Shown here one piece after another: positions 1-64,000 of a DNA stretch of 64,000 nucleotides; position 1 is the first letter of the stretch; each line of letters opens with the position of its first letter. The stretch covers positions 1-64,000 of the forward strand of contig VRUI01000008.1 in assembly GCA_019456225.1 (NCBI GenBank), given 5' to 3'. The DNA comes from Planctomycetota bacterium. GTDB taxonomy: Bacteria; Planctomycetota; Phycisphaerae; Sedimentisphaerales; Anaerohalosphaeraceae. Below the pieces are notes generated by a model that had not been told where the DNA came from, searched no databases, and worked only from the letters and a program-made list of their open reading frames with translations. The position numbers and the translations under genes were made by a program.

Positions 1-470
1 ACGGATTAAAAACTAAAAGCAAAAGATAGTTAAAAGCAAAAACAAAAACTTGAACCACTAATTTTCACTAATTTTTTATGGGGTTTTTTCTTTACTTTTT
101 ATCGTATTTGGTTATTGTGGATAGGTCGGGTATTTGTTACAGGTGAAAAACCCGATGTGAAACCGGGACGCAAACGGGTGGCGGGTGGGAAAGTTGCAGG
201 TGGGAAAGTGACAGTTTCCAGTTTCCAGTTGTCAGTTGGCAGTAGACTGCTTTGGTGGGAGGGATTTAATTTTTGCGGGTTTCGCTCTTCACCTTCCGGA
301 ATATTCAGGACCCAGTAGGCCTATTGGTACTGTTTTTCCTGGTTTCTTTAGTGAGATTTTTTTGGGGGTATTAAAAATGGACTTGGATACACATTCTTAA
401 GGCAGCATATTATCAATTTCATAATAAATGCTCTTAATGTCTTTATTTTTTCTTTAGAATCTTATTTTTC
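1..470. other. gene-free leader region with low-complexity repeats
   Basis: No convincing gene is seen. A reading frame at 115-318 has no recognisable protein pattern and lies over repetitive DNA, so it is not called. The first 50 bases are A-rich. Positions 151-180 match 3482-3511 at 25 of 30 bases, an interspersed repeat that therefore occurs on both sides of the toxin-like operon. Around 210-240 there are short reiterated CAGTTTCC/CAGTTG units. Confidence 0.5.
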
Positions 471-472
471 TC

Positions 473-500
473 TTGACATTCTTTCTTGGCATCATATGAT
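473..500 (+). promoter_or_regulatory. sigma70-type promoter of the toxin-like operon
   Basis: A consensus -35 TTGACA (473-478) is followed after 16 bp by TATGAT (495-500), five of six bases of the -10 consensus. Transcription would begin near 507, about 100 bp before the first start codon at 613. The -10 element lies inside a perfect palindrome, so a bound repressor would block it. Confidence 0.75.
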
Positions 501-542
501 ATATTAACTAAAGTCGAATTCATTTGGAACCGATCATATGAT
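491..542. promoter_or_regulatory. paired palindromic operator candidate (ATCATATGAT twice)
   Basis: The perfect 10-bp palindrome ATCATATGAT occurs at 491-500 and again at 533-542. The start-to-start distance is 42 bp, close to four turns of B-DNA, so two dimers would lie on one face of the helix. The first copy covers the -10 hexamer. An HTH protein is encoded as the second gene of the operon, and MqsA-type antitoxins are known to repress their own promoters, so autoregulation is inferred. Confidence 0.6.
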
Positions 543-612
543 TAGTCGTATACTATTATGTACTGATGTCTTGTTGAGGACGTTTATTCTGGCAACTTGA
601 GGAGGATGCGAC

Positions 613-942
613 ATGGCTGAACAGAGCCAGGAAGAATTAATAAGACATCAACTGATTACTTTGGCAAAGCGAAAAAGAGCTTGGGTCACTGAGTTTTCAG
701 CAAAGAGACCAACTACATGGCGGCCTAAAACCATAATAGACCCTCGGACAGGTGATTATTTCACTGACCAGGGAGCCAAAGATTATGTGGCAGATTTATT
801 GGAAAACGGACATCCACTTGAAGAAATTGTTTTAGAGAAACCACCAGGGAAGAAGGCATATGTGATGAAGGCGGAAAATGGCATTTATATCAAGATTGAA
901 ATGGGCAATGGAATTCTTTGGGGAAGAAGCTTCCACGATTGA
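613..942 (+). CDS. small protein, putative MqsR-like toxin partner
   Basis: A 109-residue basic protein, first gene of a three-gene operon. The start is fixed by GGAGG at 601-605, seven bases before ATG. A basic N-terminal helix (residues 8-25, with KRKRAW) is followed by a segment with PPGKK (about 77-81) and a C-terminal strand pair ending in IYIKIEMGNG and GRSFH. From memory, a PPGK...YIK...GRSFH ending occurs in small proteins encoded just before MqsA/YgiT-type zinc-finger antitoxins and annotated as MqsR-like. This and the position support a toxin role, which is inference. The length fits MqsR (about 98 residues), but overall similarity is weak. DNA here is AT-richer than in the dxr-rseP region, which suggests transfer. 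Confidence 0.5.
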   Translation: MAEQSQEELIRHQLITLAKRKRAWVTEFSAKRPTTWRPKTIIDPRTGDYFTDQGAKDYVADLLENGHPLEEIVLEKPPGKKAYVMKAENGIYIKIEMGNGILWGRSFHD

Positions 943-971
943 TTTGCGGGAGAAATTATTGGGTGGACCAA

Positions 972-1532
972 ATGAATGAAAGGGATAACATGAGAAAAGC
1001 TGAAGAAAACATACTAACATGTCCTGCATGTGAAGAAAAAAAAGTAAAAACAGAACTGCGAGATTATATCTTTGACTATGGATCTGGTAAAGATGCGGTT
1101 GAGCTACAAACACAAGTACCTGTTAGGGTTTGTGCTAGCTGCAAATGTGAGTACATGGACTTTGAAGCAGATGAAGCTTGTCATGAGGCGATATGCCAAT
1201 ATAAGAAAGTTATGACACCAAATCAAATTAAAGCCTTGAGAAGCCTCCATTCTTATACTCAAGGTGAGTTTTCTAAGATTACAAGGCTGGGGGAAGCGAC
1301 ATTGTCTAGGTGGGAGCGTGGGGCTATAATCCAGAACGGTGCCTATGACAATTATTTATATTTGTTAGGTTTTAATGAAAACATAGAAAAGCTTTTAAAT
1401 AAAACTTCTGTGTCACCTGCACTCAGACAAGATGGAGCAGAGCCAGTATTCAAGAAACTGAAAAGAACAGAAGAACTTTTGAGAAAGCAAAGTGAATTTG
1501 AGCTTTGCCCTTGCCCAGTACTAGGAGAATAA
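972..1532 (+). CDS. MqsA/YgiT-like zinc-finger HTH regulator (putative antitoxin)
   Basis: A 186-residue protein. The start at 972 follows GGTGG at 962-966; an in-frame ATG at 918 would overlap the upstream gene by 25 bp and has no ribosome site. The N-terminal part has two CxxC pairs (C17/C20 and C54/C57), the YgiT-type zinc knuckle. Residues 80-135 form an HTH with the MqsA signature: TPNQIKALR, then Q-GEF, then TLSRWERG, then Q. In known MqsRA pairs the zinc domain neutralises the toxin and the HTH represses the operon. Here the putative toxin lies 29 bp upstream and the ATPase begins 1 bp after the stop. The C-terminal extension after residue 140 is not recognised. Confidence 0.75.
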   Translation: MNERDNMRKAEENILTCPACEEKKVKTELRDYIFDYGSGKDAVELQTQVPVRVCASCKCEYMDFEADEACHEAICQYKKVMTPNQIKALRSLHSYTQGEFSKITRLGEATLSRWERGAIIQNGAYDNYLYLLGFNENIEKLLNKTSVSPALRQDGAEPVFKKLKRTEELLRKQSEFELCPCPVLGE

Positions 1533-1533
1533 C

Positions 1534-3363
1534 ATGTATGTAGTAACTTTTTATTCCTTCAAAGGTGGTGTTGGGCGGACTTTAGCTCTTGCTAATGTCG
1601 GATTAGAATTAGCTAAAAAAGGCCGTAGAGTCTTGCTCGTTGATTTTGATCTTGAGGCTCCCGGTATACATACATTTAGCATCATGAAACCTAAGACTAA
1701 CAACTTAGGCCTGGTTGATTACATTAACCAATACACAAATACAAGATGCGCGCCCGATGTCAGAGATTATATCTACGAAGCCAAGGGGATAGGGAAAAAT
1801 GATGGCCGTTTATGGATAATGCCAACAGGTACAAGCGACAACTTGTACTCACAGAAACTACATTCTATTAATTGGCAGAAGCTATATAAAGAACAAGATG
1901 GCTTTATTATGTTTGAGGACATGAAGGAACAATGGAATGACTCTTATGAGCCTGACTATGTTCTAATTGATTCAAGGACCGGGCACACAGATGTTGGGGG
2001 GATATGCACAAGGCAGTTACCCGACGCAGTAGTCATCCTCTTTTTCCCTAATGACCAAAATTTAATAGGCTTAAAACCTATCGTCACTTCAATAAAAGAG
2101 GAAGATAAAAAAAATAATAAAGAAACAAAGTTGCATTTTGTCATGTCTAATGTACCAGATTTAGATGACGAAGATGACATTTTAGCAGGTCTCGAAGAAA
2201 AATTTCAGACAGAATTAGGGTACGATTCTTTAACGTCAACCATACACCGATACGATAGCCTTTCATTATTGCATCAAGCATTATTTGTAGAAGAACGCCC
2301 AAATAGTCGTCTGGCAAAAGAATATAGGAAACTTACAGAAGAAATCACTAACGAAAACATAAAGGACAGAGAAGGCGTGATAGACGACTTAAAAAAACGC
2401 CTAAGAGGCCCTCTAAGGCTTAGAGGTGATTGGAAAAAGGAAGAAAATCGTATTGACGAAATCATTAAACATTACGCGGGAGACGGTGAGCTTTTATATC
2501 TGTTAGCCAAAAAATTAAAAAATCTTGGCCGTTCGAAAAAGTCTGATATGCTTTTGGAAATGTCTATTAATAGTGGATATCATTCCCCAGAAGCTTTATT
2601 AAGCAGGGCCGATACGCTCCAAAAAGAAGGGGATAATGAAGAAGCCTTGGAGTGCATTTGGAGAGCATTTGAGTACAGCGACATAGGTTATGAAGAGTTG
2701 GGTGATGGGGTTAATATCTTGAGGAGAATTGCTCCAGAAAACCTGCTAAAAATTGCGGACACTATGGCATTTAAATCTTTAAGCCCCGAAGGCTGTAGTT
2801 GGATTTACAGTGAACTAAATTGGTGCAAGCCCGGACTTCAAGCTTCTGTTGATTTATTGCTAAAACACTACGAAAACAAAGACCAATCTGTTTCAAATGC
2901 TGAAAGTATTAAAGGATCCCTGCTATTATCATTTATTGGTCTTGGAAAGTTCAAACAAGCTTTAAAGCTTTTTGGGACCAAAAGACCATATCCAGAAGAT
3001 TTAAGAGATGATGACAGTTTCAATTATGCTATGGCAGAATGGGGCCTATCGAATGAAATCCCCAAGGACATGTTTCAATCTGTCATCAATAAAAGTAAAG
3101 ATTGTACCCTAGCGAATTATCAACAATGTATGTCTATCGCATTTTGGGCAATTGGGGACACTAAGGAGGCATTAGCAAGAATTAAAGACGCAATAAATAA
3201 AATGGATCATCAACCTCATGCGGAATTTAGTTGCTGGCAGTACTTAAATGTAACTCCAGAAGACTTTGTAAAGGATTGCAACCTAATCATTGAATTGATT
3301 AATGGGAATATAGACAAGCCTGCTTTTATGAAAGATTCACCAGATAACCTTCTATTCCCCTAA
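1534..3363 (+). CDS. ParA-like ATPase with KGGVGRT P-loop and helical/TPR C-terminus
   Basis: A 609-residue protein. AGGAG at 1523-1527 sits six bases before ATG, and the gene starts 1 bp after the HTH gene, so the two are co-transcribed and probably coupled. Residues 1-260 form a SIMIBI-class ATPase fold: FKGGVGRT at 9-16 is the deviant Walker A with the usual second lysine changed to arginine, VLLVDFDLEAPG at 33-44 is the A' aspartate strand, and VLIDSRTG at 143-150 is Walker B. Residues from about 310 to 580 are helical with TPR-like spacing (LSRADTLQKEGDNEEALECI, then further repeats), a likely protein-sensing arm. No signal peptide or membrane segment. This is not a plasmid ParA: no ParB gene or parS-like site is nearby. 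A regulatory or defence role is inferred. Confidence 0.7.
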   Translation: MYVVTFYSFKGGVGRTLALANVGLELAKKGRRVLLVDFDLEAPGIHTFSIMKPKTNNLGLVDYINQYTNTRCAPDVRDYIYEAKGIGKNDGRLWIMPTGTSDNLYSQKLHSINWQKLYKEQDGFIMFEDMKEQWNDSYEPDYVLIDSRTGHTDVGGICTRQLPDAVVILFFPNDQNLIGLKPIVTSIKEEDKKNNKETKLHFVMSNVPDLDDEDDILAGLEEKFQTELGYDSLTSTIHRYDSLSLLHQALFVEERPNSRLAKEYRKLTEEITNENIKDREGVIDDLKKRLRGPLRLRGDWKKEENRIDEIIKHYAGDGELLYLLAKKLKNLGRSKKSDMLLEMSINSGYHSPEALLSRADTLQKEGDNEEALECIWRAFEYSDIGYEELGDGVNILRRIAPENLLKIADTMAFKSLSPEGCSWIYSELNWCKPGLQASVDLLLKHYENKDQSVSNAESIKGSLLLSFIGLGKFKQALKLFGTKRPYPEDLRDDDSFNYAMAEWGLSNEIPKDMFQSVINKSKDCTLANYQQCMSIAFWAIGDTKEALARIKDAINKMDHQPHAEFSCWQYLNVTPEDFVKDCNLIIELINGNIDKPAFMKDSPDNLLFP

Positions 3364-3614
3364 AGAAAAACAAATAGAAGTTGAGCTTTTTTATTTTTGG
3401 GTAGTCAAAACCCCCAGACGGGTCCGGGTGCTGATTGGAATGACAGGGGTGGACGTTTCGATTTATGATTTATGATAAATCCCCGACGTAAAGCCGGGAC
3501 GCAAGCGAGTGAAGGGTTTCATATACGGATTTATTTCCTTTATGTTACGCCCTTACAGGGCTTAGTTTTTTTTCGCATTTATACCCAGTGCGTTGGGCTT
3601 GGCTGGTGTGTTAT

Positions 3615-3920
3615 GGGTTTGTCCCGGTGCATGCGTGGTGTTTTGGGGGATTGAAAATGGGAACAAAACAGCGTGGGCATGGCCGGCGCTACCGAACTAT
3701 GATTTATTCCCGACGTGAAGGTCGGCGCACCCTTCGGGTGCTTAACCCCGCATTGGTGAATGCGGGGCTAAATTGGTTGTTGGGTGGTTTTAGTGTTTCT
3801 TGAGTCCAGTGATTATCCCTGCGCTTGCGGTGTTACCGCTTTTTGTGAGCTTCGGGTTTCTGCTTGGGGTTTGTCCCGGTGCTTGCGGGTGTTTTGGGGA
3901 ATTGAAAATAGGAACAAAAC
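3615..3920. repeat. 55-bp direct repeat, two copies
   Basis: Segments 3615-3670 and 3867-3920 are near-identical: both run from GGGTTTGTCCCGGTGC through GTGTTTTGGGG to GGAACAAAAC. They are about 252 bp apart, in the same orientation. Confidence 0.75.
3727..3767. repeat. two adjacent perfect hairpins
   Basis: GCACCC-TTC-GGGTGC (3727-3741) is followed by CCCCGCATT-GGTG-AATGCGGGG (3746-3767), with 6-bp and 9-bp perfect stems. There is no T-run after either on the plus strand. They resemble an interspersed palindromic element more than a terminator. Confidence 0.6.
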
Positions 3921-3930
3921 TACAATATAA

Positions 3931-4037
3931 AAGCGAATATTCAATAACGAACAAGGAATATCGAATAGCCAAGTAAAAAGCGAATATTCAATAACGAACA
4001 AGGAATATCGAATAGCCAAGTAAAAAGCGAATATCCA
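3931..4037. repeat. 47-bp tandem repeat, about 2.2 copies
   Basis: The unit beginning AAGCGAATATTCAATAACGA recurs at 3931, 3978 and 4025 with an exact 47-bp period. The first two copies are identical over their whole length; the third breaks off after about 13 bases. It ends about 45 bp before the dxr promoter. Confidence 0.85.
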
Positions 4038-4081
4038 AATTGGTGGGACCACAAGCAATTCTGGAATGTTTATTGTATTTC

Positions 4082-4110
4082 TTGACAGTTGGGTTGTTTT
4101 TGTGGATAAT
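4082..4110 (+). promoter_or_regulatory. promoter of dxr, predicting a leaderless mRNA
   Basis: TTGACA (4082-4087) and GATAAT (4105-4110) are separated by 17 bp, a near-consensus sigma70 promoter. The predicted transcription start (about 4117) lies within two bases of the dxr ATG at 4119, and no Shine-Dalgarno sequence precedes that ATG. Confidence 0.65.
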
Positions 4111-4118
4111 GCTCGGCT

Positions 4119-5303
4119 ATGAATAGGAAAATTGCTATACTTGGTTCTACGGGCTCTATTGGCGTTAATACTCTTCGGGTTATCGAGGGGCTTGGCGACG
4201 GGTTCGAGGTTTTTGCGATTACCGCTCATAACAACGCCGAATTGCTGGCAGAACAGGCGAAACAATTCAAGCCTGCTTACGTCGGTATTACTAACCCCGA
4301 AAAAGAGGGCGAACTCGGCGAGGCGCTTGGCGATTTCGCCGGTAAGATTCTTATCGGACCGGAAGCATTGGTCGAGATCGCCGAAATCGCCGAAGTTGAC
4401 ACGGTTGTAACGGCTGTCGTTGGGGCTGCGGGACTGGCCGCGGTGCTTGGCGCAGCGGAAAAAGGGAAAACGCTGGCGATTGCCAACAAAGAACCGCTGG
4501 TTATTGCCGGGGAACTGCTGACGAAGATCGCGAAGGAAAATAACGCGACGATCCTGCCTATAGACAGTGAACATTCTGCGATATTTCAGTCGCTTCAGTC
4601 CGGTAATATCGACGAGGTGAGCAGGATAATCCTTACTGCCTCGGGCGGGCCGTTTCGGATGGCAAAGCCTGAGGATCTGGAAAATGTGACGCTTGAAGAG
4701 GCTCTTGCACACCCTACGTGGGATATGGGGCCGAAAATTACGGTGGATTCGGCTACGATGATGAACAAGGCTTTGGAGGTTATCGAGGCAGTTTGGCTGT
4801 TTGGGGTTTCGGTCGAGAAAATAGAAATTCTGATCCATCCGGAATCGGTTATTCACTCCATGGTTGAATTTGTCGATGGTTCTATTGTAGCTCAACTCGG
4901 CACGCCGGATATGTGCGTGCCGATCCAGTACGCGTTGACCTATCCGCGGCGAAAGGCGGGTATCTCAAGCCCCTTAAAACTGGATGAGATTGGCAAACTT
5001 ACGTTTGAAAAGCCCAATTATGAGCTATTCAGGGCTATCGGGCTTGGATTTGAGGTCGCCGGGAAAGGCGGTTCGGCCCCGGTGGTGTTTAATGCTGCAA
5101 ATGAAGCGGCTGTCGAGAAATTTCTGGCAGGCGAGATAAAATTCGCTATGATCGTTGAGATCATTGAACACTGCGTAAACGAACATCGGCACCTGGCAAA
5201 CGTATCGCTTGAAGAACTGCTCAAAGCGGATACCTGGGCCCGGAAAGAAGTTGAGTCTTATGTCGTGCAGCGGGCAGCGGGCAGCGGACAGCAAAATACT
5301 TAG
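4119..5303 (+). CDS. dxr: 1-deoxy-D-xylulose 5-phosphate reductoisomerase
   Basis: 394 residues, the family length. Dxr rearranges and reduces DXP to MEP with NADPH, the committed step of the non-mevalonate isoprenoid pathway, in the cytoplasm. The N-terminus carries the NADPH-binding ILGSTGSIG motif (residues 7-15). The metal-binding acidic residues lie in LPIDSEHSAIFQ (about 147-158), and the family motif SGGPFR follows near 175. KITVDSATMMNKALE near 208 and HPESVIHSMVEF near 240 are also diagnostic. The last dozen residues (RAAGSGQQNT) look like non-conserved read-out. rseP follows after 83 bp; the dxr-rseP pairing is common in bacteria. Confidence 0.97.
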   Translation: MNRKIAILGSTGSIGVNTLRVIEGLGDGFEVFAITAHNNAELLAEQAKQFKPAYVGITNPEKEGELGEALGDFAGKILIGPEALVEIAEIAEVDTVVTAVVGAAGLAAVLGAAEKGKTLAIANKEPLVIAGELLTKIAKENNATILPIDSEHSAIFQSLQSGNIDEVSRIILTASGGPFRMAKPEDLENVTLEEALAHPTWDMGPKITVDSATMMNKALEVIEAVWLFGVSVEKIEILIHPESVIHSMVEFVDGSIVAQLGTPDMCVPIQYALTYPRRKAGISSPLKLDEIGKLTFEKPNYELFRAIGLGFEVAGKGGSAPVVFNAANEAAVEKFLAGEIKFAMIVEIIEHCVNEHRHLANVSLEELLKADTWARKEVESYVVQRAAGSGQQNT

Positions 5304-5312
5304 GGCACTATC

Positions 5313-5360
5313 TGTGGGCTTGAAGCCCACAGCACGAAAAAAAGCCGGCAAGATGCCGAC
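5313..5360. repeat. hairpin-forming interspersed element between dxr and rseP
   Basis: TGTGGGC-TTGAA-GCCCACA (5313-5331) forms a 7-bp stem, followed by an imperfect GCCGGCA...TGCCGAC hairpin (about 5344-5360). There is no T-tract, so readthrough into rseP is likely. Confidence 0.5.
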
Positions 5361-5386
5361 ATTACGGTTTAAACTAAGGTATTTTT

Positions 5387-7576
5387 ATGGTTAAGAAAAA
5401 GTTTGGGATCAGGAACTGGGTCAACCTTGTTATAGTTATCATCGCTGTTTTAGCGGTGGGGAATCTTATCATACGTCACCTTCAGGGTTTTGGTTATGCA
5501 TTGATGGTTGCGCTTGGTTTTGGCGCGGTAATAATGATCCATGAGTTCGGGCATTTTATCGTTGCAAAAATCGGGGGTATTAAGGTTGAGGCTTTTTCGA
5601 TAGGTTTTCCTCCGACTCTATTAGGTATACAGAAGACCGAAAGTGGTATCCGTTTTCGCTTTCTGCCGACTATGTTCAAAAATAGTGAAGACGACAAAGA
5701 GGGCGGGATAATTTTCACTCTCAATTCGAAATGCAAGCCTTCCGACACTGAATACCGTATCGGGCTGATTCCGTTTGGGGGGTTTGTTGCGATGATGGGC
5801 CAGAGCGATTCCGGTGCGGTCGAAGACAGTAACGACCCGAGGTCTTTTGCCAATAAGTCTATTGGTCTTCGTATCGCGGTAGTCGCTGCGGGGGTAACTT
5901 TTAACGTTATCAGCGCGGTTATCATTTTTATGTGTGTTTTCCTTCACGGTCTTGATCTTCCTCCGGCAGAGATTGGAGGCGTAATCCCCGGATCCCCGGC
6001 AGAAATCGCGGGCCTTCGTCCCGGCGACAGAGTAGTTTCTATCGGTAAAGAGGATTTTGTCGACTTTACGGCCATTCAGATGGCTGCGGCACTTTCTAAA
6101 CAGGGCGAGGAAATCTCTCTGATGGTTAAACGTCCCAAAGACAGCGGCGGATATGACGAACCTTTCGAGATTAAGGTTGCCGCAAAGATTTCGGCGATGT
6201 CCACATTGCCGATCAAGGCTATAGGTGTAAGTGGAGCCAGTACGCTTAATATCGCCGATTTGGGATTCGATAAAGACGGCAAACCAGTTATGGTAAACGG
6301 TTTTGCAGGCAATGATGTTGTTGTCTCCGTCAACGGAACACCTGTAGAAAACTCCATACAGATGGAGGAACTTGTGTCGAAATCTCCAAAGCCGGCAGCT
6401 ACTCTGAGAGTTGATCGAATCGATCCTGAAACAGGCCGAAAAAGCACTGCAGATATCGATGTTCCTCTGTTCCTAAAGCCTGACAACCCGAACTTTGAGA
6501 CCGGACATGAAGTGGCCCATATTCATTCGATGGTCCCAAGGCTTAAGATCAACTATGTACTCGACAATACCAAGCCTTCCGGGTGGAAAGGTAAAGTTCA
6601 ATTGTGGTGGCGGCGAAATATCAGTAAGCAAACCGTCAAACCGCCGGTACTGAAAAAAGACGATATTATCATAAAGATAGGCGAGACGGATTATCCGACT
6701 TATGTTGAACTTCGCACCGTTACCGCTGAGCATAAAGACAAGGAAATGAAAATACTCGTACTTCGCAACGATGAAAGCGGCAAAGAGTGCGAGGTTGAAG
6801 TGACGGTAACTCCAAGACAACAGTATACACGCAACGGCGACGGTCCTGTAACGATCGGGATTTACCCGGTGCTTGACTCGGCAGTGCCTGTTGTCGCCAA
6901 GACGATCCCTGTCAAAGGTTCTACACAGCTTGATATCCCTCCCGGTGCTCTTATTACTACTGTCGGCGGAGAAAAGGTTGCACACTTTTTTGACGTAATG
7001 CGGATCATCCGTAAAAACCAGGGCAAACAAATAAAGATCGATTACCTCGGCAGCGATAAAAAACCCGGCAATGCAGTTTTAGACATCCCTACCGGCCACG
7101 ACAATTATATCACAGTAAAATCAAATTTTGAGAAACTACCGCCATTTTTGGGTCTGCGCGAGACTTTCAAGGCGACGGGACCTATCGACGCTATCGGAAT
7201 GGGCCTGCAGAAGACCCAGATGTTTATCGCCCAGACGATCATGACTTTGAAGCGTTTGATAAGCGGTGCGGTGAGTCCGAAAACTCTTTCCGGGCCACTG
7301 GGGATCGTTACGATGAGTTATAATATCGTGTCCAACTCGACGACCTTCTACATTTATTTCCTCGGTCTGATCAGTTCGTGTATCGCAGTTATGAACCTTC
7401 TGCCGCTTCCTGTCGTCGACGGCGGCGTGATCGTTATGCTGATTATTGAAAAGATTAAAGGCTCGCCGCTTAGTCAGAAAGTGCAGGGAATAATCAGCTA
7501 TGTTGGTGTTGTTTTTATTCTGGCACTTTTCGGTTGGCTTCTATTTAACGATGCACTGAATATCGTGTTGAGTTGA
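5387..7576 (+). CDS. rseP: RseP-family site-2 intramembrane metalloprotease, enlarged
   Basis: 729 residues against about 450 in E. coli RseP. The zinc motif HEFGH (H52, E53, H56) lies in the second hydrophobic segment; the C-terminal LDG-type motif NLLPLPVVDGG is near residue 675, followed by the last membrane helix. In known homologues this protease cuts anti-sigma factors or signal-peptide remnants within the inner membrane. Between the catalytic halves are four PDZ-like segments, at about 200-265, 300-345, 420-470 and 520-565, where two are usual; the extra ones account for the length. Membrane helices are at about 12-30, 38-56, 165-190 and in the last 80 residues. It lies downstream of dxr, as in many bacteria. 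Confidence 0.93.
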   Translation: MVKKKFGIRNWVNLVIVIIAVLAVGNLIIRHLQGFGYALMVALGFGAVIMIHEFGHFIVAKIGGIKVEAFSIGFPPTLLGIQKTESGIRFRFLPTMFKNSEDDKEGGIIFTLNSKCKPSDTEYRIGLIPFGGFVAMMGQSDSGAVEDSNDPRSFANKSIGLRIAVVAAGVTFNVISAVIIFMCVFLHGLDLPPAEIGGVIPGSPAEIAGLRPGDRVVSIGKEDFVDFTAIQMAAALSKQGEEISLMVKRPKDSGGYDEPFEIKVAAKISAMSTLPIKAIGVSGASTLNIADLGFDKDGKPVMVNGFAGNDVVVSVNGTPVENSIQMEELVSKSPKPAATLRVDRIDPETGRKSTADIDVPLFLKPDNPNFETGHEVAHIHSMVPRLKINYVLDNTKPSGWKGKVQLWWRRNISKQTVKPPVLKKDDIIIKIGETDYPTYVELRTVTAEHKDKEMKILVLRNDESGKECEVEVTVTPRQQYTRNGDGPVTIGIYPVLDSAVPVVAKTIPVKGSTQLDIPPGALITTVGGEKVAHFFDVMRIIRKNQGKQIKIDYLGSDKKPGNAVLDIPTGHDNYITVKSNFEKLPPFLGLRETFKATGPIDAIGMGLQKTQMFIAQTIMTLKRLISGAVSPKTLSGPLGIVTMSYNIVSNSTTFYIYFLGLISSCIAVMNLLPLPVVDGGVIVMLIIEKIKGSPLSQKVQGIISYVGVVFILALFGWLLFNDALNIVLS

Positions 7577-7597
7577 CCCGCACAAGACAGTTTGTAA

Positions 7598-7981
7598 CAA
7601 TTGACTTTTGAAGACGGTTACTTTGACATAGTTACTTCTATTAACTCGCTTGATCATGTTGACGATCTCGACAAGACGATTAGTGAGATTATCAGAGTAA
7701 CTTCTAAAGATGGATGTTTTCTTCTAATGGTTGAAGTCAATCATGAGCCAACCAAGTGCGAACCAATTTCGTTTTCGTGGGATGTTGTAGATAAATTCCT
7801 TCCGAAGATGAAAGTTGTCGAAAAGAAATGCCTGGAAGATGTTTCGAAAGGCATAATGTTCACTAACATTAAAAAGAATATTAAATATGACCATTCCAAT
7901 GCAGAATTGCGCAAGGGTGTTCTAATCGCAAGATTTATGAAAGCTGGAAAGCCTCTAGGAAATGACGGACAATATAATTAA
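7598..7981 (+). pseudogene. 5'-truncated SAM-dependent methyltransferase remnant
   Basis: The frame encodes the C-terminal half of a class I methyltransferase (type 11 style): TFEDGYFDIVTSINSLDHVDDL matches the acidic-loop and post-II region, followed by EIIRVTSKDGCFLLMVEVNH, the motif III strand. Motif I (the glycine-rich SAM loop) is missing, and the frame is closed by TAA at 7595-7597. Only a TTG at 7601 could start it, inside the conserved core. It lies 20 bp after rseP and overlaps the next gene by 20 bp, so the open frame may survive by chance or as a coupled leader. Confidence 0.65.
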
Positions 7982-8951
7982 ATCTGAATCCGATCCTTTC
8001 GAGATAAGCGTAGTCATACCGGCTTATAATGCCGAGAAATATGTTGCGAGGGCAATTGACAGCGTTTTAAGTCAGACCCGCCGGGCCGATGAAATTATCA
8101 TCGTTGACGACGGTTCGACTGATGGGACCGCCGAAGTTGTAAAGGGGTATGGCGATAAGGTTCGATATATTTATCAGGAGAATTCCGGAGCTTCTGTTGC
8201 CCGCAATACCGGTATAAACGCGGCGACGGGAGAGTGGATCGCATTTCTTGACTGTGACGATGAGTGGCTCGGCGAGTATCTTGAGCGTCAGGTTGGTTTG
8301 ATCGAGCGAAACAGCGATCTCGTCTGGACAGGAGCAAACTATTACAAATGCTGTTGCGAGGACGATCACAATCGACAACTTCATGACAAAGGTGCCGGGA
8401 GCGAACTTCTTGGCGGTAAGGAGATTTATAACGATTATTTCCAGGCGTATATAAAAGGGGCATCCGGCTGGACGGGGTCTTTGATGATCAAACGTGCTGC
8501 TCTTATCGAGGCGGGTTTGTTTACGGCGTCATTGCCGATGGCAAATGACATTGATATGTGGTGGCGGATCGCGTACCGATGGCCTCGGATGGGGTACAAT
8601 GCGGAACCGCTGGTAGTGTATCATTCACACGTTGCAGATAGCATCACTAAAAAACAGCGTGCACCTGAATTGCTTTGCGATTTGATCGCCGGCCATCTTG
8701 AACTGTCAAAATCCGAAGGTGCCTATGACCGGTTCAGGCCTTGTGCTGTGCATATGGTCAAATACTGGATCTACCAGTATATGTTTGATGATCGGGTGGG
8801 GAGTGTTAGCGAAATGACGAAGCGGTTTTCGGGTATTTTGAAGCTTCGGTACCGCTTTATAGTTCGGTTACTTGCGATGTTTCCTGCGCTTACGCGTTTG
8901 TGTAAACCGGTAATCGATAAAGTTAGCGGGCCGCTTGGAATTAGAAGATGA
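7962..8951 (+). CDS. family 2 glycosyltransferase (1 of 4 in tandem)
   Basis: 329 residues, cytoplasmic GT-A fold. VVIPAYNAEKYVARAIDSV (residues 17-35) and IIIVDDGSTDGTAE (about 46-59) form the nucleotide-sugar site. ARNTGINAATGEWIAFLDCDDEWL carries the DxD-type metal motif (DCDDE). There is no membrane segment. Donor and acceptor cannot be predicted. The next three genes are paralogues with the same YNAE/DDGS/DDEW layout, so this is a tandem family, probably making successive linkages in one surface glycan. The start at ATG 7962 lies inside the end of the methyltransferase remnant. Confidence 0.9.
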   Translation: MTDNIIKSESDPFEISVVIPAYNAEKYVARAIDSVLSQTRRADEIIIVDDGSTDGTAEVVKGYGDKVRYIYQENSGASVARNTGINAATGEWIAFLDCDDEWLGEYLERQVGLIERNSDLVWTGANYYKCCCEDDHNRQLHDKGAGSELLGGKEIYNDYFQAYIKGASGWTGSLMIKRAALIEAGLFTASLPMANDIDMWWRIAYRWPRMGYNAEPLVVYHSHVADSITKKQRAPELLCDLIAGHLELSKSEGAYDRFRPCAVHMVKYWIYQYMFDDRVGSVSEMTKRFSGILKLRYRFIVRLLAMFPALTRLCKPVIDKVSGPLGIRR

Positions 8952-8967
8952 AACAGGAGAATTGCAG

Positions 8968-9975
8968 TTGAGTGAAAAAGGCGTGACAAGAGATGTGATA
9001 ACGATCAGCGCGGTGATGCCGGCGTATAATGCCGAGAAGTATATTGCTCGCGCTATCGACAGCGTTCTAAAGCAAAGACGCCAGCCTGATGAGATCATTG
9101 TCATTGATGACGGTTCTACCGACGGGACCGCTGAGATCGTTAATGGATACGGCGACAAGGTTCGGTATGTTTACCAGGAAAACGGGGGTGAATCGGCTGC
9201 GAGGAATACCGGGATAAAAGAGGCGTCGTGCGATTGGATCGCTTTTCTTGACAGCGATGACGAGTGGCTGGAGGGAAACCTTGAAATGCTTGAGGACGTC
9301 ATCCTGAGTAACGAGAACCTTGTATGGGCATTCGGCAATTTTTACAATTGCGACTGTCGAACAGAGACCAGGAAGGCAGCTCATAAAAGTAAGATGGTAG
9401 ATACGGCATCCGGGGGCAAGGATTTTTTTGACAATTATCTTGTTTGCTTCAGAGAAGGTTTTCACGCCTGGACGGGAAGTAATCTTATAAAGAAAACAGT
9501 TTTCGATGAAGTCGGTTTGTACGTTCTCGGCCAGCACAGAGGAGCCGATACGGATATGTGGCTCAGGATCGCGTATCAATGGCCGGAGGTTGGATATGAA
9601 GCTACGCCGCTTGCGGTATATCACAAGGGTATCGAAACGAGCGTCAGCAGCATTTATCGCAATTTTGATATTATTAGCGAGATGATCGACAAGCATCTTA
9701 AGCTTTCCGCCGAGAAGGGTTACGGCGCGGATTTCGTTCCTTGTGCGAGCGGTATGCTTGGCAACTGGATCAGGGATATGGTTTCAACGGGGGATACCGA
9801 GGGGCTTCTGGAAACTATTGAACGATTTGACTCGCTTTTGACGTGGCGGTTTAAAAAGGAGATGCGGCTGAGAGTTAAGCATCCCAGGATCGCTCCGATC
9901 GCTTTGGCGCTAACATCATCGTTTAAGAAATGCAATCGTTTTTTATTAGATCGTTTCGTTCCGGGGAGGAAATAG
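8968..9975 (+). CDS. family 2 glycosyltransferase (2 of 4 in tandem)
   Basis: About 335 residues from TTG 8968, chosen because AGGAGA (8955-8960) lies seven bases upstream; the TTG at 8935 inside the previous gene is less likely. The motifs are VMPAYNAEKYIARAIDSVL, IIVIDDGSTDGTAE, ARNTGI and FLDSDDEWL (metal site). It is the closest paralogue of the preceding gene: the first 90 residues align almost without gaps, which points to recent tandem duplication with divergence in the acceptor-binding C-terminal half. Confidence 0.9.
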   Translation: MSEKGVTRDVITISAVMPAYNAEKYIARAIDSVLKQRRQPDEIIVIDDGSTDGTAEIVNGYGDKVRYVYQENGGESAARNTGIKEASCDWIAFLDSDDEWLEGNLEMLEDVILSNENLVWAFGNFYNCDCRTETRKAAHKSKMVDTASGGKDFFDNYLVCFREGFHAWTGSNLIKKTVFDEVGLYVLGQHRGADTDMWLRIAYQWPEVGYEATPLAVYHKGIETSVSSIYRNFDIISEMIDKHLKLSAEKGYGADFVPCASGMLGNWIRDMVSTGDTEGLLETIERFDSLLTWRFKKEMRLRVKHPRIAPIALALTSSFKKCNRFLLDRFVPGRK

Positions 9976-9978
9976 GGT

Positions 9979-11001
9979 TTGGCGAAGGTCGATATTATTA
10001 TGCCTCTTTATAATAAGGCTCGTGTGGTTGAGCGGGCGGTGGAATCTATTCGTCGACAGTCGATGAGCGATTGGCGTCTTATTATTGTCGATGACGGTTC
10101 TACCGATGAAAGTGGTGATATTGTTCGGCGGATAAGTGACGACAGGATCGAGGTCGTATCGCAGGAAAATGCAGGCCCCGGCGGCGCCAGAAATACCGGT
10201 ATAAAACTGGCAACTGCCGAAAACATCGCCTTTCTTGATGCTGATGACGAATGGATGGAAGAATACCTTGAACAGTCTATCAATGCTTTGCAGGAAAATG
10301 ATGTCGCTGTGGTATCCAGTATGTTTTTTGAGTGGCCGGGAAAAATTGATGTCACTGAGCGATATAGTAAGCTAGGAGTTTTCCCGGGAAGGCACAAATT
10401 GACAGCGGCTGTAAAGCCGGAAATAGCTGACCGGCAGATATTCTTTCTGCATGTATGGAACAGCGTAATGAAAACCGATGCAGCTCGTAAATATGACGGA
10501 TTCTATGCCGAGGATAAATGTACATTCGCTGAAGACAGCGTTTTCTTTATGCGGATACTTGCCAATGAATCGTTTATGATAACAGAAACTCCACTGGCGT
10601 GTCATCATTGCGAAGACAGCAACCTGGCGAACCTTGCAAAGGATCCAATCGCCCCGTTTCTTGTCAACCCGGAAACTGTGTTAGGCTATTGCCCGGAAGA
10701 GACTCGGCCGCTGATGGAAGCCGTTATCGATCTTGCCGCTTTTCGAGCGGTAAGAAAGTATGCTCGCAGCGGTTTTAAACCTGATGCGGTTGAACTGGTT
10801 GAACGTTTTCCGGGGATAAAAAAGCTGGCGGGATATCGTCGGTGTGCGTTTGAGATCGCGACGAGTAGGTGGTTTAGGTACTGGGTTGCGTTTAAGTGTT
10901 TTGTCGGGCCGCCTGTCAGGGCCTTTTTGCGCAAAGCGGCGAGAATGGCCGGGCTTATGAAGGATTTACCGGAATTTGACAAGAGGCAGCGTGATGAGTA
11001 A
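9979..11001 (+). CDS. family 2 glycosyltransferase (3 of 4 in tandem)
   Basis: 340 residues from TTG 9979, 3 bp after the previous stop, with GGGGAGGAAA overlapping the end of the upstream gene as ribosome site. The motifs are IIMPLYNKARVVERAVESI, LIIVDDGSTDESGD, GGARNTGI and FLDADDEWM. It is more divergent than the other three in the first motif (YNKA instead of YNAE). HVWNSVMKTDAARKYDGF and FAEDSVFFMRIL in the second half resemble the acceptor-side region of GT2 polysaccharide enzymes. Confidence 0.9.
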   Translation: MAKVDIIMPLYNKARVVERAVESIRRQSMSDWRLIIVDDGSTDESGDIVRRISDDRIEVVSQENAGPGGARNTGIKLATAENIAFLDADDEWMEEYLEQSINALQENDVAVVSSMFFEWPGKIDVTERYSKLGVFPGRHKLTAAVKPEIADRQIFFLHVWNSVMKTDAARKYDGFYAEDKCTFAEDSVFFMRILANESFMITETPLACHHCEDSNLANLAKDPIAPFLVNPETVLGYCPEETRPLMEAVIDLAAFRAVRKYARSGFKPDAVELVERFPGIKKLAGYRRCAFEIATSRWFRYWVAFKCFVGPPVRAFLRKAARMAGLMKDLPEFDKRQRDE

Positions 11002-12034
11002 TAGTGAAAAGCAAATTTTAGTCAGTGCGGTTATTCCTGCTTATAATGCCGAGGCTTGTGTCGGCAGAGCTATCGACAGCGTACTCGCTCAGACTCTGCC
11101 GGTCCATGAGATAATCGTTATTGACGATGGTTCTTCGGATAAAACGTTCGAGATGGTTGAGCAGTATGGCGATAAGGTCATTTTGATCCGGCAGGAAAAC
11201 GCAGGTGTCAGCGTTGCGAGGAATACGGGGATCGCGGCGGCAAGCGGCAATTGGATAGCTTTTCTTGACGCCGATGATGAGTGGCTGGAGGAAAAGATTT
11301 CACGGCAAGTAAAGATCATCAGTCAAAACCCGGACCTTAGATGGTGCGCGGCAAATTATTTCAGGGCTATGGGTGGTAAACGCGAATCGATCGGAGACGA
11401 GAAACTGGTGGAGCAATCTTTGGGCGGGCAGGATTGTTTTGATAATTATTTCGAGGCGACATTACAAGGTGTTTGTCACGCACATACGCAGACTATGATG
11501 ATACGCAGAGATGTTTTTGACGAGGTGGGTTTGTTTGAGCCCGGAAAGCAGCGGCTTGAGGATCTTGATGTGTGGTGGAAGATCGGGTATCGCTATCCGA
11601 AGATCGGGTATGCCGCTGCACCGCTAACCGTAATGCATCTTGAAGAGCATGATCCGGAGCTGGTTAAATTGCGATTGCAGGAGAAAAGAGGCGTTGAAAT
11701 TCGTCAGCTTGTGGCAAGGCATCTGCCCATCGCCGAGGAATTCGGTATGAGTGAACTGTTTGTCAGATTTGCCGGCAAGCAAATGCGGAGGCGGCTGCGG
11801 ACTATGCTTTTTAACGGTTTTGGCGAGGATGCACGTGAGACGCTGCGGGATTTTGGGTTTATGTTTTCGTGGTATGTTCGCTGGGGGGCATGGCTGCTTG
11901 CGGCGTTTCCGAAGGCGACTTCGGCGGCGATGCGTGGGATTTCCTGGATTAAGCATGCAGCTGGGCTTAACAAGCATGTTACCCGGCGGTATGGCCGGGC
12001 AGAGACTGAAAAGCACACGGTTGACGATAGCTAA
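10994..12034 (+). CDS. family 2 glycosyltransferase (4 of 4 in tandem)
   Basis: About 346 residues. ATG 10994 overlaps the previous stop by 8 bp and has AGAGG at 10982-10986, so translation is coupled; an upstream TTG at 10976 is less likely. The motifs are VIPAYNAEACVGRAIDSVL, IIVIDDGSSDKT, VARNTGI and FLDADDEWLEE. The C-terminus is basic and hydrophobic (MRGISWIKHAAG) and might associate with the membrane. A shared terminator follows directly. Confidence 0.9.
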   Translation: MSNSEKQILVSAVIPAYNAEACVGRAIDSVLAQTLPVHEIIVIDDGSSDKTFEMVEQYGDKVILIRQENAGVSVARNTGIAAASGNWIAFLDADDEWLEEKISRQVKIISQNPDLRWCAANYFRAMGGKRESIGDEKLVEQSLGGQDCFDNYFEATLQGVCHAHTQTMMIRRDVFDEVGLFEPGKQRLEDLDVWWKIGYRYPKIGYAAAPLTVMHLEEHDPELVKLRLQEKRGVEIRQLVARHLPIAEEFGMSELFVRFAGKQMRRRLRTMLFNGFGEDARETLRDFGFMFSWYVRWGAWLLAAFPKATSAAMRGISWIKHAAGLNKHVTRRYGRAETEKHTVDDS

Positions 12035-12037
12035 AAA

Positions 12038-12068
12038 AAAGGCGCAACCTGTTGGAGGCTGCGCCTTT
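12038..12068. terminator. bidirectional terminator between convergent genes
   Basis: AAAGGCGCA (12038-12046) pairs perfectly with TGCGCCTTT (12060-12068), with a second short CCT/AGG stem inside. A-rich and T-rich flanks give a U-tract in both directions. It fills the 36 bp between the stop of the fourth GT2 gene and the stop of the convergent GLUG gene. Confidence 0.85.
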
Positions 12069-12070
12069 GT

Positions 12071-13759
12071 TCAGTTTTCATGAATCATTATTTCTTCTTT
12101 GGTGCTTTCAGTTTTTTTTTGGTTTTGGGTTTCTTGTGTTTGGGGGGGCTTTGGTTTTATGATTTTAACACAATCTTCCCCCTGATAATCATCATCTCCT
12201 ACCAAAAGCTTTAGGGTAAGAGTCAGCGGAACATCGGTTCCGTTAGGGACACCTTTAAGCCCCCTGAGTGCCTTTATAACTTTCTTTTTGTCAAACTTCA
12301 GAGTAAGGTCGATAAAGCCATCTGGGCCTTGCGAAATACCATCACATTCCAGCGGGTCTGCCGTTAGCGTGGAAACGTCCTCGTAATAGCTTCTAAACGG
12401 AGCGACGCCCATGAGCCTGACAGAAGCAACGTCAATTTCAAACACATCAAAGTATCTCATCCCCAGAACAGCAACAGGCAGTACACCCCTGCTAGAAATA
12501 TCCAGAGGATTCGGACAGCTGTCCGGCATAATATCAACTGAAATAGTAATCGGAGGCAACATCCATTGAAAGATCGGATAGTCCAGATATTCTACAACAT
12601 ACCAGACATCATCAAAATCGAATTCTATAAAAGTTGTCTCCTGCATCATCAGGTCTGTTGTTTTTGGTATCCCCTTGCCAACATCGCTTCGGCCGGAGGT
12701 TTGAGTGTCGTAATAGCAATTATTTATGGTACTATTGTTTGACCCGCACAAGCCGCCTATACGCGAGTCACTACTGCTTGATGTAACTTTTCCGGTTGAA
12801 TAACAATTTTGCAGAGAGCTTTCATTAAATCCCACAAACCCACCTATATGAGCAGCACCTCTTGCACTTCCCGTAGCATAACAGTTTGTGATAACAGCAG
12901 TATTGGTACCTATAAAACCACCCGTTCGATTCGAGTTCGAAACTATATTTCCGGTAGCGTAACACTCATCAATTACACATTCGATACCAGTGGTAGCGCC
13001 CATAAAACCGCCTGCATTAGATAAGATTGACGTTACGTTTCCGGTTGCATAGCACTGACTCATCGAACCGTATCTACTATTGCCCACAAAACCGCCGGTA
13101 AACCCGTATTCACCGAAAACATCTCCTGATGCATGGCATTTTATGGTAGTGCCTTGCATACTACCACAAAAACCGCCAGTATAACGATACCCAGAAACGC
13201 TACAGGACGAACTGCAATTAGTAATCGTAACAGATTTGGCCATCGCACCGACAAAGCCTCCTCCATACCAGTAAATACATTTAACCTTACCTGAAGATTT
13301 GCAGTTGTCTACAATGCCTCCCGAAAAACTACCAACAACAGATCCTGTTCCTTTATAGCCAGTTATATCAACATCACTTAAAACAAGATTGATAATTTGG
13401 GAACCTGTGCCAATAGCCCTAAACAAACCAATAGAATTATCCATGGGTCTGTCAATAAACAACGCTGTAATCGCATGCCCCTTCCCATCAAACTTTCCAC
13501 TAAATGGGCTAATAATATTTCCGGGCAGAGTTCCAACAGGTTCAAATCCTTGGCCATCATTCCAGTTAACGGTATCGGAAGCATCAATATCGTTACCCAG
13601 AACATAGTGAGCATCAAGTTCGTCTGAAACCCCCTGAAGCTGGTAAACATTTGTAATGATATACGGATCGACTTCTGTTCCGCCCCCGCTTCCGGTAAAA
13701 CACCATGCAACCCCGCACGTCACCAAAAAAATGCTCGCGATTGAAGTAAATCTTACCAT
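12071..13759 (-). CDS. secreted GLUG-repeat protein
   Basis: About 562 residues from ATG 13759, which has AGGGG six bases upstream; an ATG nine codons earlier lacks this. A Sec signal peptide (MVRFTSIASIFLVTCGVAWCF) precedes GSGGGTEVDPYIITNVYQL. From about residue 90 to 330 there are repeated 25-35 residue units of the form GGFVG...I..CYATG.V, the GLUG motif known from extracellular adhesins and bacterial surface proteases, probably a beta-helix. The C-terminal 150 residues (PNPLDISSRGVLPVAVLG, then a conserved DGFIDLTLKFD) form a domain I associate with planctomycete secreted proteins. No catalytic residues recognised. Likely a surface or exported protein and a plausible T2SS substrate, which is inference. 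Confidence 0.8.
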   Translation of the reverse strand: MVRFTSIASIFLVTCGVAWCFTGSGGGTEVDPYIITNVYQLQGVSDELDAHYVLGNDIDASDTVNWNDGQGFEPVGTLPGNIISPFSGKFDGKGHAITALFIDRPMDNSIGLFRAIGTGSQIINLVLSDVDITGYKGTGSVVGSFSGGIVDNCKSSGKVKCIYWYGGGFVGAMAKSVTITNCSSSCSVSGYRYTGGFCGSMQGTTIKCHASGDVFGEYGFTGGFVGNSRYGSMSQCYATGNVTSILSNAGGFMGATTGIECVIDECYATGNIVSNSNRTGGFIGTNTAVITNCYATGSARGAAHIGGFVGFNESSLQNCYSTGKVTSSSSDSRIGGLCGSNNSTINNCYYDTQTSGRSDVGKGIPKTTDLMMQETTFIEFDFDDVWYVVEYLDYPIFQWMLPPITISVDIMPDSCPNPLDISSRGVLPVAVLGMRYFDVFEIDVASVRLMGVAPFRSYYEDVSTLTADPLECDGISQGPDGFIDLTLKFDKKKVIKALRGLKGVPNGTDVPLTLTLKLLVGDDDYQGEDCVKIIKPKPPQTQETQNQKKTESTKEEIMIHEN

Positions 13760-13879
13760 TTTTTCCCCTTTCCAGTCTAAAAACATGTTTTACTTATACA
13801 GAGAATCTATTGAAAGTTTTAGTGAGCAATCAAGCACCCAGCCAATACCTCAAAATCTCTCTCTAATGCCACTTAATGC

Positions 13880-13907
13880 ATTTTAGGCTTTTCCTCCTGC
13901 ATGTCAA
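13880..13907 (-). promoter_or_regulatory. sigma70-type promoter of the GLUG gene
   Basis: On the minus strand, TTGACA (complement of 13902-13907) is followed after 16 bp by TAAAAT (complement of 13880-13885). The start codon is about 120 bp downstream, so a sizeable 5' leader is expected. Confidence 0.6.
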
Positions 13908-14023
13908 GGGAAAAAAGAAAAAATTCAATTTTTTGCGGTTTTTTTGACCTTGTAGGACTTCTTCAGGGAACGAGACCATCCAGGTGAGTATATTATGGGA
14001 ATAATCAATTCTAGCAATCTATC

Positions 14024-14293
14024 TTATTTCAATAAATCGATGGTACAATCCAATACATCTTCTACTGAAATTTTTTTCAAATTCTCCAAAGCCATTCCTC
14101 GACGAGGAGGTTTGCGAGCCTGATCTGAATAGGTAGTTGGGTAATATAAAATTCGATGTTTTTCCATGCCTTGTCGTGGTGTCAATAAGTCAGGAGTTCT
14201 ATTGCCAAACATCGCTACCGTTGGAACATCTAAAGCAAAAGCCATGTGCATTGGCCCTGAATCTGTGGTAACAAACACATCACCATTAAACAT
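14024..14293 (-). pseudogene. C-terminal remnant of a GT9 (heptosyltransferase-like) enzyme
   Basis: Only 89 residues remain of a family that is usually about 340 long. VFVTTDSGPMHMAFALDVPTVAMFGNRTPDLLTP is the conserved donor-binding block of family 9 glycosyltransferases. The first two-thirds, including the acceptor domain, are missing; upstream is 25 bp of A/T-rich sequence and then the stop of the next gene. It was probably broken by a deletion within the polysaccharide locus. Confidence 0.75.
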
Positions 14294-14318
14294 AGTTTAA
14301 AAAACTGACCGTAAAAGG

Positions 14319-15446
14319 TTAAAATTGTCGAGATTCTTGATTTTGTGCGTTTGAATACAGGTCAACATAAATCTCTTCGATAGCATCAACCTGGCAATGA
14401 ACGTCAAATCTGGTAACGAAATCTGCTGCATGCTCCACCAATCTCATACATAGATCTTTATCATGAAGCAATTTTTGTATGCAGGCGGCTATTTGCTCTG
14501 GAGTATTTTGCTCGGTTACAAGGCCCGTCCGGTTATCAATAATAATCTCGGCAAGTCCTTCAACACCAGAACAGACAATCGGAACTTTTGCAGCCATTAA
14601 CTCAAGGGCGACGATACCCAGAGGTTCCTGCCTTGAAGGAATCACGGAGATATCAAAGGCATTTATTATCTGCGAAATATCATCGCGAAATCCCAGGAAT
14701 ATTACATTGTCTGATATACCAAGACGTTTTGCCTGGGACATTAGAGAATCCAATTCGGGGCCATCGCCGACAAGGATCAATAGCATTTCAGGATTCGGCC
14801 CTAAGAGCAAAGCAATCGCCTCAAGAAGCAAATCAACTCCTTTAACATGAGCCAAGCGACCCATGAAACCAATAACTGTTTGATCTTCGGAGATGTTAAG
14901 CTCTTGCCTGTATTTTCTTCTCAGATCATCGTCTGGTTTAAACATGGCAGTATCAACAGAATTATAAACTACCGTGATATTTTTCTCCGAAATATTTGCT
15001 TTTGCTGTAAGTTCTGCTGCTGTTGCCTGTGAAACTGCTATGAATTGGGATGCTCTGGATCGCAGCAGCCGCAGAGCAATACGATACAGACTATACTTGA
15101 AACTCTTGCGAAAAATTGGGCCGTGCTCATGAACAATAACCGGTACCCTGCAAAAGATATTGGCGACCAGGGCGCCTATTACCGGCTTTTCAAGATGAGC
15201 ATGGATGATGTCAATATCGTACTGCCTGCATATTCGCAAAATGGCAAGAAATTTTCGCGGATCATAGTTTGGATATGGAAACTTGATCATGTTGCCATCA
15301 ATAGGTATGTCAATCTGCTTTGATCTGAGGGGATAGATAAAATGTTCGACCTTGTCCTTTGATGCATGTTCGACTATGTTCTTGAGGCACATCTGTGCGC
15401 CGCCAAGACGTAAACTTCCTATGATATGAAGAACCCTTATTGGCAC
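14319..15446 (-). CDS. family 4 glycosyltransferase
   Basis: 375 residues, GT-B fold. The N-terminus has VLHIIGSLRLGGAQMCLKNIVEH, the GT4 acceptor-side glycine loop. VIGFMGRLAHVKGVDLLLEAI (about 195-215) and the EX7E region SRQEPLGIVALELMAAKVPIV (about 285-305) form the donor-nucleotide site. Cytoplasmic or peripheral. It overlaps the next upstream gene by 10 bp and belongs to one operon of three GT4 genes plus membrane genes transcribed leftward. Confidence 0.92.
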   Translation of the reverse strand: MPIRVLHIIGSLRLGGAQMCLKNIVEHASKDKVEHFIYPLRSKQIDIPIDGNMIKFPYPNYDPRKFLAILRICRQYDIDIIHAHLEKPVIGALVANIFCRVPVIVHEHGPIFRKSFKYSLYRIALRLLRSRASQFIAVSQATAAELTAKANISEKNITVVYNSVDTAMFKPDDDLRRKYRQELNISEDQTVIGFMGRLAHVKGVDLLLEAIALLLGPNPEMLLILVGDGPELDSLMSQAKRLGISDNVIFLGFRDDISQIINAFDISVIPSRQEPLGIVALELMAAKVPIVCSGVEGLAEIIIDNRTGLVTEQNTPEQIAACIQKLLHDKDLCMRLVEHAADFVTRFDVHCQVDAIEEIYVDLYSNAQNQESRQF

Positions 15447-16555
15447 CTGGACACCTTCCCGAAAAGATTCTTATATTGTTTGGCGATTTGTTTTACATCA
15501 TGGTATTTCTCAACATATTGTCTTGCGTTTTTTCCCAGCTCTGTGAATTTATTGTCTTTGATTAACGAGCTGAGCGAGTCGGCCATTTGGTCGATGTCTC
15601 CTTTTGCGTGTATTCCGCAGTTGTTTTTTTCCAGGAAATTATCAGGATTTACATTTAGTGACAGTATCGCGGTTGCGTACTTTGCAGCCTGTATGAAAGT
15701 GTTCGGAAAACCCTCCGAATCGCTTGTGTTGACGAGTATCTTTGCGTCGCGAAAATAAGTTTCAATCTCATTAAATGGAACTTGGTTGATGAAAGTCAAA
15801 TTTTCAATTTGCTTTGCTTTAGCGACAAAACTGTCGTAATCGTTATCGCCGGTTGCCTTCTGACAGATCATAACGAAATGTTCATCCGGGAAATTACGGG
15901 CTATGTCCAAAAAAAGTAATGGTTTTTTGAAGTCGGCAGTTCGGCCTACCCAGAGAATAGTTTTCTTTTCGGAATCCATCGTATCAGGAATGCGATGGCC
16001 ATTTGGTATTACAACAGAGTCACAACCAAGTGTTAATTTCAGGTTTTCGCCATCGTCGGCGTTTTGAGCAAATATAATTCTGGCCGATCTTAGGGAACGC
16101 GCAAATGCTTTGCCCAGAAGAAAATGGTTTCGGATATAAGTCCCATCGCATTCGTACTGGTGGGCGGTACGATAGAGAAAGGCTTTTTTGTGCAGCTTAC
16201 AGAACACGGCAGTTAGAGCGACGCCCGAAGACGCAGTCTTAATCATGTAAATATCGGCGTTTGCTTTTTTCATTGCTTTCCATATTTTGTATGCGCCTGT
16301 TAGGTTGTTTTGTTTGAAATTCAGGCTTTTTATTACTTGTACGTTTTCAATTTTCTGCTCGGCCTGCTGGCCGTAGTCTGCTGTTATGCATGACACCTTG
16401 TAGTTTTCGTCTTTTGCCAGTTCTGTCGCAAGCAGGTACAGATCCACTTCCGCCCCGCCGATGACTCCGTCGGCAGCCGGGTCGAAAAGCGGATAGGCTT
16501 TCGGAGAGACAAAGCATACTCTTACAGGTCGGCTATGCGAAGAGGCAGTCGTCAT
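15437..16555 (-). CDS. family 4 glycosyltransferase
   Basis: 372 residues. It begins VRVCFVSPKAYPLF and has DGVIGGAEVDLYLLATELA as acceptor loop, TILWVGRTADFKKPLLFLDIARNFP as the central GT4 strand, and NTSDSEGFPNTFIQAAKYATAIL as the variant EX7E segment. The start overlaps the stop of the upstream gene by 4 bp (ATGA type), so the pair is translationally coupled. The sugar transferred is unknown. Confidence 0.9.
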   Translation of the reverse strand: MTTASSHSRPVRVCFVSPKAYPLFDPAADGVIGGAEVDLYLLATELAKDENYKVSCITADYGQQAEQKIENVQVIKSLNFKQNNLTGAYKIWKAMKKANADIYMIKTASSGVALTAVFCKLHKKAFLYRTAHQYECDGTYIRNHFLLGKAFARSLRSARIIFAQNADDGENLKLTLGCDSVVIPNGHRIPDTMDSEKKTILWVGRTADFKKPLLFLDIARNFPDEHFVMICQKATGDNDYDSFVAKAKQIENLTFINQVPFNEIETYFRDAKILVNTSDSEGFPNTFIQAAKYATAILSLNVNPDNFLEKNNCGIHAKGDIDQMADSLSSLIKDNKFTELGKNARQYVEKYHDVKQIAKQYKNLFGKVSRCQ

Positions 16556-17718
16556 ACAGTACCCTCCACGTTTATCACATTTCTGTACAGGTCAATGTAT
16601 TTCGCAGCGACAGATCCCCACGAAAATCCGGCGGCATTGGCGACAGCTGCGGCCGACATAGCTGCATATCTATCTCTGTCGTTTATAAGAGCTGCAACAG
16701 AGTCTGCAAAGGCTTCCGCGGCAAAATTTTCAAGCACTATCCCGTTATCGGTTATCAACTCTTCTACGCCTTCGCATTGAGCGGCTATTATTGGCAGAGA
16801 CGCGGCCATGGCTTCGAGCATGGCGTTTGACATTCCCTCCTGAAGAGAAGCACTCAAAAATATGTCGCCCTGACTGTAAAAGTCCGGCATTTTTTCGGAC
16901 TCTATTCGGCCTGCGATCTCGACATTACCCTGAAGTTTTTTTTGCGAGACCCGCGACTTCAAAGACTCTTGCAATGCGCCGCCGCCGGCGATAGTCAGGC
17001 AAACGTCGACATCGCGGCGAACCAGTAATTCGACAGCGTCTATCAGCATGTCAAATTGTTTTGTCGAGCTTAACCGCCCTACCGTTATCAGCCTGGCGGG
17101 CTTACCCACTGAACGTGGTTTGCCGCATGCATAATTTGAGTTGTCAACGGCGTTTGGTATCATGCCATAGTCCATCTCCGGCATAAAACTCCGAGCCCTG
17201 TCACAAAGCCCCTTGCTGTTGCCTATTACGGCATCTGCTTTTTTCCATATCGACTTAAAAAGCGGGCCGAGAAGTTTGTATTCCAAAGCCAGCCGTGCAT
17301 TCTGTCCGGGTACGTCGGAACCGCGCAGTGAAATTATATACGGAAGTTTCCCGGCCGTCAGCCATGGAAGAAAGCCGGTTGGAAAACCAAAGAAAGCGTG
17401 GGCGATATGGTAATCGTTATTCTTGAGCAGCTTGCGATGCTGGAAGTAAGCTTTAAAGAGCCAGCTTATCACCTCGCTCTTTTTCCAGAAGTGCAAGTTC
17501 TTTTTTCGAATGCCAACCTTATAGACCGTTATGTTGTCGGCGAATTGCTCGACGGTAAGGCCGGGTGTTGGCGAAGATGTAAGCAGGTCGATGCGGAGTG
17601 ATTCGTTGGAGGCGAATTCTTTTAACAGATATAAATTCGCATTTGCCGCCCCGCCGCCAATTGGTGGAAATTCGTAGTTGAGCATCAGGAGTCTGATCTT
17701 GCCTGTCGCCGAGGGCAT
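16552..17718 (-). CDS. family 4 glycosyltransferase
   Basis: 388 residues. LLMLNYEFPPIGGGAANANLYLLKEF is the N-terminal GT4 signature, ARLITVGRLSSTKQFDMLIDAV the central donor strand, and SASLQEGMSNAMLEAMAASLPII the EX7E motif. It starts 1 bp after the stop of the large membrane protein gene and shares ATGA overlap with the following gene. Likely a cytoplasmic enzyme of surface-glycan assembly. Confidence 0.92.
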   Translation of the reverse strand: MPSATGKIRLLMLNYEFPPIGGGAANANLYLLKEFASNESLRIDLLTSSPTPGLTVEQFADNITVYKVGIRKKNLHFWKKSEVISWLFKAYFQHRKLLKNNDYHIAHAFFGFPTGFLPWLTAGKLPYIISLRGSDVPGQNARLALEYKLLGPLFKSIWKKADAVIGNSKGLCDRARSFMPEMDYGMIPNAVDNSNYACGKPRSVGKPARLITVGRLSSTKQFDMLIDAVELLVRRDVDVCLTIAGGGALQESLKSRVSQKKLQGNVEIAGRIESEKMPDFYSQGDIFLSASLQEGMSNAMLEAMAASLPIIAAQCEGVEELITDNGIVLENFAAEAFADSVAALINDRDRYAAMSAAAVANAAGFSWGSVAAKYIDLYRNVINVEGTV

Positions 17719-17719
17719 A

Positions 17720-20113
17720 TTATTTCCCCCGCTGCTTTTTTAACTTGAAGACTCTATGGGTTCCAAACATTTTGTGAAAACACCTGGGAGGCCTCGTGTT
17801 TGCTTTGTAGTAATGTTTCGGCTCTACGATTTCGTAGTTGTTCATTACGAACTGCCTGAATGCAGACATTACCTGGAAACGTGCGGCTTCGTCAGGTTCG
17901 ATTTGTTCGGCGAGCATTTTTGAATAACCTCTGTCATACATCTTGACATAAGCTTGCTGATTGGGGATCAGTCCCTTCAAGTCCTGCCTGGTCGGCCATA
18001 GTTCAAGAGGCGGTCTATTCCATGGGAAATGAGGTTTTTTTGAATCTACTATGTATTTCGGGGGAGTCTTTTTAAATGCGGCAAGAAGCCCGGATATTTC
18101 CTTCTTCAACATCTCAGGACTTTTTACGTGCATCTCGCTTTCGGAAGCTTTCCTTGCCGAGCTTAATCTCTGGGCCTCTACGTATATTCCGGGGTACCAG
18201 CCCCAGACGTAGATCCTGTCATGTTCTGTTGTGCGTTTTTTAATGTATTCCCCGATTACCTCCCATGCGCCTATGCTGCCTTCTTTTCTGGCTTTGACGG
18301 TGTTTAATGCCTGGACGTAGCCTTTCCGTGAGGCTGAGTCTTTGGGATATTCGCCGCCATGATGGGGGCTGTAGACCTGGCCTGCGTATATCGGCCATGC
18401 CATGATAGTCATCATAACAATAATGAATGCGCCCCCGGCGTACCATGGGAGTTTGAACTTTACGGCGTTTAGTTTTGCAAAGAAGAATGAGCATATATAG
18501 CCGGCCAAAACCGACGCCGATGCGACTAGCGGCAGGTAGTACTGTTCGTATGAGCGTGGGCTGATCCACACGAATGTCATATCTAATATCCACCATACGG
18601 CAAGAAAGATAACGAGACGGTCAGCGACCGTAGTTTGCTTCTTTAAGCCGGTAACTCGCAGCACCAGCACAGCAATGCCGGCGACAATCGATAAAACGGC
18701 CATTGATATTGGGACTATTAGAGCACGGTAGAAAGCGAATACTTTTTTGCTCTGTTCTTTGAGGTCAAGGCTTTGGCGACTTGAGCCGATGTAGCCCTTG
18801 CTGCCGGTGGCCTTTTCAATAAGATCAGTAAATCTACCGACGGTCCTTTTAATAATGTTGACCGGGTAAGCGATAAGTTTTTTGGGATACTTGATTAAAG
18901 CTACACTGTTAAGATACGAACCCAACTGGCCTCCTCTTTTCATTTTTAAGTCTCTTTTGCCGAGCGACTTATAATAGGCCAGGTAGCCTTGACTTTCTAT
19001 CAATTCCATCTCTGCGGCAACCTCTTGGCGTTTGTAATAGTTCATATAGCCGCGACTGTCCCTGTCTACATCCTGGCTGGCAAGTCCGTCTGAAGGGAGT
19101 ACGACGTCAACTATGACCCGGCTGTGGTAGATGTACATGCATGGGATGAATACAGCGGCGATCGCGACTATGCCTGCAATCCAGAAGACGCGACGAATAC
19201 GGCATGTTCTTTTGAAGATGCTTACTACATCAAATAAGATCGCCATTCGCACGAGACCATATAAAACCAGTGCAATGGCCGATAGCTTGATGGCACTGAT
19301 GAGGGTATAGGCCGGAATGGTTTTAAGAAAATGCGCGGAAGCATTCTGCCAACTATAAAAGCAATACAGCGGTAAAATTCCCGCACACGCACCTGCCAGG
19401 ATCAGTAGAAAGTCAGCGACAACGACACGCCATTTTTTCGGGGCAACGGCAAGGCAAACGATCAAGTACAACACGATAGCAACAACAACCGATGCACCGG
19501 TCTGTTTGAAATAATAAACATTTATCGCCGCGGCTCCAGTTAGCAGAGCCCACCACCATTTACCGCCCAGTTGGCGAAGAACAAAGCAGCTTGCCGTTAT
19601 GATCATATATGAAATCATAAACTGCTCTTTAACATTGCCGAACTTGGCTACGAGGGGCGCAGAGAGATAGACGGCGGCAATTGTGACAGAAACGACAGCG
19701 GCCAACGAGCCGCACATTTTTCGTACCGCAATAAACATCATCGCAAATGCTGCCAACTGAAGCAGTGCCTGCATGACTATCGGGCCTGTCTCGCTAAAAC
19801 CAAAAAGCTTTACGCCGATAAAATTGATAAAGAGAGTGCCCGGTTGGGCGGAAGGGTTCTCGTCGACAAATAGCTTTGCGCCCTGGGCGATGTGCTGGGC
19901 CGAATAGACATAACTGCCGCTGTCATAGGGGCCGGGAGTATTGAACTCTATGTACTTGCCGACAACGAATGGCAAACCTGCAAGGATTGCGACGACAAAA
20001 TAAATATAACATTTACTGAATCCGGCAAAGCTAATCTTTGATTTTTTTTTCTCGGCTGACGGTGCCGCTTGAGTATGCTTTTTGATCGGACCACGCCGTC
20101 TTTTTTTAGCCAT
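17720..20113 (-). CDS. large polytopic membrane protein, GT-C (PMT/ArnT-like) candidate
   Basis: 797 residues. A basic N-terminal tail (KKRRRGPIKKH) precedes about ten hydrophobic helices between residues 30 and 570. The first large loop has NTPGPYDSGSYVYSAQHIAQGAKLF, where GT-C enzymes carry their catalytic aspartate. The C-terminal 220 residues are soluble and begin near the conserved-looking DRIYVWGWYPGIYVEAQRL. Lipid-linked sugar transfer on the outer face of the inner membrane is inferred from topology and context: three GT4 genes downstream and a DPM1-like gene 18 bp upstream. No closer family is recognised. Confidence 0.65.
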   Translation of the reverse strand: MAKKRRRGPIKKHTQAAPSAEKKKSKISFAGFSKCYIYFVVAILAGLPFVVGKYIEFNTPGPYDSGSYVYSAQHIAQGAKLFVDENPSAQPGTLFINFIGVKLFGFSETGPIVMQALLQLAAFAMMFIAVRKMCGSLAAVVSVTIAAVYLSAPLVAKFGNVKEQFMISYMIITASCFVLRQLGGKWWWALLTGAAAINVYYFKQTGASVVVAIVLYLIVCLAVAPKKWRVVVADFLLILAGACAGILPLYCFYSWQNASAHFLKTIPAYTLISAIKLSAIALVLYGLVRMAILFDVVSIFKRTCRIRRVFWIAGIVAIAAVFIPCMYIYHSRVIVDVVLPSDGLASQDVDRDSRGYMNYYKRQEVAAEMELIESQGYLAYYKSLGKRDLKMKRGGQLGSYLNSVALIKYPKKLIAYPVNIIKRTVGRFTDLIEKATGSKGYIGSSRQSLDLKEQSKKVFAFYRALIVPISMAVLSIVAGIAVLVLRVTGLKKQTTVADRLVIFLAVWWILDMTFVWISPRSYEQYYLPLVASASVLAGYICSFFFAKLNAVKFKLPWYAGGAFIIVMMTIMAWPIYAGQVYSPHHGGEYPKDSASRKGYVQALNTVKARKEGSIGAWEVIGEYIKKRTTEHDRIYVWGWYPGIYVEAQRLSSARKASESEMHVKSPEMLKKEISGLLAAFKKTPPKYIVDSKKPHFPWNRPPLELWPTRQDLKGLIPNQQAYVKMYDRGYSKMLAEQIEPDEAARFQVMSAFRQFVMNNYEIVEPKHYYKANTRPPRCFHKMFGTHRVFKLKKQRGK

Positions 20114-20131
20114 TTATAAGATTCCGTCGTT

Positions 20132-21094
20132 TTATGAGCCTAATATTTTTTCTATCGTATAGATTTGTCTTCCCTGTGACTCATGATATGTTCTGACAAG
20201 GATCTCTGCCAGCAGTCCCATGAGCACAAACTGAATGGACGCCATAAAAAGAACCGTCGAAACTACCAGCAGGGGATTTCTGTTCATAGCCAGGCTGTCT
20301 GCGGCAAAGAACTTCTGATAAAGCATAACCAATCCCGACAAAACAGAACCCACGCCGCATAAACCTCCAAGACCGCCGAAGACATAGATCGGCTTTGTGG
20401 AAAAAGATGCCAGAAACTTCAGGGTTATCAGATCAAGGATGACTTTGAATGTACGGTTCAAACCATATTTTGTTTGGCCCGTTGTTCTGGGCCTGTGGTT
20501 TACAACGACTTCGACGACATTTTCACCGCCCCATGCGGCAAGAGCAGGGATAAATCTGTGCATTTCGCCATAGAGTCGAATTTCCTTTATCGATTCCCAG
20601 CGGTAAGCCTTGAGAGTGCATCCGAAATCGTGCAGTTTTACACCTGTGATCCTGGCTATTATCCAGTTGGCTGCTCTGGAGGGCAAAGTACGGGTTACAA
20701 CATTGTCATGTCTTCTTTTCCGCCAACCGCTGACGATATCATACCCCTCCTTGAGCTTTTCAAGCATCATCGGGATATCTGAGGGGTCATTTTGACCGTC
20801 TGCATCGAGAGGAATGATCGTTTTTCCGCGAGCATGCTCAAATCCGGCGGCAATAGCGGCAGTCTGGCCGAAATTTTTCCTGAATTTAATCACGCGAACC
20901 CTACTGTCATTTTCGCGTATGTTCGAAAGGATTGAAAAGCTGTCGTCAGAACTGCCATCGTCAATGAAAATGACTTCGTAGTCGAATTGGTCCGATAAAG
21001 ACTGTTTTATTTCGCTATAAAGGGGCTTAATGCTCTCCTGTTCATTGAAAACAGGGATCACCAGTGATAGTTCGACAGTTCGCTCGTCGCACAT
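20132..21094 (-). CDS. DPM1/GtrB-like polyprenyl-phosphate glycosyltransferase
   Basis: 320 residues. The GT2 domain has LSLVIPVFNEQESIKPLY, VIFIDDGSSDDSF, KNFGQTAAIAAGFEHARG and PLDADGQNDPSDIP (DxD). Two C-terminal membrane helices (about 235-262 and 275-300) are typical of GtrB/ArnC enzymes that load a sugar onto undecaprenyl phosphate. The product would be a lipid-linked sugar donor for the GT-C protein encoded next, a known functional pairing; the assignment to this particular pair is inference. First gene of the leftward operon. Confidence 0.88.
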   Translation of the reverse strand: MCDERTVELSLVIPVFNEQESIKPLYSEIKQSLSDQFDYEVIFIDDGSSDDSFSILSNIRENDSRVRVIKFRKNFGQTAAIAAGFEHARGKTIIPLDADGQNDPSDIPMMLEKLKEGYDIVSGWRKRRHDNVVTRTLPSRAANWIIARITGVKLHDFGCTLKAYRWESIKEIRLYGEMHRFIPALAAWGGENVVEVVVNHRPRTTGQTKYGLNRTFKVILDLITLKFLASFSTKPIYVFGGLGGLCGVGSVLSGLVMLYQKFFAADSLAMNRNPLLVVSTVLFMASIQFVLMGLLAEILVRTYHESQGRQIYTIEKILGS

Positions 21095-21332
21095 AATTCA
21101 AACTCCATGAAAAATATTACTCGAAAAACTCGTATTTTTAATGAATTTCAGTCTTTGATAACCAAAAAACAGGGAAAAACTATGCATTATTCTAATCATT
21201 AAGCAAAGTCCTGTAAAGACTTATCTATTTTAGACCGAAAAATCTATTGATTAGATTTATTATATTTGGTAAAGTATTTATATCGGCATTTCAAGCCATT
21301 ATTTACTTCTTATTCAAGATTTAAGGAAAAAA
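21095..21332. other. divergent intergenic region
   Basis: An AT-rich 238-bp spacer between divergent operons. A weak plus-strand promoter candidate is TTGATT (21247-21252), 17 bp, TAAAGT (21270-21275). No repeat or RNA gene is seen. Confidence 0.35.
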
Positions 21333-22493
21333 ATGAAGAAATTTTCGAAAGCCCTACTCATTATCGGTTTAGCATCCATTTTTGTCACCGCTGCCGGATG
21401 CCAGGAAAAAGAACAGGTTAACACACCAGATAATAACGGTTTCACGGCCGATCCGCCTGTGGCATCTAATGATACAGCTGCCCCAAAGGTTAGCCCTAAC
21501 ACGCCCCGGATCATCAAGATCTCCGGCGAAGTGAAACCAGATCAGGGCGAGAAATCTTCGATTAAATTCGAAAAACTTTCTCACGATTTCGGTCTTATGG
21601 GGCCCAAGGCTTCTTCCAGTTTCGAGTTTAAATTTAAAAACACCGGTAAAGGAACCCTGATATTTACCCGACAGCCTCTGTCCACTTGCGGATGCACAGT
21701 TGCAATATTGAAAAAAATGAAGTATGCGCCAGGTGAGTCGGGGTCTGTCAAGTTAACTTTTACCTCCAATAGTAACCCTGCTAAAGTCATGAAGCATATT
21801 ACCGTATTCACTAACGACCCAAAAAATCCGCGTGTGAGTCTTGGCATAAAGGCGGAAGTGCAGATCCCAATTAAAACAACCCCCAATCCACTAAATCTTA
21901 AACTGAATAAAGACAACGCCGGGGCCGTTCCTATCACTATCACTACCACCGACGGAAAACCGTTTGCTATCAAAAGCTTTAGTTCGACAAGCTCAGTTAT
22001 TAGTGCCGATTTCGACAAGACCAAAAAAGCGATCAAACATACGATCAATCCGAAAGTGGATCTAACAAAACTAAGAAAGACGCTCAACGGAAATATCGCC
22101 ATCAATATTGATCACCCAGTCATAAAACAGGTTCTCCTTTTTTTCACAGCGCCTCCTATAGTCAGACTTTCGAGCTCACGGATCACCTTGCTCGACCTTA
22201 TCCCCGGTAAACCCATAACGAGGGAGATAATGGTATTAAGCAACTACGGTGAAAAAATTGAGATCGAGTCTATCATATCGGCAAAGAAGTGTATGAAGGT
22301 GATCGACCAGAAGGAAATGGGCAACAGCGTTAAACTAGTTGTAGAAGTTACTCCTCACAAAAAGACAAAACACGGTAACTACTTCTACGACCACATGACG
22401 ATCAATATCAAGGGCGGCGAAAAGCTTACCCTTATCTCTTCGGGATTTTACAAAGCAACAAAGCCGAAAAAGACGGTTAAGATTTCTAATTAA
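21333..22493 (+). CDS. DUF1573-domain lipoprotein
   Basis: 386 residues. The N-terminus is a lipoprotein signal with lipobox TAAGC (C23), so the protein is membrane-anchored. AAGGAAA precedes ATG. Residues 75-170 match DUF1573 (an ASH/MSP-like immunoglobulin fold): FEKLSHDFGLMGP, FEFKFKNTGKGTL, then LSTCGCTVAILKK with the paired cysteines typical of this family, and LTFTSNSNPAKVMKHITVFTNDPKNP. A second, weaker Ig-like domain covers about 260-380. The function of DUF1573 is not established. The next gene, a haem lipoprotein, lies 46 bp downstream, so the two are probably expressed together. Confidence 0.85.
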   Translation: MKKFSKALLIIGLASIFVTAAGCQEKEQVNTPDNNGFTADPPVASNDTAAPKVSPNTPRIIKISGEVKPDQGEKSSIKFEKLSHDFGLMGPKASSSFEFKFKNTGKGTLIFTRQPLSTCGCTVAILKKMKYAPGESGSVKLTFTSNSNPAKVMKHITVFTNDPKNPRVSLGIKAEVQIPIKTTPNPLNLKLNKDNAGAVPITITTTDGKPFAIKSFSSTSSVISADFDKTKKAIKHTINPKVDLTKLRKTLNGNIAINIDHPVIKQVLLFFTAPPIVRLSSSRITLLDLIPGKPITREIMVLSNYGEKIEIESIISAKKCMKVIDQKEMGNSVKLVVEVTPHKKTKHGNYFYDHMTINIKGGEKLTLISSGFYKATKPKKTVKISN

Positions 22494-22539
22494 TCTCCTC
22501 GGCTATATTAGCCAGAAATAATGATCAAGGAGGATTTTT

Positions 22540-23898
22540 ATGCGGTTTTTGACATGTATTATTATTGGTTTGGTATGTTTTACGGGATGTGTCCCCGAAG
22601 AGGATGTTGATAAGACATCTCAGAATACGACGATCGACTCCACACAGACACCGGCGAATACAGAAGGCAATACCATAACGGTTTTTCTTTCGGGCAATAC
22701 TCTCAGTCAGCTTAAGCCATGCGGCTGCGCGGCGGAACAACTTGGAGGGTTCAGCAGGCGACAGGTCATATTTGATAAAGCAGACGCCAAAACCAGGCTT
22801 CTCGTCGACACGGGAAACTTCCTTATACACAAAACACTACAGGACATGGTAAAGCTCAATACGATAATTTCCTCTTTGATAACGCTGGGTTACGATGTCG
22901 TTAACTTCGACGAAAATGATCTTTCGGCTGTGAGCAATGGATACTCTATCAAGGAGATGCCGTTTAAGGTTATTGGGCCGGCTAAAGAGTTGAAAAGTGT
23001 TTTCAGGCGGAATATCTCGACGGCAGCTGTTACGGTGGCATCTGTAAGCAGCCAGACAATTGAAGACGGAAGCTTAGATCGAGGCGGTCTCGAAAAACTG
23101 TTCTCCAATGACACCGTTTCGGCAGCGGATTTAACAGTTGTGAACATACTGATAATAGATGACTTCAATGAAAGCATAGCCAATTTCCTGGCCGGTTCAG
23201 CCGTTGTCGATGTTGCCGTATGCCAATACCCAACCGACTATCCCAGTATTATTAAGACCGATCACAAAAAGCCTCTTTTTGTTTCCGTCGGCAAATTGGG
23301 TAAGTATGTCGGCAAGCTCGACCTGATATTATCGGACAAAAAGGGCCTTGAGCTTTCATACTCAAAGGTCGCCGTAGACAAAAAACTTCGGCCATCAGAG
23401 CAGCTGGATGAAATATACGAAGTCTATCGGCAAATGGTACAGGCCGAGGAGCTGCTTGGCAAGGTCATAAGGACCCCCCTTCCGGATGGGCATAAATACG
23501 CAGGTTCCGATAAATGTAAGGATTGTCACGAATATGAACACAAAATGTGGTCGAAGATGCCTCATGGGCATGCTTACCAGACGCTCGTCGAGTCCGGCGA
23601 CGCTTACGACCCGGAATGCATTGAATGCCATGTTGTAGGCCTGAAATACGAATCCGGCTTTGAAAACGAAAACAGCCCAAAAGGGCTCAGGAATGTTGGC
23701 TGCGAAGTATGTCACGGCCCGCGAGCAAAACATATCAAAAATGCGATGGATAATACTGAAAACCAAAAAAAATCCGAACCAATCGCAGCATTTAAGTGTA
23801 TATCCTGCCATACACCGGAGCATAGCCCGGGTTTTCAGGCTGATGAAGCGGGATATCGCAAAAAAAATCTTCACAATAAGGAACAAAAGGCAAAGTAA
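22540..23898 (+). CDS. tetrahaem cytochrome c lipoprotein with N-terminal metallophosphoesterase-like domain
   Basis: 452 residues, excellent ribosome site (AAGGAGG). Lipobox FTGC with C17. Residues 40-300 resemble the 5'-nucleotidase-type fold (VFLSGNTLSQLKPCGC, LGGFSRRQVIFDK, LLVDTGNFL, LGYDVVNFDEND), but the metal-binding histidines and aspartates of true phosphoesterases are largely absent; the PCGC pair replaces the usual start. Residues about 320-440 carry four CxxCH haem motifs (CKDCH, CIECH, CEVCH, CISCH) in a cytochrome c554-like arrangement, with further histidines as possible axial ligands. It would sit on the periplasmic side of a membrane, passing electrons; the partner is unknown. 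Cytochrome c maturation genes are not in the window. Confidence 0.85.
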   Translation: MRFLTCIIIGLVCFTGCVPEEDVDKTSQNTTIDSTQTPANTEGNTITVFLSGNTLSQLKPCGCAAEQLGGFSRRQVIFDKADAKTRLLVDTGNFLIHKTLQDMVKLNTIISSLITLGYDVVNFDENDLSAVSNGYSIKEMPFKVIGPAKELKSVFRRNISTAAVTVASVSSQTIEDGSLDRGGLEKLFSNDTVSAADLTVVNILIIDDFNESIANFLAGSAVVDVAVCQYPTDYPSIIKTDHKKPLFVSVGKLGKYVGKLDLILSDKKGLELSYSKVAVDKKLRPSEQLDEIYEVYRQMVQAEELLGKVIRTPLPDGHKYAGSDKCKDCHEYEHKMWSKMPHGHAYQTLVESGDAYDPECIECHVVGLKYESGFENENSPKGLRNVGCEVCHGPRAKHIKNAMDNTENQKKSEPIAAFKCISCHTPEHSPGFQADEAGYRKKNLHNKEQKAK

Positions 23899-24025
23899 GC
23901 TGTCTAATCATTTAACAGCTTGAAATACTTTTAGTTCTTGAAGTTAAGCACCCGTATGTATATTCCGATATTCATCATAGATTTACAGCTTTGACGCACC
24001 CTTTTCGAATGAACTGGAACCTGAA

Positions 24026-24925
24026 ATGATTAAATTATTGAAGTTGGCAAGTTATTTGTCGATCGCCCTGGCAGTATCAACTATGGTACTTGCCGGCGTC
24101 GGAATCACTCGCGAAAACGATACCGTTAGCGAGCGCGCAGATTTTCTGGACAAACCTACCGTCATTGAGAATTTCCGTAAATTAAATATTAAAAAATCAA
24201 ACAAAGACAAGATACCACCGCTGGTTACAGAAGCAATCGCGTTTGCACTTAGAATTAACCCGCCGCCGCCGCCACCACCACCACCGCCACCACCAGAAGG
24301 CTCGGGAGGCAAGACTGGTAATACGATAACTACTATGTTAAAAGAGGCTGCGAAAAATATTTTCATACCTCCTACTACGTTCAAGCTTGTAGCGACTTGC
24401 CGTTATGAAAAATTCCCGGAAAAGTCTCTTGCCCTGCTTGACATCACTTCTAAAGGTCTTGTCTGGGTTCAACAGGGTGATATGCTCGGCTCTTATGATA
24501 TCCATCAGATCAACGACGGAAGCATCGAGCTGCTTCGGGGCGAAAATATAAGTATTATCAATGTTCCCAAAAAGAATCCCATAAGATCCCTTCTCAAAGG
24601 CAGCGGCGATACGATCACTACAGTTGTCTCTCCCGTTAATATTACAAAGACAACTTATAAACCTGACAATCAAGGTACTCTCTCGCAGTCAAGGGTTCCA
24701 CGCCGCGTACGTCGTAAAACAAACGTAATTCCGAGTTCAGGTATACGTCCGACAACAAAGTTATCTGAAGAAGCCAGGAAAGCTCTTGTAAAAGACACCC
24801 AGGAAATCACCGGGATTCTTGAAGGTCTGGACACCATGCGAAAAGCCGGATCCGCCGGTAAGGACAGCGAAAAGGAAGCGTTGAAAACTATACTTAAATT
24901 ACTTGATAAAAAACCCAAGAAATGA
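24026..24925 (+). CDS. gspC: GspC-like inner-membrane component of T2SS 1
   Basis: 299 residues, first gene of an 11-gene operon. One N-terminal membrane helix (residues 7-25) is followed by a periplasmic region; residues 79-90 are twelve consecutive prolines, a linker that normally requires EF-P for translation. A small beta domain at about 110-190 (FKLVATCRYEKFPEKSLALLDI, GLVWVQQGDMLGSYDIHQI) matches the HR/PilP-like fold that binds the secretin N-domain. No PDZ domain is seen, so it resembles PilP-type adapters as much as classical GspC. Assignment rests on fold, size and position before gspD. Confidence 0.7.
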   Translation: MIKLLKLASYLSIALAVSTMVLAGVGITRENDTVSERADFLDKPTVIENFRKLNIKKSNKDKIPPLVTEAIAFALRINPPPPPPPPPPPPEGSGGKTGNTITTMLKEAAKNIFIPPTTFKLVATCRYEKFPEKSLALLDITSKGLVWVQQGDMLGSYDIHQINDGSIELLRGENISIINVPKKNPIRSLLKGSGDTITTVVSPVNITKTTYKPDNQGTLSQSRVPRRVRRKTNVIPSSGIRPTTKLSEEARKALVKDTQEITGILEGLDTMRKAGSAGKDSEKEALKTILKLLDKKPKK

Positions 24926-24947
24926 CAGCCAAAAAGAATAGTTCAAA

Positions 24948-24963
24948 CTGACCTGTTGGTCAG
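24948..24963. repeat. palindromic element CTGACC-TGTT-GGTCAG
   Basis: A perfect 6-bp stem with a 4-base loop lies between gspC and gspD. The same 16 bases (complement strand) recur at 59900-59915 between oppC and oppD. No T-run follows, so an interspersed or mRNA-processing element is more likely than a terminator. Confidence 0.6.
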
Positions 24964-25031
24964 CTTGGAATTATGAATGAAGAACTTTGAAGGTTTAATT
25001 AACAAGGCACTTATAATAGATGGAGCAAAAA

Positions 25032-28000
25032 ATGCGATCAGACTATTTCGGTCAGCACTTTAGAAAATGTCAATCAGTCATTGCGATCCTTTTAATCGCG
25101 ACGATCCTAACGATAACCGGCCCGGGGCCGACGGCACGCGCCGCGGCTAAGAATTACAGCAGCGTCGTTTACAAACTTGCACATATCCCGGCAGAGAAAG
25201 CCCGCACGCAACTGGCCGCACTCGGTCTGTCCGTCGACATCAACAAGCTCGAAAAAGCAAATGTGCTTGTCATCACCACCGACAATCCCGCCGACAAGAT
25301 CAAGGTCGCAAGCGTTTTAAACCTCATCGATTCCAGGCTGGGATACGAAGTCACAAAGCTTGCATTTAACGCCGACACCGAAGAAATTCCAAGTACCGCA
25401 TCGATCAACGCCGCTATCAGGGGAATTGAGGTCGGTTCGTTCGCCAAACCGCCGACTACAGACGTCGCGGCGAGAGCTATCATTGACATTAACGGACAGG
25501 ACCTTATCTTGATCGCTCCCAGGGGTTTGATCAAACCTATTATCTCCGGGATGACAGCTTTGCGTTCCGCCAAAAAATTTCGCCGGAAAAAACTAATAAG
25601 TAAGCAAAATATCGCCGGTGCAACTCCTGCAAAAAGTTCAAGTACGGCACTTGTTAACACCACCGCCGTCTTAAGGCTCTCTGAAACCAGCCGGTCGAGT
25701 GTAACCGTCGGCAAAACAAAATCCAAAACCAAAACCAAACCGGCAGTTGCCGATAGTTCTGCCGGCGTCGACCTCAGCACTCTTTCACCGACGATGAGGC
25801 AGCTAAAAGAAGCCCAGAGACAGCTCGCAGAAGCCTTCAAAAATGCTGAAGCCGATTCCATAAAAGAATTTATGAAAGACAAGACAAACGCAAGTCAGAT
25901 CGCGGTGTTTGCTAAAAGCGAACCCATCGATCCGCATATGCTCGAACTTTTAAAAAATTTGCAGAAAAGAACAGAAGAACAAAAGACTAAGAAGACAAAA
26001 ACCGAAAAAAAACCAAAGGCAGAGCCTGAGAAAACCGGATCCGAGAAAAAAAGGCCTGAGTCAAGGATACGACCCAGGGCGATTCCGTCCGGCTCGAAAT
26101 CTGTAACACCTCCAGAGAAAAAAACAGATAGCAAGGCCCCTGCCGCTAAGCTTAAACCGTCAAAGATAACCGCCAGGCCTAAGCAAGCTCCGCCAGAAAA
26201 AGCACCTTCTGAAAAAGAGAACCTTGCCGATATTCTTAAGCAGTTGGAGGCATTAAGTAAGGTCAAAGCCGATCCAAATGCTGCGACGAAGAAACCTGGT
26301 ACGGAAAAGCCCGTTAAACCGGCACAGAATATTGTTGAAAAATCCGAACCTGTCCCGGCAGAGACGCCTGGGGTTAAGAAGGTAACTGCTCCCACGAAGT
26401 CCCCATCCGAACTAACCGAACTAGAACTTGACACGGTATTAACCATGCCAACAACTGTAAAGATAACCGAGCTGCTTGAACTGGTCGGTAAGCAGCTTAA
26501 GCTTAACTATATGTATGACCCGCTCCTGATTAAAGGTGATGTCCAGCTGTATATCTATAACGGCAAGATCAAGGTGCGTGAACTTTATTCTCTGGTCGAA
26601 TCCGTCTTGAAATTCAAGGGATTCGTAATGACACGCAACGGCAACCTGGTCACTGTTGCCAGAGTGACCGATTCCATGATTATCGACAGTCCTATAATCG
26701 GCGAAGGTGAAAACGTAACCAAGGGTAACGTAATAGTTACGAAAATCTTCAAAGTCAAACATATCGATACGGCGACGGCCCAGAAGACGCTGACGGATAT
26801 GAGACTTGGCATCTCTATCCAGTCGATCCCGGAATACGGAAAGATGATCATTACCGGATATGCTTATCGAATGGACAGGATCCAGAAAGTTCTCGACATG
26901 GTCGATCTGCCCGGCAAAATTAGAGTGTTCAGATACAGAATGCTTGACTTTCTGACCCCTTCGGAACTTGCTCCCAAACTGCAGGTACTGGCCAATGAAC
27001 TTAAGACGATTTCGATTTCGGTAAGCTCCAAAGCAGCGGCGGCGGCAAAGCCGGCACGTGTAGACACCAGTAAAATGTCGACTACAGAAAGACGAAAATA
27101 CGCTATTGATAAAGCACGCAGAGATGCCGCGGAAAGACTCAGAGTGAAAAACTCCAAGACATCGGCATCTACTATAGGTGCGGCGACATCGAAAACCGTC
27201 TACCTCGATATAGATGACAGAACCAACAGAATACTGATGATCGGACTATCAGAAAGTGTCGATATCGTCGAGGACCTCATCGACGTACTCGACGTTAAGC
27301 GGCAGGGAATCAGGCTTATCCGCCAGTACAAGATTCAGTTCGTTGACGCGTCAATGGTTATCGACATACTCAGCGAGCTTGGGGTAACAGCAGCCGGAGC
27401 AAGACCGGTAACACCTGTCAGAGGCAGAACCCCCCTGCCATCGTCACGAGGAGCATCCCCAGGCGACGGTCCGAAAATTTCGCTGCTGATGGAAACCAAT
27501 TCGCTGCTGATAAACGCCACGTATGAAAAGCACGAAGAAATAATGGTGATCATAGACCACGTAGATGTTGAAAACCCCGACGAAAGAACTATAAAACGAT
27601 ACGAGATCGAGCACGTTGACACCCAGGAAATTCTCGACACGCTTATGGAACTGGGCATAACAACGGCACCGTCAAGCGGATCGTCAAACTCAAGATACGG
27701 ATCTACGACAAAAGGCAGACTTCCTTCAAGCAAAACACCGCCGAGGGCGACAACACCGGCTGTTTCGTCTTCATTCTCCGAACCGATGGCAGACGAACCG
27801 CAGATAGCCGTACTCGAGACAACAAACTCACTGCTTGTCAACGCAACTGCCAGACAGCACGCGTCGATAGAAATGGTAAAAGCATTTGTTGACGTGCTAC
27901 CGGATACAGACTCAACTCCATACGTGGTCTATCAGCTCGGAAATCAGGATCCTATCGAGTTAAAAAAAGAGCTTGATGTACTTGTAGACGCTACTATAGC

Positions 28001-29213
28001 CGCAAGTACTGACAGCGCACCAAGTAAAAGCGGAAGTTCTTCAACGGCAAAGATCATAAACACACGGAAAAGTTCAGGCACAAAAGCAGCAGATGAGAGG
28101 ATAACCATCGTCGCCGACGAAGAAACACGCTCACTGGTGGTTTATGCAAGCAAGAAAAATCAAAAATGGATCGGTGACCTTATCGCTACACTCGACGCCT
28201 ACAGGTCGCAGGTACTTCTGGATGTAACGCTCGTTGAGATAAGCAAGGACAACGAATTTATCCTGGATCTGGATCTGGTAACAAAGGCCGGAGGCCTCAT
28301 TCCCGGCGATTCGTTTACTCAAATGACTAAAGCCGGTATATCAGGAGTTTCAGGCCTTATAGGCTCTGGCGACTGGGGCAGACGGATCGCCGAAGCCGGC
28401 GTAACAAACGGTTCAGGCAAAGCTTTCTACGCAGACAGACATATTCAGGGCCTCTTTGAGTTGATGGACAAGAAGAATTACGGGAGAGTTCTGGCAAGAC
28501 CGTCGATCCTCGTAAAAGACAACCAGGAAGGCGAGATCAACGCGACGAAGACTATCTATGTCGGCCAGGAAAAAACAAATGTCATCACAGGTACAACAAG
28601 TAACCTGTCGACAACTTCCGATGTTACATTTACAGATTACTCCTCCGGTATCACGCTGACAATTACTCCGCATATCGCAAGCGATAAACTTCTACAACTC
28701 GACATACTTCTGGACAGAACCGACTTTGATCCGTCAGACCCAGGTACAGCAACGTTCGGCGACAGAACCGTCCCGAAACCGCTGAACACCGTAAGCAGCA
28801 AAGTCGGAACAACCGCTATACTGCCTAACGGAGCAACGATCATACTCGGCGGTATCGAAACGATCACACAGACAAAGAGCGTAACAAAGATTCCGATCCT
28901 TGGCGACATCCCCATCATCGGAGCACTTTTCAGGGGCATCGACGAATCTGACAAACAGACCAAACTCTATGTATTCGTAAAAGCAAATATCATAAGACCT
29001 GGTGACGAGCTTACCGGTACATCAGATATTGAACGAATCTCCAGAAAAAAACGTGATGCCTTTGAAGCAGAAGAAGTTAAATTCCAGAAACTAAGAGCGG
29101 TACCGGGGATTGAGCCAAACCCGATGGATCCGCAGAGGATACTTGAAGACGACGAATACCTTGAATCCTTAAAGGCCATCAAGCCCAAAAATTATATTGA
29201 TATTCAGTTTTAA
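25032..29213 (+). CDS. gspD: giant GspD-type secretin of T2SS 1
   Basis: About 1,393 residues against roughly 650-700 for GspD. ATG 25032 has GGAG six bases upstream; ATG 25020 lies inside that site. Numbering from 25020: signal region to about 45; an N1-like domain at 47-110; a Lys/Pro/Glu-rich stretch at about 210-460, probably extended; an N0 domain at 464-560; N1-like domains starting near 569, 634, 763, 853 and 965; the secretin beta-barrel from about 1061 to 1330 (VLLDVTLVEISKDNEF, VLARPSILVKDNQEGEI, GTTAILPNGATIILGGI, IPILGDIPIIGALF). It forms the outer-membrane channel through which folded proteins leave. The extra N1 repeats would lengthen the periplasmic ring stack. Confidence 0.93.
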   Translation: MRSDYFGQHFRKCQSVIAILLIATILTITGPGPTARAAAKNYSSVVYKLAHIPAEKARTQLAALGLSVDINKLEKANVLVITTDNPADKIKVASVLNLIDSRLGYEVTKLAFNADTEEIPSTASINAAIRGIEVGSFAKPPTTDVAARAIIDINGQDLILIAPRGLIKPIISGMTALRSAKKFRRKKLISKQNIAGATPAKSSSTALVNTTAVLRLSETSRSSVTVGKTKSKTKTKPAVADSSAGVDLSTLSPTMRQLKEAQRQLAEAFKNAEADSIKEFMKDKTNASQIAVFAKSEPIDPHMLELLKNLQKRTEEQKTKKTKTEKKPKAEPEKTGSEKKRPESRIRPRAIPSGSKSVTPPEKKTDSKAPAAKLKPSKITARPKQAPPEKAPSEKENLADILKQLEALSKVKADPNAATKKPGTEKPVKPAQNIVEKSEPVPAETPGVKKVTAPTKSPSELTELELDTVLTMPTTVKITELLELVGKQLKLNYMYDPLLIKGDVQLYIYNGKIKVRELYSLVESVLKFKGFVMTRNGNLVTVARVTDSMIIDSPIIGEGENVTKGNVIVTKIFKVKHIDTATAQKTLTDMRLGISIQSIPEYGKMIITGYAYRMDRIQKVLDMVDLPGKIRVFRYRMLDFLTPSELAPKLQVLANELKTISISVSSKAAAAAKPARVDTSKMSTTERRKYAIDKARRDAAERLRVKNSKTSASTIGAATSKTVYLDIDDRTNRILMIGLSESVDIVEDLIDVLDVKRQGIRLIRQYKIQFVDASMVIDILSELGVTAAGARPVTPVRGRTPLPSSRGASPGDGPKISLLMETNSLLINATYEKHEEIMVIIDHVDVENPDERTIKRYEIEHVDTQEILDTLMELGITTAPSSGSSNSRYGSTTKGRLPSSKTPPRATTPAVSSSFSEPMADEPQIAVLETTNSLLVNATARQHASIEMVKAFVDVLPDTDSTPYVVYQLGNQDPIELKKELDVLVDATIAASTDSAPSKSGSSSTAKIINTRKSSGTKAADERITIVADEETRSLVVYASKKNQKWIGDLIATLDAYRSQVLLDVTLVEISKDNEFILDLDLVTKAGGLIPGDSFTQMTKAGISGVSGLIGSGDWGRRIAEAGVTNGSGKAFYADRHIQGLFELMDKKNYGRVLARPSILVKDNQEGEINATKTIYVGQEKTNVITGTTSNLSTTSDVTFTDYSSGITLTITPHIASDKLLQLDILLDRTDFDPSDPGTATFGDRTVPKPLNTVSSKVGTTAILPNGATIILGGIETITQTKSVTKIPILGDIPIIGALFRGIDESDKQTKLYVFVKANIIRPGDELTGTSDIERISRKKRDAFEAEEVKFQKLRAVPGIEPNPMDPQRILEDDEYLESLKAIKPKNYIDIQF

Positions 29214-29246
29214 TTTTAACGGTTACTGCCAGGGCTTGCTACTTAT

Positions 29247-30950
29247 ATGAAAAGTTTACTTATACAAACGGCTAAGCGGAGCGGCATTGTTGATGCTGTC
29301 ATGCTTGAGAATTTTTTCGACAACGCCAACGGTAACCGTCGGCGTATCGATGATGTTCTGCTTTCAGCGCCCGATTTTACCGAGGAGATGGTTCTTAAAC
29401 TCTTTGCAGAGGCATTGGGGCTGGATTTTCTTTCAGAGATTTCTCCCGATGACGTTCCGGCCGAGTTTATCGAGTCGGTCCCTGCCAATTATGCGCAGAA
29501 CCACTACCTTATCGGCTTAAAGAAAAACGAAGACGATGCCGAGATAACCGTCGCGATGAGCAAACCGCTGGACACCAGCACGCTCGACAACATCTCGAAA
29601 ATGACGAAGTTGCCCGTAAAGAGTGCCCTGGCAACGAGAGCGGCGATCACGGCGGCGATCGATGTCGCATACGAGCAGAAAAACACGGTCATAGAAGAAG
29701 TCGCCGAAGAGCTTGACAACCAGAATCTTGACCAGCTTGTCGACGAGGTGCATTCCTCCGACGACCTGCTGGACGTAGTAAACCGGCCGCCGGTTATCCG
29801 TCTGGTAAACGACATACTCTTCCGCGCTTTGCAGCTGCGTACGAGTGATATCCACATTCACCCGTACGAGTCAAAAATCCAGATTCGCTACCGCATCGAC
29901 GGCATTCTATACGATACCCTAAGCCTCAACCGTAACGTATTGCCGCTGATCATCTCGCGTATCAAGGTCATGGCCGGTATGGACATCGCCGAAAGGCGTA
30001 TGCCCCAGGACGGCCGTACCAGCGTGCGCATCGGCCAGCGTGAGATCGACCTGCGTGTAAGTACCGTTCCGACCAGCTACGGCGAAAGAAGCGTGCTGAG
30101 GATACTCGACAAGAGCACCGGCATTTTGAGCCTTGAACAGCTCGGTCTGTGTAAAGAGGACCAGAAAAGCTTCGACAGGATGATCAACTGCTCGCATGGC
30201 GTGATATTCGTAACGGGACCTACAGGCAGTGGTAAAAGTACCACGCTTTACGCCTGCCTTAACCGGATCGACTCGACCCAGAAAAATGTCATGACTATCG
30301 AGGACCCCATCGAGTATCAGCTCGACGCCATCAGCCAGATGCAGGTCGCCGCTAAAAAGGGTATGACGTTTATCAACGCCCTGCGTCACGTACTGCGTCA
30401 GGATCCGGACGTTATCATGGTCGGTGAGGTTCGTGACGAAGAGACGGCCAGGATGGCTATTCAGTCGTCGCTTACCGGTCACCTTGTATTCAGTACTCTG
30501 CATACGAACGATGCTTCGGGGGCAATAAGCAGGCTGCTTGATTTTGACGTCGAGCCCTATCTTGTAAGCTCCTCGCTGATCGGATGTCTCGCCCAGAGGC
30601 TTGTCAGGCGGATTTGCCCGGACTGCAAACAGCCATACCACCCTTCGGCGCATGAGCTTCGTGAGCTTGGAATCGGCGACGTTGACAAAAGCATAAAATT
30701 CTTTGTCGGTTCCGGATGCAGCAAGTGTTTCGATACGGGGTACCGCGGAAGAACGGGTATCTACGAGCTTATGACCATGACCGAACGAATTCGTGAAATG
30801 GTCTATAATAAGGAAAGTGCCGGTGCCATCAAACGCGCCGCTATCGACGAAGGACTGAAAACCCTGCGAATGGACGGGGCACAAAAAGTGCTCCAGGGCA
30901 TAACAACAATAGCCGAAGTCCTCCGAGTAACCCAGTCAGACGTAATGTAA
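29247..30950 (+). CDS. gspE: GspE secretion ATPase of T2SS 1
   Basis: 567 residues. An N-terminal GspE/PilB N1E-type domain (1-150) is followed by the hexameric ATPase core: Walker A GPTGSGKSTT, the Asp box TIEDPIEYQLD, Walker B DPDVIMVGEVRDEETA, and His box STLHTNDASGA. A zinc knuckle (CPDC...CSKC) lies near residue 455-495, as in GspE proteins. Powers pseudopilus assembly from the cytoplasm. It starts 33 bp after gspD; no clear ribosome site. Confidence 0.96.
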   Translation: MKSLLIQTAKRSGIVDAVMLENFFDNANGNRRRIDDVLLSAPDFTEEMVLKLFAEALGLDFLSEISPDDVPAEFIESVPANYAQNHYLIGLKKNEDDAEITVAMSKPLDTSTLDNISKMTKLPVKSALATRAAITAAIDVAYEQKNTVIEEVAEELDNQNLDQLVDEVHSSDDLLDVVNRPPVIRLVNDILFRALQLRTSDIHIHPYESKIQIRYRIDGILYDTLSLNRNVLPLIISRIKVMAGMDIAERRMPQDGRTSVRIGQREIDLRVSTVPTSYGERSVLRILDKSTGILSLEQLGLCKEDQKSFDRMINCSHGVIFVTGPTGSGKSTTLYACLNRIDSTQKNVMTIEDPIEYQLDAISQMQVAAKKGMTFINALRHVLRQDPDVIMVGEVRDEETARMAIQSSLTGHLVFSTLHTNDASGAISRLLDFDVEPYLVSSSLIGCLAQRLVRRICPDCKQPYHPSAHELRELGIGDVDKSIKFFVGSGCSKCFDTGYRGRTGIYELMTMTERIREMVYNKESAGAIKRAAIDEGLKTLRMDGAQKVLQGITTIAEVLRVTQSDVM

Positions 30951-31001
30951 GGCAAATGCTTATCGCTAATTGCTAATCGCTATTTTTCGAGTTTTTAAAT
31001 A

Positions 31002-32216
31002 ATGCCAAGATTTTCTTACAAGGCTATCGATCACAAACATAAGTCGGTCAAGGGAACCGTCACCGCTGAAAGTGCGTTCGCTGCTCGCAAGCATCTGCGG
31101 GCCAAAGGCGTCCACCCCACCTCGATACACGAGATTACCAGTGCATTAGAGGCCAGGTCTTTCGGCGGAATGTTCAAACGCAAGGGCAAGGCACACGTTA
31201 CCGAATTCACCAAGCAGCTCTCAACAATGCTGCGGGCCGGGATCAAACTGACCGAATCGCTGAATGTGCTCGTCCCGCAGTTAACCAACGCGGACTTTAA
31301 GAACGCAATAACTGATATCCGCGACCGGGTTATAACCGGCGAATCTTTTGCAGATACGCTCAGCGAGTACGACAATTACTTCGACACGATCTATATCAGC
31401 ATGGTACGCGTCGGTGAGGTTACCGGCACTCTCGAAAAAAGCCTTACCAGTATCGCAGATTTCATGGACAAGCGCCACAAACTCGAATCAAAGATGAAAT
31501 CGGCAATGATATATCCGGTTATTTTGTTTACGGCGTCTACTATCGCGGTACTTTTCCTTACTGTATTTATAATTCCTGTTGTCGCCGAACAGATCGAAAA
31601 AGCCGGCCAGGAGCTTCCATGGGTAACCAAGGCGATTCTCTGGATAAGCGCCACTCTCAGAAGCTGGTGGGGACTCGTCGTCGCGATTACTATCTTTGCT
31701 TTTGTATGGGCGACAAAACGCTTTGTCGCAACGCCGCGAGGAGCGCATGTCAAGGACAAATTCCTGCTCGCCCTGCCGGTATTCGGCGCCCTCGTCAAGC
31801 AGCGCATCGTCGCAAGGTTTGCCTCGACGCTTTCAACTTTACTGGAATCCGGACTTTCAATGGCAGATTCGCTCAAGATCGTCGCGGAGGTCACAGGCAA
31901 CAGCGTAATGAATAAAGCCGTTAAAAAAGCACGCGAACGGATACTCTCAGGCTCAGACATAGCAACCCCCCTGCGTGACAGCGGAGTTATCGACCCGACG
32001 CTTGCCCACATGGTGACCGTCGGCGAAAAGAGCGGCGAACTGGAAAAAATGCTAAAAGACATAAGCGACAACCTGGAATCGTCGTCAGACCTGGTGATCG
32101 AAAGGATAAGCGCAGCGATAGAACCGCTGATTATCCTTTTCATGTCGATAGTGATCGGTATAATAGCGTATGCGATGCTTGTTCCGATTATCAGATTTTC
32201 GGCTGGCTCCATTTAG
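31002..32216 (+). CDS. gspF: GspF inner-membrane platform protein of T2SS 1
   Basis: 404 residues, the family size. Two T2SSF repeats: the first around EFTKQLSTMLRAGIKLTESLNVL (about 68-190), the second around RFASTLSTLLESGLSMADSLKIV (about 270-395). Three membrane helices, near 170-195, 215-240 and 375-400. It anchors the ATPase and pseudopilins. The 51-bp gap before it holds copies of the GCTAATTGC microrepeat also found at 49800-49836. Confidence 0.95.
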   Translation: MPRFSYKAIDHKHKSVKGTVTAESAFAARKHLRAKGVHPTSIHEITSALEARSFGGMFKRKGKAHVTEFTKQLSTMLRAGIKLTESLNVLVPQLTNADFKNAITDIRDRVITGESFADTLSEYDNYFDTIYISMVRVGEVTGTLEKSLTSIADFMDKRHKLESKMKSAMIYPVILFTASTIAVLFLTVFIIPVVAEQIEKAGQELPWVTKAILWISATLRSWWGLVVAITIFAFVWATKRFVATPRGAHVKDKFLLALPVFGALVKQRIVARFASTLSTLLESGLSMADSLKIVAEVTGNSVMNKAVKKARERILSGSDIATPLRDSGVIDPTLAHMVTVGEKSGELEKMLKDISDNLESSSDLVIERISAAIEPLIILFMSIVIGIIAYAMLVPIIRFSAGSI

Positions 32217-32337
32217 TAAAGACAGTTATAATAGCAAAGAACAACAAAAACCCGAAGCGCAATCGCAGGGATAGAAACAAAGCCGGAAATGTCGGCGATA
32301 CAGTTTTGAGCAACAAACTCAATAGAAAGGAAAAAGA

Positions 32338-32778
32338 ATGCAAAAACGAAATCATAACAACAGAAAAGCTTTCACTATGATCGAAATTATCGCCGTTCTC
32401 GTCATCGTCGGTCTCCTGGCCGGTGTCGCGACTACGAGCTTTATGAGCAGGATAGAAAAAGCTAAAGTCATCACCACCAAGACCAGCCTGGGCCAACTCA
32501 GCACCGCAGTCGGTCAGTTCTATCTGGATGTAGGAAGACATCCGGACGAGGACGAAGGGCTTGAGGCGATCGTCATGGAACCGGCAGATGCTGAAGGATG
32601 GGCACCTGGTGGATATCTTGAATCCGATGAAGTACCGACGGATGGCTGGGGAAACGATTTCGTGTATCTGAGCCCGGCGGAAAACGATAGACCTTTCGTG
32701 ATCATAAGCTATGGCGCTGACGGCGAAGAAGGAGGCGAAGGTAATGATACCGACCTCAAGAGTACAGATGCCAACTAA
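32338..32778 (+). CDS. gspG: GspG major pseudopilin of T2SS 1
   Basis: 146 residues with AAAGGAAAAAG before ATG. The prepilin site is KA/FTMIE: cleavage after A11 instead of the usual glycine, with Glu5 of the mature protein at E16. The hydrophobic helix IIAVLVIVGLLAGVATTSF is followed by the GspG features VGRHPDEDEGLEAI and DGWGNDFVYLSP. The C-terminal acidic loop (about 128-146) is where GspG binds calcium. It builds the shaft of the pseudopilus in the periplasm. Confidence 0.95.
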   Translation: MQKRNHNNRKAFTMIEIIAVLVIVGLLAGVATTSFMSRIEKAKVITTKTSLGQLSTAVGQFYLDVGRHPDEDEGLEAIVMEPADAEGWAPGGYLESDEVPTDGWGNDFVYLSPAENDRPFVIISYGADGEEGGEGNDTDLKSTDAN

Positions 32779-33397
32779 CTCGACCGCTTACCTGACGCCG
32801 GCGCTGTCGAAGCGACGATCTGCAAGCGACTGTAAAGACGGCTTTTCACTACTGGAGATGATCATCGTCCTTGGAATTCTATCGCTGCTAACGGGTGTGG
32901 CAATGGTGAATTTCACCGGCAGAGCCGGGAAAAGCTCTTTCAAAAGAGAAGCGATGGAAATTGTAAACGTGTTGAAAACGGCCCAGAACGCCGCTGCGCA
33001 AAGCAGCCGACGATACGCCGTGATGTTCGACTTTATCGAGCAGACTTACACCATGAAGGAAATACGCACCATTGAAGAACTTGTCTACATTAAAGAGCCG
33101 GACGAAGGGGTAACACTTACGGCAACACAACTTTCCAAACGCTGTATGATAGAGTTCATAACTTTTGACGACTCGACAGACACACGCGATATAGGTGATA
33201 TCGAAGACCAGGAGGAATTGAAGTCGTATTTCGTCGCCGGACGAACCGGCTGGCAAAACGGCGGAAAGATCGGACTTACTGACACCAACGGCAATGAGTA
33301 TTCGATAATTATAAATCGCATTAGCAAAAGCATAATACTCGCAGAAGGCGATATCGACACTTATTTTTTGGAGCCTAAAGAAAATCTGCCATTCTGA
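32744..33397 (+). CDS. gspH: GspH-like minor pseudopilin of T2SS 1
   Basis: About 217 residues from ATG 32744, chosen because GGAGG (32731-32735) lies eight bases upstream; it overlaps gspG by 35 bp. Leader of about 32 residues, then DG/FSLLEMIIVLGILSLLTGVAMVNF, cleavage after glycine and Glu5 present. The body is a beta-rich minor pseudopilin domain with SSRRYAVMFDFIEQTYTMKE and NGGKIGLTDTNGNEYSIIINR, in keeping with GspH. Confidence 0.85.
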   Translation: MIPTSRVQMPTNSTAYLTPALSKRRSASDCKDGFSLLEMIIVLGILSLLTGVAMVNFTGRAGKSSFKREAMEIVNVLKTAQNAAAQSSRRYAVMFDFIEQTYTMKEIRTIEELVYIKEPDEGVTLTATQLSKRCMIEFITFDDSTDTRDIGDIEDQEELKSYFVAGRTGWQNGGKIGLTDTNGNEYSIIINRISKSIILAEGDIDTYFLEPKENLPF

Positions 33398-33399
33398 CA

Positions 33400-34544
33400 A
33401 TGACATCTTAAAACAGGCAAAACACCGCAAAGGATTTACGCTGCTCGAGGTAATGGCCGCTACGGCGATCCTTGTCATTATCACCGCTTCGGTCATGACG
33501 ATCACAAATCGCTGCATCGAGACCACGATCGATAGCGAGTTGAAGCTCAAAGCCTTCAAAATCGCACGCGACAACATGGAAACTCTGCTCGGAGAAACCT
33601 CCATCAGCGAAATGGTCGAGTTCGGATCGCTTGAAGATAATCCGGACATCGAGTGGGAACTGGCCGTCGAGACGTTCAGCGAACCGATAAGCAGTGAAAT
33701 GTGGATGCGGGCCGTAAGCACCGCAAGCTATACCGCAGCCAACGGCGAAAGAGAATACATCGAGCTTACGCACTGGCTTACAGACCTTACAGACGCGCAG
33801 GTCAAACAGATCGAGAACCAGCGACAACGCGAACTGGAATTCCTCGACGAAGAATTGATAAACCCATACGGAGACGACGCCGAAGGACTGATGATGTTCC
33901 AGGAAAGCCTCGCATCCGACGGAAAATTCCCCCAGGCGGCAAAGATAGCTCTCGACCTGATTGAAAAATACCCGGACACCGAAGAAGCCGCCGAAGCTGC
34001 CGGTGACGCAAGGATGTACGCCAGAAAATCCGCAAGTTTCGGCGATCACGGCAGTGCCGCAGACGTCGTTATAAAGATCGCCACCCTGCTTGACGACCCG
34101 GCCATCACAAAACAATGCGTCGACGACGCATTCAGATACGCAAGAGACGCGGCAAAAACAGGAGACTACCGCCAGGCTGCCGAAATCACTAACAAGATCG
34201 CCAAGGAACTGCCTGAAAACAAAAAAGCCAAGACCGCTGTCAATCATGCTTTTGCTTTTGCTAAAATGGCAGCAGCTACGGGAGACTACAGGGCCGCGAC
34301 GGGAATCATCGATGACATGCAGATGGAACACCCCGAAATAAAACCCCCAAAAGAAATTGTCACCGCTCGCGAGGAAGGCGGATGGGACGAAAAAGCCATT
34401 GACCAACCGCCAGATGAATCAACTGCCAGCAATGATAATAATAATCAGGACAATAAACCACAATGGATGATAGACCTTGATGCAGGTAGAATATCTGTTG
34501 GCGAAGCAATAGCAATTGCATTAAGAGAAAGAGACAGCAAATAA
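33400..34544 (+). CDS. gspI: GspI-like minor pseudopilin fused to TPR-like repeats, start unresolved
   Basis: The main frame runs to 34544 and must begin before 33429, because the prepilin peptide KG/FTLLEVMAATAILVII is encoded from there; the first in-frame ATG (33453) is too late. Between the upstream stop (33333-33335) and 33429 there is no ATG, GTG or TTG in frame. ATG 33400, 2 bp after gspH, gives a normal leader (MTSLKQAKHRKG) only if one T is added to the TT at 33408-33409. ATC at 33384 or 33405 are other options. The pseudopilin part (about 110 residues) resembles GspI; then about 220 residues of helix pairs repeat (QAAKIALDLIEKYPDTEEAAE), unusual for GspI, which is normally about 125 long. 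Confidence 0.75.
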
Positions 34545-34554
34545 GCGATGTCTT

Positions 34555-35451
34555 ATGATCAAATGTGACGATAAAAATTTGAATATTACAGCAAAGCAGA
34601 AAAGCCGCAGAGCCTTTTCGCTTGTCGAGATCATTACCGTGACGCTAATTTCTTCGATGGTAATGATCAGTACGCTTGCGATCTTTAACCAGGTCAGGAA
34701 GGCTACGGCTTCTATAAATGCCAGGCTCGACAAGGAAGACATTGTCGATGAGATCCTCCAACGTATCGCAGAGGACCTCGACCGTCTTGCCGCTCCCGGC
34801 TTTGACACGAAGCTTACTATAAAAAACAAGGTGTCTAACGGGCACAACAAGAGCCAGTTGATAATCGAAAACAAAATTTATGACAAGAGCAACAAACCCC
34901 GGACATTCGAAAAGATAGTCTGGCAGTCAGAATACGATATCGTGGATAAAAGGTTGATATTGTACCGTCACCACAGCGGTCTTTCCCTCGAAGACAAGAT
35001 ACTCGACGGCGAACTGGAAGAAATACAATCCGGCAGAACGGAGCTTTTTATCCCGATTAGCGATGAGATGACTGTCTTCGAGATCCTTGTGCCGAGGAAA
35101 AATGCCAATCCGCTTACTCAGTGGACCAGCACAAGTTTACCTCTGTCAGTTGTGGTGAAGATATCGTCTGCGGCGCCCGTGGAAAATATAGACGGCACCT
35201 TTGAAGTCCTTGAAGAAGACTGGGTAATCAGGAACATAGCGATTGACAGAACCCGAAAACAGAAGTTCGTATTCCAGAAAAAGGATTTCTCAAGGCCCGA
35301 GCCGGATGAAGACGCCGATCCTAACGATATCGACAGCGAAACCGTAACCGATGACAAAAAAGACTCGATAAACAAATTAGATAAAAAAAGCGATGACAAA
35401 AAAATAAGAGAAAAAGCTCTCGACAAAGCAAACTCTATAAAACCTAAATGA
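34555..35451 (+). CDS. gspJ: GspJ-like minor pseudopilin of T2SS 1
   Basis: 298 residues. Leader ending SRRA/FSLVEIITVTLISSMVMISTLAIF: alanine at the cleavage position, Glu5 conserved. The body (about 60-235) carries GspJ-like beta segments (DEILQRIAEDLDRLAA, IVWQSEYDIVDKRLILYRHH). The C-terminal 55 residues are highly charged (EDADPNDIDSE, KKSDDKK) and look disordered; standard GspJ is about 200 residues. The stop overlaps the start of gspK by 4 bp. Confidence 0.88.
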   Translation: MIKCDDKNLNITAKQKSRRAFSLVEIITVTLISSMVMISTLAIFNQVRKATASINARLDKEDIVDEILQRIAEDLDRLAAPGFDTKLTIKNKVSNGHNKSQLIIENKIYDKSNKPRTFEKIVWQSEYDIVDKRLILYRHHSGLSLEDKILDGELEEIQSGRTELFIPISDEMTVFEILVPRKNANPLTQWTSTSLPLSVVVKISSAAPVENIDGTFEVLEEDWVIRNIAIDRTRKQKFVFQKKDFSRPEPDEDADPNDIDSETVTDDKKDSINKLDKKSDDKKIREKALDKANSIKPK

Positions 35452-36839
35452 AAAAACTAACCAATAAAATCCCAGTCAAAAGATCGCCCGCCCCTTCCAT
35501 AAGGCATAAGGGGGCAGCACTTCTTATGACCCTTGCCGTCCTGGTCATACTGACGACTATCGTATTTTCGATGGTGTCACGGCTCAAGGTCAAAAAACGG
35601 CGTCAGCAGTATATGATAAGCTACCAGGCCGCAAGATATGCCTGCGATTCGGCTATGAAATATGCTCTGACAAAGGCCAAGGACATAAAGCCCGAGCTAA
35701 CCACACGCGCCGATTCACCGGATTTTTCCGACCTGTTCTACCTGACCCATCAGCAGCAGCAAGAGATGCTCGAAGAATGGGCAGAAATCAAAACCGAAGA
35801 ACTTCTTGAAGAGCAGCTCAACGAAGAAGACGATGACGAAGAAAACCCGCTCGCCGGATTAATGGAATCTTTGTCTGGTATGGAAGGCGGCGGCGGATTT
35901 GGCGACCCCAACAGCGGCGACCTTTTCAACTTCAATAGTACCCCGGGACTAAGAGAAGACGGGACGATCGACCCTAATTCGCTTACCATTCCAGGCCCTT
36001 ACGGTGTCGATTGGCCATATATCTCAGAGCCGATGGAGTTTAAGGTCGGCGATGCGAAAGTTACGATTAAGATCCGTGACGAAAACGCAAAGATGCCGCT
36101 TACATGGGGAATAATGAAAGACGAAAAAGAACTACGCGCCGCAAACGACGCCCTTCTGATATTCTGCCAATGGATGCAGATGGAGGATGAACATATCGAA
36201 ACACTCATGATGCAGCTCGAAGAGGTAAAAAAACTTAAGCCGTACAGTAAGAACCTCAAACCTATAGTTACCCTCGAAAAAACAACGCCGTCAAGAACAT
36301 CGAGAACGTCGAGAACGCCAAGAACGTCGAGAAGATTAAGCCGCCCAAGAACGTCAACAAGGACTGTGACAACAAAGAAAACCCGCCCGGCAACCGGCCA
36401 CACCAGCGATTTCGCAAGACTGCTCCACAGTTCGCTAATCGACACAACCATCCTTTCAATACCACTGCCCGATACCGGCGAAAGACACGAATCGGCGCTG
36501 AAATACCTCGCACTCTGGGGTTCGCAAAAAGTCAATATCAATAGCGCACCCAGGCAAGTCCTCGAAGCGGTCTTCACTTTCGGAGGCGACCAGGAAGATA
36601 TCGCAGATGCGATCATACAGCAAAGGCAGATAAAGCCCTACAAGGACATCAAGGACTTCAAAGAGCAAAACTACGGCTTTTCAGATTCAATCCGAAAAGC
36701 AGAGCCATATATAGTAACCGAAAGCAGCTTTTTCGCGATCGAAGTTACCGCCGTTTGCGGCAATGCAATAGTTTCGTCGGTAGCGACAGTAAAATTCGAA
36801 AAAGGAAAACCTGAAACAATAGCAATAATATCAAACTGA
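35448..36839 (+). CDS. gspK: GspK-like minor pseudopilin of T2SS 1
   Basis: 463 residues. The leader HKG/AALLMTLAVLVILTTIVFSMV lacks Glu5, as is typical for GspK, the tip pseudopilin. The SAM-like helix-hairpin-helix domain is visible in KVNINSAPRQVLEAVF and YKDIKDFKEQ. Two low-complexity inserts stand out: a Glu/Asp-rich run at about 105-130 and a Ser/Arg/Thr-rich run (SRTSRTSRTPRTSRR) near 285-305. Start overlaps gspJ by 4 bp (ATGA). Confidence 0.92.
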   Translation: MKKLTNKIPVKRSPAPSIRHKGAALLMTLAVLVILTTIVFSMVSRLKVKKRRQQYMISYQAARYACDSAMKYALTKAKDIKPELTTRADSPDFSDLFYLTHQQQQEMLEEWAEIKTEELLEEQLNEEDDDEENPLAGLMESLSGMEGGGGFGDPNSGDLFNFNSTPGLREDGTIDPNSLTIPGPYGVDWPYISEPMEFKVGDAKVTIKIRDENAKMPLTWGIMKDEKELRAANDALLIFCQWMQMEDEHIETLMMQLEEVKKLKPYSKNLKPIVTLEKTTPSRTSRTSRTPRTSRRLSRPRTSTRTVTTKKTRPATGHTSDFARLLHSSLIDTTILSIPLPDTGERHESALKYLALWGSQKVNINSAPRQVLEAVFTFGGDQEDIADAIIQQRQIKPYKDIKDFKEQNYGFSDSIRKAEPYIVTESSFFAIEVTAVCGNAIVSSVATVKFEKGKPETIAIISN

Positions 36840-36878
36840 ATACATAAGTATAAATTATAATGTTTGGAGCATAACCAA

Positions 36879-38324
36879 GTGGAACAACAAAAGTGCTTAG
36901 GAATATATCTTTCGGCTGATAAGGCCGTCGGCATCGTGCTGGCCGGGCATACCGGCCACTACAAGGTCCTCGGATGCTGCAGCGCGCAAAGGGATCCCCA
37001 GCAGGACGACACCTCTCTGTCAGCCGTGATCGCCGAAAAGATATCCGCAAAAAAATTAAAGTACGACGAAGTCTCAGTAGCGATAGACTGCAGCCTGTAC
37101 ACTCAACATGACCTGCATTCGGAGTTTGGGGATCATAAGCAGATCGCAAACACCATCCGCTTCGATGCCGAAGAAGCAGTCGCCACAGACGCGACGGAAC
37201 TGGCCATCGCATTCGACATAACAAACACTGACGACTCCGGTTCGGACGTAACCGTCTATACCGCAAAACGCGACATGATGACGGATATGCTAAACTCAAT
37301 GCTGCAAAAGGGCCTCGACCCTACGGCTATTGAGCCGGACATCGTTTGCCTGGGCAGGTTTATCGAAAAAAACAACACACCACTTACCGACCGCAACAAA
37401 CTTGCTGTCATTATCTCCGGTAGTGCCTGCTACCTGATAATGCCCTCCGATTCGCACCATGCGCCTTGCGTAAGAAGTTTCCTGATGAGCCCCTCCCAGG
37501 ACATCACAAGCGTCCTGGCAAGAGAGGTCCCCATCACTATCGCATCGATGCCAACGGCAGAACCTGTAACATCGATCTCGGTAAGCGGCCGTATCGAAAA
37601 CATCAACAGCGAAGAATTCTCACTGAAGACAGGCCTGGACGTAACAACGATAGACCTCGCCGAAAAAGCCGGCGCCGACGCCTCTCAATGCCCCGAAGAC
37701 ATAACACCATCGGACTTCGCCGCCGCCTACGGAGCCGCACTAGCCGAACTTTCCAGGACCAAAAAGACCGACTTCCGCAAAGACTTCATGCCGTACGAGG
37801 GAAGATTACGAACAATACAAACTGCTTTGCGAATTTTCAGCATTGCCGCAACTTTGATGATCATTGCCGTAGGCGCTAATTTCCAGAAGTCCGTTTACGA
37901 CGCCTCCAGACAGACCAAAGAACTTAAAAAGAGCCTCTACGAAGACCAGGCGATGATCATATTCCGAGAACCGTACATAGAAAAAGAAGAAAAGAGGAAA
38001 TTCTCCTCAAAGCTCGCAAGGGAACTCAATAAAGTTAAGAGCGGTAGATCAGGCCCCTCATTCGGAGATGACTCTTCAGTAACGGCAAGACTGACTTTCA
38101 TCCTCGAAGCGATCAACAACACAAAAAAAGGTAACAAGATCAAGATAGATAATATTTCCATCAGGTCTAAAACTATGTCTGTTAAAGGATCTACCGCTAA
38201 CGGGATTTACAGGGATAACTTTTTCAAGGAAATTGACAAACATAAAAAATTGAAAAAAGGTTCATTCACAAGGCCCCGCACTGTCGGCGATTCTGGATTC
38301 ACTGTAAGTATTGAACTTAAATAA
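36879..38324 (+). CDS. gspL: GspL-like assembly protein of T2SS 1
   Basis: About 481 residues from GTG 36879, with GGAG nine bases upstream; TTG 36864 is the alternative. The first 310 residues have an actin-like PilM/GspL cytoplasmic fold (CLGIYLSADKAVGIVLAG, VSVAIDCSLYT, AEEAVATDATELAIAFDI). One membrane helix at about 325-345 is followed by a periplasmic coil and ferredoxin-like domain. In T2SS it links the ATPase to GspM and the pseudopilus. Overall similarity is low, as usual for GspL; position before a GspM-like gene supports it. Confidence 0.8.
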   Translation: MEQQKCLGIYLSADKAVGIVLAGHTGHYKVLGCCSAQRDPQQDDTSLSAVIAEKISAKKLKYDEVSVAIDCSLYTQHDLHSEFGDHKQIANTIRFDAEEAVATDATELAIAFDITNTDDSGSDVTVYTAKRDMMTDMLNSMLQKGLDPTAIEPDIVCLGRFIEKNNTPLTDRNKLAVIISGSACYLIMPSDSHHAPCVRSFLMSPSQDITSVLAREVPITIASMPTAEPVTSISVSGRIENINSEEFSLKTGLDVTTIDLAEKAGADASQCPEDITPSDFAAAYGAALAELSRTKKTDFRKDFMPYEGRLRTIQTALRIFSIAATLMIIAVGANFQKSVYDASRQTKELKKSLYEDQAMIIFREPYIEKEEKRKFSSKLARELNKVKSGRSGPSFGDDSSVTARLTFILEAINNTKKGNKIKIDNISIRSKTMSVKGSTANGIYRDNFFKEIDKHKKLKKGSFTRPRTVGDSGFTVSIELK

Positions 38325-38343
38325 GATCAAGTGAGGTATAAAA

Positions 38344-38856
38344 ATGATGGATTTTTATAAGAAAGCAAATTTTTATTTTATCGTTATCCCCTTAGCCGCC
38401 GCCATCTGGGCAGTGCTTGCATCGACGGTATTCTTAAACGCTGCCAATGACAAGTGGGGCAAAATGCAGAAAGAATCTGAAAAGTCTGATCCGATCATAG
38501 CTAAAATATTGCTGCACGACCCGGACCGCATAAAACTGCACAAGGAAATGGAAGAAATGGGCAAGTTCGATTACAACACTGTAATTGGCAGTTTTGCAAG
38601 TCGCCACGGAATAGCCGATTCAGTATACGGCTTAAAAGGGACCGGAAGTAAAAGGGACCGGAAAAAAGGAATAATTACAGAAGGTGCAAGAATGATAATA
38701 GATAACATTGATGTAGTAAAATTCACGAAGTTTCTGTCGGATATGCTCAACCTCTGGCCAAACCTCCAGTGTGAAAAACTTACTCTGAAAAAACAAAACA
38801 CAGGACCGGACGCATGGGAAGCAACGATGGATTTCAAATACACATTCAAAAAGTAA
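38344..38856 (+). CDS. gspM: GspM-like protein, last gene of T2SS operon 1
   Basis: 170 residues. One N-terminal helix (residues 11-30, FYFIVIPLAAAIWAVLAST), then a coiled region and a C-terminal alpha/beta domain (GARMIIDNIDVVKFTKFLSDMLNLWPNLQCEKLTLKK) of the GspM/PilO ferredoxin-like type. Sequence recognition alone would be weak; the size, topology and place after gspL make GspM the best call. Confidence 0.7.
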   Translation: MMDFYKKANFYFIVIPLAAAIWAVLASTVFLNAANDKWGKMQKESEKSDPIIAKILLHDPDRIKLHKEMEEMGKFDYNTVIGSFASRHGIADSVYGLKGTGSKRDRKKGIITEGARMIIDNIDVVKFTKFLSDMLNLWPNLQCEKLTLKKQNTGPDAWEATMDFKYTFKK

Positions 38857-39076
38857 ATCTTTCAGAGTATATTAACCATTTAACCCTGTTTAATATAGCT
38901 GGCTTCGGCTGAGATGCCCGGAGAAACAAAAAACACGCTTATTATTAGACTTACTGCAAAAAAGGCTTATTATATTCACTGACATCTAACCATTTTGATT
39001 TGACTTCTGACTGGATATTGACGATATATTTAATTATCGTTCGTAACAGCCACTATAATTATAGAGGAAATATGAA
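38857..39076. other. intergenic region between T2SS operon 1 and glmS
   Basis: 220 bp without a gene. An AT-rich perfect inverted repeat (TATATTAA at 38868-38875, TTAATATA at 38890-38897) lies just after gspM and may help end transcription. TATAAT at 39054-39059 could be a -10 for glmS, but no good -35 is spaced from it. No glmS ribozyme core was seen. Confidence 0.4.
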
Positions 39077-40945
39077 ATGTGCGGCATAGTTGCTTATCTT
39101 GGAAATAAAACAGCTCGACCGATACTCATCGAAGGCCTCAAACGCCTTGAGTACCGCGGATACGACTCGGCGGGAATCGCCCTGCTGGAAAACAATGACA
39201 TTACAGTCACAAAATCGGCCGGCAGAATATCGAACCTTGAAGACTGCCTCACCCGGGATGCATCGAATGCGTCACTGGGAATCGGCCACACCCGCTGGGC
39301 AACCCACGGAAAACCCAACACAATAAACGCACACCCGCACCAGGACTACACCGGCAAGATCGTCGTCGTCCACAACGGCATAATCGAAAACTATGCGACT
39401 CTGAAAAAGTGGCTCAAAACAAAGGATGTTCCGTTCGTCAGCGAGACAGACTCGGAAGTAATCGCAAACCTCATCGGATACTTCTACGCCGAAGGCAACG
39501 ACAAACAGGGCCGCAAAGCCTCCGGCTCTACCAGCAAATTCGAATGGGCCGTACAGGAAGCACTCAGCGAACTGGTCGGAACATACGGACTTGCGATCAT
39601 CTGCAAAGACTACCCAGACACTCTGATAGGCGCAAAAAAGGGAAGCCCGCTGATCCTCGGAGTAGGCGAAAAAGAATTCATCATCGCCTCGGACGCGTCA
39701 GCTATCGTAGAACACACGACACAGGCGATATATCTGTCCGACAATGAAATGGCAATCGCCACAAGCGAAGGCTTTAGAACGAAAACAATTGACAACGTCG
39801 AAGTGACAAAGAGCCTCAAGGAAATCGAATTTTCTCTCGAAGAAATTGAACTCGCCGATTTCGACCATTACATGCTCAAAGAAATTTACGAACAGCCGAC
39901 ATCGATCGCAAGATGCCTCGGCGGAAGGATAGACCTGAAGAGCTCAAGAGTCGTACTCGGCGGTTTGCAGGACATACTAAGAGATCTGACCAAGACGAAA
40001 CGAATCATACTGACGGCTTGCGGAACGGCATGGCACGCAGCACTGGTCGGCGAATTCCTCTTCGAGCAGCTCGCCAGGATCCCGGCAGAAGTCGAATACG
40101 CAAGCGAATTCAGATACCGCAACCCGATCATCGAGGAAGGAACCATAGTAATTGCCATCAGCCAGTCCGGCGAAACAGCCGACACACTAGCTGCCATCGA
40201 GCAAGCCAAAGAAAGAGGAGCGACAGTCCTGGGAGTAGTAAACGTAGTAGGATCGACGATCGCGCGCACAACCGACGCAGGCGTCTACCTGAGAGTAGGC
40301 CCGGAGATCGGCGTTGCAAGCACAAAAGCCTTTACCGCCCAGGTCGCAGTACTGACAATGCTCGCAATTGAGCTTGGCCGAAGACGCCATCTAAGCAACG
40401 AATACGCATACACCCTGCTAAAAGAGCTGGCAACTATTCACGAAAAGATCCCACCGATCCTCGCCCAGACAGACCACATAAAAGAGATAGCCAAAGCAAA
40501 CATCGACAAAGAAAACTGGCTCTTCCTCGGCCGCGGACTGAACTACCCGGTCGCACTGGAAGGCGCACTCAAGCTCAAAGAGATCAGCTACATACACGCA
40601 GAGGGTTTGCCCGCTGCCGAAATGAAGCACGGACCCATCGCGCTGATCACAGACGACATGCCGGCGGTATTTATCGCGACAAAATGCTCGCAATACGATA
40701 AGATCATCGGAAACATTGAGGAGGTACGCGCAAGAGGCGGCAAGACGATAGTGGTAGCAACCGAAGGCGACGAAAACATCAAACAATACGCCGACCACCT
40801 TATCACAGTACCAGACACAAACGAATACCTCCAACCGATGATCAATGCCATTCCCCTCCAGCTGCTGGCCTACCATGCGGCAGTACTAAGAGGACACGAC
40901 GTAGACAAACCAAGGAATCTGGCAAAAAGTGTAACTGTAGAATAG
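39077..40945 (+). CDS. glmS: glutamine-fructose-6-phosphate aminotransferase
   Basis: 622 residues, near the usual 600-610. It makes glucosamine-6-phosphate, the entry to UDP-GlcNAc for peptidoglycan and other glycans. ATG 39077 (AGAGG nine bases upstream) puts the catalytic cysteine at position 2 (MCGIVAYLG), needed for the N-terminal glutaminase; an ATG at 39072 is out of frame. The glutaminase domain covers 2-240, followed by two SIS domains (ILTACGTAWHAALVGEF, ISQSGETADTLAAI, LFLGRGLNYPVALEGALKLKEISYIHAEG) and the C-terminal KPRNLAKSVTVE. A diverged copy of its last 25 codons lies at 54892-54969. Confidence 0.98.
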   Translation: MCGIVAYLGNKTARPILIEGLKRLEYRGYDSAGIALLENNDITVTKSAGRISNLEDCLTRDASNASLGIGHTRWATHGKPNTINAHPHQDYTGKIVVVHNGIIENYATLKKWLKTKDVPFVSETDSEVIANLIGYFYAEGNDKQGRKASGSTSKFEWAVQEALSELVGTYGLAIICKDYPDTLIGAKKGSPLILGVGEKEFIIASDASAIVEHTTQAIYLSDNEMAIATSEGFRTKTIDNVEVTKSLKEIEFSLEEIELADFDHYMLKEIYEQPTSIARCLGGRIDLKSSRVVLGGLQDILRDLTKTKRIILTACGTAWHAALVGEFLFEQLARIPAEVEYASEFRYRNPIIEEGTIVIAISQSGETADTLAAIEQAKERGATVLGVVNVVGSTIARTTDAGVYLRVGPEIGVASTKAFTAQVAVLTMLAIELGRRRHLSNEYAYTLLKELATIHEKIPPILAQTDHIKEIAKANIDKENWLFLGRGLNYPVALEGALKLKEISYIHAEGLPAAEMKHGPIALITDDMPAVFIATKCSQYDKIIGNIEEVRARGGKTIVVATEGDENIKQYADHLITVPDTNEYLQPMINAIPLQLLAYHAAVLRGHDVDKPRNLAKSVTVE

Positions 40946-41193
40946 AAAAACCCAAGCAAATTCCGTAAATTTCACATGGGCAACCCCCTCGAAAAAGTGG
41001 TACAAAAGTGGGACGTTTCTGGTACGCTTTTCATTTGCGGAACTTTCAATATCCACTATATCCGCTGGGTATTTCATTTGGGAGTGATTATAGCACTTTC
41101 TGTGCCTTATGCTACATATCTGGTACAATGTACCTATTTCACCCGTTTCCCCAAGGAAAAGCCTAATCCCAAGCCTCAAAAAAAGGCTCTCTT

Positions 41194-41481
41194 TTGAATG
41201 CTCATCACCAACCGTTTTACAGCGACCAGGTCGGTGACGTCCCGGTAAACTTCCTCTCCGATGTTGACACAACCGGAGGCAACTCAGGCTCGGCAACACT
41301 CAATCGAAAAGGCGAACTTGTCGGACTACTCTTCGATGGCAACTCCGAATCACTTGCAAGCGACATGATATTCATGCCCAAAATCACAAGATCAATACAC
41401 GCAGATATCCGATACATACTCTGGTTCATGAAAAACGTCGACCACGCAGAAAACCTGCTTAAAGAAATGAACGTAAATTAA
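41194..41481 (+). pseudogene. C-terminal remnant of an S46-family peptidase
   Basis: Only the last 85-90 residues remain of a family of about 700 residues (dipeptidyl-peptidase 7/11 type). VNFLSDVDTTGGNSGSATLNRKGELVGLLFDGN contains the catalytic serine motif GGNSGS, and IFMPKITRSIHADIRYILW is the conserved S46 ending. The catalytic His and Asp and the helical domain are gone. The preceding sequence is non-coding and follows glmS directly, so the break lies near 41210. Confidence 0.8.
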
Positions 41482-41659
41482 TTGAACAGCGAGGCTGTGC
41501 ATCCTGCCGGACACAACCCTGGCAAAGTCGAATTTAGCATTTCGCGGGCTCTCTGCTAGCCAGTCACGAGCGTTCAAGACTCGACAGGTCAGCGGGCTGG
41601 TTCATTCTTGCATGTTATGTATGGATAACCATACACGGAGCCTTCTGCCCTATATGATT
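41482..41659. other. short intergenic region with a shared 21-bp patch
   Basis: No gene. Positions 41582-41602 match 55253-55273 (CGACAGGTC.GCGGGCT..TT, 18 of 21 bases), so this flank shares sequence with the far flank of the second T2SS cluster. Confidence 0.4.
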
Positions 41660-42211
41660 TTACAGCACCTTAGTGCCTTTATAGCACCAATGCCAGGGTT
41701 CATAAATAATGCCATATCTGTTATCCCTGGGATAACTGAGATAAAAACCAAACCTGTTGCCATTTTTGATGAGCCATTTGAAAGCCTCAGAATGTTCGAA
41801 TTCTTCTTCCAGTGCCAAAAAGCCAGGTGTAGTCAGGTCGATAGCTTTTCCTGTGTGATGTTCACTGTATCCCGGCCGAGCACTTACTTTAAAGATCTCT
41901 TCATCAGAAAGACCTCGCATTCTTTTCTTTTCTACGATTTCTGACTGCCGCTCAATACTTCTAAAAGCCGAGACAAGGTGCAGCAGGACTTCTTGATCCC
42001 CGGCAGCATCACGCATTCTTTCCCATGCAATCAAAACGTCAGGGTGCAAATGAAAAAACCGACCATTATCTTCAAATTCAACTAATTCATGTTGCTGTGG
42101 ATATTGAGGCATAGGCAATTTCTTTGAGTAATCTTGTTTTTTGTCGCAGCCGGAATAAAGGTTTACCATCACAATTATAGCAACTAACATCATCCAGGGT
42201 TTGGTATTCAT
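41660..42211 (-). CDS. VanY-type D-Ala-D-Ala carboxypeptidase lipoprotein
   Basis: About 183 residues from ATG 42211, which gives a clean lipoprotein signal (MNTKPWMMLVAIIVMVNLYSGC, lipobox YSGC); an ATG ten codons earlier is possible. Peptidase M15B/VanY motifs are complete: SAFRS, then ARPGYSEHHTGKAIDL with the zinc ligands His and Asp, and the catalytic Glu and third ligand in YEPWHW. It would trim the terminal D-Ala of peptidoglycan stem peptides in the periplasm. It stands alone between the two T2SS clusters; no vanR/S-like genes are near, so housekeeping wall remodelling is more likely than resistance. Confidence 0.9.
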   Translation of the reverse strand: MNTKPWMMLVAIIVMVNLYSGCDKKQDYSKKLPMPQYPQQHELVEFEDNGRFFHLHPDVLIAWERMRDAAGDQEVLLHLVSAFRSIERQSEIVEKKRMRGLSDEEIFKVSARPGYSEHHTGKAIDLTTPGFLALEEEFEHSEAFKWLIKNGNRFGFYLSYPRDNRYGIIYEPWHWCYKGTKVL

Positions 42212-42431
42212 TGGTCTATTGCCCTTTTCAAAATAAAACATTAAGTTTGGGCATTATAACAGGGAAAACCTGAAAGGTCGATTGAAATCTACATGACATT
42301 TGAACGCCCACTCCTATTTTGGCGTACCAGATTTGTTAGATTGTGTGGGGTAAAAGATCAACGACGGCAAGCTATCGTCTTATCTCGCTTTTGGGAAGGC
42401 AGAACTCGCCCGGTCCATTACCGTTAAGCGG

Positions 42432-42460
42432 GCACAATACCTCCGGCTACGGTTGGGACT
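42432..42460. repeat. inverted partner of the repeat at 54806-54832
   Basis: The reverse complement reads GTCCCAACCGTAG.CGGAGGT.TTG and includes the last codons and stop of gspD 2. A similar sequence in opposite orientation lies at 54806-54832, on the far side of the T2SS 2 operon. Confidence 0.5.
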
Positions 42461-44744
42461 TCATCATATTGACAATCTTCAATAGTTGCTTTTCTATTGC
42501 ACTCATATCTACAGGCTCAGCACTTTTTTTGGACTCATTAACCTTTTTAGGCTCATAAACTTTTTTGGGCTTATTAACTTTTTTAGGCTTATAAACTTTT
42601 TTAGGTTCATAAACTTTTTTGGGCTCATTAATCGGTTCTTTTTGGGATGGAGTCATAGTTTTTACGTAAGTTCGAGCCGGTTTATCGACATGTTTTTTTA
42701 CGGACTGCAGGACTGATTCAAGATTTTCAATGTGCAATCTTAGATTTTTATTCTGGTCGAGATTTTGCAGAATATTACTTTTTTTCCGCTCATTTTCAGA
42801 AATTTCCAGCAACTCGGCTTCATTGCTGGCGACTATGGGAGTAAGGAATATAAGAAGTTCTGTTTTCTGCTGAGACCTGACTGTCTTTCTGAACAATCCT
42901 CCCAGAATGGGTAGATCACCCAGGAAAGGCACCTTTTCGACAGATTCCGTTTCCTGATCCTGCATCAGCCCGCCAATAACTATTGTCTGACCATTTTTGA
43001 CCGCGACCCTGCTCTCGGAAGAACGCTTGGCGAATACAGCTGCATTAACAGTTTCTGAGATGGGGACAGTTTTGGCGGTTGTCGTCGAAATTTCCGGGAT
43101 TATGTCCATGATCACGAGTCCCTGCGGATTGATATACGGCGTAACTTCGAGAATAATTCCAATATCTTCGTATTCAATCGTGTTGATCGTCTGGCCGGTT
43201 TCGGTTGTACGAGTATCTCTAATAAAGGGAACCTCTTCGCCAACGGTAATCCTGGCCGTCTGGTTATTACTCGTTAAGATGTACGGCCTTGACAGCACGT
43301 TGAGCTTGCCGACAGTCTCAAGAGCATGGAGAGTGACGCTCAGATCGCCTTCGAGTATTTTCGTCACGAAACCGGTGCCTGTGGCATCTGGCACAAACTC
43401 AGTTCCGATTAGCGTTTCGCCTCCGCTGTCACGCATGTTCAAAACGGAAAACTCCATTCCAAGGTCGAGACCGCTGTTTAGAGTAACTTCGGCAAGAAGC
43501 ACCTTGATCAGCACCTGCGGAACAGGTTTATCAAGTTCGTCTATGATCGCCTTAATCTTTTTATAGTTTTTCGAGGAGGTCATAATAAGTAAGGCATTGG
43601 TATCCTCATCGGATTCGAAATAGACTTCGTCAGAGAGATCGCCTGAACTGGATGAATTGCTGCTTGACCGTCTGCCCTGCGAAGAGCCCCCGCCTCTCGA
43701 TGAGCCGGCATTATTTTGATTGATCTGTTCCATCTCCTGGAAAAGATTATTGAGCACCTCTTTAAGGTTATCGGATCTCGCGTTTTTGAGGAAATATATA
43801 AATATCGTTCTTTCCTCGTCCGGGTTCGAGTCCAACTCGATAATGACCTTTTCAACAACATCAAGTATGTCGCTTGGGCCGCTTACAACAACAGTACTCG
43901 TTCGTTCATCGGCTGCTGCGACAACACTGATATCCGGACCGACACCGCTTTGACTGTCCCGTCCGCGGTCTCCGCCGCGATCTGAGCCCCTACCGCCTCT
44001 CCCCATGAAACTTGCCATCCGGGAAAAAGGGTTTCGCGATTCATTACCACCTGATGTCTGCCGCCTGTTGGTGTCGAATACTTCATTGATAAGATCAGCG
44101 GTGTTTTCCGCATCGGCATAGACCAGTCGAAATACCCTGACTTCCGAAATAGCGGACATCTGAGTATCAAGTGCATTAATAATCTCCAGCAGACGTTTGA
44201 TGTTTGCGGTCGTATCGGTAATGATCAGGCTGTTACTGCCCTGGTTGGTTGACAATTCGGCGTATTCGGGGACAAGCGGAAGCAGGCCCTCCCGCAGCTT
44301 TACCACATCGATATAACGTACAGGCACAATATGAGTAACCAGGTCGTCGCCCGGAATAATCTTGCTGGGATCACTGCCGGTTTGTACGGGTATGCTCATC
44401 TGTTTTGCCGCCTCCAATTCAACAACTTTCAATGTCTGCCCCATGCGAATAGCTGCCAATCCCTTCACCTTAATGATCGAATTGATCAGCGAGATTGCAC
44501 GGTCGACACCGATCGGCTGCTGGCTGATGACGGTTATGCGTCCTTCGATAGAGATATCCGAGATGATAACCATACCTACAACCTTGGAAAGATATTCAAG
44601 CACATCCATTATCGGCGCATCTTTGAAATTCATCAAAATCTGCTGATCTTTTTTACGTCCAGGATCTTCGGCAAAAGCCGGCACAAATCCTGACAAGAAG
44701 AACATTACCGTAATTATTACGATTACAAAACGTTTCATTTCCAT
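42447..44744 (-). CDS. gspD: GspD secretin of T2SS 2
   Basis: 765 residues, closer to normal size. Signal peptide (FVIVIITVMFFLSGFVPAFA), then N0 (LMNFKDAPIMDVLEYLSKVVGMVII), N1-N3 domains (IVPVRYIDVVKLREGLLPLVPEYA; VRVFRLVYADAENTADLINEVF; FIYFLKNARSDNLKEVLNNLF) and the secretin domain (VLIKVLLAEVTLNSGLDLGMEF, VLSRPYILTSNNQTARITVGEEVPF, AVKNGQTIVIGGLMQDQ, VPFLGDLPILGGLF). The C-terminal 150 residues beyond the barrel hold a hexapeptide repeat (42522-42632) and a final helix. It is the last gene of the operon, whereas gspD is second in T2SS 1. Confidence 0.95.
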   Translation of the reverse strand: MEMKRFVIVIITVMFFLSGFVPAFAEDPGRKKDQQILMNFKDAPIMDVLEYLSKVVGMVIISDISIEGRITVISQQPIGVDRAISLINSIIKVKGLAAIRMGQTLKVVELEAAKQMSIPVQTGSDPSKIIPGDDLVTHIVPVRYIDVVKLREGLLPLVPEYAELSTNQGSNSLIITDTTANIKRLLEIINALDTQMSAISEVRVFRLVYADAENTADLINEVFDTNRRQTSGGNESRNPFSRMASFMGRGGRGSDRGGDRGRDSQSGVGPDISVVAAADERTSTVVVSGPSDILDVVEKVIIELDSNPDEERTIFIYFLKNARSDNLKEVLNNLFQEMEQINQNNAGSSRGGGSSQGRRSSSNSSSSGDLSDEVYFESDEDTNALLIMTSSKNYKKIKAIIDELDKPVPQVLIKVLLAEVTLNSGLDLGMEFSVLNMRDSGGETLIGTEFVPDATGTGFVTKILEGDLSVTLHALETVGKLNVLSRPYILTSNNQTARITVGEEVPFIRDTRTTETGQTINTIEYEDIGIILEVTPYINPQGLVIMDIIPEISTTTAKTVPISETVNAAVFAKRSSESRVAVKNGQTIVIGGLMQDQETESVEKVPFLGDLPILGGLFRKTVRSQQKTELLIFLTPIVASNEAELLEISENERKKSNILQNLDQNKNLRLHIENLESVLQSVKKHVDKPARTYVKTMTPSQKEPINEPKKVYEPKKVYKPKKVNKPKKVYEPKKVNESKKSAEPVDMSAIEKQLLKIVNMMKSQP
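42522..42632 (-). repeat. 18-bp tandem repeat encoding PKKVYE/K hexapeptides
   Basis: About six units of an 18-bp period within the 3' end of gspD 2 encode EPKKVY, EPKKVY, KPKKVN, KPKKVY, EPKKVN and ESKK. The array is rich in Lys and Pro and should be an extended linker after the secretin barrel. Confidence 0.85.
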
Positions 44745-44817
44745 GAGTTTTTTCCTTTTTCGATCAAAAGTTTTGGCCTGATATAATCAAAAGGCCAATT
44801 CCTTATTGTTTACTTTA

Positions 44818-45378
44818 TTAGTCAAGCTCTTTTTTTCTTCTTTCCAGCATTTTCCTGAGTATTTCGCTTTCGTCGGTGCCTTGAATTGCCGGTGAGTTTG
44901 GGTCGGAAGAACCGAGCGATCTGGATGTCGTGGTATAAGCCGCGGCACCGGGCACGACACCTGACATATCCATCCCAACCATTATTTCAACTTTGGTCTG
45001 GTTCTTATCGAATACTACCCGGTCGGCTTTTATTTCTTTGATTACCATTCCGTCAACCTGCTCTCCAATGGATGCCAGGAATAATTCCCCACTGGACTGG
45101 TTTTCAATAAAGGCAAGCTTCTTGTTACTGTCGATCGCCACCCCCCTGAGGATAAAAACAAATGCTATATCAGGGGCGGCAACGGTATTAGGTTCTGCAG
45201 GACGAACGTCAACACGCACAGGCCTGCGGGGCGATCTATCCTTTGAAAAGATATTTCGCTGAATAATAACGCCATAGCTTTCCTTTGACTTCTCGTCTTG
45301 TCCAGTTTGCTCGCCATGACCGGCAAGAGCCATCAGCAGCATCAAAACAACAATCACATATTTACCCGGTTTATTCAT
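44818..45378 (-). CDS. gspC: GspC-like component of T2SS 2
   Basis: 186 residues. A short membrane segment (YVIVVLMLLMALAG) is followed by YGVIIQRNIFSKDRSPR, the typical rNiFs-type segment before the GspC homology domain. The HR domain covers about 70-140 (IAFVFILRGVAIDSNKKLAFIENQSSGELFLASIGEQVDGMVIKEI). No PDZ domain. It starts 8 bp inside the end of the gspM gene and lies before gspD, as expected for partners that bind one another in the periplasm. Confidence 0.85.
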   Translation of the reverse strand: MNKPGKYVIVVLMLLMALAGHGEQTGQDEKSKESYGVIIQRNIFSKDRSPRRPVRVDVRPAEPNTVAAPDIAFVFILRGVAIDSNKKLAFIENQSSGELFLASIGEQVDGMVIKEIKADRVVFDKNQTKVEIMVGMDMSGVVPGAAAYTTTSRSLGSSDPNSPAIQGTDESEILRKMLERRKKELD

Positions 45379-45931
45379 TATTCACCATCTCATTCTTCTG
45401 GTCATAAACGTATATCGATGAAACTCTCATCTGAATCGTCATCTGCGAGCCGCTCTCGTCGGAGGCGCCCATCTGCATAGTCTTGATCTTCAGCGGTATT
45501 GGAGCATTTTCAATATCCCACAGAAACATTGTCACAGATTTCATATTACCTTTACCCGAGACAAGAAACTCAATTTCTCTAACGCTGCCGTCAGTATCGC
45601 GTTCAATACGCTCAGGCTGCATCGAAGCGAGAGTAAGGTAATTCTTATAAGAAACATCTTCAAGGTACCGCAGCACAATACCTTCGGTAACGGCCGGATC
45701 GTTCGACAAACCGGAATCTGTCATCTTCCGCCACCTTTCAGAAAGCAGTTTTCGCCGCTTCATAACTGACAATCCTTTTTCGACGTCAGCGGCAAGCTTG
45801 TCTTTGTGATCCTTTACCTCGCTGCGTTTTGCCATCAATGGAGATAGTATGTACTTGTCCGAGATCAGCAACGCTATAGCAAAGGCTGCAAGGATAAGTA
45901 TGATCTTTTCTCTACGGCTTAAACCTGTCAT
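45371..45931 (-). CDS. gspM: GspM/PilO-like protein of T2SS 2
   Basis: 186 residues. One helix after a basic start (SRREKIILILAAFAIALLISDKYIL), a coiled segment (about 35-70) and a C-terminal ferredoxin-like domain (VREIEFLVSGKGNMKSVTMFLWDIENAPIPLKIKTMQMG), the PilO/GspM pattern. Four-base overlap with the gspL gene upstream. Confidence 0.82.
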   Translation of the reverse strand: MTGLSRREKIILILAAFAIALLISDKYILSPLMAKRSEVKDHKDKLAADVEKGLSVMKRRKLLSERWRKMTDSGLSNDPAVTEGIVLRYLEDVSYKNYLTLASMQPERIERDTDGSVREIEFLVSGKGNMKSVTMFLWDIENAPIPLKIKTMQMGASDESGSQMTIQMRVSSIYVYDQKNEMVNNE

Positions 45932-47310
45932 CGCTGCGGCCCTCCATACTGGTAATTTATCGCGAACGATATTGTCTTGGTGTTTTTCGCGGTCTGCCGG
46001 ATATACAGCAACTTGACATTAGTGAAAGACTTGCTTTTTTCAAGCTTATCGAGCACGTCCAGGGCAGCGGTTTCTTCAACTGCTTTTCCTGTAATAACCT
46101 GGTTTAGAGACTCATCGACAGCGAGGCTGCTTATCCAAACATCACCCTTTTCAGGAAACAGCAGGGTCAGTTCACGAAGTGAGTCAATGTATTTAGTCTT
46201 ACCGTCAAACCATCGCCTGGCGAAAGTAACGCGTTCTAGTACCTCCTCTGACGATGCAACATTTTCACTCATTTCCTCGAGCCGGGCGGTAAGCTGCTTA
46301 ACGTCCCTGGCGTCCATATACCACTCAAAGCCCAGGTATCCGATTATCGCGATAACAAGAACGCAAGCTGCCGCAACTCGTGGAATTATCCTTTTAAGAT
46401 TGCTTTCCTTTTTGCCGTTGAGATGACTGCCAAGAAAATCTATCGGGCATTTGGCTCCTGACATCCTCTGCCACGCAAGGCGGCCTGCCAGGCTGCAGTA
46501 ATCACCGGTTTCGGCAATGTCGCCGGGCTGGGAGCAATCGACAATTTCAATATTTTCATGCTGTCCGACAGCTTTGGCTACCCTGCCGTCATTATCGTCA
46601 CCGACAACAAACGCCCTCAATCTGCCCTCACCGCTAATCTGTGACGAACCAATTCTTTGCATTTCAACAGCGAGCCTGGCGGATATGTCTTTTTGCCCGC
46701 CCGCTGTAGACCGAAGCGGCAAATACTGAATCGACTTGATCTGACCGTCGCCATACACAATGATCTCTGCCGAATTTCCCCAGAGATACACACCGCAGTA
46801 AATACCGGCCGTATCATCCGGCAGGCACACAAGCGAACGCAAAGTCATCGACAATGGCGTAATATTGACCGCCTCCAGAAACGATCTCACGGAATTTACA
46901 TATTCTTTTAAAACAGAAACGACAAAAATCTTATTTGCATCGCCGTTAAGCGTACCGGAATAATCTATAAGTACGTCATCGGGCGAAAGCATCGATTTCT
47001 TTTCAAGACCAAGTTTGAGGATTCCCGGCAAAACAGATTTATCCTTCAAGGGCGGAATATCCATTTCGCAGCCGAGTACGTGCTTTGCCGAGATGCCCAC
47101 TACAGCTTTTGCGCTCTTAAAACCGTTTGCCTTAAGGAACTGCCTGAAGGCTTCGATCTGGCCCGGGAGTTGTTTCGGACCGGCTCCATCCGGCATATCG
47201 AAATGGCAGGATTTGACGCTTCGAAAACCTTTTCCTGCCCGTTCAACCTGAGATACGGCAATGCCGGTATCGGTAAACAAAACACCAGGAATATTTTTCC
47301 TTTTACCCAT
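45928..47310 (-). CDS. gspL: GspL-like (PilM-PilN type) protein of T2SS 2
   Basis: 460 residues. The actin-like cytoplasmic part covers 1-300 (GVLFTDTGIAVSQVERAG, AKAVVGISAKHVLGCEMDIPPL); one helix lies at about 318-336 (VAAACVLVIAIIGYLGFEW); the periplasmic part has a coiled coil (VKQLTARLEEMSENVASSEEVLERV) and a PilN-like fold. It starts 1 bp before the end of gspK and overlaps gspM by 4 bp. Same architecture as the T2SS 1 protein but little visible sequence identity. Confidence 0.85.
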   Translation of the reverse strand: MGKRKNIPGVLFTDTGIAVSQVERAGKGFRSVKSCHFDMPDGAGPKQLPGQIEAFRQFLKANGFKSAKAVVGISAKHVLGCEMDIPPLKDKSVLPGILKLGLEKKSMLSPDDVLIDYSGTLNGDANKIFVVSVLKEYVNSVRSFLEAVNITPLSMTLRSLVCLPDDTAGIYCGVYLWGNSAEIIVYGDGQIKSIQYLPLRSTAGGQKDISARLAVEMQRIGSSQISGEGRLRAFVVGDDNDGRVAKAVGQHENIEIVDCSQPGDIAETGDYCSLAGRLAWQRMSGAKCPIDFLGSHLNGKKESNLKRIIPRVAAACVLVIAIIGYLGFEWYMDARDVKQLTARLEEMSENVASSEEVLERVTFARRWFDGKTKYIDSLRELTLLFPEKGDVWISSLAVDESLNQVITGKAVEETAALDVLDKLEKSKSFTNVKLLYIRQTAKNTKTISFAINYQYGGPQR

Positions 47311-48656
47311 TATAATCTTTCTTTACTGTTTTCAAGTATTTTATCATCAAGCGGCCAGCCCAGGTGCGTAAGCGATTTTCTGTATATGACCTTTGCATTG
47401 CCCTCGGCGTTGTCGATAACCACATAATACCTGCGGTAACTCCGGCCGTCTTTACTAAGAGCGACAATGTCAGCCGAATACTGATATGACGTCACCGTGA
47501 TATACCGCCCGATCGCCATCGCCTTTTCATCATCCAGAGCTTCCTTCAACCAGGCGATACTGCTGTTATCCTGATCTGTGCGTTTAGAGACAATCGAATC
47601 TACATCGCTTTGCTCCAGCCCCGGCAGACAAAGCAAAACCTCTTTCGGCGCCGTATTTATATTCACAAGACCCGTAACTTCATCATCGTCACCTACAGCA
47701 AGCCTGGGTTCCATCTTCTTGAAATCTTCTTCCTTAAGGTCGCTGCGGATATAAAACTCTATCACACTTTGAAATCTATACGGGCCGCTGGCTATTATAT
47801 TCTCATTAATTATAAAGTAATCCTCTTCTCCGACAGTCTCCCTGATCAAATTACGAAGCTGACCGCCGCTTCGTCTGGAAGTTATATCTATCTTTTGTTC
47901 TCCGCCGCCGCCATTGGGCTGATAGCTGTATACTGTCACATAATTAAGAAATCCCGGCTCAAGTTTTCCGTTGCTGTTATCGGCAGGTAGAGTCTGCTGA
48001 GCATCGTTTTCATTGTCGTCCAGCACGCCGTTTCTGTTGAGGTCCTCACCATAAAGATAATCATGATCGCCTCCCTTAATCAGCAAAACCTCTTCCACTG
48101 TTTCAAGCGGTGCATTCTTGCAATTGTACGATTCGCCAAGCAGCAGGTAGTATTCGCTTTCTGCTCCGCCTGCGGTAATCTCACTATCCGAATCACGCCA
48201 GTCGATTATCGCGTTTGCAAGCTCTGAAGTCATCGAAGGCAGCTTTAGAAGCATCTCCAGCGAAGCGGAATTTAGATTGATCTTGCCGCCTTCGTCGGTA
48301 AGCCCGAAATCGTGATTCTTGTCGTCAGATAGATTTGGACGAAGCACCCAGAAACGCCCGCTGCCCGAATCCATATCTTCAAAAGGCTTTTCACCGTAAT
48401 CAACGGAAGATTCTGCGGAATTGGAAACCCTTGCACGCACGTAAGCGATAGCCGCATTCGCCGTCGCCTCGGCCTGAACCGACGACAAGCTATTGACAGA
48501 AGCCAACACATCAACGCGAAGAGTACGCGACATCACTATCACCATGCTTGCAAGCACCAGCGTTATCCATATCGTAACGATCAGCACCGTCCCGGGAGAT
48601 TGCCTGGAGTCCCGGTCTGCCATCGTCAATATTCTATTGTTCAGTTCGCGTTTCAT
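47310..48656 (-). CDS. gspK: GspK minor pseudopilin of T2SS 2
   Basis: 448 residues. SPG/TVLIVTIWITLVLASMVIVMS is a prepilin helix without Glu5, as in GspK. FGLTDEGGKINLNSASLEMLLKLPSM and LVNINTAPKEVLLCLPGL are the two SAM-like hairpins. DLNRNGVLDDNENDAQQ (about 200-216) has the DxNxNGxxD spacing of a calcium-binding EF-hand or dockerin loop, followed by DNSNGKLEPG, a second partial loop. The first ATG gives a 22-residue leader; an internal ATG (48623) would give 11. Confidence 0.92.
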   Translation of the reverse strand: MKRELNNRILTMADRDSRQSPGTVLIVTIWITLVLASMVIVMSRTLRVDVLASVNSLSSVQAEATANAAIAYVRARVSNSAESSVDYGEKPFEDMDSGSGRFWVLRPNLSDDKNHDFGLTDEGGKINLNSASLEMLLKLPSMTSELANAIIDWRDSDSEITAGGAESEYYLLLGESYNCKNAPLETVEEVLLIKGGDHDYLYGEDLNRNGVLDDNENDAQQTLPADNSNGKLEPGFLNYVTVYSYQPNGGGGEQKIDITSRRSGGQLRNLIRETVGEEDYFIINENIIASGPYRFQSVIEFYIRSDLKEEDFKKMEPRLAVGDDDEVTGLVNINTAPKEVLLCLPGLEQSDVDSIVSKRTDQDNSSIAWLKEALDDEKAMAIGRYITVTSYQYSADIVALSKDGRSYRRYYVVIDNAEGNAKVIYRKSLTHLGWPLDDKILENSKERL

Positions 48657-48669
48657 TGACTTGGGTAAT

Positions 48670-49398
48670 CTATTCCCCTCTTAATCCGACCATATCGGCA
48701 CACGACAGCAGTATTATTCTCTCCATGGATCTTTGGCTGCTGCCGGTGTATTTACTGTTATTTAATTGACTGCCCTGCTCGTATTTTTGAGTCTGAAAGT
48801 CAGTTTCCTGTTCGGGCTTTTTCAGGGTCAGGCTTATCGCCACCGCCGCGGGCAGCATATTATCCTGCGTCGTCGAGTCCCATGTATCAAGCCATTCGTA
48901 ACCGTCGTAATACTGAAGATTGAACGACCTTACACCTCTGCATATAACTTCGCTTTTGCCCTCGATAGTCTTTGGCGAAAGCAGGTTCGTCGTCTGTCGC
49001 CGCACAAGTACCAGATCTTTCCAGCCGTCCCTGTTTTCAACAAAATACTCGGTCTGTGCAATATCGCAGGCGATCTCACCTTCGTCCGGGACATAGTTAC
49101 TCGTAAAAAACAGCAGCATGTCTGCCCCATCGACACCGGCGGCCGAGCCGTCAACTCCCTGAAACTGACCTGCCAGCACATCGCCCGGCGCCAGGGCACA
49201 GGCAAGATCCTTCTGCAAAAAATCAAACGTCGAATTTGAATACCTGTAAGGCCCTACGGCCGCTTCTATGCTCCTTTTAGACTTCATAGCAACATACATG
49301 CTCGAATACAGTGCCATCGCGATGACCGCCATAAGAGTCATAGCTATCAATACTTCCAGAAGCGTAAAACCTAAATGTAATTTATTCCGTCTTTTCAT
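48670..49398 (-). CDS. gspJ: GspJ minor pseudopilin of T2SS 2
   Basis: 242 residues. Leader KRRNKLHLG/FTLLEVLIAMTLMAVIAMALYSSMYVA, canonical cleavage and Glu5. The body has SNSTFDFLQKDLACALAP, FVENRDGWKDLVLVRRQTTN and FNLQYYDGYEWLDTWDST, close to the GspJ pattern of strand plus Tyr-Trp-rich end. It overlaps gspI by 17 bp and lies 13 bp before gspK. Confidence 0.92.
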   Translation of the reverse strand: MKRRNKLHLGFTLLEVLIAMTLMAVIAMALYSSMYVAMKSKRSIEAAVGPYRYSNSTFDFLQKDLACALAPGDVLAGQFQGVDGSAAGVDGADMLLFFTSNYVPDEGEIACDIAQTEYFVENRDGWKDLVLVRRQTTNLLSPKTIEGKSEVICRGVRSFNLQYYDGYEWLDTWDSTTQDNMLPAAVAISLTLKKPEQETDFQTQKYEQGSQLNNSKYTGSSQRSMERIILLSCADMVGLRGE

Positions 49399-49777
49399 TT
49401 TCTACATAAACCAGTGTGGAAAGCTCGACGTCTTTTTCGCGTCCTCGCCAGTCCCACGATACCTTAACCGTTACCTGTTTAAGAGACGGCTCTGTCCAAT
49501 CGGCAGAGGTCATCTTCCATTTATAATCCGCATACATCTCGCCAAAATCGCCCGATTGGCTGCTGCTTTGCCATTCTTCTTCGAGCAGTATTTCCGAAAG
49601 CCTGTTCTCGGCAAGCGATATCGCGTCCGATTTACAGACACTGTCGGAACTTACCATAGTCGCAATCGAAAGCCCTTTCATAACCGCCGGGATTATCGTG
49701 ATAATCAGCACAAAAGTCGCGAGCACCTCGATAAGAGTAAATCCACAAGCATGTTTTTTTTCAGTCATCTCAATCAT
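49382..49777 (-). CDS. gspI: GspI minor pseudopilin of T2SS 2
   Basis: 131 residues, the family size, unlike the TPR-fused homologue in T2SS 1. Leader ends KKHACG/FTLIEVLATFVLIITIIPAVMKGL; then the GspI signature AISLAENRLSEILLEEEW and strands ending VTVKVSWDWRGREKDVELSTLVYV. ATG 49777 or 49768 could start it. Confidence 0.92.
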   Translation of the reverse strand: MIEMTEKKHACGFTLIEVLATFVLIITIIPAVMKGLSIATMVSSDSVCKSDAISLAENRLSEILLEEEWQSSSQSGDFGEMYADYKWKMTSADWTEPSLKQVTVKVSWDWRGREKDVELSTLVYVENEKTE

Positions 49778-49794
49778 AACACTAATCGCCTAAT

Positions 49795-49836
49795 GCTTAT
49801 CGCTTATTGCTAATTGCTAATTGCTAATTACTAATC
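49795..49836. repeat. GCTAATT heptamer microrepeat
   Basis: Reiterated TTATCGC / TAATTGC units lie between gspI and gspH of T2SS 2. A shorter version lies at 30956-30981 between gspE and gspF of T2SS 1. It interrupts the otherwise tightly packed operons. Confidence 0.65.
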
Positions 49837-50375
49837 GCTCTCTTGCCGTCTTTCAGTTCAACCATTTCAAAATTCTCGGCGGGACCGTAACAAACTACGT
49901 CTACATAATTATCCGCTTCATCCTGCAATTCTATCCTGCACTGCCTGGAGTACCCTTGGGGGCTGAAATCTATATACCATATTCCACCATCATTGGAAAA
50001 ATTATCAAAATCTACTTCAATTTCCTTAGCAAGCTTGAACCTGCTTCCAAAATCATTTTCAAGCCGCTTATATTCGCTCTTGTCAATCGACGAAAGCCAA
50101 TATTCATAAGCACCATCTTCCAGCCGAAAATTCAGACGGTAAGGCCTGCTCTGATACACAGACTGAACTTTCGCGTATCGCGCGACAGCAACGAGATGTT
50201 CCGCGGCATCTCTTATCTGCCTCGACGAGAAAAACCCGCGAAGCGAAGGCGCCGCCATCGCCAGCATGGTACACAGAATTATCATTACAAGTATCAGCTC
50301 CAGCAGCGTAAAACCGCCGGCCGGCACTGTGCGATAACTGCTAGTACCTGTCTTCTGTCCAGTTCTTGATATCAT
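49824..50375 (-). CDS. gspH: GspH minor pseudopilin of T2SS 2
   Basis: About 183 residues from ATG 50375, which overlaps gspG by 35 bp and gives a leader MISRTGQKTG...PAGG before FTLLELILVMIILCTMLAMAAPSL; a longer open frame upstream runs antiparallel to nothing useful and is not used. The body has the GspH features RQIRDAAEHLVAVARYAKVQSV and PYRLNFRLEDGAYEYWL. The gspG/gspH overlap length is the same as in T2SS 1. Confidence 0.9.
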   Translation of the reverse strand: MISRTGQKTGTSSYRTVPAGGFTLLELILVMIILCTMLAMAAPSLRGFFSSRQIRDAAEHLVAVARYAKVQSVYQSRPYRLNFRLEDGAYEYWLSSIDKSEYKRLENDFGSRFKLAKEIEVDFDNFSNDGGIWYIDFSPQGYSRQCRIELQDEADNYVDVVCYGPAENFEMVELKDGKRAISN

Positions 50376-50772
50376 CGTCACCGCCACGCTGGCCGTCAGG
50401 GCCGGCAGAAAAAAGATCGTAACCATACTTGTTATACTGGCCCGGACGCTTATACACATAATCGTTGCCCCACGGATCTTTCGGGACGCCACGCTTGATA
50501 TAAGGCTCTTTCCAGCCGTCCGCATTGGACGGTTTGATCACCAGTGCCCTGAGTCCTTCGCTGTTTGTCGGAAACCTGCCGCTATCGATCTCGAAGGTAT
50601 CCAGTGCAAGCTCAAGATTGGCAATGTCCGTCTTTGCCGCCGTAACCTTTGCCTGTTCGCTTCGCCTCGTAAATTTGGGAACAATCACCGTAGCAAGTGT
50701 CGCCAGTATCACAAGAACAAGCAAAAGCTCGATAAGTGTAAATCCGTTACAATTCCTTTTAATCCTTAGCAT
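50341..50772 (-). CDS. gspG: GspG major pseudopilin of T2SS 2
   Basis: 143 residues. NG/FTLIELLLVLVILATLATVIVPKF is canonical. TAAKTDIANLELALDTFEIDSGRFPTNSEGLRAL, then WKEPYIKRGVPKDPWGNDYVYKRPG and LFSAGPDGQRGGDDDIKNW are the textbook GspG motifs; the last includes the calcium-binding acidic residues. It is closer to proteobacterial GspG than the copy in T2SS 1, which lacks the PDGxxGGxDDI ending. Confidence 0.97.
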   Translation of the reverse strand: MLRIKRNCNGFTLIELLLVLVILATLATVIVPKFTRRSEQAKVTAAKTDIANLELALDTFEIDSGRFPTNSEGLRALVIKPSNADGWKEPYIKRGVPKDPWGNDYVYKRPGQYNKYGYDLFSAGPDGQRGGDDDIKNWTEDRY

Positions 50773-50799
50773 AATTCGCCTCTCTGTCGTATATTAAAA

Positions 50800-52008
50800 T
50801 TACTGAATTAATTCCTGAAGATTGAAAATCGGCAAAAGCATACCGATCACAACAGTTCCTACAAGCGCCGCCATAACAAAAAGCATAAGCGGTTCAGCAA
50901 GTGAAACTGCCATCTTGAGATTTCTGTCAAGTTCCTTTTCACCGGTCGTCGCCAGCCGCACCAACTCACCGTCAAGCCTGCCGCTCTCTTCTGCGACAGA
51001 GATCATTTCAATTGTAGACCCGCTGAAAAGGTCAGGGCAATCCCGAAGACTTTGCGCAAGAGATATACCCCTGCGAACCTTGCCAATCGCTTCGGTCAAA
51101 GTTTCGGCAAGCGTTTCATTTCCTATCGCCTCACGTGCCACCTTGAGCGCCGAAAGCAGCGGAACACCGGCATGGACAAGAGTACCAAGCATCCTGGCAA
51201 ATCGAACAAAGGCAAACTTTGCCGTAAGCGCACCAAATACCGGCACCTTGAGAAGCAACCGCTCAAATGCCATCCGACCCTGGCGTCTTGAAAGATAGTT
51301 CTTAACAGACAACACAATAAATAATATCACACCAACCAGCAAAAGCCAATACTTCATAACCATCTCGCTGACAGATACGATACCCAGGGTAAGAGGCGGC
51401 AGCGTACCGCCGAACTCGGCGAAGATCGAAGAAAAACGCGGTATGAAATATATAAGCAAAAACAAAAGTATTAGCCCGCCAAGAACCGCAAGTACGACCG
51501 GGTAAACCAGCGCCGCGACAACCTTGCTCTTTAAGTCCTGTTCTCTCGATCTGAAATCGGCGATCTGTTCGAGCACAAGCTCGATAAACCCGCCTGTTTC
51601 ACCGGCACGTATCATCGCGACATACACCGGTGGAAATAACTTTGGCCAGTTAGCCAGCGAATCGGCAAGACTCATTCCGCCGACAACCTGGTCATGTATC
51701 GCCGTCCACTGCCTGCGAGCAGCCGGTTTGGTTGCCTCCCTGCTGATAATACTGAGCGCCTTACTCAATGACACCCCAGCCGAAAGAAGGCTCGAAAGCT
51801 CACGCGTAAACGCTTCGACCTCGCCCTTTGAAACACGTCCTTTAATCGCCTGAGCCTTTTTGCCTGACTGGACCGCTGCAACGATCTCCGACGGGAAAAG
51901 TCCCTTTGCCGAGATGATATCTACCACAGCACCGCGACTGGCGGCGCCGACAGTATCTTCGACAATATTGCCCAGGCTGTCAACTGCTTTGTATCGAAAA
52001 TCAGGCAC
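50800..52008 (-). CDS. gspF: GspF platform protein of T2SS 2
   Basis: About 402 residues from GTG 52008, 4 bp after the gspE stop, giving the normal N-terminus (M)PDFRYKAVDSLGNIVEDTV; a longer frame from 52050 overlaps gspE. Two T2SSF repeats (AFTRELSSLLSAGVSLSKALSII and RFARMLGTLVHAGVPLLSALKV), three membrane helices. Ends ATGGT-type helix LVGTVVIGMLLPIF. Confidence 0.95.
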   Translation of the reverse strand: MPDFRYKAVDSLGNIVEDTVGAASRGAVVDIISAKGLFPSEIVAAVQSGKKAQAIKGRVSKGEVEAFTRELSSLLSAGVSLSKALSIISREATKPAARRQWTAIHDQVVGGMSLADSLANWPKLFPPVYVAMIRAGETGGFIELVLEQIADFRSREQDLKSKVVAALVYPVVLAVLGGLILLFLLIYFIPRFSSIFAEFGGTLPPLTLGIVSVSEMVMKYWLLLVGVILFIVLSVKNYLSRRQGRMAFERLLLKVPVFGALTAKFAFVRFARMLGTLVHAGVPLLSALKVAREAIGNETLAETLTEAIGKVRRGISLAQSLRDCPDLFSGSTIEMISVAEESGRLDGELVRLATTGEKELDRNLKMAVSLAEPLMLFVMAALVGTVVIGMLLPIFNLQELIQ

Positions 52009-52012
52009 CCGT

Positions 52013-53722
52013 TTATTCCTGTCCTTCCACAGCGGCGTTTCTAAAAACAAACTCGTCCTTCGTCACACGAAGTATCTCTTTAAGAGTCGTCTGTCCGCTA
52101 TCTAAATATCGCCAAGCATCCTGCCGTAAACTTTTCATTCCATGTTTCATCGCCTCCTGACGTATGTCACGAGGAGTCGCATTTTTCAAAAGTAATGTCC
52201 GAATATCTTCCGTCACAACCATCAGCTCGAATATCCCCGCCCTGCCGTGATAACCGGTCCCCTGGCACTTCTTACAACCGGTCGCAACATAAAGTTTTTC
52301 CGAAAGTTGATCGCCATAGCGATTCCTCAATGAATCAACTTCATTTTGCGGCATCTGTTTCTTACAATGTTCACACAGCATCCGAATAAGCCGCTGAGCT
52401 ATTACCGCCTCAAGCGACGATGCCACAAGATAAGGCTCTACGCCCATATCCACCAACCGCGTAAGCGCCCCCGGAGCATCGTTTGTATGAAGTGTCGAAA
52501 ATACCAGGTGACCCGTAAGCGATGCCTGCACCGCGATCTCTGCAGTCTCACGGTCGCGTATCTCACCGACCAGCACAACATCCGGATCATGCCTCAAAAT
52601 CGACCGCAAACCCATCGCAAAAGTCAAACCCGTTTTGGTCGATACCTGTATCTGATTGATCCCGTACAACTGATACTCGATAGGATCTTCGATCGTAATA
52701 ATTTTTCTTCCGATATCGTTAATATGCGAAAGGCCCGCATACAGCGTCGTAGTTTTACCGCTTCCGGTAGGCCCGGTTACAAGAATAATACCGTGAGGCC
52801 GCTTTACAACTTCACTGAAAACATAAAGATCGTCCTTAGACATGCCGACCTTTTCCGGGCCAAGCAGCACCGAAGATCTGTCCAGAAGCCTCATAACAAC
52901 CGCCTCACCGTAGAGCATCGGAATAATAGATACACGAATATCTATCTCCCTGCCCGAAAGCATTATCTTGATCCTGCCGTCCTGCGGAACCCGCTTTTCG
53001 GCGATATCAAGATGACTGAGAATTTTTATACGCGAAACAATTGCCGGTTGAAACTGCTTAACTTCAGCAGGAATCGTAGCGGCCTGCATAACACCGTCTA
53101 CCCTGTACCGCACCCTCAGTTCATTCTCAAAAGGCTCAATGTGAACATCTGTCGCCCGCATCTCGACGGCTTCTGCCAATATCTGGTTAACAAAACGGAT
53201 AATCGATGCGCCCTCGGCCGCTTCTGCAAGGTCGACATCTTCCTCCTGGTCCCTTATGAACTGTATACCGCTTTCCAGGGCCTCGTCATACATCGACTGG
53301 ATAGTATCGGCACCAAGCCCGAGTGACCGCCGAATAAACGAAGCAATCTCTGCCCTTGGAGCGACTCCAACCTCAATATCCAGACCGGTCATAACCCGAA
53401 GCTCATCTATACCGGCTTGCTGGAATGGATTGCTTACTACCGCCAGCACACTGCCGTCTTCACGACGGACTGGAACGATCTGCCTTTTGAGCAGTATCTT
53501 CGCGGGCAGAGTCGAAATAAAGTCCGTCTCCAGCGAAACACTCTCGAAATTCACATACGGATACTCGTATTCCGTGCTGACAAAATCAAGAAGAGCTTCT
53601 TCTGAGAGACCGCCGTCGGAAAAGGTATAGGCAGACTTGCCACCCTCAGAGCTGGCTTGGCGTAGCCATTGGACTCCTTTTTGACATAACGCAATATCAG
53701 TTGTATTGTTACTGTCTTGCAT
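52013..53722 (-). CDS. gspE: GspE secretion ATPase, first gene of T2SS operon 2
   Basis: 569 residues. N-terminal N1E/MshEN-type domain (FDFVS-like region, then IVPVRREDGSVLAVVSNPFQQAGIDEL), followed by Walker A GPTGSGKTTT, Asp box TIEDPIEYQLY, Walker B DPDVVLVGEIRDRETA, and His box STLHTNDAPGA. The zinc knuckle (CEHC...CKKC) is present. About half the residues in the core match the T2SS 1 protein, so the two operons are paralogous but old. Confidence 0.96.
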   Translation of the reverse strand: MQDSNNTTDIALCQKGVQWLRQASSEGGKSAYTFSDGGLSEEALLDFVSTEYEYPYVNFESVSLETDFISTLPAKILLKRQIVPVRREDGSVLAVVSNPFQQAGIDELRVMTGLDIEVGVAPRAEIASFIRRSLGLGADTIQSMYDEALESGIQFIRDQEEDVDLAEAAEGASIIRFVNQILAEAVEMRATDVHIEPFENELRVRYRVDGVMQAATIPAEVKQFQPAIVSRIKILSHLDIAEKRVPQDGRIKIMLSGREIDIRVSIIPMLYGEAVVMRLLDRSSVLLGPEKVGMSKDDLYVFSEVVKRPHGIILVTGPTGSGKTTTLYAGLSHINDIGRKIITIEDPIEYQLYGINQIQVSTKTGLTFAMGLRSILRHDPDVVLVGEIRDRETAEIAVQASLTGHLVFSTLHTNDAPGALTRLVDMGVEPYLVASSLEAVIAQRLIRMLCEHCKKQMPQNEVDSLRNRYGDQLSEKLYVATGCKKCQGTGYHGRAGIFELMVVTEDIRTLLLKNATPRDIRQEAMKHGMKSLRQDAWRYLDSGQTTLKEILRVTKDEFVFRNAAVEGQE

Positions 53723-53770
53723 AGATCAAACTAAAAAGGACTATTAAAGACTCTAAATCCCATGTAGTTA

Positions 53771-53803
53771 GGGACATGAAATGAAATTATCGGAACATGT
53801 CCC
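53771..53803. promoter_or_regulatory. 8-bp inverted repeat upstream of T2SS operon 2
   Basis: GGGACATG (53771-53778) and CATGTCCC (53796-53803) are perfect inverted arms separated by 17 bp. They lie about 50 bp before the gspE start, where an operator would be. The right arm also sits in GGAACATGTCCC. No promoter hexamers of good quality were found here. Confidence 0.4.
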
Positions 53804-53915
53804 GCATACAATTAAATCAGGTTGGGCTGCCACGGCTATATCGACGATTTAATGTTACCATTTCACATCAATATAACCAAATAACAGGTCTTTTATTGGG
53901 AAACAGACAAATAAA

Positions 53916-53943
53916 GCGGAATCCGAATTATACCGGATTCCGC
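53916..53943 (-). terminator. terminator after the RG-rich protein gene
   Basis: GCGGAATCCG (53916-53925) pairs perfectly with CGGATTCCGC (53934-53943) around an 8-base loop. Read on the minus strand, it is followed by TTTATTTGTCTGTTT. It ends the transcript of the gene at 53984-54631, about 40 bp after its stop. Confidence 0.8.
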
Positions 53944-53983
53944 ATAAAACCTGATAATTAACCAAATTTTCTTACACAATCAT

Positions 53984-54631
53984 CTAATTCAGGATACCCG
54001 AGGCAACCAGCGTTGCTTCCTGGCGAACTGTCAAAACAGACTTAAGGTCTTTTTGAGCAGCAGCGACTTTCTGCTGAGCTTTTTCTTTGGCTTTTCTCAG
54101 AGCAAGAAGCTTGGCCTTGATTTGCTTGGTACTCGAGCTTTTGTTTTCCAAAACAGTACTTAATGCAGTTGATGCCTTCTGGATCGCGCTTACGGGACGA
54201 TCGCTCTCTCTTCCGGTTCTGCTGCTGCCGCCTCTGCTGCTTCCGCCTCTGGTACTGCCGCCTCTGCTGCTGCCGCCTCTGCCTCTGCCGAACATACCCA
54301 TTATGCCCCTCATGCCGCTAAAGCGGGATTCACGAGAAAGTTCCATGACCTTAGTCAGTTTAGGCTCGATGACCTTCCACTCAGCATCGGAGGCACCAAG
54401 GTTTTCTTTGTACCTGTCCATCATACGCTTTTGGAAATCTGCCATACCTCGCATCATTCCATCTCTTCCAGAGCCTCTTTCAGGACGCCCGGAACCTCTT
54501 TCAGTACGCCCAGGACCTCTTTCCCTTCGAGGAGGATCAGGCTTTTTCTCTTCAGCAGCCATAACTACCGACACAACAAGAGTAAGCACCATCAGCACTA
54601 CCAGCGACGCAACTACAGTTTTTCTTGACAT
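53984..54631 (-). CDS. exported Arg/Gly/Ser-rich protein of unknown function
   Basis: 215 residues. Signal peptide (TVVASLVVLMVLTLVVSVVMAAEE), then a charged repeat region (RRERGPGRTERGSGRPERGSGR, about 35-56), a short helical part (MADFQKRMMDRYKENLGASDAEWKVIEPKLTKVMEL), an RGGSSRGGSTRGGSS tract (about 117-140) and a C-terminal coiled region ending LKSVLTVRQEATLVASGILN. The LTxRQE ending recalls periplasmic Spy/CpxP-like proteins, but the family is not established. It has its own terminator and is separate from the T2SS operon. Confidence 0.65.
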   Translation of the reverse strand: MSRKTVVASLVVLMVLTLVVSVVMAAEEKKPDPPRRERGPGRTERGSGRPERGSGRDGMMRGMADFQKRMMDRYKENLGASDAEWKVIEPKLTKVMELSRESRFSGMRGIMGMFGRGRGGSSRGGSTRGGSSRGGSSRTGRESDRPVSAIQKASTALSTVLENKSSSTKQIKAKLLALRKAKEKAQQKVAAAQKDLKSVLTVRQEATLVASGILN

Positions 54632-55347
54632 TTCTTTCTCCTTAATAAAAAAATTAACCTTAACTGACCCTTATTTTTGGGTCCCATATAGCTTATATTG
54701 AGTTAGGATACACTTCCTGAATTATTAGTACAGCAAAACCATAAAAAGTTACACATATTTTTTAAAAATAAGTAATTCTGGCCAAGTGTAAATTATTGTG
54801 TAAACGGACGATGTCCCAACCGTAGTTGGAGGTTTTGCTGGCTGCTCCGTTTTTGGCAGTCTTTGGAATTAGATACTCCCTATAGCTGCCCGCCTACCAC
54901 GCGGCGGTTCTAAGAGGCCACGACGTAGACAAACCAAGGAATCTGGCAAAAAGTGTAACTGTTGAATAGAAAAACCCGAGCAAATTCCGCAAATTTTCTA
55001 TAGCGTACTCTTCGAAAAATTTCACTTTTGTTTCACTATTTTTTCACCTGTTTTCGTTTTGCGAAATTTTCATTGTCTGTAATAGCCTCTTATTTCGGCG
55101 TTTTGAGCCTTTAAAGAAGGTTTTTTTGCCTCACCTTAGACAGTTGATATAGTGGGCCTATTTCACTATACAATCTTGAAATTTCGTAAGGAAAAACCTT
55201 GTCTGTAGTCTTCGAGAAGGTGCTTGATACATCGATCTGTTTTCTAACCCACCGACAGGTCGGCGGGCTAATTGGTGGTAATTGACGGCGGTTCTATTTT
55301 ACCTATACCCCCAGAAACGACCCCGCGGATCGTATCGTTGCCCTATG
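54632..55347. other. gene-free region with duplicated fragments
   Basis: 716 bp between the RG-rich gene and the DUF362 gene. It contains the repeat at 54806-54832 (inverted partner of 42432-42460), the glmS 3' remnant (54884-54996), a tail to about 55195 with short blocks shared with the DNA after glmS (such as CCTATTTCAC), a TATAGTG/CACTATA inverted pair near 55148-55170, and a patch at 55253-55273 shared with 41582-41602. No protein gene is seen. Confidence 0.6.
54884..54996 (+). pseudogene. 3' remnant of a second glmS
   Basis: Positions 54892-54996 match 40868-40972 at 98 of 105 bases without gaps, a constant offset of 14,024. The match covers the last 25 codons (AYHAAVLRGHDVDKPRNLAKSVTVE), the stop (54967-54969) and 27 bases after it. 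All five differences inside the codons are third-position and silent, which indicates that this copy diverged while it was still part of a working glmS. Confidence 0.88.
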
Positions 55348-56574
55348 TTATTGTTTCACGTTCCTGAAATACTCATTTAGTATCTCACTGGATACCGGCG
55401 GGCATCCGGGAACGAATGGCCTGTTTTTTCTGTGTTTGGCTGTGCAGTTGCCTACGCATAAGGTACCTTCCGGCAGCTCGGCATGGCCTTTGCCGATGGC
55501 GATGACTATGTCTTTATCGTCTGTCCGCTCGTCAAGCAGCTGCTCTCCATGCTGCTTTAGGAACATCAGCAATGTCGACTGGCACGCGCTGCATGATTGC
55601 TTATCCAGAATAGTAAAGCCTGGAAATTCGAGCGATAGTGCCGTCGGCGAAAGCTCAAAGGGGCTTCGTACATCTTGCCAGTTTGCCGGAGATACATTTA
55701 TCTTGTCAAGATCGATCACCCCATATCCTCTATCGGCTGCCATCTTCAAATGCGGAATGTCACCGGCGGATATTCCCATTATTTCACATGCGATCGAATC
55801 GGCGGCAAAAGCATCGACGCCGACAACGACCACGCCCAGGGGTTTAGGTGTGCCGGCACCGGGGCCAAGCCCTTCCATCCCGATAGTACCGTCGATAATT
55901 GACAGATGAGGGCGCAGGACCGAGGTCATATCGGCAATGGCAATGTCCAGAGGTTTTTCGTCGATACCGTCAATTTGCGGCAGCATATGAAGATCGACTT
56001 TCGAACGGCGCCACAAGCAGCCCTTCATATTCTTGACCGACAGTGTCACCCCGGTGTGCATGTGCGTCTTCATAACCGGAATCGAAACGACAATATCGTA
56101 CTCGGTGACCTCTCTGCATAGCTTAAGCGATTTTATGGCAACGCCTTCAGGAACCTCAACGGGCACAAACGGCCGTACATCCATATCGATCAAGAGGCAA
56201 TTACGCTGTCTTGCGACATCTGCGATCCCAGTGCTTTCAAACGCCTCCAACGCCTTAACGCCGGTAATCGGGCTTTCGCCAATGGCAACGTCGGCGCCGG
56301 CTTCTCTGAAGGCGTCGATCGCGGCGGCTACGACATGCGGATGCGTAGTCGCACCCGTTTCGGCCGCGGCGTCTCGCCCGGCATTGGGCTTTAGCAGAAC
56401 ACGCTTACCTTTTGCCGGTGACAGGTCGATATTTGACAGGGCCTTACGCGTATTATCATAGCCCACCATCGCACCACCGGCCGATGCCCAGAAAACCGAC
56501 GGGTTAGCTGCATTAAGCGCAAAAGGTGATGAACAAATCGCATTTTCTGTGTTAATATTTGCATCATTTTTCAT
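55348..56574 (-). CDS. DUF362-domain protein
   Basis: 408 residues. RVLLKPNAG, THPHVVAAAIDAFREAGADVAIGESP, YDIVVSIPVMKTHMHTGVTLSVKNMKG and FAADSIACEIMGI are the DUF362 signatures. There is no ferredoxin-type 2x[4Fe-4S] domain, but the C-terminal 100 residues have CSACQ, CVGNCTAKH and PGCPP, cysteines that could bind a metal cluster. No signal peptide. The biochemical role of DUF362 is unsettled. It is flanked by gene-free DNA on both sides. Confidence 0.85.
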   Translation of the reverse strand: MKNDANINTENAICSSPFALNAANPSVFWASAGGAMVGYDNTRKALSNIDLSPAKGKRVLLKPNAGRDAAAETGATTHPHVVAAAIDAFREAGADVAIGESPITGVKALEAFESTGIADVARQRNCLLIDMDVRPFVPVEVPEGVAIKSLKLCREVTEYDIVVSIPVMKTHMHTGVTLSVKNMKGCLWRRSKVDLHMLPQIDGIDEKPLDIAIADMTSVLRPHLSIIDGTIGMEGLGPGAGTPKPLGVVVVGVDAFAADSIACEIMGISAGDIPHLKMAADRGYGVIDLDKINVSPANWQDVRSPFELSPTALSLEFPGFTILDKQSCSACQSTLLMFLKQHGEQLLDERTDDKDIVIAIGKGHAELPEGTLCVGNCTAKHRKNRPFVPGCPPVSSEILNEYFRNVKQ

Positions 56575-56878
56575 ATATACTTCTATCCTGGATTTGCCGT
56601 ATAACGTTTACAAAATATAATTCAGTCCTTTCGATGCTAATATTTTACCAAATTAATCCTGAACTATCAAGGCTTCTCTTTTAATGGGGAAATCCGGGTT
56701 TAATTATGTTTTTTTTCGCAGATTGTCCTTAGGTTATTTCTCAGGCCAACTAAAATACCCCTGGGGTCTTTGTTTTCATGGGGTCTTTGTTTTCATGGGG
56801 TCTTTGTTTTCATTGATGTATGCTGGAAGCCTACACTACAAAGATGGGCAAGATACCGGCGGTACGAGGTGATGGGGT
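56575..56878. other. intergenic region with a 17-bp triplicate
   Basis: No gene apart from chance frames. It holds the tandem repeat at 56763-56813. Confidence 0.6.
56763..56813. repeat. three exact copies of a 17-bp unit
   Basis: GGGGTCTTTGTTTTCAT is repeated three times without change at 56763-56779, 56780-56796 and 56797-56813, about 65 bp beyond the stop of the ACT-domain gene. Confidence 0.9.
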
Positions 56879-57334
56879 TTATTTTTTTCTGGCGGCTGAT
56901 CGCTTTACTATTTTCTTTGCTGACTTATTTGTTGTCTTGGTGTTTCCCTTTAGTATCTTGATGGCTTTTTTTACATCGGCTACTTTCAGGATTCCTGTGG
57001 TTCTTCCGCCCCTTGCCCCTGCTGTGCAGTATGCATACGAAACATTAATATGGGCGTCTGCGAGTTTGCGGGCTACGTCGGCGAAGGCACCGACCTTGTT
57101 GGGCAGATTAACGCAGAGAACTTCTGTCTCATTGAACGTAACATTCTCGGCAGCAAGCAACTTTCGTACCTTTTCTCGGGATCCGCAAACAATACGCAAA
57201 ACCCCATGTTCAACCGAATCCATCACCGTAAGAGCAATAATATTGAGTTTTGCCCGTCCAAACTCATCAAGCAAATTGCCAAGCACTCCGGGTTTATTAA
57301 TCATAAAAATCGAAAATTGTGTCTCAATATGCAT
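56879..57334 (-). CDS. tandem ACT-domain protein with basic tail
   Basis: About 151 residues from ATG 57334, which has AAAGG nine bases upstream. Two ACT domains: FSIFMINKPGVLGNLLDEFGRAKLNIIALTV (about 5-65) and EVLCVNLPNKVGAFADVARKLADAHINVSYAYCT (about 70-125). ACT domains bind amino acids and related ligands, so this stand-alone protein is likely a regulator; the target is unknown. The last 25 residues are Lys/Arg-rich (KSAKKIVKRSAARKK) and may bind nucleic acid or be disordered. It lies 30 bp after the STAS gene. Confidence 0.85.
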   Translation of the reverse strand: MHIETQFSIFMINKPGVLGNLLDEFGRAKLNIIALTVMDSVEHGVLRIVCGSREKVRKLLAAENVTFNETEVLCVNLPNKVGAFADVARKLADAHINVSYAYCTAGARGGRTTGILKVADVKKAIKILKGNTKTTNKSAKKIVKRSAARKK

Positions 57335-57364
57335 CTGCAAATACCTTTCAATAAAAAAACTCTT

Positions 57365-57730
57365 TTACGCTTTACGCCCCAAAGCCTCAACTGCCGACTT
57401 ATTATCAGGATAAAAATCAAACAAGCTGTCAAGATTTGTGATCTTAAAAACCCTTCCAAGCTCCGGGTTGATACCGGATATAACCACACACCCGCCATAT
57501 TCCTTAAGCTTCTTCCACATCTCTACGAGTAAACCAAGGACCTGCGAAGAAAAAAACTTCAGCCCTGAAAAATCAACTACAACCTTCTCAGGGCGATTAT
57601 CGGCAACATACCCCCTCAAAGCCTTAGCCATCGCCTCAACATCGCCAACAGCAGACAACGAAGGGATAAGAAAAGAAACAAAAGAAATATCTCCTTCAAC
57701 AGTAATATCAATAATTTTCAAATTTTCCAT
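57365..57730 (-). CDS. STAS-domain protein (anti-sigma factor antagonist type)
   Basis: 121 residues, one STAS domain. KVVVDFSGLKFFSSQVLGLLVEMWKKL holds the helix where SpoIIAA-like proteins are phosphorylated; the serines of FFSSQVL are the candidate sites (SpoIIAA has DSSG). Such proteins bind anti-sigma kinases and release sigma factors; no kinase gene is adjacent. Probably co-transcribed with the ACT gene. Confidence 0.88.
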   Translation of the reverse strand: MENLKIIDITVEGDISFVSFLIPSLSAVGDVEAMAKALRGYVADNRPEKVVVDFSGLKFFSSQVLGLLVEMWKKLKEYGGCVVISGINPELGRVFKITNLDSLFDFYPDNKSAVEALGRKA

Positions 57731-57814
57731 AAATTATATAGCCTCTGCAAAACAGTGTGCCCGCGGCCCACCCTATGGTTTTGGGTACCCACAAGGGGTG
57801 CCCCTACGGTTTTA
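57731..57814. repeat. interspersed palindromic element
   Basis: The spacer between oppF and the STAS gene contains GGGTACCC-ACAA-GGGGTGCCCC, an imperfect hairpin of the same general type as those at 3727-3767 and 5313-5360. Confidence 0.4.
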
Positions 57815-58810
57815 TCACGTATTCCATTCCTTGCATTTCCAGCATGCGACAATATGTTCTACTCCATCGCCCTGCTGCTTTAGTTCCTGCATTTCCACAC
57901 TGCACCGCTGCTCGGCCATCGGGCATCTCGGATGGAACGGACAGCCGCTCGGCGGATTAGACGGGCTAGGCACCTCACCGCCAAGAACGATCCGCTGCTG
58001 TCTGCGATGCGGGTCGGGCATAGGGATAGCGCTCATCAGGGCCCGAGTATACGGGTGCAGCGGATTTTTGTAAAGCTCCCTGCTGGAGGTATACTCTACG
58101 ATCTTGCCGAGATACATCACGGCCACATAATCGCTGATATGCTCGACGACAGCGAGGTCATGAGCGATAAACAAATACGTCAGAGACATCTCGTCCTGCA
58201 AATCCTGCAGCAGGTTTATGATCTGCGACTGAATAGAGACATCCAGCGCACTGACCGCTTCATCGCAGACAATAAACTTCGGATCCAAAGCAAGCGCCCT
58301 TGCGATACCGATCCGCTGCCGCTGGCCGCCGGAAAATTCATGCGGATACCTGCTCGAATGGTGCGGCGAAAGCCCGACACGTTCAAGCAGTTCGGCAACC
58401 TTTTTTCGCCTCTGACGCCCCGTCGCCATCTTATGGGCAGTAAGCGACTCGCCGACAATATTGGCTACGGTCATCCGCGGGTTCAGCGAGCTGTAAGGGT
58501 CCTGAAATATCAACTGCATATCGCAACGCAGTTTTCGCATTTCCTTAGACGGCAAACCAAAAACGTCAGAGCCATCGAAAGTAACCTTGCCATCTGTAGC
58601 ATTGATCAGTCGCAGGATCGTCCGCCCGACCGTAGTCTTACCGCATCCGCTCTCACCGACAAGCCCAAGCGTCTTACCCGCCTGGATCTTAAAACTGACT
58701 CCGTCAACGGCCTTGACATGGCCGACAACCCGGCTAAACAAACCACGTTTGATCGGAAAGTACGTCTTAAGCCCTTTGACGTCAACCAGATATTTCTTTG
58801 TGCTTTCCAT
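57815..58810 (-). CDS. oppF: oligopeptide ABC transporter ATP-binding protein OppF
   Basis: About 331 residues from ATG 58810 ([19 protein letters not shown]); in-frame starts further upstream would extend deep into oppD and add no conserved sequence. Walker [14 protein letters not shown]-loop [14 protein letters not shown], signature [16 protein letters not shown], Walker [15 protein letters not shown], and the OppD/F C-terminal cysteine region ([14 protein letters not shown]) that often holds an iron-sulfur site. It pairs with OppD to drive peptide uptake at the inner membrane. Last gene of the opp operon, overlapping oppD by about 29 bp. Confidence 0.94.
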
Positions 58811-59831
58811 ATTTCGTTTCATATAACTCAAATTCTTCTTTTGTCTCGTAACCGGGGGTATACCAGCATGCCGAACAACGACCGGGCTTAACCTCCCTAA
58901 GCTCAGGTTCAACGGTCATACACCGCGGTTCATCACTGCCAATAGGACACCTCGGATGAAACTTGCACCCGTCAGGAAACGCCAGCGGGTCCGGCACAGT
59001 GCCGCCGATCACCTCAAGTCGCTCCTGAACAGAACCAACCCTAGGCAGCGACCGCAAAAGCCCCTGCGTATAAGGATGCAGCGGGTCATCGAATATACCG
59101 GCAACATCGCCGGTCTCAACGATCCGCGACGCGTACATCACGACGACATCGTCTGCGTTTTCGGCAACGACGCCAAGGTCGTGCGTAATAAGCACAACGC
59201 TCATGTTATTTTTCTTTTGAAGGTCGCGGAGAAGCTCGAGTATCTGTGCCTGGATCGTAACGTCAAGAGCCGTCGTCGGCTCATCGGCGATTATCAGCGA
59301 AGGATCGCAGCTTAGCGACATAGCGATAATAACCCGCTGCCGCATCCCGCCGCTCATCTGATGGGGATACTCCATCACACGCTGTTCGGGGTCGGCGATA
59401 CCCACCTGCTTTAGCATCTCGACAGCATGACTCCACGCAGCAGGCCCCTTCTTATCCTGATGCTGCTCGATAGCCTCGACGATCTGATCGCCGACCGTAT
59501 AAACCGGGTTAAGGCTCGTCATAGGTTCCTGAAAGATCATCGCGATCTCATTGCCGCGGATCGACTGCATATATTTCTCGTCAGCGGTTACGAGATCGGT
59601 TCCGCGAAACAATATCTCACCGCCGGCGATCTTGCCGGGCGGATCGGGTATCAAACGCAGCACAGAGAGCGCGGTAACACTCTTGCCGCAGCCGCTCTCA
59701 CCGACAACGGCCAGCGTCTTGCCGGCGCAAACGTCATAGCTAACGCCGTTAACGGCCCGCACAAGCCCTTCATCAGTATGAAAAGTAACCGACAAATCTC
59801 TTATGCTAAGTAGTACGTCATTATCATTCAT
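58782..59831 (-). CDS. oppD: oligopeptide ABC transporter ATP-binding protein OppD
   Basis: About 349 residues from ATG 59831, which has GGCGGAG ten bases upstream. Walker [15 protein letters not shown]-loop [20 protein letters not shown], signature [16 protein letters not shown], Walker [17 protein letters not shown], and the C-terminal region [16 protein letters not shown]. Energises the OppBC channel together with OppF. Confidence 0.95.
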
Positions 59832-59894
59832 TAAAATAGTCTCCGCCAAAGGCGGTTTCCTTCATTAGACATTATACAATAATCATTATACATT

Positions 59895-59920
59895 CCAGGC
59901 TGACCAACAGGTCAGTCTGG
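59895..59920. repeat. palindromic element in the oppC-oppD spacer
   Basis: CTGACC-AACA-GGTCAG (59900-59915) with outer CCAG/CTGG arms; the core is identical (complement) to 24948-24963 between gspC and gspD. Confidence 0.6.
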
Positions 59921-59921
59921 G

Positions 59922-61124
59922 TCATGCCGCTTTCCTTAGTCTTGGATCGATCGCGTCTCGAAGGCCTTCGCCTACAAGATTGTAGGCGGTAACAGTTAAA
60001 AATATCGCAAGGCCGGGAAACAGAGAAAGCCACCACAAAAAACGCCCTGTCGTGCCGACACCGAGGCTAAGCATCTGGCCCCAGCTCGGCGTAGGCGGCG
60101 CAACTCCGAACCCCAAAAAGCTCAAAGCAGCCTCAATAAAGATAGCACCGGCAATTCCAAACGTCGCGTTAACCAGAACCGGGGCGATACCGTTGGGAAG
60201 CATGTGCCTGAAAAGCAAACTGCGAAGCGGCAGACCCAATGCCCTTGCCGCCTGAACAAAATCCTGACCGCGAAGCCTGAAAAACTCGGCACGAATAAAC
60301 CTCGCGTCGCCTGTCCACTTGGTAACGCCGATAATTATCATAATATTCAGCAGGCTCCTCGGGAAAAACGCGACAATCGTGATGATCAGGAAAAAAGTCG
60401 GTATCGCCATCATGATCTCGACAAAACGCATTCCAATAAAATCGACCTTGCCTCCGAAATACCCCAGGATGGCCCCGATAAATACGCCGATCACACTTGA
60501 TATCCCCACAGCGACAAACCCGACCGAAAGCGATATCCTGCTGCCGTGAATGAGTCTGCAAAGAACATCGGCCCCGACATCATCGGTCCCAAGCCAGTGC
60601 TCGGCGCTGGGCCCCTGCTCACGAACGGCAAGATCGGTACGCTCAAACCCGAACGGCACCAACGGGAAAACAGCACCGGTCGCCTTTTTCGATTCAACCA
60701 TTCGCTTATAATTGGTCGCGTCAAGCCGCTTATCCAAAGACACAAAGATGAAAACTATCCCGGCGACAAGTACAAACGCATTGATCATGATCTGCCTGCT
60801 GAGCACCTCACCACGCCGCGTGGGGTTGACCCGTTTTTTGTTTCGCCGTATAAGCCAAATCTGAAATAATCCAACGATCGCTGCCAGAAAAACACTGTAA
60901 TCGACAGCGTTAAGATTACGAAGTAGTGGAAACGTAAGCTCACCGTCAATACGAATCACCAGGGGTTTGTCGTTAGCGATAAAAGGAGCGAACACGGCAA
61001 TGGCAAAAAGAAAGATAATAAAAACAAGACTAACAACATTAAGCCGGTTCTTAAAAAACTCACGAGAGACCATCTCCCCATAAGAAACGCCCCAGTCTGT
61101 ATGTTGTTTAATAGTTTTACTCAT
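59922..61124 (-). CDS. oppC: oligopeptide ABC transporter permease OppC
   Basis: 400 residues, longer than the usual 300. After an N-terminal helix there is an insertion with two more helices (about 80-125) and a soluble stretch before the transporter core. HWLGTDDVGADVLCRLIHGSRISLSVG is the conserved start of the core, and FIEAALSFLGFGVAPPTPSWGQML is the OppC signature. Permease half of the inner-membrane channel; it is 32 bp after oppB. Confidence 0.93.
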   Translation of the reverse strand: MSKTIKQHTDWGVSYGEMVSREFFKNRLNVVSLVFIIFLFAIAVFAPFIANDKPLVIRIDGELTFPLLRNLNAVDYSVFLAAIVGLFQIWLIRRNKKRVNPTRRGEVLSRQIMINAFVLVAGIVFIFVSLDKRLDATNYKRMVESKKATGAVFPLVPFGFERTDLAVREQGPSAEHWLGTDDVGADVLCRLIHGSRISLSVGFVAVGISSVIGVFIGAILGYFGGKVDFIGMRFVEIMMAIPTFFLIITIVAFFPRSLLNIMIIIGVTKWTGDARFIRAEFFRLRGQDFVQAARALGLPLRSLLFRHMLPNGIAPVLVNATFGIAGAIFIEAALSFLGFGVAPPTPSWGQMLSLGVGTTGRFLWWLSLFPGLAIFLTVTAYNLVGEGLRDAIDPRLRKAA

Positions 61125-61156
61125 TATATTTTTTTAATCCGTGTAATCCGCGGATA

Positions 61157-62155
61157 TTAATTCTTACTCTCAAAGCTGATCCGCGGGTCTGCGAACGCAT
61201 ACGCAATATCGCCAAAAAGCAAACCGACAAGATTAAGCGCACCGGCGATAGTGGCGACAGCCATTACAATATCATAATCCCGTGTTGTTATCGCTTCAAA
61301 GGCAAGCCTGCCCATACCCGGAATACTAAAAATGCTTTCGATAATAACAGAACCGCCGAACATCGCAGGCAATATCGTTGCCATTATAGTTATCACCGGA
61401 ATCACACTATTCCTAAACGCGTGTCGCAGGACTACCACTCTGTTTGGCAGCCCCTTCGCCCTTGCCGTCCGAACATAATCCATCCGAAGATTATCAAGCA
61501 TACCAGCACGTACCTGCTTGCTGAGATACGCGAACCCGGCATACGAAAGGCATATCACCGGCAAAACAAGATGCCAGGCGCGGTCTGCGAGCCACGGGAA
61601 AAAGGGCATCGCTGCGGCGTTATTACTGCTAAGCCCGGCAGGCGGAAACCAGTTTAAAAAAGTAGGCCCGCAAAGATAACCGATCATCATCTGCCCCACC
61701 CACATACTCGGAAGCGCCCAAAGCATAAACAAAACGACTGACGAAGCCCGGTCGAAAAACCGCTTATGATTAACCGCCGAAAGAACCCCAAGCGGCAAAG
61801 AAACCGCATAGATAATTACAAACGCAAGCAGATTTAACACGATCGTGATCGGCAGCTTCTCGGCGATCAGCTCAGAGACAGGCCGATGATGCTTGATAGA
61901 ATACCCAAAATCAAGTCTGGCGACATTACCAAGCCAGATGCAGTACTGAACCGGAATCGGTTTATCAAAACCATGCAGTTTCATCCGCTGCTCACGGACG
62001 TCAGCGGCCCGCTCTGCGTCCATCTGACCGCCCGGCCCTGCCATCTGGGCAAACGGATCACCAGGCGCAGCTCGGCTGATGGCAAAAACCATAATAGTGA
62101 TCCCAAGCAATGTAGGAATAATCAATAACAATCGCCGGATAATGTATGTAGTCAT
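61157..62155 (-). CDS. oppB: oligopeptide ABC transporter permease OppB
   Basis: 332 residues. YIIRRLLLIIPTLLGITIMVF opens the protein as in OppB/DppB; about six helices; the EAA-type loop is RTARAKGLPNRVVVLRHAFRNSVIPVIT. It forms the channel with OppC. Starts 16 bp after oppA. Confidence 0.95.
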   Translation of the reverse strand: MTTYIIRRLLLIIPTLLGITIMVFAISRAAPGDPFAQMAGPGGQMDAERAADVREQRMKLHGFDKPIPVQYCIWLGNVARLDFGYSIKHHRPVSELIAEKLPITIVLNLLAFVIIYAVSLPLGVLSAVNHKRFFDRASSVVLFMLWALPSMWVGQMMIGYLCGPTFLNWFPPAGLSSNNAAAMPFFPWLADRAWHLVLPVICLSYAGFAYLSKQVRAGMLDNLRMDYVRTARAKGLPNRVVVLRHAFRNSVIPVITIMATILPAMFGGSVIIESIFSIPGMGRLAFEAITTRDYDIVMAVATIAGALNLVGLLFGDIAYAFADPRISFESKN

Positions 62156-62171
62156 TTAATCAAAAGTGCCT

Positions 62172-63902
62172 TTAATTGTACTTCTGTAATTGTCTGGGCA
62201 CATACCACTCAAGCTGGTCGAGTCCCAGTGTATGAATTTTAACATTCTCAAAACGCTTATCCAGAAATCGCTGCTGCGGCTTTGAGTAAATAAATGTATA
62301 AGGCTGCTGCTCGTGGACTATCCTGTGGAACTTTTTATACATCGCGTTCCGCTTATCGGCATCGAATTCTTTCCGGGCATCCTCGATCAACTTGTCTGCT
62401 TCGGGGATATTGAAACCGACATAATTACTTCCGCGCTTTCCGATCTGAGAGGAATGCCACACCTGGTACGGATCGGCGGCAAGCCCCCCGCCCCACGCCA
62501 TATTAACCGCATCAAACTGCCGGTCTTTAACCCGGTTAAAAAAAATCGAGCCCTCGTACGGGTCAGGAGTTACATCTATCCCAACCGAGGCAAGAGAATC
62601 TTTTACCAGCTTAGCCATTTGCGTATGCGGCTTAAAACCGGCGACAATGGTATACTTGAACCTGAATGGAACACCGTCTTTATCACGAACCCCGTCGCCG
62701 TCAGTATCTATCCAGCCGGCTTCATCGAGCAGCTTCTTTGCTTTTTCAGGATCATACGGCCAGGGCTTTATACTGGCGTCATTTTGAGGACCGAAAATAT
62801 AGAACGGCCCGGTAGGCATTACCGCTTCGGGAATTTTCAGTAGTTTATCAAGTATCAACTGCCGGTCGATCAAATGTGTAAGCGCAAGCCGAACGCGTTT
62901 ATCCTTAAAGAACACCCGGTCCTGATTCCAGCCGATCCAGAAGTAACCAACGCCCGGATCCCAGTAAGACAGGCATTGAAAATCTTTTTTAAACTCCTCG
63001 TCCTGAGACAGTTCATGATACTGCTCGGGCAAAGGCCGCATGAAATCAACCTTATGAGCTCTTAACGCCTGCACAGCCGCCGTATTATTATTGATAAATT
63101 TGTAGATTATCTTTACAATATTCGGCTTTTTACCCCAGTAATTTTCATTACGTTTAAGCACAACATCACTGCCGACATTCCACTTTTCAAAAACATAGGG
63201 CCCGCTTCCGACCGGATCGGAAATACGGTCGTTAAAATCTTTCGGGTCATCGTATTTATAAATATGCTCAGGATAAATCTCCATCATCCCGGAATAGTCA
63301 ACAGCCTTGAATTGAACCTCATCGAATAAAAACTTAACAGTCTTGTCGTCAACTTTGACAACATCTTTAATGATACTAAAATATGAAGCATGAGACGCAG
63401 TATCCGTCAGCGGATCCATAACCATATCATAGCTGAAAACCACATCATCTGCCGTAACAGGATGCCCGTCAGAGAAACAAGCCTCCTCTTTGATCTTATA
63501 AGTCACAGTAAGTTTATCTTCCGAAACCTCATAGCTTTCCGCCAATTGCGGAACGTTAATATACTTGTCAATATCATACTTCAATAAACTCTCAAAAATA
63601 GTCCCGCTTACTATGTAGCTGGTATAGGCATCGGAACCGGTGTGAACATAAGTAAGCGTAGATGGTTCGCCCTCCAACCGCCATATAAGCCAGTCCCCCA
63701 CGTCACCGGGATATTTGTCGCCGGATGTCTTTGCGGTTTGTGACCCGGAACCGCTAAAGCCGGTATTCTCGACAACCCTGATAACGTCGTTTAGCCGCTC
63801 GTAAAGGCGGTCCGACTGGATCATCGACAAAAACTGCAGCCCGATAAGAACCGCGATAAAAACAAAGAGAAAAAACGTCACGAGAGGAGAACGCCCATTC
63901 AT
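62172..63902 (-). CDS. oppA: peptide-binding protein OppA (SBP family 5)
   Basis: 576 residues. The N-terminus has one membrane helix (FFLFVFIAVLIGLQFLSMI) without a lipobox, so it is probably membrane-anchored rather than a lipoprotein. The SBP_bac_5 domain starts with LIWRLEGEPSTLTYVH and includes GTIFESLLKYD, LAESYEVSEDKLTVTYKIKE, FSDGHPVTADDVVFSYDMVMDP and SDPVGSGPYVFEKWNVGSDVVLKRNENYWGKKP, all typical. Binds peptides in the periplasm for OppBCDF. Ends WYVPRQLQKYN. Confidence 0.94.
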   Translation of the reverse strand: MNGRSPLVTFFLFVFIAVLIGLQFLSMIQSDRLYERLNDVIRVVENTGFSGSGSQTAKTSGDKYPGDVGDWLIWRLEGEPSTLTYVHTGSDAYTSYIVSGTIFESLLKYDIDKYINVPQLAESYEVSEDKLTVTYKIKEEACFSDGHPVTADDVVFSYDMVMDPLTDTASHASYFSIIKDVVKVDDKTVKFLFDEVQFKAVDYSGMMEIYPEHIYKYDDPKDFNDRISDPVGSGPYVFEKWNVGSDVVLKRNENYWGKKPNIVKIIYKFINNNTAAVQALRAHKVDFMRPLPEQYHELSQDEEFKKDFQCLSYWDPGVGYFWIGWNQDRVFFKDKRVRLALTHLIDRQLILDKLLKIPEAVMPTGPFYIFGPQNDASIKPWPYDPEKAKKLLDEAGWIDTDGDGVRDKDGVPFRFKYTIVAGFKPHTQMAKLVKDSLASVGIDVTPDPYEGSIFFNRVKDRQFDAVNMAWGGGLAADPYQVWHSSQIGKRGSNYVGFNIPEADKLIEDARKEFDADKRNAMYKKFHRIVHEQQPYTFIYSKPQQRFLDKRFENVKIHTLGLDQLEWYVPRQLQKYN

Positions 63903-63932
63903 ATCAGCACCGTTTCGATTTATAATTTATAA

Positions 63933-64000
63933 TTATTTATATTTCTGCTTGTTTATCGGCACATACCACTGGAAATAATTAAGGCCAAGCGGATAAATTT
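63933..64000 (-). CDS. 3' end of a second OppA-like protein (cut by window edge)
   Basis: The minus strand encodes IYPLGLNYFQWYVPINKQKYK and a TAA stop at 63933-63935. This matches the last residues of OppA next door (IHTLGLDQLEWYVPRQLQKYN) in spacing and in the WYVP...KY ending, so a paralogous binding-protein gene precedes oppA in the operon. The rest lies outside the window. Confidence 0.75.
   Translation of the reverse strand, partial: IYPLGLNYFQWYVPINKQKYK

Follow-up and report, generated by a model that had tools for sequence, protein, structure and literature searches.

A DUF1573 lipoprotein and a tetrahaem 5'-nucleotidase-like lipoprotein as a possible thiol-redox couple beside T2SS genes in Sedimentisphaerales

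Introduction

The UshA-like (PCGU) and DUF1573/OS_HP2 families are both catalogued as selenoproteins, and the table passages on them assign no function to either (PMC9312934, PMC13188914, PMC2398784). DUF1573 also occurs in one table line on the Bacteroides iron response, which gives no help for the protein described here (PMC10434189). In a passage on MauE, this protein is speculated to help form disulfides (PMC7794033). Within the mainly open-access literature, we found no paper joining the UshA-like and DUF1573/OS_HP2 families or tying either of them to a T2SS, and no biochemistry on a system of the kind described below.

Here we analyze a stretch of 64,000 nucleotides (the window) from a planctomycete of the order Sedimentisphaerales according to the source lineage; 'the order' in all counts refers to it. 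Two adjacent genes, P1 and P2, resemble the two families and score below the cut-off of each. Like UshA_like_PCGU proteins (NF041198), P2 combines a 5'-nucleotidase-like domain, a PCG[C/U] motif after the first strand and a C-terminal haem domain. Unlike them, it is a Cys form, reaches 173.2 bits against a cut-off of 275, and lies beside DUF1573 and T2SS genes, whereas the 20 UshA_like_PCGU loci that we read in the Sec-containing phylum do not. P1 shares with OS_HP2 (NF041425) a DUF1573 domain in which [C/U]GC occupies the same position, and differs in its score (49.6 bits, cut-off 100), its Cys form, two extra Ig-like domains and the T2SS context.

Results

Organization of the locus

The initial annotation described a DUF1573 lipoprotein and a tetrahaem lipoprotein, both lipid-anchored and with conserved CGC cysteines, directly upstream of T2SS genes, the second protein joining a degenerate phosphoesterase of 5'-nucleotidase-like fold to a c554-type haem domain. 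This description holds: both reading frames are present, with gspC-like, GspD and GspE/F/G-like genes following (Table 1), and the details are given below. A gap of 46 bp separates P1 from P2, and AAGGAGG precedes P2. We rejected an operon boundary within the series P1, P2 and gspC-like gene, where promoter-like and terminator-like sites were no commoner than in shuffles. GspD remains below the TIGR02517 cut-off of 351.35 bits and exceeds that of Secretin. The gspC-like protein has no Pfam family above cut-off and no NCBIfam match, and an ATC-type Cys, considered as a conserved redox target, occurs in about one quarter of its 34 alignment rows, mostly from the window's own family. The names GspE-like, GspF-like and GspG-like are our presumed assignments.

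Table 1. Features of the P1-P2 locus in the window
Feature	Position	Strand	Description
P1	21333..22493	+	DUF1573 lipoprotein, 386 aa, 3 predicted Ig-like domains; PF07610, NF041425
P1 TCGC motif (T118-C121)	21684..21695	+	C119 = Sec position of OS_HP2-type selenoproteins
P2	22540..23898	+	Tetrahaem lipoprotein, 452 aa; predicted metal-site-less 5'-nucleotidase fold + c554-type domain
P2 PCGC motif (P60-C63)	22717..22728	+	C63 = Sec position of UshA-like selenoproteins
P2 haem site 1 CKDCH	23515..23529	+	Sequence; CxxCH invariant in alignment
P2 haem site 2 CIECH	23617..23631	+	Sequence; CxxCH invariant in alignment
P2 haem site 3 CEVCH	23701..23715	+	Sequence; CxxCH invariant in alignment
P2 haem site 4 CISCH	23797..23811	+	Sequence; CxxCH invariant in alignment
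P2 H342	23563..23565	+	Invariant His outside CxxCH; candidate distal ligand
P2 H398	23731-23733	+	Invariant His outside CxxCH; candidate distal ligand
P2 H445	23872-23874	+	Invariant His outside CxxCH; candidate distal ligand
gspC-like gene	24026..24925	+	299 aa; name inferred from position and form
GspD secretin	25020..29213	+	1397 aa; TIGR02517 305.9 bits; Secretin PF00263 118 bits
GspE-like ATPase	29247..30950	+	Sequence; conserved gene order
GspF-like	31002..32216	+	Sequence; conserved gene order
GspG-like pseudopilin	32338..32778	+	Sequence; conserved gene order

Predicted structures of P1 and P2

P1 belongs to DUF1573 (PF07610, 77 bits; gathering score 26.1) and occurs in nearly the whole order. 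Its AlphaFold2 model (pLDDT 87) predicts Ig-like domains at about 77-176, 180-273 and 277-373, with borders taken from the strand list. The first of them matches 2qsv with a VIA Z of 14.3, VesB with 11.6 and VesC with 10.9; SoxY and SoxZ are absent among the 50 VIA matches listed for P1. The CGC is predicted to sit in a loop of the Ig fold, and C119 is identical in 26/26 rows of the P1 alignment. Lipobox-like patterns end in TAAGC in P1 and FTGC in P2, with the Cys present in 28/36 and 25/39 rows, fragments counted; on this pattern, lipid anchoring of both proteins is putative.

In the P2 model (pLDDT 84), the predicted phosphoesterase fold aligns with a VIA-align Z of 22.2 (rmsd 3.3, 253 aligned). 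The best Foldseek match is a 5'-nucleotidase (E 3.6e-15), and a profile match to UshA has an E of 2.2e-13. P2 shares this fold with SoxB and UshA (Z about 21-22), but it has lost the metal ligands, gained PCGC and added a haem domain. The ligands of the UshA two-metal site are, as we take them, D41, H43, D84, N116, H252 and Q254. All six are aligned by hhalign and none is kept, the P2 residues being N53, L55, N93, E125, Q229 and P231; H217 is unaligned. Judged from this alignment, P2 lacks the two-metal site of 5'-nucleotidase and metallophosphoesterase enzymes. PCGC is identical in 35/35 alignment rows, and ACGC replaces it in one order member outside that alignment (L052).

The C-terminal part of P2 matches Cytochrome_C554 (PF13435) with 52.2 bits, above the cut-off of 20.8, and resembles Nitrosomonas cytochrome c554 (profile E 2.7e-20). 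Besides the four CxxCH, P2 has three further invariant His, presumably the same number as in the Nitrosomonas protein. As distal-ligand candidates, these three would leave one haem open. Unlike P2, the solved c554 has no thiol domain.

Selenocysteine at both motifs in relatives

The first Cys of the P1 motif is replaced by Sec (UGC motif) in 17 of the 21 motif-bearing segments of relatives. At P2, the second Cys corresponds to an in-frame UGA (PCGU) in 19 of 20 loci read from the phylum to which the Candidatus Tharpella genome G148 belongs, and one sampled locus has no UGA. The 20 loci were chosen by us from the matches in this phylum, two of them from one genome (G622). NCBI assigns G148 to Candidatus Tharpellota; the large sampled group around it we take to be Desulfobacterota in the GTDB sense. 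The P2-type profile is matched by 113/247 genomes of the phylum. The presence of Sec in the P1 motif of relatives points to a reactive site rather than a structural disulfide.

The P1 and P2 genes of the window have Cys codons at these motifs and thus do not encode selenoproteins. A search for SelB in the host genome (95.8% complete) gave nine matches, none above cut-off (best 187.4 against 242.25 bits). We observed no pairing of the Sec forms: the 20 regions around P2-type genes of the G148 phylum contain no P1 or GspD match, and no P2 was found near 20 OS_HP2 loci, of which the flanks cover only about 1.5 kb.

Neighbourhood of P1 and P2 across genomes

The initial annotation let its proposal depend on co-occurrence of the two genes in other genomes, and this is what we find. 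P1 lies directly before P2 in 41/44 distinct non-edge loci assigned to the order, a count that leaves out five duplicate records (L078, L079, L080, L083, L084) and four contig-edge loci. Among non-edge loci outside the order the figure is 24/57, and the background rate of P1 adjacency is 2/1127 ORFs. The initial regions were 39 loci of 38 genomes, chosen by us from 84 P2 matches, together with the host's own paralogue (L038), which is counted in the outside set; two regions without a P2 ORF (L057, L068) were left out of the adjacency count. By match rank, not taxonomy, loci L078-L092 were assigned to the order set and all from L093 on to the outside set. The P2 tree agrees with this assignment except for L095, which groups with family f5 of the order and without which the outside count is 23/56. 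Adjacency occurs in more than one clade of the P2 tree, and the two genes adjoin in many Planctomycetota and some Armatimonadota, where the P1 matches are weak (31-52 bits). By coordinates, the 82 P2-containing genomes have P1 within 2.5 kb upstream in at least 62, GspD within 9 kb in at least 56 and both in at least 45, counts lowered relative to the region count by contig ends; the total is 82 rather than 84, as G030 and G107 match weakly over the haem part only.

P2 also appears to have roles free of P1, judging by its surroundings: besides the G148-phylum loci, P1 is not found directly before P2 in a DUF4159 context. The gene next downstream of the host's P2 paralogue encodes a thioredoxin-like protein.

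GspD lies at most four genes downstream of P2 in 41/48 distinct loci of the order set and 0/58 outside it, where P1-P2 pairs without a nearby GspD are present. A gspC-like gene is directly downstream of P2 in 41/48 distinct order loci. The P2-T2SS linkage is real but local, being seen only in the order. Among P2-less genomes, P1 lies directly before a gspC-like gene in 19/39 regions, so the P1-P2 pair is not obligate; among the matches listed, 22 of 49 genomes with P1 and without P2 have GspD at most 9 kb away. P1 or P2 may, from this synteny, be a component or a substrate of the T2SS.

Exchange of P2 with MauE

P2 and long MauE, the latter with a CxxC of thioredoxin type, show mutual exclusion. 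The 66 high-quality genomes of the order comprise 31 with P2 only, 33 with long MauE only, one with both and one with neither. All 148 genomes, partly MAGs and not independent, divide into 74 with P2 only, 51 with long MauE only, eight with both and 15 with neither, and the 83 genera into 45, 27, seven and four, respectively. Long MauE here denotes a frame of at least 220 aa, a limit chosen after inspection of the list. The exclusion weakens when short MauE is counted too, since MauE of any length occurs in 18/82 P2-containing genomes and in 7/32 of those of high quality. Over a 53-row GspD tree, the presence of P2 changes 10 times, at least seven of them forced. The label 'MauE' in this tree means 'no P2' and includes G081, which has no MauE match; because the tree places L284 and L290 apart from their families, it does not cleanly reflect species relationships, and its number of changes may be too high.

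In four genomes of two genera (G027, G031, G082, G135), long MauE directly follows P1, in the place of P2, and in the first three a gspC-like gene comes next. MauE (PF07291) shares a CGC motif with P2. By family, it is a membrane protein, unlike P2, and three MauE sequences have no CxxCH haem sites, CETCHE (L287) and CEDCHE (L315) being read as thioredoxin-type CxxC. MauE at the place of P2 gives no match to the P2 profile, and PF07291 is absent from the Pfam scan of P2. CGCF and CxxC are present in 20/20 MauE proteins retrieved from genomes lacking P2; for the thioredoxin-like end, scans of three proteins with Pfam Thioredoxin gave two scores below cut-off and no match in the third. P1 is absent nearby in 19/20 of these sampled regions, and the in-place replacement is therefore seen in four genomes only. 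G090 and G098 have long MauE and no P1 among the matches listed.

We considered a consequence and a cause of P2 loss; the first is rejected and the second is not supported. P1 does not lose its CGC after P2 is lost: in P2-less genomes C119 is kept in 40/41 rows and C121 in 41/41, so P2 is not the sole partner of P1; C121 is absent in 4/22 rows from P2-containing genomes. Loss of cytochrome c maturation does not account for loss of P2, as PF01578 is found in 52/64 genomes without and 77/84 with a P2 match.

Discussion

Thiol chemistry of P1 and P2 is well supported, and the thiol-redox module suggested by the initial annotation gains from the Sec sites in relatives, the adjacency and the exclusion with long MauE. 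We propose, with belief and doubt in equal measure, that P1 and P2 make up a thiol-redox couple outside the cytoplasm that serves the adjacent T2SS, with P2 as a haem-coupled oxidoreductase working like MauE. P2 would have retained the 5'-nucleotidase fold, lost the metal site and acquired a new redox centre, Pro-Cys-Gly-Cys, just past the old active-site strand. Its fused tetrahaem domain would exchange electrons with the respiratory chain, in one direction or the other, and P2 would swap electrons with the Cys-Gly-Cys of the Ig-fold lipoprotein P1, whose targets may in turn be T2SS clients or the T2SS itself. In most P2-less relatives, MauE with a thioredoxin-type CxxC would take over the same job. 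Direct electron exchange between P1 and P2, its direction, the clients, the membrane location and the T2SS role are what we infer. Net oxidation is favoured as the direction because of the speculated part of MauE in disulfide formation; the haems would pull electrons from thiols, leaving disulfides in proteins whose folding has to precede export by the T2SS.

Alternatively, the pair could be a module at the cell surface that the T2SS exports and that transfers electrons, as the initial annotation also suggested, or reduces metals or metalloids. A tetrahaem lipoprotein adjoins the T2SS with a linkage conserved in the order, and the multihaem lipoproteins of Shewanella are exported by a T2SS. 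VesB and VesC, both similar to the first Ig domain of P1, are T2SS-exported as well, and some metal-handling families are likewise catalogued as selenoproteins in the catalogue passages. We consider this module unlikely, since a membrane protein with thiol motifs stands in the place of P2 and the pair occurs without GspD nearby outside the order set. The position of P1 before gspC-like genes in P2-less genomes, and the nearby GspD there, could also indicate a T2SS accessory lipoprotein, scaffold or pilotin-like, with CGC as a structural disulfide and P2 as merely an operon-mate. This is quite unlikely given that relatives have Sec in the P1 motif, that P1 and P2 also adjoin without a T2SS and that P2 and long MauE are mutually exclusive.

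SoxB is among the best structural matches of P2 (2wdc, Z 21.7; 4uwq, in which SoxB is disulfide-linked to SoxYZ, Z 21.4), and its profile matches P2 with an E of 2.2e-10. The host's P2 paralogue matches TIGR04486 SoxB at 7.8e-12, far below cut-off, and P1 offers an Ig fold with CGC in a loop. P2 might then be a SoxB-like sulfur enzyme and P1 a SoxYZ-like carrier, the Cys pairs moving sulfane sulfur or persulfide while the haems take electrons. However, the structural scores tie with those of ordinary 5'-nucleotidases, the metal ligands of P2 are lost and replacement by MauE suits disulfide chemistry better, which makes sulfur transfer very improbable.

With the thiol-redox couple as the preferred reading, we speculate further, with more doubt than confidence, that P2 is the founder of a class of haem-driven thiol-disulfide enzymes derived from a dead 5'-nucleotidase, with DUF1573 proteins as dithiol or selenol-thiol partners. 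Such a class would share the function of DsbB, VKOR and MauE, but with protein thiols wired to c-type haems. The Cys forms encoded side by side and the repeated exchange of P2 and MauE within one order make the two families a testable redox system. If the proposal is true, two orphan selenoprotein families would gain functions at once, and a secretion system would own an interchangeable redox partner. Our findings also suggest that the T2SS of these Planctomycetota has a thiol-redox input, one that either haems or a membrane protein of the MauE type can drive.

Domains and predicted folds of P1 and P2

The two reading frames of the initial annotation, P1 (DUF1573 lipoprotein) and P2 (tetrahaem lipoprotein), were confirmed at their positions on the forward strand, 46 bp apart and with T2SS genes next.

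Locations of P1, P2 and related features
Feature	Location	Strand	Description
P1	21333-22493	+	386 aa, lipobox-like start
P2	22540-23898	+	452 aa, lipobox-like start, c554-type tetrahaem domain
Second secretin-like gene and small neighbours	42447-47310	-	oriented towards T2SS operon; judged from its ORFs, apparently a further system of T2SS/pilus type
Second UshA-like tetrahaem gene, same genome	C108:13607-14989 (L038:9108-10511)	-	between DUF4159 and thioredoxin-like gene

In P1, the DUF1573 domain scores 77 bits (cut-off 26.1), and the model (pLDDT 87) shows Ig-like domains, two of them predicted beyond DUF1573. The first of the Ig-like domains is structurally similar to 2qsv (Z 14.3) and to the Ig domain of VesB (Z 11.6). 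None of Pfam's families matched the N-terminal domain of P2. Against NCBIfam, P1 reaches 49.6 bits with the OS_HP2 (seleno)protein (cut-off 100), and P2 reaches 173.2 bits with the UshA-like (seleno)protein PCGU (cut-off 275). Both scores lie below the cut-offs, so we name the two proteins, by sequence score, relatives and not members of these families. A C-terminal cysteine (position 369) occurs in 33 of 36 P1 rows and is a serine in the window's P1; a vicinal CCG replaces CGC in P1 relatives at L071, L058, L063, L054, L069 and L077.

The P2 model, built from 35 sequences (pLDDT 84), has a 5'-nucleotidase fold (Foldseek E 3.6e-15), with 3ivd (VIA Z 22.2, rmsd 3.3, 253 aligned) and SoxB 2wdc (Z 21.7) tied. 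We take the metal ligands of E. coli UshA to be D41, H43, D84, N116, H252 and Q254, together with H217. In the hhalign alignment, the first six correspond to N53, L55, N93, E125, Q229 and P231 of P2, H217 has no aligned residue, and the PCGC motif starts five residues past the H43 position. PCGC is identical in all 35 rows of the P2 alignment, and one order member outside it has ACGC. Two selenocysteine forms (L239 and L152) keep an NDVH (DxH-like) motif just ahead of PCGU, possibly a relic of the phosphoesterase metal site. Besides the four CxxCH motifs, only three histidines of P2 are invariant (H342, H398, H445); with these as ligands, three haems would be bis-His-coordinated and one open, as in cytochrome c554.

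Conservation of the P1-P2 pair

P2 matches occur in 84 of the 148 genomes of the order, or 82 after removal of two weak haem-only matches, and P2-like matches in 196 of 392 genomes of the phylum (E <= 1e-25). Among 53 script-read loci of the order (48 distinct), P1 lies directly upstream of P2 in 44 (41 of 44 distinct non-edge loci), a gspC-like gene directly downstream in 46 (41 of 48 distinct), and GspD at most four genes away in 46 (41 of 48 distinct). The loci outside this set come from other Planctomycetota (Scalindua and Pirellulales among them), Armatimonadota, Verrucomicrobiota and others. Of their 57 non-edge members, 24 have P1 immediately before P2, against a background of 2 P1-like among 1127 ORFs elsewhere in all loci read; GspD was found near P2 in none of the 58 outside loci. 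The P1-P2 pair is real.

In a tree of 116 P2 sequences, P1-paired forms fall in more than one clade and T2SS-linked forms are confined to one, while no P1 adjoins the selenocysteine forms or the clade with DUF4159-context forms. The second copy in the window's genome scores 261.7 bits with NF041198, just below the cut-off of 275, and a DUF4159 neighbour recurs in Blastopirellula and Verrucomicrobiota P2 loci. No P1 was found near UshA-like genes in the 20 loci read from the selenocysteine-bearing phylum. Because of these P1-less loci and the DUF4159/thioredoxin context of the second copy, P2 has other roles besides the pairing.

P1 is tandemly duplicated in several order genomes (L049, L053, L056, L074, L085, L296, L315). 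In Pirellulales-type loci (L114, L116, L124, L128-L130, L136), the pair comes after large genes (~800-900 aa); the one examined, in L136, encodes an O-antigen-ligase (Wzy_C) protein.

Mutual exclusion of P2 and long MauE

P1 is present in 136 of the 148 genomes, versus 82 for P2. Its CGC motif is kept in 39 regions of P2-less genomes (C119 in 40/41 rows, C121 in 41/41), and in 19 of these regions the gspC-like gene follows P1 directly. In three genomes (G027, G031, G082), a MauE (PF07291) protein of 302-319 aa, scoring 32-34 bits (cut-off 27), sits between the two genes; its end carries CxxC, with a sub-cut-off thioredoxin match in two and none in the third. G135 has such a MauE-type protein (320 aa) directly after P1. 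CGCF and CxxC occur in all 20 MauE proteins taken from P2-less genomes. A passage of PMC7794033 speculates that MauE forms disulfides in methylamine dehydrogenase.

MauE occurs in 69 of the 148 genomes, in 18/82 with P2 versus 51/66 without; for long MauE (frame of at least 220 aa, a limit chosen after the list was inspected), the counts are 8/82 versus 51/66. Among 66 high-quality genomes (at least 90% complete, at most 5% contaminated), 31 have P2 only, 33 long MauE only, one both (G049) and one neither (G022, which also lacks P1); counting any MauE, 7 of 32 with P2 have one. By genus, 45 have P2 only, 27 long MauE only, 7 both and 4 neither. The Fisher values (2e-11 to 1e-17) do not account for kinship, and a GspD tree was therefore built. 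Its 53 rows imply 10 changes in the presence of P2, of which supported branches force at least seven, in a tree that is not a clean species tree and has two rows apart from their families.

Selenocysteine at both motifs in relatives

In the phylum of genome G148, which we take to be Desulfobacterota, UshA-like family matches occur in 113 of 247 genomes (E <= 1e-30; 51 above the family cut-off), and many among the matches listed have one in-frame TGA. In 19 of 20 hand-chosen, script-read regions, the TGA lies at PCGU, in register with C63 of P2. OS_HP2 matches occur in 84 of 247 genomes (E <= 1e-15; 23 above cut-off), and 17 of 21 motif-bearing segments (20 loci) have UGC, in register with C119 of P1. 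Tables in PMC9312934 and PMC13188914 include DUF1573 with UGC and UshA-like proteins with CxU, and one in PMC2398784 gives OS_HP2 (pfam07610) with UxC. Selenocysteine in relatives marks the likely reactive residues of both motifs. Cysteine forms of P1 and P2 are expected here, since no SelB match in the window's genome exceeds the cut-off.

Proposed mechanism

The initial annotation suggested an electron-transfer or thiol-redox module on the cell surface. This is partly supported: the thiol-redox part gains from the selenocysteine sites in relatives, the adjacency and the exclusion of long MauE. On the simplest reading, P1 would need a thiol-redox partner, a part that either P2 or a MauE protein could fill, and P2 would shuttle electrons between the PCGC pair and the haems that it carries. 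By analogy with MauE, we prefer an oxidising, disulfide-forming role for P2 over a reducing one. From the gene order, we infer that the clients are T2SS substrates. The post-hoc limit on MauE length, the weak thioredoxin end and the naming of the phylum bear on how narrowly the result is phrased and leave its core unchanged. Our findings suggest a new, testable functional link between P1 and P2, relatives of known (seleno)protein families.
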